Assembly (NCBI RefSeq): GCF_040712315.1
Contig: NC_134020.1
Coordinates: 10,954,751 to 11,018,750, forward strand
DNA from: Castanea sativa
Lineage: Eukaryota; Streptophyta; Magnoliopsida; Fagales; Fagaceae
Length of the DNA: 64,000 nucleotides
Direction: 5' to 3'
Part shown: piece after piece, positions 1 to 64,000 of the stretch
Numbering within the stretch: position 1 is the stretch's first letter
How the letters are laid out: each line of letters opens with the position of its first letter
Made by a program: the position numbers and the translations under genes
The notes under the pieces: model-generated
What the model was told of the DNA's origin: nothing
Database searches by the model: none
Seen by the model: the letters and a program-made list of their open reading frames with translations, nothing else

Positions 1-201
1 ACTATGATTGATTGAGAACTATTCTTATTATTAGTGCTATCATAATAACTCTTATCAAACACTAATAATATGTCGTTATACATTTAGCCTCTAAATAATA
101 ATAGTAAGAACTCAGCATAGAGAATACTATAATATTTAGTCTAATGTATACCATTGTCTAGAGCCATGTGTAGCCACATTTCATCTACCATTAACAGGTT
201 T

Positions 202-400
202 ATCTTGTAGTACCATGATACAAAACACCTTCCGCATGGAATGCAAAGCTCAAGGCTAAGACAAGGTGTTTGATCAAACCACTATAAACTAGGAAGTTCA
301 ATCTTGTAGCACCATGAATTAAATACACTTCACATGGAATGCAAAGCTTGAAGCAAAGACAAAGTATATATTTCATATGACTATGAACCGATGATGGAGG
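202..400 (-). repeat. Imperfect tandem duplication, about 99-bp period
   Basis: The phrase ATCTTGTAGYACCATGA starts at 202 and again at 301, and each copy goes on to a TGGAATGCAAAGCT block. The period is 99 bp, or 33 codons. One minus-strand frame stays open through both copies, so the repeat also shows at protein level as two related 26-residue segments. The function is unknown. Confidence 0.7.
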
Positions 401-559
401 CCATAAGATGCAACCCTTGTATCTCTCTCCCACTAGATATTTTAAAAGAAAGGTTTTTAATTAGAAATAATGTGTAATCTCATTACACATAGCCTTGCAC
501 TTCATCTATGTTTTAACGCTTAATGAAATTTCAAAAACAGGTCATTTCGATCTGTCCAA

Positions 560-790
560 GGTATTTCTCGATCGATCGAAATCTTCATCAAATCCATTTC
601 AAAGTTTTTGGATGACTCGATCAGTTCTCGATTCCTATTCGATCGATCAAAAAAACAAATTCGATCGATCGAAAGGAATTTTCGATCGATTGAAAAATTG
701 AAGAAATCTATCACAAAGTCTCGGGTTGACTTGATCGATCAAAAAGAACATTCGATTGATCAAAAGTGATTCTTGATCGATCGAAACTCG
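560..790. repeat. Cluster of degenerate GATCGATC palindromes
   Basis: About seven copies of a TTYGATYGATYRAA-like motif occur in 230 bp, at irregular spacing. Similar GATCGGTCGAG phrases occur in the LTRs (about 52270-52310 and 60035-60090) and interior (about 54906-55030) of the Copia-like element near the right end of the window. The motif therefore looks typical of this class of retroelement. Its role is unknown. Confidence 0.65.
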
Positions 791-1102
791 CGAAACTGAA
801 TTTTTCAAAATTTTCTAATAATCATTTTTGACATTTCACTTGAACAAAACATCTTTTCTTGATCACATCAGAAAGAGATTGAGATCAAAACTGAATTCCA
901 TTAATGCTATAGCCTTAAAGTTCAATCTAACATACTTAATATCAAACTTAAACAATATCATAACATCAATATCAGTTTTTATCAAACAATAATTTCAATA
1001 ACCATGCAGAAAATTGATTGTATAGTTATCTAACATCATGAAATTACTATCTTTGATTCCAAAACCCATAAAACATGTTATACAAATTCAAAATTGAAGA
1101 CT

Positions 1103-1114
1103 GCTCTGATACCA
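1103..1114 (-). promoter_or_regulatory. Primer-binding site (tRNA-iMet type)
   Basis: The minus strand reads TGGTATCAGAGC, the classic plant Copia primer-binding site complementary to the 3' end of initiator tRNA-Met. It lies two bases inside the LTR boundary at 1117, which fixes the orientation as minus. Confidence 0.85.
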
Positions 1115-1116
1115 AT

Positions 1117-2522
1117 TGTTGGAAAAACATAGTTTGTTTCACATACAAAACATATGCAGTGAAAAATCAACAAATTTACATCATTTACAATAGATAACAT
1201 GTACCATGTAAATTTTAGAATTTAAGAACAGAAAGCATATCTTGGTGCGGTGAAATTCAAAACCAAAGATTAGAAGTACTTGGGAACATTTTTAATCTTC
1301 ACTCCAATTCCACTTTCGCCCAAGAAGTGTGGTCTCTCAATCAGTTTACACGTATGTGTTCAAGAGAGAATAAAAGAGTGGCTTACACTCACATACACAC
1401 CATTTCATTCCACACAAGTGCCTTATAAAATTTTGTATGTTTCTCTCCTTATATCTAGCTAATTTTCTAATTGGACTAGCCTTTTGGGTCATTCCAATTG
1501 GGCTTTAGTATGTGGCTTAGAGTGGGACTAAAAGGGAACAAATAAGACTCTAGAACAAATGGGCCTTGGGCTTTTTTGTCAACTCTTGACAAGTCCAGAA
1601 TTACCATTAACTATATTTAATACCACCATATAAATATAATTGCACTCTAGTCCTTATTAATAAATTATATCTCAGTACTTTATTATACATGCAACCCCTT
1701 CATTAAAATATTTGTAGTAATACAAAGTCATGAATGTTAATTGCCACTTTAAAGATTACTACATCTTAATTCTTGAGTACCCGATTTAATCCTTTAAGTT
1801 ATTCATCATATATTCATGAAATCCAATTTCATAAATATATACTTTAGTAACATCTTACTAAAGTAGTTAGGCCTAACATTCTGAATAACCAAACTCATTA
1901 AACTTATCTCAAGGGAATATCTTATATCTCCGTTAAGAGATTATGAATTCTATCTTGAGAATATATGTTTCATCAACATTAAATGTAGCTGCCCAACATA
2001 CTGAGGTTTTGATTGTGAGTTTAAATCTCACTCCTGATATATCAAAGCAACCTACACCTCTGATTAGGTTCATTATTCTCTCAGGATTAAGAGTTCATAT
2101 AAATAGAGGTCGTGAGATTTATTACTCATTTGACAGTTGTTAGGAGAATAATAAATCTCACAGCGGTCTAGTTCAATGTGTCTTAACTCTTAAAACATAT
2201 CAACTAGAAGTCTCCACTTCCATGATTAAGACAAATCATTTTAGTTGATATGTTATAATTTTTGCAGATGAAATTTCTAATTTCATGATCGACTACGAAC
2301 TAAAATTCAAAATTTACAAAGAACTTGTGATTTATATATTTTGTGACTAAATCACATAAATCACCTACTATATATCTGATGGATTATATGATAATGTCCA
2401 AATATTCATGTTACCATTATTTTAGATAATAATAAAACAACTTTATTAATCACAACATTAAGTCATACCTAATGTCATACATAGCATCATACAATAGGAT
2501 TTAAAGGGCACATATCCTAACA
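1117..2522 (-). mobile_element. Long terminal repeat (5' LTR) of a Copia-like element
   Basis: The segment begins TGTTGG and ends CCTAACA, giving the TG...CA ends and short inverted termini of an LTR. It is 1406 bp long, AT-rich and without a coding domain. The adjoining primer-binding site at 1103-1114 makes it the 5' LTR of a minus-strand element. Its right edge abuts pararetroviral sequence, so it probably inserted into, or recombined next to, that older insertion. The partner LTR is outside the window, so LTR divergence cannot be judged. Confidence 0.8.
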
Positions 2523-4017
2523 CTCGGAACCCCGTGAGATTAGTAGTTTCCAAGATGTCTCCATCTCTAGGACCCTTAACTTGATCAGTAAGAAAACCCA
2601 ACACCTTAAGTATCTTAAGGATGATTTAAAACACAAGAAAATTGAGGAACAATTAGCTTGTAAGATCTCCTTGACAGATATCAGAAAATTTGAGGAAAAA
2701 CTCAAGCAGGAAGTTTGCTCTGACCTAGCCACAACTTTTTGGCATAGAAAGAAACACGAAGTTGCTCTTCCATATGTCAAAGACTTCAAAGAAAATGGTA
2801 TCCCAACCAAGCTCGCCCCATCCAAATGAGTCAGGAACTCATGGAATTTTGCATTGTCGAGATAAAGGACCAACTTAGCAAAGGAATCATTAGAAAGTCT
2901 AAGTCACCTTGGTCATGTCCAGCCTTTTATGTCCAGAAAAATGCTGAGATAGAGAGAGGTGTACCCAGATTAGTCATCAACTACAAGCCCCTTAACAAAG
3001 TCCTAGAATGGGTTAGGTTTCCTATCCCCAATAAAAGAGACTTAGTTAACATCCTTAGTATGGCAGTCATCTACAGTAAGTTTGACATGAAAAGTGGTTT
3101 TTTGGCAAATACAAATCAAAGAATTTGATAGGTACAATACAACCTTCACCACACCCTTTGGTCATGAATGAGATTTTCAATCCATTCTCCAGTCACTCCA
3201 TTGTTTACATCAATGATGTACTCATTTTTTCAGAATCCATTGAACAACATTGGAAACACCTGCGAGCATTCCTTCATAAAGTTAAGCTCAATGGCCTTGT
3301 TGTTTCTGCTTCAAAAATCAAACTTTTCAAAACAAATATTTGGTTCTTAGGTTTTAACATCCATCATGGCTTAATCAAACCCATAGATAGAGCCATTCCA
3401 TTCGCAAACAAGTTTCCGGATAAAATCCTATACAAAACTCAGCTTCAGAGATTTCTAGGATCTCTAAATTACATTTATGATTTTTATTAAAATCTCAAGC
3501 AGCAATGCAAGCTCTATTTTGATAGACTTTGGACTAATCCACCTCCTTGGACTCCAACCCATACTTTAGTCATTTGAGAAATCAAAAAATATGTCAAGAC
3601 CCTCCCTTGTTTGGGAATTCCCTCAGCAAATTCCTTCAAGATTGTCCAGACAGATGCCTCTAATATTGGTTATGGAGGTATCCTCCTTCAGCGTCCTAAT
3701 TCCCCAAAACAGATAGTCTATTTCCACTCAGGAATTTGGACTCCCACTCAGCTGAATTATAGCACTATTAAAAAAGAAATTTTATCTATAGTATTATGCA
3801 TTTTAAATTTTCAAAGTGATTTATTAATTCAAAATTTTTTAATCAGAATTGATTGCAAGTCTGCAGAACATGTTTTAGAAAAAAATGTCCAAAACATTGC
3901 ATCAAAATAGATTTTTGCACGATGGCAAGCCATTCTCTCAGTTTTTGATTTTGACATAGAATTCATACAAGGAACCCAAAACAGTATCCCTGATTTCTTT
4001 ACCCGTGAATTTTTGTA
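2523..4017 (+). pseudogene. Endogenous pararetrovirus (Caulimoviridae-like) reverse transcriptase-RNase H remnant
   Basis: Consecutive frame-shifted ORFs at 2581-2829, 2826-3128, 3125-3490 and 3611-4017 together read as a caulimovirid reverse transcriptase followed by RNase H. The RLVINYKPLN block, a KFDMKSGF block and the QTDAS start of RNase H are visible. The RLVINYK form separates it from Ty3/gypsy elements, which read R-L/M-C-I-D-Y-R/K in the same place. The copy is broken: there are frameshifts near 2815 and 3110, codons are missing around 3165 between the central RT blocks, the catalytic YIDD is YIND, and there are stops near 3490, 3578 and 3908. The 5' part (movement, coat, protease) is absent, cut where the Copia LTR begins. 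The genus is not resolved. Confidence 0.78.
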
Positions 4018-5616
4018 GAACCTAAACCAAAATGTTCGGGAAAAAGCCAGCACAGTAGCCCTAGCCCCCAAAGCTACCTAAATAGTCCCCCCTCCCCCAG
4101 CAATACTAGTCAGGCAAAGAACCCTAGCTAGATAGTCCCAGTTTCTCTAGTTTCTATGGTCAATCATTTTGTGGTTTCCACAATCCTGAAACCAAATTAC
4201 GAAGACCACCTCTAGCCCAGCCCAGTTTTTGTTATGCCTTAGTATCCCCAGCACCTAGAACAATAGCCCCATATATAATTAATGATCCCTTTGGCCCCAC
4301 ACAGTCCCAAAGATCATCCCAGCACGCCAGTAGAAAAAATAGGTCTCCCTATATTAAAAAACCCTACCTCCAACATATCTTTTATATTGAACCTCACCTG
4401 GTTCATATAAAAGACCCATTGGCTCTTGCAAAGGAAGTTTTGCCACCAAATTGGCATTTCCTTCCAAAAGCCCCATAAAAATCCATCAAGTTCTATAAAA
4501 GTATCCTCATTCAGGAAAATTCTGCTCGAATAGTAAACATTCAGTCCAAAGGGGACCCCTCAATCGTCCTCTACCACAAGCTTATTATCACCAAGTTTGT
4601 CAGTTGCAAAGAATGAGGCCAACACCCCTCCTTGCTCAAAACAATTCAGATAGAAGTCACAGAAATTCAATATAGTTATTATGACTATATAAATGCCTTT
4701 GAAAAGATTTTATTTTATCAGAATAAGAACTTTGATCATTCATGGTTCATAGTGTTCAACAAAAGTTTCAACAGCCAAATACCAATATGGTTCCTTAAAT
4801 GGTGGGAAATATTTGGATCAGTCCCTCAAATCTTCCCAAAACCTCTCCAGGATGCCCTTAGGTATTTTAGCTCAAGATTCCAAACCAAAAATCACAATTC
4901 TTAATTTTCAGCAATTCTGCATATGAACATCAGGTATAAAATCCATTGGATTAGCATGTGGTCCTATGCAATTAGCAACAACCTGCTAAATAGGGAATTC
5001 TCAGTTAAATGATGGGATAGCCTTAAAATTGATCCAGTTATCAATTAGATAAATAAGGATTTCCCCCCTCCAGTCTACAGAGCCATTTCCTAGAAGACAA
5101 GGTCCCAGTCTAGCCTAGAATCTGTCTCAGTTGCCGGAAAATCTAGCAGAGAATTAAAGGATCTTGCCGACTAGTTGCTCCTCCAAGCTTCACAATTAGA
5201 GAAAGAAGAAAAAGTTTCGCTTGCCTCTTTTGAAGCATCTACCAGTCACCATCCATTTGATCCCTTCCAGGATTCTTAGGACCCTATAAAGGTCATCATT
5301 TGGACAGCCCCTAGACTATTCTAATAGCATTAGTCACTATTCAGAATAGTTCCAAACAGTCCCAAATTCTTCTGGATAGCACCAGTCATTATTCAAAACA
5401 GTACCAGCAAACAAGTTACTATTCATGAATAGTACCAACCGACACAAAATGACAAAAACAGTACCTGCCGACACAAAGAGACAAAACATGATCAGTGTCG
5501 TAGCTTCATTGCTCTTTCTAGATTCCCATCTGCTTTCGGTGGAAAAGGTTTTCACCCTTAGTAAAAGCAAATTACCCCCGGATTTTCAGGAACCTCCAAA
5601 GGATCCTAAGCTCCCC
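4018..5616 (+). pseudogene. Degenerate downstream part of the endogenous pararetrovirus
   Basis: The stretch follows the RNase H remnant in the same orientation. The only sizeable coding remnant is 4632-4904, a 90-residue tryptophan- and phenylalanine-rich ORF that I do not assign to a known domain. The rest is peppered with stops. It is grouped with the virus because it leads without a clear break to a TATA-box region typical of the end of caulimovirid genomes. A short phrase around CTATTCATGAATAGTACC recurs with variation at about 5335-5440. Confidence 0.5.
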
Positions 5617-5620
5617 CTAG

Positions 5621-5630
5621 TCTATATAAA
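5621..5630 (+). promoter_or_regulatory. TATA box of a pararetrovirus-like promoter
   Basis: TCTATATAAA sits downstream of the virus coding remnants, where caulimovirids keep their pregenomic-RNA promoter. A start site would be expected about 30 bp downstream, near 5655. Whether it is active cannot be told from the sequence. Confidence 0.5.
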
Positions 5631-5816
5631 GAAGCTTAAGTTACATTCAAAGGCAGGCTTTGTTTCAGCATAATTCCTTTTTTACAGAATCCCTTAGTAG
5701 TCCTGTATTAGGAACATGATCCAATCCTGTAATCAAATGGCTTTTTTAATTTTTAGCTTTCTATGTTATCAGGTGGCTTAAGTCGCCCCTTCCACATAAT
5801 TGTAACTTATGTGGTA

Positions 5817-5820
<4 letters not shown>

Positions 5821-5892
<72 letters not shown>
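5821..5892. repeat. (TA)n microsatellite
   Basis: An uninterrupted TA dinucleotide tract of about 70 bp. It separates the pararetrovirus remnant from the AT-rich repeats that follow. Confidence 0.95.
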
Positions 5893-6430
5893 TGACTTAT
5901 AAATTTGAATTGTTTTTAGTTATACATAAAAACAAAGGCTCATAAATATAAAATCATTCAAATTCCCTCTTCCTCTAATTTCATATATAGTGTTAGATAT
6001 ATGATTATGTTTTTTTATAATTTATTTATATTAGACTCTTGCTTTTCTACACTAAATTAACTTATTTGGTACAAAAATTTTAAAAATTTGATTAGATGGG
6101 ACATATATATATGACTTATAAACTTGAATTAATTTTAGTTCTATAAAAAAATGGCTCATAAATATAAAATCACTCAAAAATTATGTTTTTTTATGGTTTA
6201 TTTATATTAGACTCCTCTTTTTTTACACTAACTTAACTCATTTGACACAAAAATTAAAAAACTTAGATAAATGGAACACATGTCGCAAAATCAAACTCTA
6301 ATTGAAATCCAATTTTTACATTAAATTAACTCACTTAGCTCAAAATTTTAAAAACTTAGATTAGATGGGACACGTGGCGCAAAATTAGACTCTAATTGAA
6401 TTTTAATTTGAAATCTAATTGAATTTTCTC
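5891..6430. repeat. AT-rich imperfect direct repeats (about 2.5 copies)
   Basis: Blocks recur in the same order. GGCTCATAAATATAAAATCA occurs near 5938 and 6153. A TTATATTAGACTC block occurs near 6028 and 6205. A GGRACACRTGKCGCAAAAT block occurs near 6273 and 6368. The repeat unit is about 100-215 bp. No coding capacity or clear element termini were recognised; the repeats may be part of a non-autonomous DNA element. Confidence 0.6.
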
Positions 6431-6649
6431 TTAGCTTTACCTATTATTATATATAGATTACATGGATACTCTCTCTCTCTATTTTGGGCTACAAATTGTA
6501 CATATATCACAGTGCTAGCACATTTCCTTTATTTTTTATTTTTTATTTATTTTTTGTTTGTTCTAATCTAACACAGAGACTCAAAGTGTGGGGGATATCC
6601 GATCCTTTGTTTCCAAGTAGCTTTTAAGTTCGAAATTAAATATACTTAC
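6431..6649. other. AT-rich spacer with no recognised feature
   Basis: Low-complexity T-rich and CT-rich sequence between the direct repeats and the Tat-like LTR. No ORF or motif was recognised. Confidence 0.5.
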
Positions 6650-7156
6650 TAATGAATCAAGAAATTCCCTTCATCCAGAAAAGCCTATGAATGACCAAAG
6701 CAAGTTGGACGATCAAAGCGGGTGTCATTGGATGATTAAAATGCCATAAATACACATTTAATGCATGCACCATTACCAATAGACGCATGCGTAAACATGA
6801 TCGTTGACAAGGTAATCAATCGCCTTATAAAGCCATCAGAGGTGTTACAAGAGCCATTAATACCACCATTAAAGGCCTCCAATGACTAGAGAAGTTAGAG
6901 ATCTATATAAACCACCTAAGAACCTACACAAGGAGAGAAAGATGGACAAGTACACACATACACACTAAAATACACTCTCAGTTCTTATTATTTCTCTCTC
7001 TCAACGTCTGACTTTATAATTGGAGGCTCCTTTGCCAGTAGCACGCTGGTGACCTTTGGGACAGAAACACCATTGTTATTCTTTTTCAGGTCTCAGACTC
7101 ATTCACGTTGGATTCTATATGGATGAACCTATCATCTGACGAATTTGGCTTCATCA
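6650..7156 (+). repeat. 5' LTR of the Tat-like element
   Basis: The first 110 bp match 8911-9018, although the initial TG is TA here. The LTR ends GGCTTCATCA just before the GCACCATTTGTGGGGAC leader. It includes a CT-rich stretch near 6990-7005. Confidence 0.75.
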
Positions 7157-7589
7157 ATTTTGCACCATTTGTGGGGACGTCTTTCAAACTTTAGTTTGCA
7201 AAATGTAGCTCTACCATTCACTTTGATTCTTTACGTTTGGATGGAATTTCATGTGCGAAATGATCTAGCCACATTGGCCCTACAGATTCAAACACTCATG
7301 GCTAATGGGAGGAATTGACAAAGCAGAATCAAGAAATGAGGCAGCGATTACAACAAGGAGAAAATCGCCCCTCACCAAGGAGGATTGATCACAATAGGAA
7401 TGAAGACGAAGTCTAGAGCCTAGAGACTAGTCACAGAAAGGAGGGCTCATGGAGAATAGAACAATCCGAGAGGATTAACGAGGATCTCCCTAGAAGCATG
7501 AGGAAGGAGATGGACGAACTAAAAAGCGCCATGAAGGAGAAAACAACCAAGAACCTAGACGGTATGGTGAAAAGGACAAATTCTATTTT

Positions 7590-7935
7590 CATAATCAAAA
7601 TCTTGGAGTGCCTTTTGCCACCAAAATTCCTCCTTCCATAGCTCGATTTGTACAATGGCTTGAAGGACCCATTAGTCACATAACCACCTTCAAGACAACC
7701 CTGAGTTTACAATAGACTCCTGAAAAAATGGTATGTCTATCCTTTCCGACAACTTTTAAAGAAGCAACACGAGTCTGGTTTAGCAAGTTAGCCCCGTCGT
7801 CCATAGATGATTTCGAACAATTAAGCTATTCATTTGTGCGTCACTTCATTGGTGGATAGAGACAAAAAAGACCAACAAATCATTTACTGACAATCAAACA
7901 AGAAGAATGGTAAATTTCCCTCCTTTAGTAATGTC
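7590..7935 (+). pseudogene. Tat/gypsy-type gag remnant
   Basis: Conceptual translation in shifting frames gives a plant gypsy gag core. A YNGLKDP start near 7648 is followed by HITTFKTTLSLQ, then VCLSFPTTFKEATRVWFSKL and FEQLSYSFVRHFIGG ending near 7857. These are hallmark blocks of the retrotransposon gag family. There is a frameshift near 7672, and in-frame stops follow SLQ and FIGG. No zinc knuckle was recognised downstream. The product would have been the nucleocapsid precursor. Confidence 0.75.
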
Positions 7936-8084
7936 TGTTGATAAAATATTGAAGCAAACTAAGGAAGATCAACTCCTTAAATGGCTGAAGCCATTAAACT
8001 CCCCCCCCTATAATACTCGCAACAAGAGGAGATTAAGCTGCTTCACGGGAGTGCTACATAGCTATGCTCAACAAGTATGAACAG

Positions 8085-8640
8085 TTGCCTACTATGAACA
8101 TTAAAGACCAAAGTCGCCTACAAGTGGACGGTCTAAACACAAAGTTGCTTAGGGATGGACAGACGACCAAAGTTGCCTATGGGTGGACATTCTAAACACA
8201 AAGCCCCCTAAGGATGGATGGACGACCAAAGTCGCCTACAGGTGGATGGTCTAAACACAAAGTGGCCGACCAAAGTCACCTACGGGTGGACGATCTAAAC
8301 ACAAAGTCACCTACTAAAGTTGCCTAAGGATGGACGGACAATCAAAGTTGCCTATGGGTGGACGATCTAAACACAAAGTCGTCAACGGGTGGACGGTCTA
8401 AACACAAAGTCATCGACCAAAGTCACATATGGGTGGACGGTCTAAATACAAAGTTGCCTATGGAAGGACAATCTAAACTTAAAGTTGCCTATGGATGGAT
8501 AGTCTAAACATAAAGTCTCCTAAGGGTGGACGCATGACCAAAGACACCTATGGGTGGATGGTCCAAAGCAAAGTCACCCAAGGGTGGACACATGAACAAA
8601 ATCGCCTACGGATGGATGGTCCAAACGTAGTCCCAATTCA
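8085..8640. repeat. Minisatellite inside the Tat-like element, unit about 55-60 bp
   Basis: About nine to ten degenerate units alternate the phrases GGTGGACGGTCTAAACACAA and GACCAAAGTYGCCTA. The array lies between the gag remnant and the 3' LTR. Tandem repeats in that position are a known trait of Tat/Ogre/Retand-type elements. Some units lack one half, so spacing is irregular. Confidence 0.85.
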
Positions 8641-9018
8641 GACAAGTAAAAAGCAACATGTGGGAAACAGAAGGGGAGAAGTTGCAGGAAAGGCAAATAA
8701 AAGCTGCTAAAAAATGAGGGGTAAAGCTTAAAAAAGGACTCCAAGTGCAAGAAAACTAGGGTCATTGAGAGACGCGTCCACGTCCAACGACTCGTACAAC
8801 CACACCACATCAAATGCGAGCTGAAAGGAATCTCAGGAATCACGATTAGCAAAGATTGAAATTTCATATTCCTTAGATCATAATGATGATCACGAAATAG
8901 GGGGGGCAGATGATGAACCAAGAAATTTCCTTCGTCTAGAAAAGCCTATGGATGACTTAAGCAAGTTGGACGATCAAAGCGGGTGTCATTGGACGACCAA
9001 AGTGCCATAAATATGCAT

Positions 9019-9216
9019 ATGGGTGTAGTGCGTGGAGGGGGAGTATGCTTAGGTTGAGTGGACCAGGGCGAAGAAAAGAAATGGAGTCACCACCTAGTTT
9101 TATGGCCTAGAAACCATGTATATAGCAGCCTTACGTGGAATGGAGTATGAGCTAGAGCGCTCAAAAGTCATAGTTCAATGGACTATACGAAAGTGAAGCC
9201 ATACATTGAAAGCTAT
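9019..9216. other. Unassigned spacer
   Basis: About 200 bp between the broken Tat-like LTR and the next element. No domain, repeat or ORF was recognised. Confidence 0.4.
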
Positions 9217-9887
9217 GACCCTGTTTGGTTGTGTTTGGTGTGTATTCATTTTCTATACTAAAATCTTATACTCATTTTTTGTTTCCAACTTTTTTTTTCG
9301 TGTCAATTTTCAGCTATTGTCTTCCTTATCTCTCATTTTTTTTCCTCTAACAAACTCAACTGATACATACCACAAAGGAAGCTTTTTGTAGTTATCACAA
9401 CCGCTAGAAACCACTTCTCTCCTACAAACTAGCCTATGTCAAAGCAAATATGCCTAAAAACAAATGCCACACAACCATGTATCCACCATCAAATTTCAAC
9501 AAACTCACCCTTAAACACCTTAAATCCATCATTGGATAGAAATAGAGAAAGTGGAAAAGAGCATAGTTCGACCTCTGTCACCACCACATTTGATCAAAAC
9601 CCACCTTCATCACCACCACCAAATCTGAACCCATATACACATAGCCACCCCACAACCACCCAGATTGAGTGGAGAAGAGAGAGAAAGAAACGACCCCAGC
9701 CACAGCCATACCCAAACTAAAATCAAAATCCAAATTAATCACCACACCCACACCCGCCACTAAACCCACAATCACAGCCACAACTTGAATTCACCATCAC
9801 CAAAGCCAATCGGCTTAGTGCCAAAAAGAAAACCCAAACCAATGTTGATCTAGCCAACGAGAGAGTGTGTGTGGGTGTGTGTGTGTG
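9217..9887 (+). mobile_element. Left half of a TIR element split by a gypsy insertion
   Basis: The segment starts near ACCCTGTTTGGTTGTGTTTGG, and its presumed other half (15475-15828) ends near CAAACCAAATACCCTC. These are inverse to each other in the style of PIF/Harbinger MITE termini. In between are proline/threonine-rich ORFs (9436-9720) with no recognised domain. A (GT)n tract (about 9866-9887) directly precedes the gypsy LTR. GAGAGAG occurs on both sides of the gypsy insertion, which suggests one continuous GA-rich target site. Confidence 0.5.
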
Positions 9888-10449
9888 CGTTAGGAGTGTC
9901 TAATTGTATGAGTGTGTGTGGTGTTGATGAGGCATGCATGAGTTACTGCATAGGGTGGTGCTGCAAGGTGTGCTTAAGCTGCTAATGTGGGGGGGGGGGG
10001 GGCGTATGCTGCTGATGGGGCATGCATGCACAGCTGATGAGGGGTGCGTGTGCTAATGCAGCCTGGGTGTGTATATGGCTATGCTTTAAATAGTGATTGA
10101 ATTAATTAGCTGGCATTGTATACTTGTATTGTAGGTTAGATACACGTGTATTACTTGTAGTGGTGAAGTGTTTACCTCATGCTTATGTGGCATATGTGTG
10201 TTAGTGGATGTAGTTAGTTAGTTAGAGGGAATGGCTGTCAAAGTAGTTACACAGCTAGCATTCAGTTAGTTATTGAGGGTATTAGACTAGAGAAATGGGA
10301 ACGGGAAGTGTATGAATTGTTTTGTTGTTAATTCCATAATTCCTCCGTTTTCTCAATTCCTTCTAATTCTCTCTTTATTCTTCCCTAACCCTGTTCTTGG
10401 AGGTTGGTTGTCCTCGAATTCAACTGTCAAAATTTCCCAATTTCTAGCA
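9888..10449 (+). repeat. 5' LTR of the gypsy element
   Basis: It matches 14913-15474 throughout. It ends TTTCTAGCA two bases before the primer-binding site. It contains a run of about 14 G near 9988-10001, expanded relative to the 3' LTR. Confidence 0.93.
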
Positions 10450-10451
10450 TT

Positions 10452-10463
10452 TGGTATCAGAGC
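10452..10463 (+). promoter_or_regulatory. Primer-binding site
   Basis: An exact TGGTATCAGAGC, complementary to the initiator tRNA-Met 3' end, immediately downstream of the 5' LTR. Confidence 0.92.
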
Positions 10464-10479
10464 TTGGCTTTCCTCGGCC

Positions 10480-11410
10480 ATGGCAGAAACACGATCAAGT
10501 ACTACGGCTACTCAGGTTGCCCTTGCTTCACTTAGGACTGCATCTAATCATTATGCTAAAGGAATTCAAGAAACGTGAACAATTCAAGAAGTGCACACAC
10601 GAACTCTGAACGAGATGAATCAACAATTGGCAATTTTGGTACAGAGGCGTAGTGGTTCTGATCAAGGAGGATTGCCTCAATCTCCAATAAATGGTGAAAT
10701 CAAACATACTAATTCTTCAACTTTAGCTCTGTAACAACCTGTGAGGTTGGAATTCCCAAAGTTTTCTGGGGAAGATCCTGCTAGTTGGGTTTACAAAGCC
10801 AACCAATATTTCAAGTATTACTATACCCCAATTACAGAGAAGTTGATGCTTGCTTTGTTCCATATGGAGGGTGAAGCTTTGATATGGTTCCAAGATAGTG
10901 AGGAGGCCGGACATTTTGTTGATTGGGAGTCACTAATTCAAGCCTTGCACATCAGATTTGGTGCAATAGCCTACGATGATCCTATGGAAACACTCACTAG
11001 GCTAAGGCAAACTACTTCAGTGTCTTTATACAAGGCCCAATTTGAGGTTTTTTCCTATAGGATTAAAGGGTTATCTGCTACTCATAAACCTAAGTTGTTT
11101 TCTTAGTGGATTAAGAGATGAAATAAGGCTGCCAGTGAGGATGATCAACCCCAAATCATTGAATGAGGCTTTTGGTTTGGCAAAGATGCAAGAAGAATAT
11201 AATTGGAGTTGTAAGAAGAGTGCTTAGGTTCACGTGGATCAAGGGAAGCCTTCCATTTTAGGTGCTCCACCTAAAACTACTTCTATTTTGGAGTCTAAAG
11301 CTAGGCTACCAATTAAAAGAATTTCTCCTACTCAAATGGAAGAGAGGAAAAAGAAGGGATTGTGTTATAATTGTGATAAGAAGTGAGGTCCTGGCCACAA
11401 GTGCAAGAAT
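10480..11410 (+). pseudogene. Gypsy gag (nucleocapsid polyprotein), interrupted
   Basis: The likely start is the ATG at 10480 (MAETRSSTTATQ), 16 bases after the primer site. The frame is stopped by TGA at 10576-10578 and TAA near 10732. It then reads the gag core from 10741 (VRLEFPKFSGEDPASWVYKA, FHMEGEALIWFQD). A frameshift near 11100 moves the frame to that of the downstream block LRDEIRLPVRMINPKSLNEAF. A CCHC zinc knuckle (CYNCDKK-stop-GPGHKCK) lies at about 11359-11406 and contains an in-frame TGA. The product would have coated the element RNA. Confidence 0.85.
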
Positions 11411-11519
11411 GCTGTTATTTTTTTTGGATTATGTGGAGTTGGCTCAAGAAAACATCAATTTTGGGGTGCATATCACTGAATTGGAGGAAAATGGTAATGT
11501 AGATCAGATTGGGCAAGAT

Positions 11520-11845
11520 CAAGAGAGTGCTGAGATCACTCTCTATGCATTGAGTGGCAATCCTACTTCAGGAACTATGAGAGTCATGGGAAGAATTAAA
11601 CATAGGTTCTTTGTAATCCTCATTGATTCAGGGAGTACCCACAACTTCATTGATGTTGCCTTGGTGTCACATTTGCACATTAATGTTGATACTTCTCAAG
11701 TTTTGGAAGTGAAGGTAGCCAATGGTGATCTAATCAAAACTCAAGGTGTTTGTGAGAAAGTGCCAATCTTTTTGCAAGGGCATGAGTTCTTGGTACACTT
11801 GCATGTGTTGCCAATGAGGGGGGGGGGGGTGATTTGGTTTTAGGA
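11520..11845 (+). pseudogene. Gypsy aspartic protease
   Basis: This part of the polyprotein carries an intact DSGSTHNFID active site (about 11625-11654) and the downstream VKVANGDLIKTQG strand of a retropepsin. The frame is broken by a run of about 12 G at 11818-11829. The expected DLVLGTQWLGTLG block continues just after the run in another frame. The enzyme would cleave the Gag-Pol polyprotein. Confidence 0.85.
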
Positions 11846-12062
11846 ACTCAATGGTTGGGCACTTTAGGAGTAATTCAATGGGATTTCAAGCTGCTTACAA
11901 TGAGCTTTAGTTATAATCACAGGCAGGTTCTGTTACAAGGGTTGAGGAACAGGATCTCAATTGCAAGATGGGGATACCTTTTTGAAGCAATCAATTAAGA
12001 GGGGGTTGGTTCTTCACATTTCCCTTCAACCTCAATTGTTATCTGCAGAAGGGTTAGTTTAG

Positions 12063-13521
12063 TTGCCTGCAGAAGTGATTGCTTTGTTGGCTGAGTTCAA
12101 TTCTGTTTTTGCTACTCTTGAGGGGCTGCCTCCCTTAAGGGATCATAAACACCAAATCAGCTTGAAGGAGGGAGCTCAAGCTATCTGTCAGAGGCCTTAC
12201 AGGTACCCTTATTACCAAAAAAATGAAATTGAGAAGATTGTTAAAGAATTGCTATCTGTTGGTTTTATTAGAAACAATAGTAGCCCTTTTGCTTCACCAA
12301 TTCTCTTAGTTAGGAAGGCTGATGGCTCATGGAGAATGTGTATTGACTATAAAGCCTTAAATCAAGAAACCATTAAGGATAAATACCATATACCTATCAT
12401 AGATGAACTATTGGGTGAGTTATTTGGTGCAACTGTTTTTTCTAAGTTGGATTTAAGGTCTGGTTACCACCAGATCAAGATGAAGGAAGAGGATATTCTT
12501 AAAACTGCTTTTAGGACTCATGAAGGTCACTATGAGTTTTTGGTAATGCCATTTGACTTAACCAATGCTCCTTCCACCTTCCAATCCCCCATGAATTCCA
12601 TTTTTAAGCCTTACTTAAGGAGATTTGTCTTGGTATTTTTTGATGACATCCTTGTTTATAGCAAGAATTTGATTGATCATGTGAATCATCTTCATTTGGT
12701 GTTGGAAGTTTTGGTTAATCATCAATTGTATGCTAAACAGTCAAAGTGTGTGTTTGCTTGTAAGGAGGTGGAATACTTAGGACACCTTATCTCAAGTGAT
12801 GGGGTCAGAACAGAACCAAGGAAGACTGCTGCTATGCAACAGTGGCCTATTCCCAAAGATGTTAAGGCCTTAAGGGGATTCTTGGGCTTGATAGGCTACT
12901 ATAGGAAGTTTGTAAAGGGGTATGGTCAGATTGCTACCCCTCTAACAGCCTTGCTAAGGAAGGATTCCTTTGTTTGGAATTCTAAATCTTTTCATGCTTT
13001 TCAACTTCTTAAGGATACAATGTCAAATCCTCCTGTTTTGGCTTTACCTGACTTCTCTAAGCCCTTTGTGGTGGAGTGTGATGCATTTGGTTTAGGTGTT
13101 GGAGCTGTCTTAATGCAAAAACCAAAGGCCAATAGCTTACAAAAACCAGGCCTTGAAGGGTAAAAGTCTTGCCCTTTCCACTTATGAGAAAGAATTAATA
13201 GCTCTGGTGGTGGCAGTGAAGAAGTGGAGACCTTATCTCCTTGGCAAACCCTTTGTGATCAAAACAAACCATCAAAGCCTTAAGTACTTGCTTGAACAGA
13301 AGATTGGAACTCCTGCTCAGCAAAAATGGATTACCAAGCTCCTTGGTTATGCATTTCTGGTTGAATATAAACATGGGAAGGAGAACTTGGTTGTTGATGC
13401 ACTTTGCAGGAGGGAGGATGTTGAGGATGATAATATGGGCACCCTTTGCATTATTTCTTTCCCTACTCCCACTTGGCTGGATGACCTCAAGACAAGCTAT
13501 GATTCTGATCCTACTATCTAG
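12063..13521 (+). pseudogene. Gypsy reverse transcriptase and RNase H
   Basis: The first open stretch (12063-13163, about 366 aa) has all RT blocks in order: [19 protein letters not shown], the CIDYKALN block, [12 protein letters not shown], and the catalytic [10 protein letters not shown] (about 12640-12669), followed by the EYLGHLIS and ALRGFLGL connection blocks and the [13 protein letters not shown] start of RNase H. A frameshift near 13140-13160 moves the reading into 13153-13521, which holds the RNase H middle (LSTYEKELIALVVAVKKW) and the end (VVDALCRRED). The RT catalytic aspartates are intact. The enzyme copies element RNA into DNA. Confidence 0.93.
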
Positions 13522-13559
13522 AAAATCATTCTTGCCATTAAGACAGACTAAGATATTCC

Positions 13560-14393
13560 TGTTGGGTTCACTTTTTGTAATGATTTGTTGTTTTATAAGG
13601 GTAGACTGTTGTTGGGAAGTTCTGCTCAGGATTTGAAGGTTCAAGTGTTGCAGCAGGTGCATGCTAGTCCTTTAGGGGGTCATTCTGGCTATTCCAAAGG
13701 CTCAAGAAGGATATTTATTGGACTGGCACGGTGAGGGACTTAAAACGGTTTGTTAGGGAGCGTGATGCTTGCCAAAGGTTGAAGAGTGATACTTGCTTCC
13801 TTACTGGTCTGTTGCAGCCCTTGGCTGTTCCTGATAAGCCTTGGCTAGACATTAGTATGAATTTTGTGGAAGGACTACCTAGGTCTCAACAGAAGTCAGT
13901 GGTTTTTGTGGTGGTGGACAAGTTCACTAAGTATGTCCATTTCATTCCATTGGCTCACCCTTACATTGCTGCTAAAGTTGCTCATTTGTTCATGCACTTT
14001 GTATTTAAGTTATATGGTATGCCGTCTACAATTTTTAGTGACAGGGATCCAATGTTTACTTCCAAATTTTGGTCTAAATTGATAAAATTGCAAGGGACTA
14101 ATCTGGCTATGTCTTCTTCATATCACCCCTAATCTGATGGGCAGATTGAAGTGGTGAATAAGAGTCTAGAGCACTATTTGAGGGCCTTTGCTGCTGACAG
14201 ACCTCACTCTTGGGTGGATTGTCTACCCTTAGCTGAATTTTGGTTCAATACTAACTTCCACACTTCCATTAAGCTCACTCCATTTGAGGCATTTTATGGC
14301 TATCCTCCTCCTAAGGTTGTGGAATATGTTCCAGGTATTACAAGGGTAGTAGCTGTTGATTCATATTTGCAAGATAGGCAACAGCTCTTTTGA
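13560..14393 (+). pseudogene. Gypsy integrase
   Basis: The HHCC zinc-binding region is visible as VHASPLGGHSGYSK (about 13656-13697), then CQRLKSDT in another frame. The catalytic core reads DISMNFVEGLPRS, VVDKFTKYVHFIPL and IFSDRDPMFTSKFW, then SSYHP-stop-SDGQIEVVNK. All three D, D and E residues are present, but a TAA near 14131 replaces a glutamine codon between the second D and the E. The core continues to about 14393, with further stops after it. The enzyme would insert element DNA into the genome. Confidence 0.9.
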
Positions 14394-14579
14394 TTGCTTA
14401 AGCACAATTTGAATGTTGCTCAAGAGAGAATGAAGTGGTTTGCTGACAAAAAGAGAGTGGACAGGTCCTTTGAGGTAGGGGATTGGGTTTATCTTAAGCT
14501 TTAACCATACAAGCAGTCCTCAGTTCAGTCTAGGAAGTTTGGGAAACTTGCTCCTCGTTTTTATGGTCCTTTCCAGGTT

Positions 14580-14900
14580 GTGCAGAAGGTGGGAGAGGTT
14601 TCTTATAAGCTTGATCTACTTGCTGGGTCACAAATCCATCTTGTGTTTCATGTCTCCAATCTTAAGGCTAAATTGGGTGCTCATGTGGTTCCTAGACCTG
14701 CCTTGCCTGCTGTGAATGAAGATCAGATCTTTGCCCCTGAGCTTGTAGCTGTTTTGGACTCTAGAACTCATCAGTTGAGGAGCAAACTCATCACTCAGGT
14801 GCTAGTGCAATGGCAGGGTGAGAGTAAGGAAGATGCTACCTGGGAGAGTTTATTTGAATTGCAACAGAAGTTTCCATACCTTGTAGGCAAGGTGCTTTAA
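14580..14900 (+). pseudogene. Integrase C-terminal region with chromodomain
   Basis: The 106-codon open stretch starts with the GPFQVVQKVGEVSYKLDL-type integrase tail and the IHLVFHVSNLK block common to plant gypsy elements. It ends in a chromodomain-like fold: VLVQWQGESKEDATWE, with the aromatic and acidic residues of that family. Chromodomains direct integration to histone-marked chromatin. This puts the element in the chromovirus group. Confidence 0.88.
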
Positions 14901-14912
14901 AGGAGAGGGCAT

Positions 14913-15474
14913 TGTTAGGAGTGTCTAATTGTATGAGTGTGTGTGGTGCTGATGAGGCATGCATGAGTTGCTGCATGGGGTGGTGCTGCAAGGTGTGCTT
15001 AGGCTGCTAATGTGGGGGGGCGTATGCTGCTGATGGGGCATGCGTGCACAGCTGATGAGGGGTGCGTGTGCCAGTACAGCCTGGGTTTGTATATGACTAT
15101 GCTTCAGATAGTGATTGTATTGATTAGCTGACATTGTATACATTGTATACTTGTATTGTAGGTTAGATACATGTGTATTACTTGTAGTGGTGAAGTGTTT
15201 ACCTCATGCTTATGTGGCATATGCGTGTTAGTGGATGTAGTTAGTTAGTTAGGGGGAATGGCTGTCAAGGTAGTTACACAGCTAGCATTCAGTTAGTTAC
15301 TGAGGGTATTAGACTAGAGAAATGGGAAGGGAAGTGTATGAATTGTTTTGTTGTTAATTCCATAATTCCTCTGTTTTCTTTATTCCTTCTAATTCTCTCT
15401 CTATTCTTCCCTATCCCTGTTCTTAGAGGTTGGTTGTCCTCAAATTAACTGTCAAAATTTTCCAATTCCTAGCA
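14913..15474 (+). repeat. 3' LTR of the gypsy element
   Basis: It begins TGTTAGGAGTG after the purine-rich AAAGGAGAGGGCAT tract and ends TTCCTAGCA. Relative to the 5' LTR it has a shorter G run (about 15014-15020) and an extra CATTGTATA copy near 15134. Confidence 0.93.
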
Positions 15475-15828
15475 AAGAGAGAGAGAGAAATCATTTTCAT
15501 GGATTTTGATTTTATGACCAAAGAGAAGGGAGAAGCAGAGAGCGTGGAAGGGGAGAGAGAGTCGTTGGTGGAGTGAAATACAACTAAATGTGGTGGCCAC
15601 AAATTTTGGGTTTATTACAAAAATGCCACTATATCCATTTTTGTTGAAAATGAAAACGCCTAAAAGTTGTTTTCATTTTTTTGTATTCAAATCCAATTTT
15701 TTTGGATTTCTGAAAATGAAAACTAAATAAAAATTAGCAAACCAAACCAATTTTTTATGATGGGTCCCACAAAAAACTACAAATGAATACAGGAAACAAC
15801 AATTTATTCCTCAAACCAAATACCCTCT
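15475..15828 (+). mobile_element. Right half of the TIR element split by the gypsy insertion
   Basis: It continues the GA-rich sequence left of the gypsy element and ends near CAAACCAAATACCCTC, inverse to the left terminus near 9220. Without the gypsy insertion the element would be roughly 1.0 kb. No transposase was recognised, so it is non-autonomous. Target-site duplication is unclear. Confidence 0.45.
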
Positions 15829-16983
15829 GTACAGTATACCAGCCAAGGCATGGGAGAGTGTCGTGGTGGCTAGATTTGGACCTTACACATAGAGTGGCTA
15901 TGAGCAAGGGAGAGGAAATGTTGGCTATAAGATATTATCTTTGGCCCGTGCCAAGGGCGTGATTGCCTTGGGAAAGAAGTAAGATGTGCATCTGACATGG
16001 GTGCGCAAGCACTCACAAAAAGGGAGATAGTGATCTCCTAAGGTCAGGTACTATGGAAACATCCCTTATTGGCTAAGTGTATGTTGGACCACTTTGGAGA
16101 CAAGTGTATCATCTTCAACACCTTTAATGTCCCTTTCATTGCTTAAGAGTTGTTCCTCATGCAGTGGCAAGGTCACCTACCCATGCCACAGTTCTGATGT
16201 TGGTGTTCTTTCTTCTCCAGCCACCAAATAATACCTTAGCTGTAGTAAGGTCCAAAATAAGGAAGCGATGACTTGACATCTGTCTTTGTACTCAGTCATA
16301 TTCCTCAAACTATAAGAGGAACATGCTGTTGGACTATTAGGGCAAGAACCTAAGTTGATGTTTTGAGAAAAGAGTAAAAAATTGATAAGGAAGTAAGGTA
16401 GAAAACAAGGTCTCTTTTTTTAGGAAGAATATCCTTATTGTACAAGAGATACCCTTATTTCCCATGTAATACCAAAGCTAAATAGAGCAAGAGTAATTCT
16501 CTCTTACTCAAATCGTGGTTTTCCATCCCTTTCTTAGGGTTTTCCACATACATCCATTACCTGCTTTACATTCTTGCAAACACTTTCTTTTTGTCTAAAC
16601 ATTGTGATGTCAAAGCTTGCATTTTTGTCACTTATGAGCTTTTTCATCAAAATATACTGTTATATAGCTTATCTACTCTCCCTTATAAGTTCAAATCTAA
16701 CTTGCACTTATACCCTCTGTCCTTTTTCTAATCATTCAAAGTGAGTAAAATTATGGATTAGGAATAGCTCTAATACTGATAGTTTGACACTAAAGTGAAT
16801 GTGAATAATGTTTAAAGTGAGAGTTTTAGTAAGATCAATAAGCATTTGTAAGGATATAGCTATTTGTGGATTAAAGGAGCCATAGGCCCATATTATATAT
16901 ATATATATATATATATATCTAAGATTTTAAATTTTGGAAGAAGAAACCCCACCCCCTCCAAAAAAAAAGAATATTGTACCATA
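15829..16983. other. Intergenic sequence without recognised genes
   Basis: No ORF over 60 codons, domain or element termini were recognised. A (TA)n tract of about 25 bp lies near 16894-16918, followed by an A/C-rich stretch. Confidence 0.5.
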
Positions 16984-17020
16984 AATTCAAAAAAAAATTA
17001 CAATGGTCATCTAAACTATT

Positions 17021-17199
17021 CGAAAGTGGGTTCCAGTTAACTCAACTGGTAAAGTTTCTGATGGTTGAATAAGAGATCTGGGGTTCAATCTCCGCCTACA
17101 CCAAAAAAACTGATTGGTTTCTTGGTTTGATGATAAAGAGCTATCATTAGAAGCGGACGCCATAGGTTGTGAAACTTTCTCAAAAAAAAAAAAAAAACC
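17021..17199 (+). mobile_element. tRNA-derived SINE
   Basis: The body has a pol III A-box-like TAACTCAACTGGTAAAG (17037-17053) and a B-box-like GGGGTTCAATCTCC (about 17081-17094), then a unique tail ending in TTTCTC and a 16-bp poly(A). The spacing is that of a tRNA gene, but cloverleaf pairing is absent and the 3' end is a SINE tail. It is flanked by a long near-identical direct repeat (16984-17020 and 17200-17231), the target-site duplication. Confidence 0.85.
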
Positions 17200-17231
17200 A
17201 TTCAAAAAATCACAATGGTCATCTAAACCAT

Positions 17232-17520
17232 TTGTGTCATTGATGGTCCCTCCAAAAAAACCATTGTATGGAACAAATTCCTGTGTTACTTATATCAATT
17301 CTTCTCAAAAAATTGGGGGAAAAAATACTTGTTTTAGTATCCTTAATTCTCCAACATCCTACAGACAATTTTTGACTCCTTATTTCAAATAGGGGAAGAC
17401 CATATATATCTGTATGTTTTTTTAATTCAATACATTACGCAACATCGTTGGTAGCCTTTTGGTTTCCATGCTGTGAGAATTGTGCCTGCATGTTAACATA
17501 TAATCAATCACAGATCAATC

Positions 17521-17551
<31 letters not shown>

Positions 17552-18735
17552 TTTTGCTTCCATCCAACTACCTGTTTCAAGTTTAACATGCCAGTTAACT
17601 TCTTCTTCTTCCTTTTCTTTTCTTTTTCTTTTTTTTTTTGGGAAAATTAACATACCACTTACCTTCATGTTAAATTTCACGACGAAACAAATAAGAAAAA
17701 AAAGAAAGAAATAATTATGAGCGAAGCACATACTATTCCAATTCCTGCATAAAAACAAACATGTGGAGTACTTAGCCCTCAATACAATATATAAGGGGTC
17801 AAAATAAGCTTAAACTATTACCCTTATGGGTTTAGAAGGTAAAGATAGTTGGAGTAGATTACAAGATTATAAGTTTAAACTAGAGGCACTATAATGAAGC
17901 ACAATTTTTTTGTACTTTAAAGAAGCGCTCAAATAAAAAAAGAAGGGGAGGGCTATTCAATAGGGATGTATTTGATTTTGGACTTGGGTTAGATCTAATG
18001 CATTTAGTGCATTGGACTTGTTGAGATATGAACACGTGCCCACTAAAAATACTTAAACTAACAACAAGGATTAGACAAAACTAGATAGAAGACTACTCAT
18101 AAACATACAAATATAACTTATAAAATGCCAAAAGTGGTAGTGATGTCGATTATTGAAACAAATTCTAGAATGGTTATACCTTGCCATAATCAACTTTTAG
18201 CATAAAGAAGTGATTGATCAGGTTGGGCTTTGTTGGCGAAATAGTTTGGCCCACTTCCTGTCTTGCTGGAATTATTTCTATTTTTTCCTATTCAAATGAG
18301 AAAAACGATTTATTAGATAATACTAATATATATAAAGAGATTCAAGTGATAGTCTAGTGATAATAATACTCTTTAAAACACTAATTTTATTAATTAATTG
18401 GTACAATTGTAAATTATTTCTTGAATTCTACATCATCCCAATCATTGAAACATAAGAAATATTTTAAGTTATCCTAATCTGTAACCGAAAGAAGTTGAAA
18501 GGAACCTTTTCCCTAATTAATATTCTTAAAATGTCTAATTATCTGCCACTTGGTTATGCTTAGTTCTACAGAAATCACGAGCCCTAAAAATGAAAATGTT
18601 TTGTTTTATATCACGTATTACATTAAGTTGTTACAATGGACATAGAAAGGCAGGTGGGTGAGCAAGAAACTCTCTCTCAGCTAATAAGCATCATAACCAT
18701 TCGTCTTCAGTTCAGTTCCAGACACATTATTATCC
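17232..18735. other. Intergenic sequence with simple repeats
   Basis: It contains a (GA)n tract at about 17520-17550, a pyrimidine-rich tract at about 17602-17638 and AT-rich DNA. Short ORFs over these tracts are low-complexity artefacts. No gene was recognised. Confidence 0.5.
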
Positions 18736-19030
18736 AATGTTTGCTAACCAATACTTTATTTATCAAAATAGTAATGTTGAAAAATTAATTTCCAAAATTA
18801 ACTTTGAAAACATGGCAAAAGATGATTTCCATTTGGATATGTGATGTCTATTGTCTAGTACAAAGGTGGAAAGAGACGGTTCCTAGACAAATCAAGAAAG
18901 TTTGAATTGATCGAGTAGTACACATGCCAAAGAGTCATATTTGCTAACTAATACTTTAATATATATATATATATAATACTAATGTTGGAAAATTAATTGG
19001 CAAAATAGCCTTTGAAAATACGGAACTTAT
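18736..19030. repeat. Imperfect direct duplication of about 80 bp
   Basis: A block starting TTTGCTAACCAATACTTTA (about 18740) recurs from about 18939 as TTTGCTAACTAATACTTTA. Both copies continue through AATGTTGRAAAATTAATT to CTTTGAAAA. The second copy has a (TA)n insertion. It lies just downstream of the NLR 3' end; no function is apparent. Confidence 0.65.
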
Positions 19031-19600
19031 TGAAAATTTAAAACATGGAACTCGTCTTTTCAAAAGACAATTTCTTTTCTTTATAAAAAGAGACATACCA
19101 AAATTCCTACTTTGCCAAATGAAATGACTATCAAACATTGCTATTTTGTCAATTAATTTGTTTTTTTTGTAATAAAAAATTACTATTTTATTTAGCAAAA
19201 ATATATGGCCCAAGCCAAAGATTAGTCGGCAGCTCTTAAAATGTAATACTAACAAGTATACAATTAAAAGCAAAGCATCATAATATGTATAAAATAAGAA
19301 TAGTGCAAGCATCATAAGTATTTGCAAGTTGATTTTATGCATAGAATAACAAGTTGGTCAAAGTTGTAAAGAGATTGAAGAGATTGAGGTATATATAGTT
19401 GTGGGTCATGTTAACGGATGCTCTTAAGGCAATGGTTAACAATCTATTTCAAGAAAATTTTGACACCACTTTTATGAAAAATGGAAAAAATTGTCAAAAC
19501 ATTAATTTTTTTTTTTTCCATTTTTCATAAAAACTTTCTTTAAATGAATTGTTAACAATTGCCCTAAAGATACCCGTTAACATTTTCCTATAGTAATATA

Positions 19601-20347
19601 CTAGTACATACCATTTTTTGTGTGCAGTTTTTCTATGGTGGCATTCAAGTCTCCCCACCAACACTTGCCGATAAATGTCACATTTATTGCTTTCAATTGT
19701 GGTGTCCTTTGAGATCCATCAGAAAATTTCTCCATTTTAGGAATTTTCTTCACCCTCACCATCTTCAGTGCAGGGAATTCAAAAGAACATTTCGGAGAGA
19801 AACATGTTAGACTAGAGAGGTGCTTAAGTATTAGGCATTTTAATTTAGAGAAGATGATGCTTTCCGTGGATTCCTCTTCATCTGAAATCACTACCTCCAT
19901 ATCCTCACATCCATATAATTTTAACACTTCAAGATGCTTAAGATTTCTTGCTGTTGAAGCTGAAAATAGTTGTCTCAATCCATTACAATGAATAACTTGT
20001 AGGGATCTCAAGTTTAGGAAGATAGTAATTCCAGCAGGTTCCACTGTCCACAAATTCTTCATTCGTGGTAGATAAGTAACCACCATCTCCTTTAGTTTAG
20101 GAAGCAATTCCCCAAAGACTTGCTCTTTTAGGTCAAATATGACTTCTAAACAATCACATTTTGTAACAGTGAGTTTTTGTAGCTCCTGTAATCTTATAAG
20201 CGAATTAGATGGAATGATACTCAACAATTTGTTGCAGGTGTCTACAATCAAGATTCTCAGTTCCCTGACTGGAAGCTTGTCATGCCAAATCTTTTCAAAC
20301 TGATCCAGGTGTTCCAGATGCAATTCCTTGAATGGTTTGGAAGACCA
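19601..20347 (-). CDS. NLR locus, exon 6 (terminal LRR exon)
   Basis: The exon starts after a TTTTTTACAG acceptor at 20347 (WSSKPFKELHLEHLDQFEKIWHD) and runs 248 codons to a TAG at 19601-19603. It encodes divergent plant LRRs of the RGC2/At4g27190 type, with repeated LRSLQVIHCNGLRQLFSAS and LEVLKLYGCEDMEVVI blocks in which central Cys and Leu residues mark the repeats. It ends in RTPQLKAINVTF...GDLNATIEKLH, a typical C-terminal module for the clade. The codon before the stop region also forms a possible donor (ATG/GTATGT), so a further small exon cannot be excluded. The LRRs would serve recognition and autoinhibition. Splicing is inferred. Confidence 0.8.
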   Translation of the reverse strand, partial: WSSKPFKELHLEHLDQFEKIWHDKLPVRELRILIVDTCNKLLSIIPSNSLIRLQELQKLTVTKCDCLEVIFDLKEQVFGELLPKLKEMVVTYLPRMKNLWTVEPAGITIFLNLRSLQVIHCNGLRQLFSASTARNLKHLEVLKLYGCEDMEVVISDEEESTESIIFSKLKCLILKHLSSLTCFSPKCSFEFPALKMVRVKKIPKMEKFSDGSQRTPQLKAINVTFIGKCWWGDLNATIEKLHTKNGMY

Positions 20348-20711
20348 CTGTAAAAAATGTAATTAGTTTTTTTTTTTTTTTTTTAAATAAAAGTAAAAAA
20401 TGTACAAAAGTTTGGATTGATATATGGATTCCCATGGATGACATGTGATGGAAAAGTCCATGAAAAGGCAAGCCAACAAGGTTAAGAAAAGAAGATCACA
20501 TTCGAGGTGGACAAATGTTGAGTTCAAGTGTTTGTTACACCTTAGGAAATAATGATATAAATGTGAGACTCGTGCATGATTAAATTTTAAATTAAAGTGC
20601 TATAAATGGACATCTCCCTAGCCATACACAGCCAATTGAGTCTTAAGCAGGTTAATAGATGAACATTCAGATTACCCAAAGGAATATGACCTTATAAATT
20701 ATCACACTTAC
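20348..20711 (-). other. NLR intron 5
   Basis: A 364-bp intron between a GTAAGT donor at 20711 and a TTTACAG acceptor at 20348. It contains a T16-type tract on the plus strand near 20367-20383. No embedded element was recognised. Confidence 0.7.
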
Positions 20712-21422
20712 CTTCTCAGTGAAGAGGGGTGATTTAATGTCCTGAAGCTCGTTGATCCTAGAAATTCCAATGGAGAATGTATTAATTTTTGGACAGTTCC
20801 TCATTTTCAATGTTACCAAGGATGGAAAGTTGAAACTGATATCACCTGAACTGAAAGTTTGGAGGCTTGTTAGATTTTCGAAAACGATGGAGTTCAAATG
20901 TGGAAAAAAGATCTTAGCAATTGTTTTCCCATCTTTTTGCTTCTCATGTAATGCTTCCATGTTTTTCTCCTGAGTGATTTGCTTTAAACTTTTATTTGTG
21001 GATGTTGAAAAGTGATTGCTCAAAAGTCCAGAATCCTTCACATTAACAACATGTGAATTCTGAGAGTTGAGGATATTTGCAAAGTCCCTGTTGAATATAT
21101 GCTTTAACTTAGGGAGATTACTTAACACCAGTTTGCTAAGCTGTGTGAACTTAGAGGACACACGATGCAATCCCTCAATCTGTGAATCTTCAAGATGAAA
21201 AACTTCTTCCAACGAGTCACACCTCTGTATACTGAGTTTCTCTAAACTCTTTAATTCTGGTAAGGACTTGAATTGCATGAAATGTACCAGACTACAACAG
21301 TTATCAACCTTTAATTCCCTTAGTTCAGAGAAAGACTCTGCTGCAAGCAGGCCTGCATGCGATATCCCTTCAAATTTGTCTAGAGATATGAGGTGCAATT
21401 TCTGCATTTTTACAAATGAAAC
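20712..21422 (-). CDS. NLR locus, exon 5 (LRR exon)
   Basis: A 711-nt phase-0 exon (237 codons) between a CTGCAG acceptor and an AAG/GTAAGT donor. It starts VSFVKMQKLHLISLDKFEGI and ends SPLFTEK, the same junction style as exons 1 and 2 (V-S-F start; F-x-x-K end). LRR blocks such as FSELRELKVDNCCSLVHFM, LEKLSIQRCDSLEEVF, FTQLSKLVLSNLPKLKHIF and FPSLVTLKMRNCPKINTF are clear. A non-LRR, lysine/glutamine-rich loop (about codons 125-165) interrupts them. The frame is fully open. It would extend the LRR domain of the exon-1 NLR, or of a second truncated NLR. Confidence 0.82.
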
Positions 21423-21802
21423 CTGCAGACAAGCTAGTGTGTTAACAACAGTGAAGAACTCAACAATATTATTTTAGAAAAGAAGGAAATAATAATAATA
21501 AAAAATAGAAAATAGAAGTACATCTTGGTGACAGAGCAACTTAAGCTTATTTCCATAAATTGGTCAAGATAGAGCCATCAATACCATCAAGTGTATATTT
21601 TCAGAATTAGGAGTAAAGCTTGCAGATTTTGATGAGAATTAAAATAACTTTTATTGAAATTTATTTGTATCTAAATTGTTATATGTTTTCCATGTCTTGT
21701 GATATAGACTGTGATGCAAGAGGCTCAAAGAGAAAATTATTTTAATTTAGTTTTATTTTATTTTGCAAGTCAATTGTATTTTTATTGGCCATATATATAT
21801 AT

Positions 21803-24430
21803 TGTAGGGGGCTAAATCAGCGGCCCAGCCCAAGTTAGATGGGTGGGTACTATATCGTGCCCCAATACAATTAATTTATAGAGGTACATTATCAATGCCA
21901 ACTTTTTCCAGCCTAACTAGTTATATTAGATGATTCAAAGAATATGCAATCAAGGAGAGGGAAAAATAGTGGAAAAAGACAGAGATATTGGTTTAAATTC
22001 TTCCTCAGTTTGGTCTGAGGAGCCTTAACTCATGTGATATTACCTTATCAGTTACAAAGTTCTTGATTACACTTTATATTTTTCGCTCTCCCCCCCCCCC
22101 CCCCTCTTTTTGGAGGAGTTCTTTTCCCTTATATGGTTACCCAAGTTGCATCTCAGTCCTCCACTTGGACAGCCACTAATCTTCACTTGGATGCTTGTCC
22201 TGTCAGGGCCTTGCTAGAGGTGGTAAAATGTACTGCAAGCCGTGAGGGCACTATTCAGGGGTCATTCTGCCATTAATGCAGCCAGCTCTATTGGTGTAGT
22301 GCATTGAATGTGGAGGTGATGGGTACTTTACCTAGAAACTTTCCCCTTTCTTTACTTGTATGTCTCTCTCTCCCTCCTCGGTTCCCGGCATTTGTGGACT
22401 TGATGGTCATTCTCTGGTCCCGCAAAGAGTACTTGTCCCTTGGGTTCCTCGGGCGCATCGCTCTCCTCTATTTCTCAAACAATATTATCCAAATTAATTC
22501 GGACCTGTCCTAGCATATAGTTGGGACGTATTGCCCCTTGGGCCGATTCTATTCTATGGTTCTCCCTCTTCTGCTCCTCATCCCCAACAATAGCCCCCTG
22601 TTACTTCACTCCCTGCCACCTGGGGGAGTGGGGCTTTGGTAGGAGTTGGGGGAATTGGCATGTTTTAGACGTGTATCCACGTAGGGATGTCTTTTCAACT
22701 GCCCCAAACACGCTCTTGACATTTCAGTATCCTCAATGCTGCAGTAAATGCTGTTGATGGCTCCGTGTTTCTCACGTTCTACAGTAAGATGATGATCCTA
22801 CGGCTCTCACTATTCAGGACAAATGGGCAAGAAAAATATCGCTCCTTTTTCACCTCTATATAAAGGAGTGGGGAGATAATTCTTCCAGCTTTTAGAAAAA
22901 ATTACCTCTCCCTTAGAAAGTTTGCCCGAGGAGCCCAGCTTCTTGCACTTGTGAGTTGTCTCAAGTTTTTACTTTGGGATAGAATTCCCTTCTGTTGTTT
23001 TTTTCTTTTTCTTTTTTTTTCTTTTTTTTTCTTTTTTTTTCTTAGGATGGGTATATTTGCTAGCCTAGTAGATACCCCCAAGAGGAAAGAAGCCTTTAAG
23101 GCCAAATACAATATCTGGGTTGAGATAGAACACTGCCACTTAGGGGAATGGTACAGCAAGAGGCCAACAGGGGCTGTGGTTATCCCTATGATTGCCTATA
23201 TAGAAGGCGAGATGAAGATCCCCATAGGCAGGGTAGTTAGGGATTTCCTAATCCTCTATAAGCTTTGCCCCACCTAGTACTTCCTAAAGCTCTTTCGGAT
23301 ACTAGGTAGTGTAGATAGTTTAAACGAAAAGATGAGTGTTAACCTATCTCATTAGTTGTCAAAATAGTAAGGAAACGGGTTATTACCTTAAGACTAGCGT
23401 TCACACAGTTAGGCTAATCTCCTGTTTTCCTGAGACCAACAAAGGCATGGATGAGAATTTCCATATTGTTTTGGGAGATTAGCATGATGGACTACACTGT
23501 CCTACGAAGGATGGGAAACTAGGTGTGGTGATTGTAGGCCCAAGAAGTCAGCTACCCCTTAGCTAATAGAGAACCCCCTTCCCTTATTTTTGACTTCCTT
23601 TTTTTTTTCTTTTTTTTTCACAAGCTTATATGCAAAACTCCTAATTTTTCCTTCTTAAACTTCATGCAGATAAACACTTCACTGCTAGGAACTGCAATTT
23701 GGTGAATTTTGAGGACCTTAACAAGATCTTGAAGTCCAAGATCTTCCTCCACAAGGACAGTCAGCTTCGAGCCGCCCACATAATCCTTGCTTAAACTCCC
23801 ATATCTACTCGTTTTCAATCCCCGAAGCACGTGATCAAGGTCAAAGATCCTCGGTTAGTAAGGATAGACGTAGCTATTAAAGGGTTTTCACTGGTCGTCC
23901 ACCTAAAGGGACTCAAGTGGTTAAGCTCACTACCCAGAAGGTTGACGAGCTCATCCAAGCCGAGGAGGAGCCTATACCCTCTGAGGAAGAACAAGAGGAG
24001 ATAACACGAGAGCCCTCATTTGTTGACCTTGAAAAGGATTTCGAAGTTTTCAATCGTTAGATTTGATCGAGCATTCTAAGGCCAACTCTAGACCTCGGGC
24101 CATAGCACAAGTCAGTACCAACCAAGGGAGCACGGACATACCAGAAGGCATGGTCATCTAAAAGAAGACTCCCAACCTGCTAGCCTTGTTGGAATCCCAC
24201 GCCAAGGGTGCCACACCTAAAGTCTAGGTAGATCCGAGGCCTCCCACCCCTATTCCAGCTCAATCCTCTCCTACTGAGCCCGGGAGAAGAAGAGGAAGAG
24301 AGACAAAAGGCCAAGCAAAGAGATTTCAGAAGATGGGGAGATCCAATCCCATGCGGGGCAAGAGTCTTCCAAGGGATCCAAAACCACTAGGCCCAACAAA
24401 AGAAGGGTCCATGATCTAGTGCTAACTCTA
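21803..24430 (+). mobile_element. Gypsy-type element inserted in the left LTR of the tandem element
   Basis: The sequence between the two parts of the left LTR starts TGTAGGGGGCTAAATCAG. It has a promoter-like TCTATATAAAGG at about 22855 and then a decayed plus-strand ORF. It is therefore read as an LTR-type element lacking its 3' portion. Its exact right edge is uncertain (24410-24475). Two pyrimidine tracts (about 22090-22112 and 22999-23041) lie within it. Confidence 0.6.
23047..24060 (+). pseudogene. Remnant of a 'putative gypsy type transposon' ORF
   Basis: From 23047 the frame reads MGIFASLVDTPKRKEAFKAK, then VVIPMIAYIEGEMKIPIGRV and VRDFLILYKLCPT-stop-YFLKLFRILGSV. This pattern (interior 'I-A-Y/F-I/V-E-G-G' block, then 'DFL...YxLCPxQ') resembles the plant domain family called putative gypsy type transposon (Pfam Transposase_28), seen in non-autonomous LTR elements. 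A second piece near 23640-23880 reads NLVNFEDLNKILKSKIFLHK and, after stops, SPKHVIKVKDPRLVRIDVAI in the plus direction. Several stops separate the pieces. The biochemical role of the family is unknown. Confidence 0.6.
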
Positions 24431-25830
24431 GCCAACCCTAGGTGCCAACTCCTAATGGTTTTTTCTTAGCTTCGTGCTGACTCTAAGCAAACCTAGGTGA
24501 TGACTCAAGGCCCAATCTTTATATTTCTTGTTGTTTAATTTTCCTATTGAATTGTTCTAGTTTTTCAAATTTGGTATCACCAGACCTTGATTTTGAAAAA
24601 GAAGTACAAGTGCCAACAAGTGTCGCTTCGATGTTCATGCAACAAGAACCTACTATAGAGCCTAAATGGCTAGAATCATCTATACTTGATGAAGATTGGG
24701 ATCAAAAGGAGAGTAAAACATAATAAGCCAAGGGGCACATAATTTGAAAGATCAATTTATTGAATTTGCTATTAATCAACCCTCTAGGGTGCATGAAGAT
24801 AACAAGCTTTGAAGTGAAGAAGTTTGATATTGTGGTTCATCTTTTGGATGTAAAAAGGCTCATCTCATTTGCAAAGTTGATTCTGCATATCGATTTTGTA
24901 ATTCCAAATAAATTTAATAATGTGGAATGCAAGGTTTCATTGTTCTCCATGCTCGCCAGGGTGATTCTTGAATTGAAGCAAGTGTTTCATGCCAGAATTT
25001 TGATCCTTCAACACTTCAAAACTTGAGATTAATTTTTCTCCAAATCAGGTGAGGATGATGCAAGAGGCTCAAAGAGAAATTTATTTTAATTTACTTTTAT
25101 TTTATTCTGAAAGTCAATTATACTTTTAATGGCCCATTTTATTTTATTCTAGGTCCTAGTAATTTATTAGGTTTTTAGAATTTTAATTTCTAGAAGCAAG
25201 ATTATTATGTATAAGTCATTAGGTTTCCTATGACAATTAGAATTAGGGTTCAGTACTCTTATATAACCAACATATTGTACTCCTATCAAAGGAATATTAT
25301 TTTGATGAATAAAAGTTTTGATTGAAATTGTCTCATGGTTTGGAGCTGACTCCAATGCTGACTCCTAGGTCCAATCTTTATGTTTCATGTTGTTTGATTT
25401 TTCTATTGAATTGTTTTGGCTCGTCAAATTTGGTATCACCAGACCTTGATCTTGACAAAGAAGTGCAAGCACCAACAAGTGTTGCTTCTTTGTTCATGCA
25501 ACAAGAACCTACTATGAGCCTAAAAATAAAGAATCCTATATAGTTAATGAAGATCGGGCTCAAAAGGAGAGTAAAACTATAGAGGGTGCACATGATGTGA
25601 AATTTGAATTTGTTGAATTTGCTATAGATCAACTCTGTAGATGCATGAAAATAACAAGCTTGATGATGTGAAGAAGTTTGTTAATATAGTTCATCTTGTG
25701 GATCTAGAAAAGCTAGTCTCATTTGTAACGCTAATTCTACATAGAGCTTCTACCACTACCACTTTTATGGTAGGGGACAGGAAACTATTAGATTTGGCAT
25801 ATTTTGAAAAGACTGAGACAAGGTACATAC

Positions 25831-26110
25831 CTTGGTAACACATACATCATAAGTGTCATCTCGAGTATCCCTGATTGCAGAAGTTGCGACTAAATGTCTC
25901 AAGCTGTGACACTTGTCTATCTTCAGCTCTTGTAGTTTTTGTGACAAAGGATGCAAGTTGGACAGAAAGACATTCAATTGTTCATCGCAACTTAATGCAT
26001 GCAGAGAAATTAGTTCGCTGAAAGACTGATCATGAAATTTGTTGTTCAATATCTTCCTTAACTTATCTGGGCAATTTAAACGCATGTGCTCTACGACTGA
26101 AAGTGGACCC
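25831..26110 (-). CDS. NLR locus, exon 4 (small LRR module; 5' phase problem)
   Basis: A TTCTGCAG acceptor at 26111 and an AAG/GTATGT donor at 25830 bound 280 nt. The open frame reads VHFSVVEHMRLNCPDKLRKI, then FSELISLHALSCDEQLNVFL and LQELKIDKCHSLRHLVATSA, ending CVTK. These are LRR residues of the same clade, and the K-end/phase-0 exit joins cleanly to exon 5. The entry does not fit: exon 3 leaves in phase 0, but this frame needs one extra nucleotide. A phase-0 join would stop after about 15 codons. Either it is skipped (exon 3 joins exon 5 in phase), it carries a 1-nt indel, or it is the front of a second, truncated NLR copy. Confidence 0.6.
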
Positions 26111-26374
26111 TGCAGAATTACACATGTTCTATAATTGGAACTGCAGATTCTGAAGAATCAAATATTACAACAAGAAGTCTCTTACTCTCTAGAAATATTT
26201 GTAAAAAGAAGTTCAATTCCAAAGAGGAATGAAAAGAGTTTCAGTTTTATTTTGTAATAGAGATATGAATGATACAAGCTAGTCTCTTTTCAATTCAATT
26301 ATGGTGGTAATTCATATTTCTTCATAGAATTAGAATCAATAAGGCAAAATAATTAGCTCAAACTCTAACTCAAA

Positions 26375-26460
26375 CCTCTCCCCCATAAGAAATGGTGGAG
26401 GGTAAAGTGGTGGGTTCAAAACCCATTGTATGGGTGTGTAAATTTGCCAATTACAAAATA
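26375..26460 (+). mobile_element. Possible SINE fragment
   Basis: A GGTGGGTTCAAAACCC block (about 26422-26437) resembles a pol III B box and is followed by a TGGGTGTGTAAATTTGCCAA tail. No clear A box, poly(A) or target-site duplication is visible, so this is tentative. Confidence 0.35.
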
Positions 26461-27262
26461 CTCAATGTACATCAGACAAGTCCAGTAACGTATAAATATG
26501 ACATGGTGGGTGCCCATACATGAGATCTACTATAACAATGAATGCACTCACTTGTAATGTTGTGCCAGGTAATAAGTGCTCAGAACTTGGAGAGAAATGC
26601 ATCTTTATTTGAAGGAAGTGCTCCAATCAATGGTGATTTTTGAAAGAATTCACGATGTTTAGTTATGCTTATTTGTAAACAAATCTCTGTGGGGTTACAA
26701 GCTAGTATTTTTTAAGAGGACTGTTACTGCTCGTCCCAAATTGAAATCCTGGTAGAATTACAACTGCTTGCCCATGATTGATATCACACACTGAAACTTA
26801 AAGTATATTCAACGTCTAGGAAGAAAAGGAATTACTTGATAAGGCCTGAGGCAAGTAGCTATAGCCTAGTGGAGAACTTATATGCCATGCCATAGACATT
26901 CCACTACATCATGGGTAGCTTTCTTCTATTAATTAAATTATTTCAGTGTTTGATCCTCTCGTAGTGAGAGATCTTGACCTGTATGAGGTTTTCTAGACAG
27001 ATATAAGAAATGTTTCACAATATTATATTTAGGGAAATTTCAACAAAATATGGATTTTATATTTCTATAGGTTAGAAAAAAAATTCTGGCAATTGTCATT
27101 GAGATCACACACTTGAAGTATTAGAGAAAGTTTGATTATGTGGGATAAGTTCATCTGGAGGAGGGAAGGCCTATTGGTAGGGGCATATGACATAATGCCT
27201 CCATCAATTTTATATGTATGCTTAATGTTGAGAATGTCTTTGAATGTTTTTGTTAAAATAAA

Positions 27263-27537
27263 GAAAGGTAGGCTTAATCTATTACAAAAATAGTGAATTT
27301 AATCATTTAACTAATATTCTATTATTCCTCCTCAAGTGTAGGCCCAAACTCCTCCCCTCCATAAACCAGAACCAACATGTGGGATTTTTAATTATTTAAA
27401 TGAGAGGTAGAGTGGAGATAGGCTTCAAAGTGTTTGAAGTCAAGACCACTTGCTTTGGTACCATTATAAATTACCACTTCTCCCAAGAACTTAAACTATT
27501 AGAAAATGATGAATTTAATCATTAAAATTTTTTCTAA
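27263..27537 (-). mobile_element. TRIM (terminal-repeat retrotransposon in miniature), minus orientation
   Basis: Two short terminal repeats, about 27263-27327 and about 27465-27537, share TAGTGAATTTAATCATT-type blocks. Beside the right one, a TGGTACCAAAGC primer-site variant lies on the minus strand (27452-27463). Beside the left one is a pyrimidine tract (the polypurine tract on the minus strand, about 27325-27335). The layout and sequence match the second TRIM at 33405-33676 in the opposite orientation. Confidence 0.7.
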
Positions 27538-28350
27538 TGATTTAGATGATTCAAATTGAACATACAATGGAACATTTAAATTTTATGTTTATCTTGATTT
27601 GAACTGTAATTTTTATTTTCCTAAAAAGTTAATCCTCACCAAAGAGTGGCGATGGTTTCTTATCATGCTCTCTCCTAATACTTCTTATTATCTTCTTCCT
27701 TGCTCATGATTATTTCCTCCTCAATTTTATTTCTTTTTATCTTTCTTATTTTTCGTAATTCTTTTTTTTTTTATTCTTAAAAATTATAAAGTTATCTTCA
27801 GATTTAACTTATATGTTTTAATTTTCTACTCTATACTATAGCAATGTAAATCTCATAATTCGAGTGCGAATTGTATAATACTTAATGATGTAATTCTCAT
27901 AACTATGTTTGCTCTATTGTATTTCTTATACGTACCACCCACTAGGTACATTATAAGATAAAACTGAATGTTAAATATGTAGTTGTTAAGGTTCTATACT
28001 GTGGATGTGTGTCACAAAAGTTGTATCATATTAATCTCCAATGTTTTTTTTCTATATCATGTTCTATTTATTTATTTATTTTTAACATGCTTGTGGTATT
28101 AGAGACAGCACAAATCTTTGTCAGCGCCCCTTTCTTGCCACAGTCAATCAACTTTTCAGTCATGAAATCCCATCTAATCCCAAAGTCTTACCATCTTTAT
28201 CTATCCCCTGTTGTGTCCTCTCTGATTTGAAGAAATTTCCTCCGCAAAGAATAATCATTAAAATTTTAACAAACTTATAATAAGACATATAGTAGAAACA
28301 TGTCATATGACCTGATGTTTATGGCATATGATATAATAAAATTACACTAA

Positions 28351-29374
28351 TGTGGTGTTTGGTACGGAGTAATGTTTTAAGATTATTAGGAATGTTTAAA
28401 GATTCTCATGTTTGGTTGTAAATCACACTAGGGAATCATATGCCAAGAGAATCTGGATTCCCCCTTAACCGCCTTTCATTAGGAATATAGATTATCTTTA
28501 AAAACAAGTGGCTATCCAGATTCCCAAGCTTAAAGGAAATTGTATTTTTTATAAATAGAAAATTTTAACCCTTTATCCTTATCACTTAAGCAATTGATAT
28601 AAAATATAAAACAAATCTTCAATATATTCTCTTTTGTCTTTATCTCTTCCCGCTAAAACAACATAAACAAGATAGATAACTCTTTTGATATATTCATTAA
28701 CAAAGTTCTATTTAGGTTTCACATATGAAAAAAAAATTTTGAAGGGGACCCTCTATTGTTACCAGGTATTCACTTTTATTGTTGTGTGTGTTACTTAACA
28801 AATTATCAATGGATCTATTTTCATGAAAATTTGTTAATGTATCTATTCATATCTCAAGTCTTGGTTTTGTTTAGTTGCTAGAAATATAGATTTGGATTGG
28901 TGGCTTCATCTGGTTTTTTGTTTTTTATTTTTTGTTTTTAGATTAATAGCTTTGTTTCTACCATTTTAATATTTTGTATCATATCTGGTACTTTTGATGT
29001 TTGTTATATAATGATACAAAATGTGTAGATTTTTAATTTTTAACAACTCATCATATTTGTATGCACATTTTTGGATTTGTCATAATTTATAGTTTATATT
29101 TTTTTTTCATTATTTATTTAGAGGATTTAAAAAAAAAAAACACTTATATTGGATTTACATATCTAAAGATAGAACGGGAAAAATAAATAATTTAATTAAA
29201 ATCCCTAGGATTAAACTAAACATTATAATCTCAAATTCCTAGGAATCTTATGAAATTCCCAATTAAACCAAACATAAGAATAGTTACATTTCTAAGCATT
29301 CAAATTGCAAGGCATCACATTCCCAGTAATCTAAATGTTAGAATAATGTGGATTCCTCCATACCAAATGCCACT
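28351..29374. mobile_element. PIF/Harbinger-like non-autonomous element with TAA target duplication
   Basis: The element begins TGTGGTGTTTGGTACGGAG and ends with the inverse of GTGGCATTTGGTATGGAG, about 20-bp terminal inverted repeats. TAA flanks it on both sides (28348-28350 and 29375-29377), the TWA target duplication of PIF/Harbinger elements. It is 1024 bp with no transposase. It sits in intron 3 of the NLR. Confidence 0.82.
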
Positions 29375-29981
29375 TAAAGAGTTGTCAAATGTCAATTCCA
29401 TAAGGTTCTTTATATTTGTTTAATTATTTTTCAAATCACTTGCAGGGGAGAGAGAGAGAGAGAAAATAGGACATTTCAAAGATCTTTAAGATGGACCAGA
29501 AAGATATACCTTTGGATTTCACGACTATTAAAGTGCTACCATCTAAGCTAATATTTCCACTATTTAAAATTTTAGTCTCAGCAGATTAGTATTGTTAATA
29601 AGAAATAAATTTTTTTTAAAATTTTTTATTATTTCTCTTATGTGCACTGCAAATTATTACAAAGAAACGAAAAATAATTTTTTCTTATTCTTTTCGGTGA
29701 TAAGGTTTATTGAGGAATTTTGTTTCAAATTTGCTTGGGGCTGTTACTCAAGGTTTACAGTGGTCAAATTATATAACATATTTGATGATTTTGAGCCCAA
29801 CTTTCCATAAATACTCTAACTATTAATGAAATTCTATTGAATTTTTTTCGTTTTGATTCATTAATTTGGCTTAAATTAATTCCCAAAACTAAGTTTCACA
29901 GAAATGCCAGAACTTCCTGCAGGAAGAAAGATGTAGATTTTTTTTTTGTATATATATATAACACACAAAATTGGTACTTAC

Positions 29982-30542
29982 TTTTAACTTATAGAGGTCT
30001 TTGATGGCACTGTTAAGGTCACGTGCCCCAAGCCGTACATAGTCTCCTGCCTGCATGTACTTCAACATTGGTGTTTTTAGCTCTCCTCCAGAAAACTGAC
30101 TCATTTGGGGACAATTCTCCACTCTTACTTCCTGCAAGGATGGACATCCAAATGCACAAGTTGAGGAGCAAAACCATTTCAGATTAGGCAAGTCTTCGAA
30201 ATCTAGAGTCTTCAGTAGAGGGAAAGTGATCTCAATTTCCTTCTTCGTTTTCTTTTCTTTGGAGGCTGCTTCTACTGATTCTCCTACTGCAGCAATTTCC
30301 AGCATTGCTTTGCCTTCTTTGGTGGCTCCTTCTGCAGTAGTTTCCTCTGCCATTCTCTCTTTGGTGGCTACCTCTTCTAAGTTTCCTACCACAACAATTT
30401 CGTCCATCATTTTACATGAAGTTATCCTTAGCATTTGGAGATGCCGAAGACCTCTAGCTACGGACAAGGAGAATAGGCTTCTCAAATTGTCACATTTGTT
30501 AACTTGTAGAGAACTTAGATACTGAAAGCCAAGGAATGACAC
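29982..30542 (-). CDS. NLR locus, exon 3 (LRR exon with charged insertion)
   Basis: The acceptor AATTACAG at 30543 and donor AAAA/GTAAGT give a 561-nt phase-0 exon (187 codons). It starts VSFLGFQYLSSLQVNKCDNL, with further LRR blocks LQMLRITSCKMMDEIVV and FPLLKTLDFEDLPNLKWF, then CPSLQEVRVENCPQMSQF. It closes GARDLNSAIKDLYKLK, which parallels the terminal GDLNATIEKLH of exon 6. This suggests it is, or was, a gene-terminal module. About codons 45-95 form a Glu/Lys/Ala/Thr-rich insertion made of three imperfect repeats. If the donor is not used, translation continues to a stop at 29889. Confidence 0.82.
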
Positions 30543-31454
30543 CTGTAATTCAATCAAATCAGTCTTCACAATCTTGACCACACACATATGAACAATTGTA
30601 AGTCATACCGTAACTAAGCCCAATAGATTCAAAAAATAGTTCCCTATACTATATAGGAAGAGAGATAAGTAATAAACTTTATTGAGACTAAACTAAAATC
30701 ACCCAAAGTAAACAGGAAGTATACAAATGGGTATAATTACAATTGATTACAGTGACCTATCAAATCACAAATTGAACAAATAGAATACATCTCACAATTA
30801 ACAACCACCAACAAAGTTTTTAAAAAAGAAAAGCTTTAAGGGGGGTGTTTAGTATTGTTTTTTAAACAACAATTTTCAGTGTTTAAACAATATTACATGT
30901 ATTTCCACACACTTTTTCTCCCACACATATCTCTACAAAACAACAACAACGTTACTAGAAATCTCTTACCATATGGGCCCAAGATTCCGAAAATTCCTCT
31001 CAACATCCTCAAAACTTCAGGAATTACGCTCTCTCCAAATACATCATGTCAAACAGTAAAGAACCGCTTTCCAAATACCATCATATCAATGTCAATAAAA
31101 TATTCCTTGCTAAGAAGTTAGTAAATCTACAACTGTCCTCGAAATTACCCAATACACCCCAAAGAACTTGAAAACCATAGACCACTATTTCGTAGCAATA
31201 GGACAATTAAGTAATTAAATGATCAACTATTTCCCCATTACCTTTATACATGTAATACCAATCCAAGACCCATATGCTCCTCTTAAGCACGTTGTCGATA
31301 GTCAAATTTTCCCCAAAGCTGCAGTCCAAGAGAAGAAAACAACTCTAGGTGGAGACGAGATTGAAGATAGACTATGCATAGCCCAAAGTGATTAAAGAAT
31401 TATAACACTTTGGAGATAAAGGTGAGCCAAAATTAGAACCTAATAGAGTGATGC

Positions 31455-31545
31455 ATACTCTTTTTCTTTTTTTCTTTTTTTCTTTCTTTCTTCTTTCTTC
31501 TTCTTCTTCTCTCTCTTTTCTTCTTTTTTTTTTTTTTTTTTTTCC
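31455..31545. repeat. Pyrimidine-rich (CTTT/CTT/CT)n tract
   Basis: About 90 bp of almost pure pyrimidine on the plus strand, ending in a T19-type run, inside intron 2. The lysine/arginine-rich minus-strand ORF over it is an artefact. Confidence 0.9.
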
Positions 31546-31954
31546 ATAATGTGAGGACCCTTTCTAAAGAAGAGCCCAAGGGACGCACTTCAAGCCAATA
31601 AAACCTACGGGCAACTAACCTCACCCACTAGAACTAGTTGCTAGATAATCCAAGGAAATTCACCCCTGGCAAATGCTCATCCTAGGACACTAGAGTGCAG
31701 ATGAACCATGACAACAAGAAGCCAAGGTAGAAGAAAATCTATAGCCGCACCTTAGAAGGTCAGCCGGACAACAGAAAAAGATAGTGAAAAAGATCCATTA
31801 ACATATAAGGAATAATCAAAAAATGATGGGTGGGAAAAAGCAAATATGAATGATGATGAAAGCAGAGTAAAGAGAGAGTCATTGCTTGCTGAGAGGAAGT
31901 ATTGATGTCAGCACCTCCCCTCTCCTATGTTGGCAAAAGAAGGAAAAAATAAAT

Positions 31955-32010
31955 AAATAAATATATATATATATATATATAGATAGATAGATAGATACAC
32001 ACACACAATA
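31955..32010. repeat. Compound (AAAT)n(TA)n(GATA)n(CA)n microsatellite
   Basis: Adjacent short arrays of AAAT, TA, GATA and CA repeats inside intron 2. Confidence 0.9.
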
Positions 32011-32571
32011 ATCACCTTGAAGGAAGTAGGCTATTGAAATCCAAATAGAATTCTAGCTGGGTACTCAAATTCAATTTGAACTCTAATGTAGATTAATTCA
32101 CCTTGAAGTATTATGGTTAGCTACTCTTGGGTTTAAGTCCTAAATTAAGCCCACTCATACTATAAACAGGTTGTGAAGGGCATTCATTTAGTGTGGCCTA
32201 CAATGTGAGTCTAGATGTGTGTACAATGAAGTATAGATTGGCCTGAGTATGGTGCGTGAGAGTTAGGAAACTCTAGTAAAAGGCAACTATTAGCCTATCT
32301 TTCTGTACCTAACGTTCATTGTAATAAATAAAGGTTTTGCATTCTAATTTCATACCCTTATCTTGCACCTTGCTCCCAACAAATAACATGCATCTTTATT
32401 ATATACCTAAAAATAATAGGATATAATACGATGTAATCATGTAAAAATTAGGGAAAAACAAAAAATAAAAATAATAATAATAATAATCAACTTGGATTCT
32501 AGAGGACCAGAAAGCTGATAGAACAGGGAACTAACAGAAGAAACCAGGAGGAGAGAGATTGACTGACTAAC

Positions 32572-33051
32572 CTTTTCATTAAAGAGTGGTCGTCCGGCAG
32601 TTGAGTTCATTTGTCCAGGTTCTTTGTCCACTCTCATGTCATAGACAAATGTCTTCAATTCATGGCAATAATCTATTTGCAAGGAGTTCAAAGCTGGAAG
32701 TTCAACTAAATTTCCTGAGCTGAATCTCACAAGCTTTGGGAGACTTTCTAGACTTATATATTCTAGTTTGGGGAACATCTTTTCCATCCTTCTCTCTTTG
32801 CTGTCTAATTCTTCTGTTAGTAGGACCTCTTCCACACTCAGACATCCTTTTACATACAGCACTTGGAGCTGCAGTAGGCTTCTCGCCATGGAGGAGGATA
32901 ATAGATATTTCAAATTGCCACAATCATACAAAACCATCTTTCTCAAGTTTTGAAAGCAAGAAGATGCCCTTGGAAGAAGTTGGTCATGCCATATCTTTTC
33001 CACATCATTAATTGAGTTAAGTTCCAAGGTCTGCAAATTGGGAAATGAAAC
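32572..33051 (-). CDS. NLR locus, exon 2 (LRR exon)
   Basis: A 480-nt phase-0 exon (160 codons) between GTTGTAG at 33052 and AAG/GTTAGT at 32571. It starts VSFPNLQTLELNSINDVEKI and ends RPLFNEK, nearly repeating the end of exon 1 (PLFNQK). LRR blocks FQNLRKMVLYDCGNLKYLLS, LQLQVLYVKGCLSVEEVLL, FPKLEYISLESLPKLVRF and LPALNSLQIDYCHELKTF are all open. This is the standard exon module of RGC2-type NLRs. Its phase-0 borders allow exon gain or loss without frame damage. Confidence 0.87.
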
Positions 33052-33404
33052 CTACAACCACAATTATTTTCCATGAATATCATATTATCCTGTCATTTGA
33101 AGAAAACAATTTTACTACTTTGGAGCATGGTTGTGGGAAAAATTGCAGGCACATTTCATTCTAGATGAACTGATGCCTTAACAAAAAGTGCATAATTTGC
33201 AAACACGATCTTTTGAATTTTCAATTAGTATTATTATTTTTTAAGGCCAGCCTGATTTTAGAAATTACAGCAGCCCACAATTAGACTTTTTATACTCCAT
33301 CCCTATACTAAACTCAAATGGGCTTCTATTCCAAACCTGTGATAATTTATAGTTACTGTCTCAAAATCTTTCCCAAAGTCATTTGTTATTTTAATGGTTA
33401 TAAA

Positions 33405-33676
33405 TTTATAATAATAATTAAAATTTTGAATTCATCATTTCCTAACTGCTTAATCTTTTGAGACAATTGGTAATTTATCATAGTATCAAGAGCAAATGAT
33501 CTTGAGTTCGAACCATGTCTCCACTCTACCTCCCAAGTTAAAAATCTCATATGTTGAGCCCCATTAACAAGAGGGAATTTAAACCCACACATGAGGGGGG
33601 GTGTTGGAATAATGGTTTATTGATTAAATTCATTATTTCCTATTAGCTTGACCTTTTAGGGCAATCTCTGATATCA
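33405..33676 (+). mobile_element. TRIM element, plus orientation
   Basis: Terminal repeats of about 75 bp (about 33405-33480 and 33602-33676) share GAATTCATCATTTCCTA/AAATTCATTATTTCCTA, a TTTTGAGACAATT/TTTTAGGGCAATC block and the final ATCA. TAGTATCAAGAGC, a variant tRNA-Met primer site, follows the first repeat, and a GAGGGGGGG purine tract precedes the second (TGTTGGAATAATGG). The interior is only about 120 bp. It is related to 27263-27537 on the other strand. Confidence 0.78.
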
Positions 33677-34493
33677 TAAATATTATACCAAAAGATAAAA
33701 TTAATGATTGATAGATATAAAACATTGAAGCAATAAATAAAATAAAGCAATCAAGAAAGGAGATAAAGTACTTGTTTAGTTTTCTCTAGTAATAAGAGAG
33801 AGACAGGGACCAGTGGTAGCTAAAGGTTACAATAAAGTTACAGTTTTGTAGATAAGTTAATGCCAAAGTATGTTATTACCTAACATATATAATCAGCTCG
33901 AATTGGGATACTCAGGGCCTACAATTTAAATCCAGCTCATACATTTTATTAAGTTTAAAAAAAAAAATTTGATAAATAATCAAGTTAAAAAAATTTAAAC
34001 ATAAATGCATCCAAGGCCCACTTTACTTAAACCATCTGCAAACTATCTTATTAGAACATAGTAGAGTCGAAAAGCATCCAGTTGCAATCCCTACTGTTTC
34101 TTCTCCTTTAGGACCATGTCTGGTAAAAACTGATAAGTGAGCCTCAGAAGTAGTTTGCTGTGTGGGTTGGGACAGCAGTACGTCCTCGGTATAACTCAAT
34201 AATATTAGTTCTGATTGACATATCACTAATGAGGATTTTGATCTTCTAGAGTTTTTAGGATTAGTCCTTCATAGAATTCTTAAAATCTTAACCACCCATT
34301 TTAAATGAGTAGTTAAAATTTTAAAAAATTATCAATAATTTAAATAGGTGTCAAAATGGTGTTAGTTGATATTTGTTTAAATGCTAATGACTGGATAAAA
34401 CCAAAACTTTCTTTAAAAATGATTATTATAATTTCAAGAGCATTGTGATAAGTTTACCATAAGAACTCACCATACTGAGTAGACTTGCTTAAT

Positions 34494-34810
34494 TTTTTTT
34501 TGATAAGAAATAAAGATGTATATTCAAGAACACTACCTCATGCAGAAAGTCATAAGGCAGAGTTAAAAAAATACAGACAAAGAAGATAAAAAAACAGAAA
34601 GAAAAGATATTAATTACGAAGGAGTGAGCTAAGGAACATAGGTAGAGAATCACTAGAGGTGAGTCCCCAAGCCCTAGACTAGTAAAAAAGGGAGTCACTG
34701 AAAGAAGCCAATAGCTGGTCGTCGGAACTTTCCATTTCCTCAAACGTCCTCCAATTTCATTCCCTCCAAAGATACCACGTTAAGCATAGCGGAGCTAAAT
34801 TCCAAATGTT
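34494..34810 (-). mobile_element. 5'-truncated L1-type LINE fragment
   Basis: On the minus strand the insert ends in TTTCTTATC followed by A8, the usual 3' end of plant L1 elements. Upstream it has a decayed C-terminal coding remnant reading like the end of a plant LINE ORF2. A 13-bp target duplication (AGRCTTGCTTAAT) flanks it at 34481-34493 and 34811-34823, with one mismatch. It lies in intron 1 of the NLR, in the same direction as the gene. Confidence 0.8.
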
Positions 34811-35847
34811 AGGCTTGCTTAATCCTAACCCCTCTCACTCTCTCTCTCTCACTCACACACACACGCAAAACAATAACCATCCACATTGATTAGACTTGCT
34901 TCATCCTAATCCATGGCTCTCTTTCTCTCTTTGTCACGCCCAAAGCAAAAAAATTATATAAAAAAAAAAAAAAAAAAAAACCTTCATTTTTAGCTTCCCT
35001 TTGTATCTGCATATAGCAATGATCTGTATCTATATGGTAATATCAAAAGTAAACACATCAGATGCAATGTGACACTCTTTTGGGATTTTTATTTATTTTT
35101 TATTGTTATTATCACTAAAATTTAATGAAGTTTCATCATTGACACAATTAATAGTTGAGAATCAAATTGAACTTTACCAAACTGTCAATTGCATCCTTGA
35201 CACAATTAAAAGTTGAAGGACTGAATTGACACAATTAGTAGTTAGGGGGCTGAATTAGTAATTTGGTGAATACATTTGGATTACTTAACATAACTGCTTT
35301 TCTTTTGTTTGTGTTAGTCTTATTTTTATTTTTCATTTTTGTTTCTAAAATACTTTTCTTTCTCCTTAAATAATTAAAAAGGTCTTTCTATGGTCTATTT
35401 TATCCAATTCCTTCTTGTGTATTATATCTCCATTAACCGTTTGAACTTTGAAAGTTCAAAATCATTTCTTATACTTTGTGTTCTATCATGAATACATTTG
35501 CATTAATTAACTTTTACCTAACTTTAATTGGTCAGTGAACTCTCTTGTAATGCTACACTACTTGAATAATTTATTAACATGATTGTTAAATTACTTCACC
35601 TTAATATTCTTATAAAAAATATCAAATCACAAGTCAATCAAATGTATTTATTATTCAAGGAATAAAATATTGCTTTTAGTACACCTTAAAATTAACTTTA
35701 AAAAAAATATACACTTAGCAATTATTCAAGCAATTGTTATTAGATCAACCAAAAATACTGACATTTTTTAAGATCATAATAGAATGCACCAACAAGTGTA
35801 AACCAACAAGGCCCTAGCAAATCTTAAAACATGGATTTTTAACGTAC

Positions 35848-38784
35848 CTTTTGATTGAAAAGTGGCTCTATATTGGTTGGCATTGCACTTGAAGATGTGG
35901 AAGGCCTTGTTTTTCCTTGAGAATAGAAGCTCCTGAGCTTTGGTAGATCCTTTAATGTCAAGGAACACAATTGTTGTAATTTAATTATATCCTTCATTCC
36001 ATCATTATCTTCTGTATAATCTTCACTTCTCTCCACCACTATTGCACCCATGATGCTGCATTTGCTTATCACCATTTCTTGTAGTTGCAAAAGGCCTCTA
36101 GCCACAAATGGCCGGAAGACAAATTTCAATTTATTACAGCAGTGCACATTTAAGACCCTCATATTACGGAAAGACCCCGCTGGAAGTTGGCCATAGCATA
36201 TTTCTTCCAAATTGATCAGATTATCGAGATAAAGTGACACCAAGATAGGAAAGGCAACAGATGAAACTAACTGCATCACATCAATGATATATAGGATCTC
36301 AACATTATTTTGGACGTGAAGATGTTTCAACAGTGGAAAACCATCCCGATCTAATTCACAGACATCAGTTTTTATGCCCTTTAATTCATCTATATAAAGA
36401 GCTTCAACTTCCTTCAACAATATCTTAACCACATTCTTCAATTGAATATCAAGCTTTAGTTTCAATGTTCTTGAGGATTCATGCTCATCAAGCCAGCTCC
36501 ACGCATCTCCTATACAGATTTTGTAATTGTTCAGCCGGGCAAATAGCAAATCGTCAGGCAAAACCTTGGTATTTGGAATATGTACGTGCAAAGTGGTTAG
36601 ATGGGACAAATGATTCAGTTCAGCAAGGCAAACATTACTTGTTTCACCATTGATACCCTCAACATTCCATTGCTTAAAGCTGTTCATATACAACTCTTCT
36701 AATTGTAACAAGCTTGATAGGACACCTGCAGGAATCACCTGAAGTTCATGACAATCATTCAAATCCAATAGCTGTAGACGAGTCAATTGTTGAATTTCTC
36801 TTGGTAACTCTTTAACCTTTGAATTCAAAAGGCTGAGAATTTCTAAATTCTTTAGCTCGCCAATCATTGTCAAGTCTCCCAACACACACTGTTCCATTAG
36901 CAACGTTCGAAGGTTTGTTAGGAGATGAAGTGATGCAGGCAGTGATGAAAAATGCATTTCACTAACACTAAAAACTTTGAGTCCCCTCATCTCATCAAAA
37001 AAGGTGTCTGGCATCTTTTCAGACTGATTTTTGATAGACATATAAGATAGCCTCCGTTGTGGGTGTCCCAACCATTCAGGAAGTTCACGGGTATGCCTAC
37101 TAGGTAGGGAGATGGCAGTGCATATGTTTAGTGTATCTTTATTGAGCCATTTTGTCAAGGCAATGTCCTGATCCATGTTCAACACATTATGATCCTCAGA
37201 AGCAATTAATGTGGAAGCATAACGAACAACATTGTGCATGATAACATGCTCACCAGATTCACTGTCTAGCAATAGAGAAGAGTCTTTAAGTTTAGAGATA
37301 AATGAATATTCTTTACTTCTCGCTTCTTGAATTGTATTGGTAACCTGAAATATTCCCAAACCCATACCACGCTTCAGCAAATCTTGGTATGCAATTGAAG
37401 AATCCATGAGGCCACAAATCAAAAACAACTGCTGGATTTCCGGACTTTGTAATTGAATGTAACTGAACTTTATAGTTAAATGTGCGGCTGTCTGCAGTTT
37501 TGTGGTGTCTCTAGGGACAGATTTTCTTAGTTGCTCAGATGCTTTCTTCCATTCAACTGAACTCCTCTTTTTTAATGCCCTGCCAACTACTACAAGTGCA
37601 ATAGGGAGACCCAGGCACACCCGTGCTATCTCAACTGCTGTGGATTGTAGATCAGAATCTTCTATAGGATCACCAATTTCTGCCGTCTTTTTAAGTAACT
37701 CCAAGGCTTCTATTTCTCGTAATGGTGAAACTTGGAGCAAGAAATTAGTTTTACTATGCATCTGATTGAATAAGACATCTGGACTTTTGGAAGTCAACAA
37801 TATTTTGCATCCCTTATGAGTACCCTGAGAGGGAAGTCCTAAGTCCTCCACGTCAAGACTTTCGCAAAAATCATCCAAAATGATAAGGATCTTCTTCTCT
37901 TTCTTTACCCTGTTAAGAAGAAAATCTGCTTTTTTGTTGGCAGGCTCAGAGGAATCAAGTTTCAAACCTAACTTGTCTGCGATTTCTTCTTGAATTCTCC
38001 TCAGATCCTGTTTCTGCTTGACAGTCACCATAACCACTGCATCAAATAAATTGTCTTCCTCAGCTTGACGGACAACTTCTTTGACTAGAGTGGTCTTACC
38101 TACATCATCCCCCCCATAAAGCCCAATCATGTTGATGTTGCGATCTTCCAGTGCCTCCACTATTTTCTTTGAAAACAACATCTTTGATTCCAAGGCTTCT
38201 GTTTCTGGTAATGGTGAAACTTCAAGCAAGAAATTAGTTTTACCATCCATTTGATTGCATAAAACATCTGGACTTTTAGACGTCAACAATATTTTGCACC
38301 CCTTATGACTATCTCCAGAGGGAACTCCTAGGTCCTCCAAATCAAGGCTTTCGCAAAAGTCATCTAAAATGACAATGATTTTCTTCTCTTTCATTATCCT
38401 GTTACGTAGATCTTCTCTTATAGTGACATTTTCCTTATTATCAAATTTCAGACCCAACATGCCAGCAATTTCTCTTTGAATCATTGTCTTAATATCTGGA
38501 TTCTGCTTGACAGTCACCATAACCACTGCATCAAATAAATTGTCTTCCTTAGCTAGACGGACAACTTCTTTGACTAGTGTGGTCTTACCTACACCATCCG
38601 GCCCATACACCCCAATCATGTTGATGCTAGGATTTGACAGTGCCTCCGCAATTTTCTTCAAAATGGACATTCTTGATTCCAAGGCCACAAAACCTCTAGT
38701 AGCTCCTGCAGTTCCAATCCCTTGTGGAGCCATACCAGAGGAAGCTGTATTGAATCTGCCTTCAGCATCAACAGCTTTTTCCAT
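35848..38784 (-). CDS. NLR locus, exon 1: tandem-NB NLR with first LRR block
   Basis: 979 uninterrupted codons from ATG at 38784 to an AAG/GTACGT donor. Residues 1-40 match the linker that follows the coiled coil in this clade (QGIGTAGATRGFVALESRM); the coiled coil itself is missing. NB module 1 has P-loop GPDGVGKTT (61-69), kinase-2 ILDDFC (139-144) and RNBS-B GCKILLTSK (162-170). NB module 2 repeats them at 224-232, 302-307 and 325-333, exactly 163 residues later. It continues to GLPIAL (392-397), the winged-helix region and MHNV (516-519, usually MHDV). LRRs run from about 555 to 979. NLRs are cytosolic or membrane-linked immune receptors and the NB is the ATP switch. The closest known types are the RPS2/RGC2/At4g27190 group. 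Alternative: a pseudogene fragment kept open by chance, unlikely given its length. Confidence 0.93.
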
Positions 38785-39320
38785 TTTCTTTTTTTCGGAA
38801 GTGCGGGGGAGGCTGCCACAGAAGTAGATGGAAATTGAAGGACAACAAGCAAACTGTACGACTATGCTAAATAGAAGAAATGTGCAGGGCCGACAACATC
38901 AAATTCTATTCTTTTCTTTTCTTTTGCTCTATTTCCCCATCACAAAAGCAGAACAAATTAAGCTAATTTAAAATTGCAACGGGCAGAAAGAATTTGTTAA
39001 AATAATAAATTAAACTGGTACATATCAGTTTTTGAAAATAAGAATTAAGTTTTTTAACTATAAAACATCATAAAACTAACATCAACATAAATTTTGACGA
39101 TGAAAGCATGAATGCAATTATATTCAAGTTAATTTAGTCATTAAATTTTATTGCCTTCATTTCTCTTTTGTGCTTTTACATGTCAAAAGAAAAGAAGAAA
39201 AATCGACTTTTTATATCATTTTTATATATTAATCTTGATTTTTCTTTAATAAATAAAATTGATACCTTATTAAAATAAAATAATTAGTAATAAGTTAAAC
39301 CATTGATTACAAATATATAT
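38785..39320 (-). other. Region upstream of the NLR start; coiled-coil coding sequence not found
   Basis: Directly upstream of the ATG the frame stays open for some codons (reading ...RTSEKKK before MEKAV), and similarity to the clade's linker seems to extend a few residues beyond the ATG. No coiled-coil domain, clear acceptor or TATA box was recognised further out. The 5' part of the gene therefore appears to be deleted or replaced near 38790-38860. The rest is AT-rich. Confidence 0.5.
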
Positions 39321-39324
39321 ATAT

Positions 39325-39455
39325 TTTTTTTTTTTGAAATAGTTATAATATGCTACCAACTCCATAGGTCTAACGTTCCCCCCTCTACCCCAGACCCTTA
39401 AATACTTTGTGCACGAGGAGGTGTTAATTAAGCTACAGGACTCTTGACAATATAA
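39325..39455 (-). mobile_element. Probable SINE, minus orientation
   Basis: On the minus strand, TGTAGCTTAATTAACACCTC (A-box-like) is followed about 40 bases later by a decayed B-box region and then CTATTTC and A12. Poly(A), size and order fit a tRNA-derived SINE. Target duplications were not resolved next to the TA repeats. Confidence 0.5.
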
Positions 39456-40759
39456 TTTCTTCTTAACCCAACAACAAACCTGCCAAATTACTACAGTTAA
39501 ATATGGAAATACATATGTAATAAGTCAATTTTTAGGAATTTAATAAGTATATTGGGGAAAATCCATAAATCATTCACCAGAATTTTCTAGTCAATGTGTG
39601 GCTAGAAAGTTTTCCATACCACTCTACCTCTCCTCTTTTTCATCTTCTCCCCCACCCGATTCACTGAATACAAACACCTTCACTCTCCTCACTCTTCTCC
39701 TTTGGCTGACTCAGGCAAGGGTTCTCTTCCCTTCACCATCCAACCATTCAGTGCCCACGTTATATCATTGTTGGCAACTTTCTACCTCAATGTCACAGAA
39801 AAAGTCAAATTTAACTCATCTCATGACCAAAATTTCTTGTTCAAATCAAGTGAGATTTAGTTTGATGACCTTATCCAAGTCCAGCGACCTTGCCTGGGTC
39901 ATGCTTGAAGGAAGTTGATGCCATATAGTGGGAACCTCATCAGAAACTGCCCAACTTCACCAAAACTGACCAACCTTGAGTTGAAGTTATTTAGCACAAC
40001 AACCAGCCCGGTATGTTCTAAGACTTAGTCCTCCATGTTGTTATGATAGCTTTGCTTGTTATGATAGCATGCCCTAGTTAACCCTTGCCTACTTTCCACT
40101 ACACCTGGGGTTTGAAGTTGTGCATTTCTAGTAGGGGACACCCTAACACTTGTCCGTATTGGATCCATTCATAATAGCGTGACTAAATTTTAAGTTGGCT
40201 ATCAACCTACCATAACCCTCCTTTTCTCAGACTTAGGACCTGCTGTGAGTAAGTATACGACACTAAGCATAGACACAAGTAGAATTTCCACAAAATTATC
40301 AATAACCCCATTAAAATTTCCTATCACCGACCATAGGCCTACAACTACAAACTCATTGACAATTTCCTCACCCAGAATCCAAAACCGTGTATAGCTAACT
40401 GTGATCATGGGATTCTTGGGGGATCAAATAACAACAATACTGCAGAAAATTAATCATTTGGGTACAATAACACTAGTTCCAATTCAACACTTTCCCTCAA
40501 AAAAAAAAAGAGCCAAACTACCAGCTTCATCTACCTTCTGCATCCACACAATAACAGTAAAAAAAAAAAAAAAAAGCCAACCGCTTCTTAATCTTTCGAA
40601 TTCTACCATTGACTGCCTCCATTTCTAGTGTCTACTATGAAAACAAAATCAAGAACATTGTCACAAATTAGAGCCCTCCTCAAGGCTTTCACAGGCACAA
40701 ACGGAAGAAATGGTGGTGAGACGAAATAACAAGCAGAAGGTGTGCAATAATAATAGTGG

Positions 40760-40794
<35 letters not shown>

Positions 40795-41250
40795 GAGAAA
40801 GAAAGAGTGACATCACGTGATGTCAACAAGAAGTAGACAAATAAACAAGCACATGGTGTGCACCTGCAATATAAATGGGAAGATAACAGAGAAAGAATTG
40901 AGACTTCACATCTTACTCTTAAATGTTTACTTACCGGATCCATCTCCTACAAATCTTAAACCGGTCTTGCCTTTTAAACCTTTTTTAAGACTTAGTCTAA
41001 CTCTAATTTTCTTGTAACACTAGCAATGAACTACACAACTTGCTAACGGCAAAAAAAAAAACTGCATAACTTGCTAAATTGTCTACTTCTTTGTTTCTCG
41101 GTGGTCACATGATGGTTCTTTTTTTTTTTTTTTTTTTTTTTTTGGGTTAAGTAAAAAGCCAAAACACGATTTTGGCCTAGACATTTGGGGCCAAATTTTC
41201 CATATAACACTATTTTTGATACATATAATTTAGTAAACATGTTTTCAAAA
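39456..41250. other. Intergenic sequence without recognised genes
   Basis: Short ORFs (for example 39598-39918) show no domain. A (GA)n tract lies at about 40764-40793. A-rich runs lie near 40501 and 40560, and a T-run of about 22 near 41119-41143. No promoter or gene was recognised. Confidence 0.5.
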
Positions 41251-41399
41251 TTTATTAGCAAACTAGCATCTTAAATCTCTTAGACTCGAGTTCACCGTAA
41301 AAACTCGAGCCTAAGAGACTCGAGTTCCATGTTCTACCCACACTAACATGGAATTTTAATCCACGTGGAACTTCTAGCTTATGAGACTCAAGTTTTTTA

Positions 41400-42012
41400 G
41401 GGCTTGATTGGTAGAAGGATTTTTGTTCTTATTTTTAAAACAGTATAAAAACAATTTTAAAAAAATTAAACTTGGAACTAGTTTTCAAATAATAATATTT
41501 ATATTTTACATGTTTGGCTCCCACTTTTAAGAACAATTTTCAAAATTCTAAAAACAAAAATAATTGTTTGGGAGACCATTTCTATTAGATTTAAAAAATA
41601 TATATTTACAAAATGTAACGTATAGAATCTGTAAATTACTTTTTTCTTTTGTGGATAATGATAAGGGAATAGAGTTCATCATTTTTTTTAATGATAAGTT
41701 TCATATTTGAAGTGTAAGAATTTTTTTGTGATAAAGATAATCTCCTAAATTTAAGAAATAAAATGTTTTGGACATATATATGGGGTCTATTGTTTTCAAT
41801 TTATTTACAACTATGTCATTAAAAATATTTTCTAGATCTGAAAACACCCTCTAAGCATGAAAACCTTGTTTTAAATCAAGAAAATAGGATACAATTTTTT
41901 GAAAGCTGTATTTAGAAAATATTAGCCAAACAATATATTTAAGTGTGGGACCCACCATTTTATGAATTGCAAAACAAAAAATTATATTTAAATACTCTTA
42001 CCAAACAGCCTC
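41400..42012. mobile_element. PIF/Harbinger-like MITE nested in the long-TIR element
   Basis: The left end GGGCTTGATTGGTAGAAG and the inverse right end GAGGCTGTTTGGTAAGAG form terminal inverted repeats. TTA flanks both sides (41397-41399 and 42013-42015), the TWA duplication of Harbinger-type elements. The 613-bp body is AT-rich and non-coding. Confidence 0.8.
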
Positions 42013-42129
42013 TTACAGATTTCCTTTCGTTCCTCACCTTTAGTTCTTACCTACAACCAACTCTAGTAAAACTCACCTTCAATTCCAACAACCATCTCCA
42101 TCAAAACCTTTCTCAGAAGTCCTCACAAA

Positions 42130-42415
42130 CATCTCACCTACAAAACCAAACCCAACAAATTACACAAAGACAATCGGAACCTACAAAGACACCACCACCT
42201 CATTCCGATTTGATAAAAACCTTCCTCACAGGTCCTTACAAAAATCTCACCAACAAAACCAAACCCATCAAAATACACAAAGCCAATTGGAACCTACAAA
42301 CATGCCACCACATCATACCGATTGAAACCTACAAACCCGAACCCAATAAACACGCCACCCGCTCATACCGATTAGAAACTACAAACTCAAAAACAACAAC
42401 TGTGCCACCAGCTCA
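42130..42415 (+). repeat. Degenerate tandem repeat (CCTACAAA...CCGATT units)
   Basis: AAACCAAACCCAWCAAA, GGAACCTACAAA and CACCACYTCATWCCGAT blocks recur three to four times at about 55-120 bp spacing. The 176-codon ORF across this region (41943-42473) is Thr/Pro/Asn-rich because of the repeat and is probably not a gene. Confidence 0.6.
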
Positions 42416-42772
42416 TCCTCGATCGAAGGTGAACTTTGGTGGGGAACAAGAGATATGGAACAAGATAGAGTGAGAGAAAACCACCTCAATGATTAGCTTC
42501 GACCTTGAAGGCTCGATTTGGGCTTGATTTAGATAAAAAGCTAAGGAGAATAAGCTTCAGAGAGAGAAAGAGAAGAAGATCGATAAGTTTTTTTATTTTT
42601 TATTTATTTTTATTTGGTTTTCTTTTAAGTAACTCGAGTTTCATAGGCTCGAGTTTTATGTTGATTAAAATTCCACATTAGGGTGGGCAGAACATGAAAT
42701 TCGAGTCTTTTATGCTTAAGTTTCTATAGTGAATTTGAGTCTAAGAGACTCAAAATACTAGTTTGCTAATAA

Positions 42773-43893
42773 GTTTTTTAAGCCATTAGGAAAAAAAAAC
42801 TAAAACTAAAACTAAAGTCTCACCTAATGATTTTCTATTTTTTTTTTTTAAAAAAAAAAGAAAGTCAAAATTCTCGGACGTTGGTCTTGAGTTGAAGAAC
42901 ATAAGAAGTCTCTTACTCACTCCCACTCCCTTGATTCTCTCTCTCTCTTCTAGCTTAAATTGCCCACCATGGCCGAGACCCGTGACCATCGCCACTGACA
43001 ATGATGCAGGATGGCAGCACCACTGACGGTGGCTGTCATTTCATGACTTTCTCTAAAAATGGGTTTGTGTGTGGGTTTCGGACATGGGGTCTAACTTTAG
43101 ATCCAATCTAAGTTTTGGGGTTTCAAGGGAGATAAGGGTGTTGACCGTGTCCAGCTGCCTTCACCTTTGGTCGATCAGCCTTTAACCTTGAACCGGACTA
43201 AGGTGCCACATTTGAGTTAAGGGTTGGAGATTTGGAAATGAGAGTGTGGGCTTTCCATTCAAACTTCAAACTTGTTTCTCTCTCAAGCATCAAATGGAGT
43301 TAAGGAACCAAGGAAATGGTTGACAAGGAAGAACATGATGAGAGGCTTAAGGATAAAAGAAACCTGGATTTGCACCCAGATAACAAACTCATCAACAACT
43401 AAAGATTGTACTTTTAGATATCACGCAGGTGAATCTTTATTAGTATTTAAAGTATTCCTATAGCACTCAGATAAATAGTTACATTGAGTGAATATTATAG
43501 TTTCTGATCATTTTTCAAAGTAGGCCATCTTTCTAGGTACATCATCTACAATTTTCCTAGAATTCGAAGCGTGAAAATGAGGAGAGACTCTAGTAGTCTC
43601 TCCGATGACTTGAAGGTGTTCTATAAGAGAAGAGATTGCGAAAATGAGTTAGTAAAGCAATTAAAGAGCAAGATCCAGCAAGTTGGTGATTTGTTTCACC
43701 AAAAGTATGCGTCTATATGACCTATAGTATTTATTCAACACATTTGAATTTGATACTTGTATCTGTATAAAACTATATATTCAGTTACTAAAAGTATAAG
43801 ACTTTAAGTATATAGCTATAAGAGAGGAAAAATAAAATAAAATAATGAGAGATGAGAATAGTCTAGAGGGCTTGAGAAGTGAGTTTTGAATTG
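42773..43893. other. Intergenic sequence without recognised genes
   Basis: It contains A-rich and T-rich runs near 42790-42860 and a CT tract near 42939-42952. Short ORFs show no domain. Confidence 0.45.
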
Positions 43894-44222
43894 ACGCTCT
43901 ATTTGTTTCAGCAATGATGTTTTCTAGAAAATGAGTTATTTTCTAAAAAACATTTTCTATAAAACTATCTCATTTTTTAATGTTTGGTAGCAACTTTAAA
44001 TGAGTTGAAAAACAACCTCATAACTTCCCTTATTTAGCTTGCTGTGAGATAGAGTTGTTTTCCAAAAAAATTTAATGGAAAACAATCTCCAAAAATAAGC
44101 CATACATTTTATGTTGACCAAAGATAGTTTTCCTTTGACTCATCTTTTTTTATACTACCAAACACTGAAAAATAAGAAAAACTATCTTTACACAAGGTTT
44201 TCCATTGAAACAAACGGAGCGT
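43894..44222. mobile_element. MITE with about 20-bp terminal inverted repeats
   Basis: The left end reads ACGCTCTATTTGTTTCA and the right end is the inverse of ACGCTCCGTTTGTTTCA. The interior is AT-rich and partly self-complementary (TTTTCTAGAAAA near 43920). It is 329 bp and non-coding. No unambiguous target duplication was seen. Confidence 0.75.
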
Positions 44223-45346
44223 GAGAATCATGTCCTTTCTTTTCTTTTTCTTTTTCTTTTTTCTTTCTTAAAGGAAAGAATGATTTTCTTTCTCTTTCTT
44301 CTTTTTTGTAAGGAAATAATCAAATTATTTTTTTTAAAGGAAATAATCAAATAATTTAAAACCTATTTAAAATTTTACAGTCAACACTTATTTATTTTAT
44401 TTATTTTTATTAAGGTTTTAAAAGGTTTTTTCTTTTTCTATCTTTTTATATAAAAATGCCCAACGATTACTATAATAAAAAAATTCAAACTTAACTACTA
44501 GCAACATATATATTCTTTGAATTTGACAAGTGGGCTATCCATCCATTGAGGGTGGGGGTAGCAATATATATATATATATACACATATATTAAGCATGATT
44601 TAATACAATAATTTTAATTATCCTAATGGTTAGGAGTGTGGTGTTCAAGTACTACTCTTTCGTGTTTCAAATTCAACCCCCATCCTCTAATTTATTTTGT
44701 TATAAATTCCGGGCTCCCATGGCCATCGGGGAAAAAGTAAAAACCAGCCCATTGCATGTCCTATTGGGCTAGTGGTCAGTGGTCACCCATGGGCCACAAC
44801 AGTATTGAGTTAGACCGCCCATTAGCTTGATAGGATGGGTCGTGGGGTAGGATTGTTTGGTGACCCTTAATTTGGAGGAACTCATTTTGTGGTGATTAAT
44901 AAAACCTATTTATTAAGTCATGTTATTTTTTTAAAATGATACACGTGCATACTACAAGGGTTTGAGAAGATTCCTCGAATAAATCAGTTTAAAGGAAAAT
45001 TTGCAAAATAATTTATTTCAAATATTAAGGGGTGTTTGGTAGAGTAATTTAAAATAATATTTTTGTAGTTTTTTGAAATACGTGTGGGTGAAAAAGTATG
45101 TAAAAATGTGTTTAATGTTATTTAAAATGTAAAAGTGTGAGTTTGAGATAGAAAAACAAATGGACTCTAAATATTTAAAATTGATATTTTTTAAGTCAGT
45201 TGGGGAACAAGCCCTTTTTCTTTTTAACTCGGGTAAGAAATACAACCTCAAGGCCTCAATTGATTTGGCTGAGTTTTAAGTGGAATCAAACACAATTTAA
45301 TAGTACGATTTTTTTTTATAATAAAAAAAAGTCCAATTCCCGGATA

Positions 45347-45383
<37 letters not shown>

Positions 45384-45495
45384 GAATTGAAAACCATTAT
45401 TATTAAAAGAATACTCCTATTATTTTACGAATATTGGCTAACTAATTAGCTTTGTTCTTGTACAGGTTTCTTTTCTCCCTATTTTATTCGGATTG
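44223..45495. other. Intergenic sequence with simple repeats
   Basis: It contains a pyrimidine-rich tract at about 44236-44270, a (TA)n tract near 44566-44590 and an A-run of about 31 near 45350-45380. A tRNA-like phrase near 44625-44690 lacks cloverleaf pairing. A GGGGTGTTTGGTAGAGT phrase near 45030 resembles one end of a MITE, without a found partner. Confidence 0.45.
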
Positions 45496-45510
45496 AAAAC
45501 TCAATAGTTT

Positions 45511-45531
45511 TTTTTTTTTTTTTTGATAAGT
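45511..45531 (-). mobile_element. Tail-only LINE insertion (21 bp)
   Basis: The insert is a T14 run plus GATAAGT, which on the minus strand is ACTTATC followed by poly(A), the terminal bases of the plant LINE fragment at 34494. A 15-bp direct repeat AAAACTCAATAGTTT flanks it exactly at 45496-45510 and 45532-45546. Confidence 0.75.
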
Positions 45532-46210
45532 AAAACTCAATAGTTTATGTAAAACGCCAAGTGTTGAAAGCCCCCAAAAAAAAAAGGATTTATCATTATT
45601 ATTATTATTAAGTGATGTTATCAATTGGAAAATGAGTGTGAGTTAAAGAAATTTAAAGTCTGTATATTCAAGAATTAGGGCCTTTTAAATATACACCACT
45701 GTAAGTTTCTTTAAAACCTTTTCTCCTCTTCGCGTATGTGTTTTAAAAATATTTAGTATTTAAAAAAAAAAAAAAAAGTGATGTTATCAATTTAGGAGTT
45801 GCAAATGCAATTCCAGTGGAGATAAAAGACAGATCCTAGTAGACATCTCTAGTAACTTAAAACAGTTCTGAAGAGAGAAACTTTGTATGTTATTAAGTGA
45901 TGCTATCAATTTAGGACTAAAATGAAAAATCATTTGACACTAGGCCAAAACAACAGCAAAAATAAAAGGAACAAAGATACGGTACGACAACTAATAAAAT
46001 CAAATTTAGCAGTAAACAATGGAAAGACGTACCTCATTGACATCGTGGTCTTAAAACACAGACAGGAGAGAGTAAGAACTAACAACTAACAACTATGACA
46101 AGAAGAATTTGAGAATGGCAATGGGTGGAAAAAAAATGGCGGGGACAACAAGTATATATTAAACACCAACAAAAAAGAAAAAAGAAAAAAAGAAAGGTCG
46201 GTTCTGCTTT

Positions 46211-46234
46211 TTTTTTTTTTTTTTTTTTTGAGGA
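46211..46234 (-). mobile_element. Tail-only SINE/LINE insertion (24 bp)
   Basis: The insert is T19 plus GAGGA, on the minus strand TCCTC followed by poly(A), resembling the TTCTC-poly(A) end of the SINE at 17021. A perfect 18-bp direct repeat AAAGGTCGGTTCTGCTTT flanks it at 46193-46210 and 46235-46252. Confidence 0.75.
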
Positions 46235-46252
46235 AAAGGTCGGTTCTGCTTT

Positions 46253-47841
46253 ACTTGGAAAAACAGGAAAGGATCAAATGATTTAAACTTTAAGCAAAGC
46301 TAAATTAGTAAGGTGAAAATAGAAATAATTGTAGAGCTGACCCAATAATAAGAATTTTTTTATGAGACAATAATAAGAATTAAGAAGCTTGAATTTTCTA
46401 AAAGAGTATTGTTATAATCACAAATATTTTTATAATATTTTTACTAATTTTTAATATGACAAATTTTTACTGGTTCTTATTTGAGTCTACCACTAAAATC
46501 ACATTTTTACTTACTAATAATTATTTACCACATCAGTAGTTTGTAAAAATATAGTTTGTAGCTTTAGTATTTTACTTTCTAAAATGCATATAAATTGACC
46601 TATTTTTGGAATTTTCTTTCCGAGTTTAGAGATTGCAATTAGTGATATTATATGCTCTAGATTCTTGCAAAATGATTTTCTTAAATTTTGTCATATAAAA
46701 TTTCTAAAAAAAAAAAAAAGAAAAAAGAACCAAATCATCAAAATTTTCTCAACTGATTACAAACATACTTTATGCATAAACAAGATCTCTGAGTCCACCA
46801 GTACTAAATGTTAGGTAACATCCAAAAAAAGCACCATTCTTTATGGAGTAATTATTGTGCCACTTTATGTAGTACAAGAATTTTCCTTCTTTATATGATG
46901 ATGCATATTGCAGAAATCATAATCAGCTAATCAATTACATCCATTACTTTTGAATGAGTCACATGAAAGGCAGTACTCCACTATACAAGTTTAGGGCATG
47001 TGGACATAACAAGTAACAACCCCTTCTCTTGACATATACAAAATACTATGATGCTGGAGCATATCTGTGTCTCAAGTCTCAACTTTTAAGGATGATGTGA
47101 GGGATACAGTTGCATACTTGAATGTCTTTGTTTGGAATGTCACTATTAGATTGTGGAGTTGCTTATTGAAGAAGATCCAGGATTGGTTTCCTTAACCAAT
47201 AATGCTAGTCAAATCTACTCTCTTTTTTGCCACACAAGAAAGTGACAAAGCAAGTGCATATTTAGTCCACATTCTGACACCGATTTATAATATTGTTTCC
47301 CCTAAGTTATAATGTGATCATGTGTCAGATGAAAGCAAGAAGGTGTGATCATCACACCAAAACTATAGTGCACCCATCATACACCGCATTTTCCTTTGGG
47401 TTGTGAACTTGTGATAGAATCCCATGCAGATTTATTGCCTGGCGGGATGGATGCAAGCTTTGAGAAGGTTTGGAATTGTTAAAATTGACCCACTCTTGTG
47501 CCTATAAATGTACAGGGGAGTTGAATTATTAGGTTTTTTTTTGGGCTAAATATTCCATTTTTGAAAGTCGACTTTTTCAAAATCGAGTTTAAAGTAGAAG
47601 TCAATTTTACCAAAATCGAGTTTAATTCTTGCAATTTAGTAGAATAAAGAACTCGATTTTTCCAGACTCAAGTTCCAAGTTCCACTAGTTTCTCTTTGAA
47701 AATTAGAGCTTAGAATTGTCTCCCTTCCTTGGAAGGCTGTTTTGTACCTTCGGACAAGAAGTTTATTTAAAGGTTTTGTGGGTTTCTTTTTTGGGGAGTA
47801 GGAAACAGTAGTACGGTGGTAGCAAAAAAACCTTTTCTTCT
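46253..47841. other. Intergenic sequence and probable LINE 5' untranslated region
   Basis: No gene was recognised. From about 47540 the sequence repeats TCGAGTTT/CTCGATTTT phrases and leads into the LINE ORF1, so 47540-47841 may be its 5' untranslated region. The element's 5' boundary and target duplication were not found. Confidence 0.4.
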
Positions 47842-48730
47842 ATGGATGACCTTACGAAACATTGGATTGGCCTCTCTTTCTCTGAAAAAGAGGGTCCTAG
47901 TCTTTGTCTGAAAAAAGAACAGGCCGTGGAAGAGTTTTGTTTAGCTGCAAAGTTTCTAACAAAACGGGCACTCAATACGGATGCCATTGCCAGTACCTTC
48001 CAACCATTATGGCGTTCAAAAAATGGTTTCAAAGTAAAAAATATGGGTGACCACGTAATCTTTTTTACTTTTGATAACAAGAATGAGGTGGAACGGATCC
48101 TGTCTAGTGAACCTTGGAGCTTTGATAAACACTTGATAGTGTTACGTACAACACTATGAGAAGGACAACAACATACAAAGCATGGATTTTAACAGGGTTT
48201 TTTTTTTTTTTTGGTACAGGTGCATAATATTCCTTCGAAATTTATGAATCGGGAGGTAGCTGAACAAATCTGTGAGCCCATTGGAACGGTGTGTAGGCCA
48301 CAAAATGCACCAGACGGAGATGGTGGAGGATTCATGCAGGTAAGAATCGCTATAGATATTTTTCAACTTCTCTGCCGAGGACGGATTATATCTTTAGAAG
48401 ATGGTCAAAAACACTGGACTTCTTTCAAGTATGAGAGACTGCCTCACTTATGCTACTGGTGTGGTTTGGGCATCTCACACACGATGATAGAGATTGTGAT
48501 CGCTGGATTGATAGTGAAGGAACCCTATCCACTGAAGATCAGCATTTTGGCTCATGGTTGTGTGCACCACCCTTCTTGGCGTCTCGAAAAAACGTGGTTA
48601 TTGTTCCAGGTTTCTACTCTAAAAATTTGGCGGCTCCACAACAGCACCAACAGCTCCGACCCCCAAACCACCAGCTACGGAGGCTCCAGCGACAACCTCC
48701 CCAACCATAAATGCTCAACCCGATAAGGTA
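47842..48730 (+). pseudogene. LINE ORF1-like (DUF4283 and zinc-knuckle protein)
   Basis: The first ORF (MDDLTKHWIGLSFSEKEGPS...; 105 aa) has the DUF4283 pattern of plant LINE-associated proteins, ending SSEPWSFDKHLIVLR. After a T16 run at about 48198-48212 the frame changes to VQVHNIPSKFMNREVAEQIC, then FKYERLPHLCYWCG. The zinc knuckle continues as GHLTHDDRDCD only in a neighbouring frame (48450-48710), so there is a second frameshift near 48470. The protein would bind element RNA. The T-run falls where a short FW motif is expected. Confidence 0.8.
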
Positions 48731-49319
48731 AACACTGAACCTGGAAAATTTTCAAATTCCTTTCCTTTTTCAGAGACATTGAATGGCTCTATGGCTAAAT
48801 TGTTAACGAAAGATACGGGTCACAAGAGTCAGGGAGATTTTAAATATTCAAGACGTAAGGAGCATGTTAATAGGGATGAGCTGTTCTCGACGAAATTATC
48901 GGAAATTGACCAAGATTTACGGAAATTTGATTCTACAGAACAAATTCTTTGGGCAAAAAATAAGGAGATAAACAAGGAAAAGATATCGAGAACAGGGGGT
49001 TAGCTAAGGCACAATCTAAGGAAGATATTACCCAGCCTGTCATGCATATCTCTCCAGAGAATCAGCCCTCAGCAATGTTATCCGATATCTCCAATTTCTC
49101 ACAGCCTTCATCGGGTAAAAAAATTGCAAATTGGACACGTTAGGTGAGGACTATTAATGGGGTTGACAAAATTATGGAGGAAGTGGTGGGGCAGAATCGT
49201 ATTTTGAAAGAGGGGAAAACTCATGGTGTGTTACCAACTAAGAAATGAGTGGTTTCACAAGATGAGAAGGAAAACTAGAAGATATTAGCGGCGGTTGGAT
49301 TTCAGTCCTGCCAAATGCA
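48731..49319 (+). pseudogene. LINE linker between ORF1 and endonuclease
   Basis: Stop-interrupted coding sequence rich in Lys, Ser and Glu (for example 48779-49003), with no recognised fold. It joins the zinc-knuckle region to the endonuclease, as in plant LINEs. Confidence 0.5.
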
Positions 49320-50343
49320 ATGAGTCTCCTTTGTTGGAACTGCCGTGAGCTTGGAAACTTGCGGACAGAAAATCAGCTTGTGGATTTGGTGCGGGCTAAA
49401 GATCTCTCCGTCGTGTTTTTAGTCGAAACATGGATTGATGAAACAAGGCTAAGTCAAGTTCAGGATCGTTTGAAGTTCAAGAATAAATTTATAGCCCCTA
49501 GGAGGAATAAGTTAGGGGGTTTGGTAATTTTTTGGAAGCAAGAATTTGACCTTATAGTCGAAACTTTTTCTAAAATCATACTGACATTGCGAAAAGAAGA
49601 ACACTGAGGATTACAAGCTTCTACTGAGAGCTAGATACATAAGATAGGCATGAAGATTGGTTGAAACTATGGTCCTTAAAAAACTGTGGGTTTGCTCCTT
49701 GGCTTTGTGCGGGTGATTTCGACAAAATCACAAAACAATCAGATAAAGGGGGGGGGGGGGGGGGGGGGGACGAATTAGGCCTCACAGTCAAATGCAACCG
49801 TTTCGGGATGTTTTGGATGAATGCAGCTTTATGGACATGGGTCACATTGGTCCTCAATTTACTTGGCATAAACACTACGCTAGGTACACGATTTGGGAGA
49901 GACTTGATAGGGTGGTAGCAACGAATGAATGGTTTGATAAATTTCCGGATACAAAGGTATATCACTTGGATGTTACTACATTTGATCACAAGCCTCTGTG
50001 GGTTGTTCTGGAGATCATGGAGTGTTGCCAACATCGTCCTTTCCGCTTTGAACAAATGTGGATGACTGAGAGTGGGTGTAGTGACACGATAGAAGCAGTT
50101 TGGAGGAGTGGGGAAGTAGATCCACGGTCTGTCAAACTACTGAATAAGGTGGATAGATGTGGTATTGAACTTACCAAATGGAGCAAGAAAATTTTTGGAA
50201 GTGTTCGGGCTGAGTTAGAAAAAAAATTATTACAGCAGGCTGAGAGAAGGGCTATTCAGGGGGGCAACACAGTGTGGATGAGAACACTGGAGAGAGAGAT
50301 CAACGGGTTAATGGATAAAGAAGCAAAAATGTGGGCCCAATGA
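49320..50343 (+). pseudogene. LINE endonuclease domain
   Basis: It starts MSLLCWNCRELGN, the usual first strand of the AP-endonuclease-like domain of plant L1 elements. It continues through VVFLVETW and WLCAGDFDKI (about 49697-49726) to IGPQFTWHKH and WERLDRVVA, then FDHKPLWV, where the family has a conserved SDH. A run of about 20 G at 49748-49769 and a frameshift near 49605 break the frame. The rest leads to the RT linker and stops at 50341. The enzyme nicks target DNA to prime reverse transcription. Confidence 0.85.
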
Positions 50344-51420
50344 GCTCATGTAGCTTGGCTGAAAGACGGGGATTGAAATACAAAGTTTTTTCACACAAAA
50401 GCTTTGCAAAGGAGAAGAAGAAATTATACAAATGGGCTCTATGATAACAGTGTCAGGTGGTGCACACAAAAATAGATCATCTTTGATACTGTGGTTGGTT
50501 TCTATCAGTCACTTTTCACCTCAGCTAATCTGAATAGTTTTGATGAGGTGCTGGATGAGACACCATACTTGGTGACTTCGAATATGAATGCCCAATTGAC
50601 AGACACATTTACAGCAGCCGAGGTGGAAGTGGCTTTGAAAGAAATGGTACTGTTGAAAGCACCCAGACTTGACGACATGCCACCACTATTTTACCAAAGC
50701 TAATGGTCTCTTGTTGTTCAGATGTCATTGAAACGATCCTCCACTATCTAAACATGGGCTCCCTGCCCCAATCTTTATGCCACTCTTTCATCACACTCAT
50801 TCCAAAGGTCAAGAACCCAAAATTTATTTCTCAATATAGACCCTTTTGTTTATCTAACGTACTTTTCATGGCCTTCTTAAAAGTTTTGGCGAATAGACTA
50901 AAATCTGTTTTGCCACGACTAATTTCAGAGCATCAATTTGCCTTCTTGATGGGCAGACTCATCTCGAATAACATCATTGTAGCTTTGAGACCTTGCATTA
51001 CATTCAAAACCACAGTTTCAGAAAGAAAAAAAGAAAAAAAAAAAGAAAAAAGAAAAAGAAAAAAAAGATCTATGGCACTAAAGTTAGATATGAGCAAAGC
51101 GTATGACCAAGTGGAATGGACATTCATGGAAAATCTATTGGTAAAAATGCGCTTCAATGAGAGATGAATCCAACTCATGATGGTATGTATTACTTCGGCA
51201 ACATACTCAGTTCTAATAAATGGAGAACCTCAAGGGCATATTACTCCAACTGGGGGACTTAGACAAGGCGATCCACTATCTCCCTATCTTTTTCTTCTAT
51301 GCATGGAGGGTTTACATGGTTTGATCAAAAAGGCTCTAGCTGTGGGGGATATTAGGGGTGTCTCAATTGTCGTAACAGTCTTAAACTAACCCACTTGCTA
51401 TTTGCAGACAAGGCTATTTA
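50344..51420 (+). pseudogene. LINE reverse transcriptase, truncated after the FADD motif
   Basis: RT blocks in order: VALKEMVLLKAPRLDDMPPL, SFITLIPKVKNP, FISQYRPFCLSNV, ISEHQFAFLMGRLISNN, MALKLDMSKAYDQVEW, and LRQGDPLSPYLF. The catalytic stretch reads THLLFADK instead of FADD (about 51390-51413), and the sequence stops being LINE-like just after it. An A-rich run (51022-51066) is inserted before KLDMSKAYD. There are several stops and frameshifts. The C-terminal third and poly(A) are missing, so it cannot move. Confidence 0.88.
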
Positions 51421-51580
51421 AACAAAGAGAGTTTCTTGGTAAACGTGTATGCCAAAGAAAATTTGAGAGGGAGAGAGAGAGTTAGCATAACAGAAGAAGG
51501 AGACCAAAAATTTTTTAGGAGCGTAAGGTTTGGTTGTGAAATTAAGGTAAGAATTCCATCTCTAAGATGATCAATACTAC
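51421..51580. other. Junction between LINE and Copia-like element
   Basis: About 160 bp with a (GA)n stretch near 51466-51481 and no recognised feature. The LINE could have been cut here by deletion or by an older insertion. Confidence 0.4.
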
Positions 51581-52474
51581 TGAGAGTTCATTTAGACCCC
51601 TTAAATCAGATTGTTTAACCTAATTAATTAGCCAAGTGATTACTTAATTTAATTTCCAGATCTAGGTTAAACACAAATAAATCATATCATGCAAAGTTGT
51701 AAAAAAGTAAATAACACCACGATATGATTACCCAAGGAAAACCAATGAAACTAACCCATTTCAAGGTAAAAACCTGGGGCCCTAGCTATCCTCAAGGTAA
51801 AGCAAATTCACTATAAAAGAATTGAAGTTTTTACAATCAGATTTAACCCTAAATCTATTGCTACCACATGTAGTAACTTATTGACACGACCACGTGTAAG
51901 CTCCGAATCCACAGGCTCTAAATCCTCAGACTCTTTCTCTTCTTGGATTTACAGTAACACAAGCATACTCTTACTTGTGACTTTGAGACTCCACTCAAAG
52001 GTTTCAGATCACCTTCACTTGTTGATCTTGAGGTAGCAACTAGTTCTACCAATCCTTGATTGTAGTTTAAGCTCCAGTAGAATCTTGTGTAGTTAGAAGG
52101 TACAAAACCTCTCAAATCTCACGAAGAGTAACACATAAGTCTTTTCGCAAAAGTCTTCAAAACGCAGCTAGGGTTTTCATTTTATATGTGGAGAAGTTTA
52201 AGTGAAACCCTAAACGTTTTTGTAGAGTTTGGACTAAAATAAACTTTTGCAGAAAACTGTGTCTACGATTTTCGATCAGTCGGGTTTAATTCTCGATCAG
52301 TCTAAAAAGGCAGAACATGAATTCTCTTTTTTGCAATCAGCTAAACTTCAAATCTTGAAACACACTTATTTATGCATTGCTTAAACACTTAGACTAGACA
52401 TGTTTTGCTCTCTATTTGCCAACACAATACAATCATGATTCTAAACATTTAATCTAAATTTTTAGAACCTAACA
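51581..52474 (-). repeat. 3' LTR of the Copia-type element
   Basis: It starts TGAGAGTTCATTTAGACC and ends AGAACCTAACA, 894 bp. Compared with 59354-60208 it differs at scattered positions (perhaps one in ten in the parts compared by eye), so the insertion is old. Confidence 0.88.
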
Positions 52475-52817
52475 ATCTCCCCCTTTGGCAATTTGTAACA
52501 AAACACACATACAACATGTAGTGCTTAAAAAAAAAAAAAACCAGCTCAAATTCAAGTTATTACACAACTACTAACTATTAGTTGCTAGTATAGACAATAG
52601 TTGTTGAGAGATTTAACCTGTATATTCCTGAAACATTGAAAACAACTCATAAACGCATGTGTGAAAAATACAGTAAAACATTCTAAACAGAATTCAAACT
52701 TTGAAATCACCGAAACACAATTAGATAGTGAACACATCAAAATGAATAACCTTAGAATCATCAACTATCATAATCTCATCACATCAATTTTTAAGTGAAA
52801 CAAAGAAAATAACTAAA

Positions 52818-54072
52818 AACAGAAATATGAATACGTCAAAACTGAATATACTCCCTCTAGACAAAATAACTGTACTCCCTCTATATACATAAAACTACTC
52901 CTCCTTTTTGTTACATATTGCCAAAGGCAATGCCAGTCCTCAAAGGGTGAAGGAGTTGGAAAGAAACTCCTATAATCCGAGAAGTCAACTCTTAATGATG
53001 CAACCTTAGTCAATAGCTCATCAAGCAGTTGTCCCTAAGAAACTTGAGTTGTCATGATAGACTGCATCATAGCTTGGAGTGACAATGGAGGAGCTACTGA
53101 AGGATCAACATCCTCATGACCAACAAGATCCACAATAGCAGTCGGATCCACATAAGTCTTCTCAGCAACAAGCATGGCACCAAAGGTAGTAGAAGCATCT
53201 CCTTGTGGTCTCTTAGACATCCCAGTGCTTGGCTCAGCACTCTTCATCTGTGCCTGTCTTTATCTAAGATAGGTAGTTCCTGTGGGGGATATAATATGTA
53301 CTAACTCAAGGGAAGGAAACTCTAACAACTCTAAAAATCTTAAAATCCTAAAAATAAACAAAGGAAAGAATAACTTTTGACCTTCACTTTTACTCCTATA
53401 GACATAAAAAATAGTTTGAATAAATATGGAGGGGAAACACATAGAACCATCTGTGATAAGAGCATATAGAATAGCACAACGCTTTATAGGTACTATATGA
53501 ACATGAGAGATAAGATAGATGTTATGACAAGTGATCCATAAGTATAATGAGTTAAGCTCAGTAAACTCACAAGAGTTGATTCTTGGTTTAGATCCCCAAG
53601 AAACAGGATGACCACAATGAGGGGACATCATATCATCTACAGTAGGAAACTCAGTGTAAGGATAAACTGGTTTACGATCTAAGGGTACTCCTAAAGCCTC
53701 AGAAACAACTTATTTACTTATGGTAAATTCCTGACCACGAATCCAAGGAGTCAAGTAATGACTACCGGTGACCTCAGAATAGACAGAAAGATTAGAGTAA
53801 AGCTCTCTAATCAAGGCAGTAGGAGGAGGTTCAGACACCTCACACAAAGAAACCTAGTTCCTAGCCACAAAATTCCTACGTATGGAAGGATCTAACTTAC
53901 TTAGAACTATGTCCCTTTCACCCTAAATTGACCTATACTTGTTTAAGGTCTCATAGCTTTCCTTACATTTTTCAATAAAAAACCTAACTCCTACAGTAGA
54001 ACCAAATGAAGAGGAAGACCCAAGGTTCCTTTTGGCTCTAGTTTTGAATTTCCCACCAAATTTAGGAGCCAT
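52818..54072 (-). pseudogene. Second ORF of the Copia-type element, 'putative plant transposon protein'-like
   Basis: It starts at ATG 54072 (MAPKFGGKFKTRAKRNLGSS) and runs the same way as gag. With stops near 53925 and 53860 and others, it reads VGVRFFIEKCKESYETLNKY, then SVYSEVTGSHYLTPWIRGQE, LNSLYLWITCHNIYLISH, VPIKRCAILYALITDGSM and a Ser/Pro-rich tail. The NIxxISHxxxVPxxRxxxLYAxxTG pattern resembles the plant family called putative plant transposon protein (Pfam Transposase_32). Members are often found in LTR elements and their function is unknown. At least four in-frame stops make it a pseudogene. Confidence 0.6.
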
Positions 54073-56086
54073 GTCTAAGAGTCAAAAAGAGAAAAGAGAA
54101 AAAAAAAAAAAAAAAAAAACCAATGGCAAACTGCATAAGAGGGATTAGAGACAAGATAACATGCAAATTTAAAAACTATATGATGCATGGCATTTAATCT
54201 TACATGATGCATGATCTAATGTTCTTAAATAGTCCAAAATCATCATAATTTGCAAAATTGACAAGGTAGATTTAAGAATTATAGAAAATTCCCAATTTTG
54301 AAGAACCTAATTCTAAAAAAAATCCTTATATTGATCATTTGAACAGCACAACATGTATAAAACAAGTCATAATTACTCAATTGATCAACAACATTAGCAA
54401 ATTTCACTCAATTTTGTCAAATTTCACAAAATTCCCAAATTCTCAAGAACTTAGAACCCTAATTTCAAAATTTCCAATAAAACTTAAAATTTTTGAAATT
54501 AAAGCATGTGAATCATGTTTAAATGATGCATAAACAAAAACCCATGGTTTAAAATTGATCAAAAACCCAAGGTTTAAGATTGATCAAAAACCCAATTTTC
54601 ATAAAAAACACCAAACTTTCTAATGTGTGAAAATCCTTTAAAATTTCATGAAAAATGCATGTAAACATGTAAAATGATGAAAAATGAAGGGTAAAAAGGT
54701 CTTACCTAGTATAGATGAAGAAAACCTTGGAAGCTTTGACCACAAAAATGATGATAAAAAAAAAAAAAATTAGATGAGGAATCGAGAGAGGAATCGAAGA
54801 GATAGACAAAAAGATATTTTGAAAAAGTCCGATATGATTCCTATATGTTTTAAAAATTCGAAATCCAATCGGTTGAGAGGAATCGGGCAAGAATTGAAAA
54901 TAACAGGAAAACAGGCTCGATCGGTCCATAGGAATCGGGAAGGAATCGAGGCAACCCGAGACTTTTAAAAGAAAATCCCATTTTTCTCCTTCACATTTCG
55001 ATTGATCGAAGAATAGATTTGATCGGTCGAGTTTCAAAGAAACACAAATTTTGAAAATTCTAGAAAACTTTTTTTGCAGAATCATTTGAAAAATTGCTTT
55101 TATTATATGACATGTATGTTCATAACTTCAAAAGATTTTCAAAACCAAACTTTTCAAAGAAAAATTCAAACTTTGTCAAATTTCTTCAATCTTTTCCTTC
55201 CTCACTCCCCAAAATGCATTAAACATATCAAGAAGTTTAACTTTAGTAGGCCACATAAACTTAACACACAATCACATGTACCAAATTTAACAAAGTTTTG
55301 CTTGTGGTGTGTGCAACTAGCAAGTGCATGAGATGCTCACAAGGTGATATGTAAACAGAGAATAAACACACTTTCTACATTATTCATCACATAAGTTTGA
55401 AAGTGACTATCACCTAAAGAGTTACATCATATAACTCTCATATCTCCTAGAAAACACACTTGCAATTGTGCAATTTTTTTTTTTCTTTTAAAGCATATTT
55501 TTGTTTTTGTTTTGATTTTACTTTTTGCTTCTTTTAATTAATGAACAATAACACCTTAAGAATTTTGTTGTGCAAGTGCTACACCTTATTGAGCACGGCT
55601 TTTATGATTTGTACAGAGGTGTTCATGATTGGAGAGTAACAATGGTGAGATGGTTATTTATGCATTTCTCTTAGAATTTTTTAGTCCTTATAGTCAAAAG
55701 AATGTAACTTCAAAATCAAGAACATGTGTTTAAAAACCATAAAAAAAACTCACACAATATATGCACTACATTGCACAAACTAGCAAAGCATAGAAAAATA
55801 AAGCTCATCAAAGCTAAACAAGGTACATGGTCATGAAATGTAAATCCCATAGGCCAACCTCAAATGCACATCTTGAAGATGCATAATACAAAAAAAAAAA
55901 CCCTTTTTTTATTTTCTATTTAAAAAAAAAAAACTGAAAAACATAAAACAAAACAAACATAGAATGCAATGGATGAACGTAATGCAAATGCAATCCTAAA
56001 GAAAAACAGTTTTTGGTCATAAGAGATAGAAAGAATTAACACAAGAACCATGTCAGACAGACTCACTGAGATTGAGTCTTTTGCAT
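54073..56086 (-). other. Non-coding interior of the Copia-type element
   Basis: Between gag and the second ORF, where pol would normally lie, only AT-rich DNA is seen. Minus-strand GATCGGTCGAG-like phrases lie at about 54906-55030, and A-rich runs near 54100-54119, 54758 and 55922. No protease, integrase or RT motif was found in any frame. Confidence 0.6.
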
Positions 56087-59000
56087 CTAGACCTTTTTAG
56101 ATGCAAACTTGGAGTTGGGATTATTCCTAATATCAGCTCCAGCATTGGTATAAAGGTTAAAAACCTTCACCAACTCATGAATAAGTGCAACAAAATCATG
56201 TGCTTTTGACACAGGCACTTTTTGTTTGGGAGATTGCTTTAAAGCTTGCAGCTTAAAGCAATTTGGTCTAGTATGCCCAGCTCTACCACAAAAGTGACAA
56301 ACCCACTGTGGTTTGTAGTTTTTCTTGTTTCCAGATTGATTTGTCTTTTTGGGCTCAGACTCACTCAAATCTACTCTAGTTCTTCTAGAAGCAGGAGATA
56401 CTACTTTGTGAACCTTAACATCAGAAAGAGTTTGACGAACAATAGAGGAAGATGTAGCCAGCACAAACTTAGGAGGATTTACTATGGTAGTAGATCCATT
56501 CTCAATAAACCCTAGACCTGTCTTATCAGAAATAGAATTTTGAACATGTAACATCTCATCTAGTTTAGAGGTAGAAGTTCCATCTATTTTTTCTCTAGCA
56601 ATAGATAATTCTAATTCTAAACTTTTTACTTTTTCAAGCAAAGACATTTTCTCAATCTTAACAGAGTTCAGGAGTTCATTAGCATCAAACAACTTTAGCA
56701 GCAAACTTTTCTTTTCCAGTTCAAGAGTGTTTATCTTTTTCAAACCTAATTCCACACTCATAGCATCTTTAGCTGTTGTCTTGCAAAACTTGTTATAAGC
56801 TTCTGTTAAGGTACAAAAAATCACGACATCATGGCCCAAAGTAGCACAGTGAATGCATCCCATGGAAAATAACAATAAAAGGGTCAAAGCTCTCCACAAC
56901 AAAGAGGGGAGTAAGCCCAAGTCCATTAAAAAGGATTTTTAGCCCAAAATTCATGGAGGGATGGACCTTAAGGCCTATCAAACGAAAGGAAAAAAGGGCC
57001 CAACTTATCAAGATTAGAAAACCAAAAAGAGCCCAACAATAAGTATTGAGCCGGGATACCCAGAGGCTGTTAGGGGCTCGGGGTCCTCGAGACGTGCAGA
57101 ACAGCTGAGAATGAAATTAAGACAGCTCAAGAGGAGTACTAGGAAACATGGGAAATGAAGAGCAAAAGCATCATTCCCAATCACTCGATGATGCAAAAGG
57201 GAACTAGAAGGATTGGAAAGTGACAACTCATGAACAAGGAGGCTGGTACCTCGAGGAACCTAGGAAGAAGAACTATGAAGGGAAGTAGCAAAGGGGGCTT
57301 TTAACCTGGCTGGGATAGAATCGGCCCACTTAGGAAAAATGACAAAAAGGAAGGGCAGCCAAAAAAGCTGAGTCTGGAAAAGGAAAATAGAGAAGCCTTG
57401 GAGGAAGAGAAATTGAAGGTCAGCTCCCCCGAAGACACCTTAGAATGGAAGGTTAGCAAGGGGCTTTTGAAAAAAAGGCACCAAAAGAAGAAAACTATGA
57501 GAAACAAGGAATGGATCAGCCACCAAAGTTGCTGGCACGCTACGGGCTCTGTTGCCTAGGGGAGCAAAGAGAGGGAACTAGTGGTACCGCCCTAAGGTGA
57601 CACTATAAAAGGAGGAAGCAGCAATAGTGAAGGTCATTCAAAAACAACGAACCAGAATTGAATCATTGAGAAACAAACTCTGTCAAAAATTCAAAAAAAG
57701 TAGTAAAGAGAAAAGAAATACTGCCCGATGTACCAAGACAGCCACTATAGAACATACTTGGATCCAAAGTGATTCAAACTTTGCAAGTCTTAAAGGCTTA
57801 GAAGGCCATCTAAGTCTGTAACTTTTGAGTTTATTTGGACCTTGTAATAAGTCTTAGTGAGCACTTTGTGATTCATCAATTAGAAGTAATGAAATATTCT
57901 TTAATGATCTGAGGATCCTCAACATTCATTCTACGTTCTTTCCTTATGTACTGTTCCTTTACTATTTTCTTGCTGTTCAATATATATATATATGTACAAT
58001 CTTGCTTGCTAGAATATATGTATTGTAGGATTCCCGCTCTGTGCATCACTTGGTTTGTAAACAACCCTCTTAGCTGCGGTGAACCAAGCCCGTTTCCTTA
58101 ATACAATAACAACAAGGCCTAGGATCCTTGCTTCTATTTTGGGCCTGGACATTTTGTCGAAAACAGACCCTCACAGCTTCCTGCAAATCTGCATTTTCTG
58201 AGAGTTCCCCACTAGAAGGGTTCTCATCGACAGTCTCAATTTCACTTACTACAGCAGTAGCAGTGAAAGCCATAAAGTTTCCTTCTTGATCACTTTCAGA
58301 CTCATGATCAGAAACTTCATCATCACTCAAGGTAACAACCATAGCCTTACCTTTTGACTTCAAGAAGGTTGGGCACTCAGATTTCATATGACTATAACCC
58401 TGACAACCATAACACTATTGTCCTAAAGAATTTGTTGAAGATTGACCTACTTTTTCTTTTGATTTTTCACCATTATTGTTCTTAGCAGTGTCACTCTTCT
58501 TTACATTCCTAGTATCAACATTGTTTCTGTTTCTTGCTTTCCTATTATTGTTTTTCAGAGAGTTTCTAAAGTTCTTGGCAAGATAAGCAATCTCAGTAGA
58601 TAAAAGTTCATCGTCAAATCCACAATCATCAACATCATCAACAGATTTTAAGGCCACAGATTTGAATTTATTTGTCTTTGGCAAATTAGATGCATAGGAT
58701 TGAAGAGATCCTACAAGTTCATCTACAAGGATAGAGTCAATATCTTTACTTTCAATGATGATAGTTACTTTGGGTCTAAAGTTCTCAGTCAAAGATCTAA
58801 GAATTTTCGTAACAATTTTAGGTTGATCATAGATTTCACCCAAATTGAAAGCAGAATTAACAATATCATTTAATCTAGCATAGAATTCATCATAATACTC
58901 ATCTTTAGACATTCTAGTACTTTCAAACGTAGATGTCAACTGCTACACCTTGTTTATTTTTACTGCCTTAGTGCCTTCATACACAGTTTTCAAGATATTC

Positions 59001-59222
59001 CATGCAGTGCGAGCAGTCTCAACATTTGAAATTCTCTTAAATTCTTCCATAAAAACAACATTGAATATCGCATTCATAGCTTTACTATTAAAGCTTGTTG
59101 CTTCCTTTGGGGTAGTGGTCCATTCACCAATAGCTGTGGTTGGTCGTTCCCAACCATTTTCAATAGACAGCTATACTCTTTCTTCTATAGATTTTAAGAA
59201 GACTTTCATTCTAACTTTCTAG
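56087..59222 (-). pseudogene. Copia gag polyprotein (UBN2 type), split by a solo LTR
   Basis: Reading starts upstream of 59222 (ENGWERPTTAIGEWTT) and passes through the UBN2 gag core: FNSKAMNAIFNVVFMEEFKR, AWNILKTVYEGTKAVK, then YARLNDIVNSAFNLGE and ILRSLTENFRPKVTIIIE. A first zinc knuckle CYGCQGYSHMKSEC lies near 58395-58430, after an in-frame TAG. The frame continues to DLQEA, where a solo LTR intervenes (56804-58175), then resumes exactly as YNKFCKTTAKDAMSVELGLK, a coiled-coil-like stretch, and a second knuckle CHFCGRAGHTRPNC (about 56265-56306), ending at 56087. Gag packages element RNA. Stops near 59170, 58940 and 58436 inactivate it. Confidence 0.85.
56804..58175 (+). mobile_element. 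Solo LTR inserted in the Copia gag
   Basis: A 1372-bp segment starts TGTTAAGG and ends CCTCACA and is flanked by a perfect 5-bp duplication GCTTC (56799-56803 and 58176-58180). Removing it and one GCTTC joins the gag codons without a gap. ACTATAAAAGGAGG at about 57602 gives the plus orientation. No internal region remains, so the parent element was removed by LTR-LTR recombination. A (TA)n stretch lies at about 57980-57992. Confidence 0.9.
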
Positions 59223-59339
59223 TATGCATAGTTATTACCATCAAAGTGTTGGGGAATCACAAGAGAGTGACCGTGTTCCATGACAGCAGAGGTGAAGATT
59301 CAACTCTAGGTAAAGATACCTAAAAACAAGAGCTAACCT

Positions 59340-59351
59340 GCTCTGATACCA
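59340..59351 (-). promoter_or_regulatory. Primer-binding site of the Copia-type element
   Basis: TGGTATCAGAGC on the minus strand, two bases inside the 5' LTR, complementary to initiator tRNA-Met. Confidence 0.9.
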
Positions 59352-59353
59352 AT

Positions 59354-60208
59354 TGAGAGTTCATTTAGACCCTTTAAACCAGATTGTTTAACCTAATTAA
59401 TTAGCCAAATGATTACTTAGATTAATTTCCAGATCTAGGTTAAACACAAATAAATCATATCATGCAAAGTTACGAAAAAGTAAATAACATCATGATATGA
59501 TTACCCAGGAAAACCAATGAAACTAACTCATTTCAAGCTAAAAATATGGGGAGCATTTGACCTAACTATCCTCAAGGTAAAGCAAATACATTATAAGAGA
59601 ATTGAAGTTTTTACAATCAGATTTAGCCCTAAATCTATTGCTACCTTATGTAGTAACTTGCTGGCACGACCACGTGAAAGCTTCGAATCCATGGACTCCT
59701 TCTCTTCTTGGATTTGCAGCAACACAAACACACCCTTACTTGTGACTTTGAGACTCCACTCAAAGGTTACAGATCACCTTCATTTGTTGATCTTGATGCA
59801 CCAACTAGTTTTACCGATCCTTGATTGTAGTTTAAACTCCGGTAGAATCTTTTGTAGTTAGAAGGTATAGAACTTCTTGAATCTCACAAAAAGTAGCACA
59901 CAAGTCTTTTCCCAAAAGTCTTCAAAACATAGCTAGGGTTTTCCTTTTATATGTGAAGAAGTTTAAGTGAAACCCTAAACATTTTTGTAGAGTTTGGACT
60001 GAAATAAACTTCTGCAGAAAACTTTGTCTACGATTTTCAATCGGTCGGGTCTAATTCTCGATCGGTTGAGAAAGGCGGAACATGACTTCTCTTTTTAGCA
60101 ATCAGTTGGACTTTAAATCTTGAAACACATTTATTTAAGTATTGCCTAAACACTTAGACTAGACATGTTTTGCTTTCGGTTTGCCAACACAATACAATCA
60201 TGATTCTA
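59354..60208 (-). repeat. 5' LTR of the Copia-type element, outer end missing
   Basis: It matches 51581-52474 from TGAGAGTTCATTTAGACC to AATCATGATTCTA. The last 30 or so bases of the other LTR, up to CCTAACA, are replaced by unrelated DNA. No target duplication can therefore be identified on this side. Confidence 0.85.
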
Positions 60209-60345
60209 TGTGCTTTGATCAATTATTTGTATGTGTTTTCGAAAGACTTTAAGATTTGAGTATATGTGTATTAAATGATTCTTCACATGTTTGGAAAACT
60301 ATGTTGGATATTTTGAGTGAAATTGTGAAATCAAACAGTCATGAG
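60209..60345. other. Unassigned DNA at the Copia/gypsy junction
   Basis: About 137 bp belonging neither to the Copia LTR on its left nor to the gypsy RNase H on its right. Both neighbours are truncated at its edges, which suggests a deletion or rearrangement with filler sequence. Confidence 0.5.
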
Positions 60346-61515
60346 TAGGGTAATTCTGTTCATACCTTTTTAGCTGCCTAGAAGCATATGCTATCACATT
60401 TCCATGCTGCATAAGCACACAACCAAGACCTTTCTGAGAAGCATCACTGTAAATTACAAATCCCCCTGAACCCGTTGGCAATGTCAAAATTGGAGTAGAC
60501 ACCAACCGGTTTTTCAATTCTTGGAAGCTCTTTTCACATTCATCTTTCCACAAGAATTTAGCATTCTTTTGGGTCAATCTAGTCAAGGGACCTGCTATAC
60601 GTGAAAAACCTTCAACAAACCTCTTATAGTAACCTGCAAGACCCAAGAAACTACGAACTTCAGATACATTTGTTGGTCTAGGCCAATTTACCACAGCTTC
60701 CACCTTTTTAGGATCCACAAAAATGCCATCCTTAGATATTACATGCCCCAAAAACTTTACCTCATCTAACCAAAACTCACACTTCTTAAACTTGGCATAT
60801 AATTTTTGCTCCCTCAAGGCTGTAACACCATCCTCAAGTGTTCTACATGCTCCTCTTGAGTTTTAGAATATACTAAAATATCATAAATAAAAACAATAAC
60901 AAACCGATCCAAATAAGGCTTGAACACACGGTTCATTAAATCCATGAAGGCAGTAGGGGCATTAGTCAATCCAAATGGCATCACCAGAAACTCATAGTGT
61001 CTGTAACGAGTACGAAAGGTAGTCTTAGGTATATCTTCTTGCTTAACCTTGAGTTGATGATAACCTAATCTGAGGTCAATCTTCGAAAAGACTTTAGCAC
61101 CTTGCAATTGATCAAACAAATCATCAATTCTAGGTAAAGGATATTTATTCCTCACAGTGACCTTATTCAACTGCCTATAGTCAATGCATAATCTCATAGA
61201 CCCATCATTTTTCTTTGCAAAAAGAACAAGAGCACTCCAAGGAGATACACTAGGTCGAATAAATCCCTTTTCTAAAAGATGTTGCAATTGCAATTTCAGC
61301 TCCTTCAACTCTACAGGTGCCATGCGATATGGTGCCATAGAAATAGGTGCAATTCCTGGCATTAAGTCAATGGCAAATTCTATCTCCCTATCAAACGGTA
61401 ACCCAGGGAGATTCTCAAGAAATACATCAACAAAGTCCCTCACAATAGGAATGTCATCAATCTTAATCCTTTCCATCTGGTTATCCACCACATATGCAAG
61501 ATAACCTTTACAACC
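60346..61515 (-). pseudogene. Ty3/gypsy reverse transcriptase and truncated RNase H
   Basis: RT blocks on the minus strand: [56 protein letters not shown], and [18 protein letters not shown]. The catalytic block reads [10 protein letters not shown], with the first aspartate of the usual DD changed to Tyr. A frameshift at about 60815 moves to [40 protein letters not shown] and RNase H ([20 protein letters not shown]). Homology stops after QNYPTHD at about 60346. The rest of RNase H, integrase and the 3' LTR are missing. The element is dead on at least these counts. Confidence 0.9.
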
Positions 61516-61792
61516 TTTTCTAAGTAACTTATTAGCATGATGGTAGAAATAACATTAGACACGAGGCTCTCTCTAGACCCATGAAATACGAATTCAGGTC
61601 GACCCGGAATACAAAACACCATTTCCTTCTTGTAACAGTCAACATTAGCATGGTAAGCTGCTAACCAATCCATGCCTAATATTACATCAAATTCTTGAAT
61701 TTCTAAGAGAATCAAATCAGCCAACAACTCATTTTCTCCAATCTTAATCACACAAGACTTACATATAAACTTAGCAACCATAGTTTCACCCA
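61516..61792 (-). pseudogene. Gypsy protease C-terminal part (left of the TIR insertion)
   Basis: It reads MVAKFICKSCVIKIGENELL, LILLEIQEFDVILGMDWLAA and YHANVDCYKKEMVFCIPGRP, the second half of a plant gypsy protease up to the pre-RT linker. A frameshift near 61545 shifts the reading before VVDNQMERI. It continues the codons broken at 62790-62799. Confidence 0.85.
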
Positions 61793-61910
61793 TTGTTATG
61801 AATACCGTTTCGGACCCCGTTTCGGTTTGTCCATTGGAACGGAATATTTCGGTACCGGCCTATTTCAGCGTACTGTTTCAGAGTATTTCGGAGTTACGAT
61901 ATTTTATAAT

Positions 61911-61941
<31 letters not shown>

Positions 61942-62789
61942 TATATTATTAATAAAAAAACCTATATAAATTATTAAAGATTTTAAAGAAGTTATAAGTA
62001 CATATTTAAACTAATATGTAATCTTTAAGTCCAAATAAGAATAATAATAATAATAATAATAAGTATCAATTAAATCATGTATAAAATATAATAAGAGTAA
62101 TAATATGAAAAAAAAAAAAAAAACTTGAAGTTAATATTGGAAGTTGGAACAGTGAAAGAGGGTAAAAGCTCCCACATTCATTTTTATTGTTAATCACGTG
62201 GGGCACACAAAAACAAAACAAAGAAAATTTTCAAATTTTAAAATACAAGTAATAAAAGGGGAGCATGTCGGCTGGCAAAAACTAAACAAATAAAAAAAAT
62301 CAAAACAAAGGACATAGCAATTAATGAAGAGTAAGGAGGCTCACAAGTAGTCCCATATATTTCCTTTACAGCACACAAATTAAAAAAGGAAAGGCAGAGT
62401 GGCAGCCTGCAGCAGGACCGAAACACACCAGAAGAAAAAATAAAAAAGAGAAGAAGGGTCCCAAACCCACCAAAAGAAGAAGAAAAAGAAGAAGAAGAAG
62501 AAGGGTCTAAAACCCAGAAGAAGAAGAAAAAAAAAAGAAAAGAAAAAAAGAAGCAAAAGGGTCCGTAACCAAGAAGAAGAAGGTATGATTGTTTTTTTTT
62601 TTTTAAGCCAAAATCTGATACTGGCTGAAATTTGTATTTCGGTCGAAATTGGCCGGAATGGCCGGAACGCCCCGAAATAGGCCGAAATTTGACCCGAGGT
62701 GGAACAAGGGGTATTGTGGTACCGGTTTGCATGCCGGTACGAAATATTCCGGCCGTTTCGGCCGGAACGGAACGGAATCAATAATAATG
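61793..62789. mobile_element. 997-bp TIR element (MULE-like) in the gypsy protease
   Basis: A 10-bp duplication GTTTCACCCA (61783-61792 and 62790-62799) flanks it exactly, and removing the insert plus one copy restores the protease codons. The ends are inversely related (TTATGAATACCGTTTCGG left; TTATTGATTCCGTTCCG from the right) and rich in CCGTTTCGG/CCGGCCG motifs. A duplication of 9-11 bp fits Mutator-like elements. The interior has an A-run and (TA)n tract (about 61911-61945), an (AAT)n tract (about 62041-62060) and a purine-rich GAA tract (about 62440-62560). No transposase was found. Confidence 0.82.
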
Positions 62790-63973
62790 GTTTCACCCAA
62801 AGGAGTAGAAACAGAAAGTTCAAAGTCCAACAATTCAGGCACACAATCAGCATATTTCATATAAGCACAAGATATAAAGGAATGAGTGAAACCAGGATTA
62901 ATAAGAACTCGTGCAGTATGAGAAAATATGGGAATGGTACCTGTCACCACTGACTTGGATGCCTTAGCATCTTGCTCAGTAATAGCAAACACGCATCCTT
63001 GGACTTTTGGCCTTTGCTTCACATCAGTAGGCTTAGCCATCAACTCACTCTTCAAGGCTAGGCAATCTTTGATACGATGTCCTATTTGACCACACTTAAA
63101 ACAAGCCCCGCTTTCACGATAGCAAACACCCTTATGCTTTTTACCACACTTCTGACAAACCTCTATTACCTGTTGCACCATTTTAGTCTTCGGTTCTGCT
63201 GTAGTCTTCTTCTTAAATGGCTTATTGTGTTCATTCCCTCTATGAAACCCTTCAGTCTTAGGCCTTTTGTTATTCTGATTCCTAATCCTCTGATAGTCTT
63301 CACACTCCTTTTCAACAACCTTTGCAGTCTCCACAACCTCAGAATATGACTTCAATCGTGAGGCTGCCATCCTAGTTTTGATACTTGGTTGTAGTCCCCT
63401 CTGAAATTTCTTAGCCTTTCTAACATCATCAACCACAATGTGAGGGGCAAATAGAGACAACTCAGTAAATTTAGCCTCATATTGTAACACCGTTTTATTC
63501 CCTTGAATGAGCTCCATAAACTCCACTTCTTTCCCATCTTGTACACTTTCTGGAAAATACCTTTCATAGAAGGCCTCAAGGAAAATACTCCAAGTCAGTA
63601 TCTCATCTTCCTCAAGTGGCAAAGTCTTTTTGGTAGATCTCCACCAATGCTTTGCTTCCCCTTTCAGCATAAAGGAAGCAAAAGAGACTTTTTGCACTTC
63701 AGTACAACCAATCACATCAAAAATTTTCTCCAGTTGCATTATCCAGGATTCCACTTCCGTACGGTCAGGGTTGCCCAAAAATGAAGGAGGACCTAATTTC
63801 CTAAATTGCTCAATAGTACATCCTTCAATCTCAGCATCTTTGGGCTTAATTGTTCCACTAGTACTAACATGCTTCTCCACCACCTCAGCAAGACTTCTGA
63901 TAGCACTTAAAACACCCTCAAGGCTCTCAGATTTTAGTTCAAGACCAGAAGGGTTAGAATTGCGGGGTGGCAT
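62790..63973 (-). pseudogene. Ty3/gypsy gag and protease N-terminal part
   Basis: An open frame of about 395 codons from ATG 63973 (MPPRNSNPSGLELKSESLEG). It has a retrotransposon gag core (FMLKGEAKHWWRSTKK, FYERYFPESVQDGKEVEFME, AKFTELSLFAPHIV, KFQRGLQPSIKTRM) and basic residues, then a CCHC knuckle CFKCGQIGHRIKDC (about 63050-63091). The protease active site reads VLINPGFTHSFIS, with Asn in place of the catalytic Asp. The frame is broken at GET by the TIR insertion; beyond that point the ORF reads element DNA and is not meaningful. The gag itself is intact, so packaging in trans is conceivable, but the protease is inactive. Confidence 0.88.
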
Positions 63974-64000
63974 TTTCCTATAACCAAATAAACAACACCT
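63974..64000 (-). other. Leader upstream of the gypsy gag, cut by the window edge
   Basis: Only 27 bp remain. The 5' LTR and primer-binding site of the gypsy element lie outside the window. Confidence 0.5.

What the first reader, a model, noticed from the sequence alone, without database searches (positions are those of the whole stretch)
37700..38685. NLR with two tandem nucleotide-binding modules (NB-NB-ARC-LRR)
Exon 1 carries two P-loops, two kinase-2 and two RNBS-B motifs, all offset by exactly 163 residues in one unbroken 979-codon frame. Only the second module continues into GLPLA/ARC. Plant NLRs normally have one NB. Two Walker A sites in cis could give two-site nucleotide control or an internal decoy NB. 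Both copies keep G-x4-GKT and DD, so neither is obviously dead.
Basis: seen in the sequence. Interest (0 to 1): 0.88.

Follow-up and report, generated by a model that had tools for sequence, protein, structure and literature searches.

The report
Chestnut immune receptor with doubled nucleotide-binding module
A chestnut disease-resistance-type gene carries two head-to-tail copies of its nucleotide-binding module and no usual signalling front end, a real but not unprecedented remodelling of a plant immune receptor.

Summary
A minus-strand exon (38784-35848, 979 codons) of a chestnut-type NLR carries two head-to-tail 489-bp NB modules, 70% identical in protein, bounded by an 8-bp repeat. An assembly error is very unlikely: the copies differ at 85 of 486 aligned bases, and a Castanea dentata gene has the same arrangement with 5 amino-acid differences in 980. 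The copies are sisters among 75 modules sampled, so this is an intragenic duplication; dN/dS between them is 0.45.
The 'two intact switches' reading is weakened. Both copies keep GKT and DD, but share Asp at P-loop position 3, Cys for the kinase-2 Trp and Lys for the sensor-1 Arg. The ARC-linked copy also has Asp at a P-loop glycine found in 328 of 328 relatives, and MHD is MHN. No coiled coil was detected in 25 kb upstream.
The anatomy is known: rice BPH18, BPH26 and Pib have NB-only first copies, with unconserved P-loops. Degenerate tandem NBs also appeared in Prunus and legumes.
Verdict: new variant of a known kind; most likely a non-executing receptor or modulator in which NB1 occupies the lost coiled coil's place.

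The parts
35848..38784 (-). Large coding exon up to the splice donor: linker, NB1, NB2, ARC, first LRRs; 979 codons (the open frame runs on to a stop at 35839)
38686..38784 (-). 33-residue N-terminal stretch where relatives have the CC-NB linker; no coiled coil
   Evidence: likeness to the linker judged by eye from sequences printed
38197..38685 (-). NB module 1 (aa 34-196), NB subdomain only, no ARC
37708..38196 (-). NB module 2 (aa 197-359), joined to ARC
38678..38685 (-). GCCTTGGA, start of copy 1
38189..38196 (-). GCCTTGGA, junction between copies
37700..37707 (-). GCCTTGGA, just after copy 2
38578..38604 (-). P-loop of NB1, GPDGVGKTT
38089..38115 (-). P-loop of NB2, GGDDVGKTT; position 4 Asp replaces a Gly found in 328 of 328 family modules
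38353..38379 (-). Kinase-2 of NB1, IIVILDDFC
37864..37890 (-). Kinase-2 of NB2, ILIILDDFC
38275..38298 (-). RNBS-B / sensor 1 of NB1, CKILLTSK (Arg to Lys)
37786..37809 (-). RNBS-B / sensor 1 of NB2, CKILLTSK (Arg to Lys)
37597..37611 (-). GLPLA-type motif GLPIA, after NB2
37231..37239 (-). MHD motif as MHN
32524..33051 (-). LRR exon (alignment edges of C. dentata protein P0002, not exact splice edges)
29982..30557 (-). LRR exon (alignment edges)
25828..26115 (-). LRR exon (alignment edges)
20679..21425 (-). LRR exon (alignment edges)
19610..20350 (-). LRR exon (alignment edges, isoform P0122)
18193..18288 (-). Last exon of C. dentata isoform P0122 (alignment edges)

Best explanation
SHOWN: this is an NLR of the At4g27190/At4g27220-like group (among solved chains nearest in sequence to a wheat G10 NLR), with no coiled coil found, in which the NB subdomain alone is present as an in-frame 489-bp tandem repeat. 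The repeated unit is bounded by GCCTTGGA at both ends and at the junction. INFERRED ORIGIN: one microhomology-mediated or unequal exchange inside the gene, in an ancestor of at least the window plant and C. dentata, after the parent gene had already acquired its P-loop Asp, kinase-2 Cys and sensor-1 Lys, since both copies share them. INFERRED FUNCTION: with no coiled coil the protein is unlikely to form the usual calcium-permeable resistosome by itself. NB2-ARC-LRR is the remaining, altered switch. NB1 has no ARC or MHD to gate it, so it probably holds nucleotide constitutively or serves as a structural cap at the N-terminus of NB2, where CC-G10 domains sit on the NBDs. The protein then acts as a sensor or modulator that needs a partner NLR or interferes with one.
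Against: No RNA, protein or phenotype was examined, so the function is inference. The pairwise dN/dS cannot say whether each copy is constrained; one constrained copy could produce it. MHN, the missing CC and family scores at the 9.5th and 4th percentile also fit decay. A coiled coil beyond the window's 25 kb, or in an exon missed here, is not excluded; only 2 isoforms of the C. dentata gene were read (P0002, P0122), while the P0002 cluster stands for 22 sequences. The joint model placed NB1 badly because relatives' coiled coils were aligned over it, so packing of NB1 on NB2 is untested.
Confidence: 0.5

Rival explanations
1. Decaying NLR: the gene lost its coiled coil and is eroding; the NB duplication is a neutral by-product.
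For: No CC found; MHN, Arg-to-Lys, Trp-to-Cys and extra P-loop Asp; both modules at the low end of family scores, 9.5th and 4th percentile of 328; tandem NB copies in Prunus and legumes are degenerate.
Against: No stop in any of the seven aligned exon stretches; dN/dS 0.445 between the copies; GKT, DD and 40 and 37 of 46 conserved NB columns kept; same frame in C. dentata.
Confidence: 0.28
2. Two-site nucleotide control: both NB modules bind and exchange nucleotide and jointly gate the receptor.
For: G-x4-GKT and DD in both copies; both are predicted to fold as NB domains.
Against: NB1 lacks ARC and MHD, so nothing known would couple its nucleotide to a conformational change; sensor-1 Arg absent in both; NB2 P-loop Gly4 replaced.
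Confidence: 0.1
3. Integrated NB decoy: NB1 mimics the NB of other NLRs as bait for an effector that attacks NB domains.
For: NB1 is somewhat more conserved than NB2 (40 versus 37 of 46 columns; branch 0.16 versus 0.27).
Against: The rate difference is not significant (9 versus 16 changes, p 0.23); no effector was looked for or is known to me; speculation.
Confidence: 0.09
4. Assembly or annotation artefact.
For: NLR genes are prone to mis-assembly in general (recalled).
Against: 85 differences in 486 aligned bases between copies, junction in frame, and the same structure with 5 aa differences in a C. dentata record. Whether that record shares raw reads with the window is unknown.
Confidence: 0.03

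Closest known systems
Rice BPH18, BPH26 and Pib (CC-NBS-NBS-LRR; PMC5041133, passages read)
   Same: First NB is the NB subdomain only, lacking most of ARC; second NB is complete; LRR follows.
   Different: They have a coiled coil and, by that paper, first-NB P-loops much different from consensus; the chestnut gene has no CC found and keeps GKT and DD in both. Homology of the duplication events was not tested.
Wheat Pm40 candidate TraesCS7B01G164000 (PMC8508864, passages read)
   Same: CC-NBS-NBS-LRR layout.
   Different: Has a CC; module-level detail was not in the passages read.
CC-G10 NLRs (RPS2, RPS5, WAI3; PMC12856790, passages read; PDB 9h2l)
   Same: Best PDB hit by sequence is 9h2l (E 4.6e-34); the NB1 fold also ranks it first.
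   Different: CC not found; NB doubled; P-loop, sensor-1 and MHD altered.
Tandem NB proteins found here: Prunus (P0240, P0308, P0315), Senna tora (P0222), Mucuna pruriens (P0227)
   Same: Same broad family; NB-only repeats at 168-209 residue spacing where the modules are complete.
   Different: The Prunus first NB has no DD (and no Walker A where that part is present); none of the five legume modules has G-x4-GKT or DD; module copies in Senna and Mucuna cluster within species.

Membership tests
Plant NLR (NB-ARC-LRR) | NB-ARC domain | tested here: met
Plant NLR (NB-ARC-LRR) | LRR region | tested here: met
   PF23247 LRR_RPS2, E 3.6e-22; further exons matched by relatives
CC-G10 NLR (RPS2/At4g27190-like) | Closest sequence relatives are of this group | tested here: met
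   At4g27190/At4g27220-like names among the hits; 9h2l best PDB hit. A tree against all NLR classes was not built; that At4g27190-like proteins belong to CC-G10 is recalled
CC-G10 NLR (RPS2/At4g27190-like) | N-terminal CC-G10 domain | tested here: not met
   No CC in 38500-64000 nor in the two C. dentata isoforms read, P0002 and P0122. So: derived from the group, not a complete member
BPH18/Pib-type CC-NB-NB-LRR | NB-only first module directly before a full NB-ARC | tested here: met
BPH18/Pib-type CC-NB-NB-LRR | Coiled coil in front | tested here: not met
BPH18/Pib-type CC-NB-NB-LRR | First-module P-loop far from consensus | tested here: not met
   GPDGVGKTT keeps GKT versus GTSGDIREMS in BPH18/BPH26
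BPH18/Pib-type CC-NB-NB-LRR | Confers resistance | not testable with these tools
   needs plants

The most novel reading that the evidence does not exclude
An executor-less NLR with two nucleotide-competent NB domains in cis, NB1 standing in the position of the coiled coil on the NBD ring, so that receptor state depends on a second, ungated nucleotide site; and the At4g27190-like group is prone to repeated, independent NB-only duplication (Castanea, Prunus, legumes), of which the chestnut gene alone, among the adjacent NB pairs seen here, keeps two complete modules with Walker A and DD in both.
Probability: 0.13. Interest if true: 0.72.

Novelty: new variant of a known kind. Interest (0 to 1): 0.42.

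Why it matters
Two NB modules with Walker A and B in one polypeptide would let the role of an ARC-free NB be tested directly, something that receptors with an unconserved first P-loop such as BPH18 offer less well. The occurrence of NB-only duplication with similar unit length in chestnut, Prunus and legumes suggests that the NB subdomain is a separable module that NLRs can gain, and raises the question of what an NB can do in place of a coiled coil.

Tried and rejected
Assembly or duplication error: set aside on copy divergence and the C. dentata record. Whole-gene fusion, my reading of the other double-NB records (Vitis, Rosa, Tetracentron; module spacing 638 residues or more): rejected, spacing here is 163. 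Import of NB1 from another paralogue: not supported, NB1 and NB2 are sisters. Gene conversion between the copies: a 49-bp identical run has permutation p 0.004 over all sites, but third positions alone give p 0.11, so undecided. NB1 evolving slower than NB2: 9 versus 16 changes against the family consensus, p 0.23; of eight outgroups printed, one gave p below 0.05. Joint model of NB1-NB2-ARC: the NB1 part is unusable (mostly pLDDT under 50), which I put down to relatives' coiled coils having been aligned over NB1; NB1 was then folded alone. Dating by dS 0.36 was not attempted because no Fagaceae rate was measured here. Ras G12/G13 analogy for the P-loop Asp residues: recalled, only a hint. The window's own genome could not be searched: all eight genome-search runs did not complete. 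Paper searches; no listed title was about this chestnut gene, but the library holds open-licence PMC papers only, so I claim nothing about print at large.

Full report
The sequence. Pfam finds NB-ARC in two stretches, then RPS2-type LRRs. The two NB modules are aa 34-196 and 197-359; 115 of 164 aligned positions are identical, and the DNA repeats at 489-bp spacing are 86% and 85% identical over 222 and 203 nt. Each has a Walker A (GPDGVGKTT, GGDDVGKTT), a kinase-2 (IIVILDDFC, ILIILDDFC) and an RNBS-B (CKILLTSK); GLPIA and the MHD-type motif (MHN) come after NB2. The offset is 163 for these motifs although each copy has one codon that the other lacks, at different places.

Origin. The octamer GCCTTGGA stands at the start of copy 1, at the junction and just after copy 2: the footprint expected of a tandem duplication between two short matches in a single-NB parent. 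In a tree of 75 modules NB1 and NB2 are sisters with support 100/99. Those 75 were a chosen subset: every third of P0003-P0121 plus named tandem, Fagales, legume, Rosaceae, Citrus and other proteins, keeping modules that cover over 75% of the profile. NG86 gives dS 0.362, dN 0.161, ratio 0.445 with bootstrap interval 0.27-0.73.

Which plant, and is it real. The best relative is ACB092_08G013900 of Castanea dentata, 99% identical. It differs at 5 of the first 980 residues and has the same two NB modules; the rest of its protein, from isoforms P0002 and P0122, maps to further exons down to 18193, and the seven aligned stretches are free of stops. So the window is very probably from Castanea; the species is not determined. 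With 218 homologues as queries no other NLR appeared in the window: six of the seven matched clusters are this gene's exons, and the seventh is one weak match at 58697-59107, inside a stretch of transposon-like ORFs.

What is missing. Full-length relatives begin with a coiled coil. A profile from 258 N-termini found nothing in 38500-64000 (best E 0.62), while the 257 profile members counted in the control all scored at least 67 bits. The 33 residues before NB1 resemble the linker between coiled coil and NB (by eye, from sequences printed). The two C. dentata isoforms read, P0002 and P0122, lack the coiled coil too; the P0002 cluster stands for 22 sequences, and the others were not read.

State of the two switches. 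Against 328 family modules (from 341 proteins, eight tandem-NB proteins left out and modules covering 90% of the profile or less dropped), NB1 keeps 40 and NB2 37 of 46 columns conserved at 85% or more. P-loop position 3 is Asp in both copies (0 of 328); position 4 is Gly in NB1 and in 328 of 328 but Asp in NB2; the kinase-2 Trp is Cys in both (4 of 328 have Cys); the sensor-1 Arg is Lys in both (1 of 328); the last MHD residue is Asn (3 relatives) where 244 have Asp. Of 272 relatives scoreable at P-loop position 4, Trp, Arg and MHD, 238 depart at none, 29 at one, 4 at two and 1 at three; NB2-ARC departs at all four. Sensor-1 Arg contacts the gamma-phosphate of ATP, and MHD changes can release autoinhibition (PMC8813719, passages; ZAR1 R297, PMC11139913, passages). 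Because the position 3, Trp and Arg changes are shared, they most simply predate the duplication. The two modules score at the 9.5th and 4th percentile of the family: low, but inside the range.

Relatives. Three protein searches returned 794, 1034 and 268 hits; only the best 120 of each were listed, 340 distinct proteins plus the query. Ten of 341 have neighbouring NB matches under 260 residues apart: three records of the chestnut gene (the window's included), three Prunus, Senna (three modules), Mucuna (two), one Citrus with an incomplete first NB that keeps its P-loop, and one Rhamnella that is a single NB split in two. In Prunus the first NB has no DD (three of three) and no Walker A (P0240; P0308 and P0315 start after it); none of the five Senna and Mucuna modules has G-x4-GKT or DD. 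Senna's three and Mucuna's two modules cluster within species, so these look like separate events; chestnut grouped beside the legume arrays at 90/86, which long branches could cause. The eight Fagales records looked at by name (five Quercus lobata, one Fagus, one Carpinus, one C. mollissima) are not in the two-module list, but at listed identities of 35 to 48% they look like paralogues rather than orthologues, so they do not show when the duplication arose.

Known precedents. BPH18 and BPH26 have a CC, a first NB without most of ARC and with a P-loop far from consensus, and a complete second NB; the paper's discussion says the same of Pib (PMC5041133, passages). RefPlantNLR notes that some small NB-ARC domains appear to be partial duplications (PMC8559963, passages). 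[quoted passage not shown] conserved among alleles is not the same as canonical, and I did not see Pib's own first P-loop.

How it most likely works. Shown: two NB modules in one frame, no coiled coil detected, altered switch residues, a purifying trend between copies. Inferred: without a coiled coil the protein does not build a channel itself. In CC-G10 resistosomes the CC sits directly on the NBDs (PMC12856790, passages); NB1 is joined at that very end, so the simplest model is NB1 as a cap over NB2, modulating or depending on a partner NLR. I give the combined account 0.5: the origin part is about 0.9 likely, the functional part about 0.35. Plain decay is the main rival.

Noticed in passing
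window 11262-14900 (+), 3086-3490 (+), 60299-64000 (-): ORFs that read like Ty3/gypsy retrotransposon gag-pol pieces (reverse transcriptase, RNase H, integrase), by eye.
   Followed up: no
window 48193-51167 (+) and 56087-58942 (-): LINE-like and copia-gag-like ORFs, by eye; one homologue matched 58697-59107 weakly.
   Followed up: no
window about 40763-40793: GA microsatellite about 2 kb upstream of the NLR start.
   Followed up: no
P0222 (Senna tora) and P0227 (Mucuna pruriens): Arrays of three and two NB modules, all with degenerate Walker A and kinase-2: possible NB-array genes in legumes.
   Followed up: partly
P0240, P0308, P0315 (Prunus): Tandem NB proteins in three Prunus species; the first NB has lost the kinase-2 DD in all three and Walker A in P0240, the only record that covers it.
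   Followed up: partly
window 38501-38549 and 38012-38060: 49-bp identical run between the two copies after the P-loop; conversion or constraint, undecided.
   Followed up: partly
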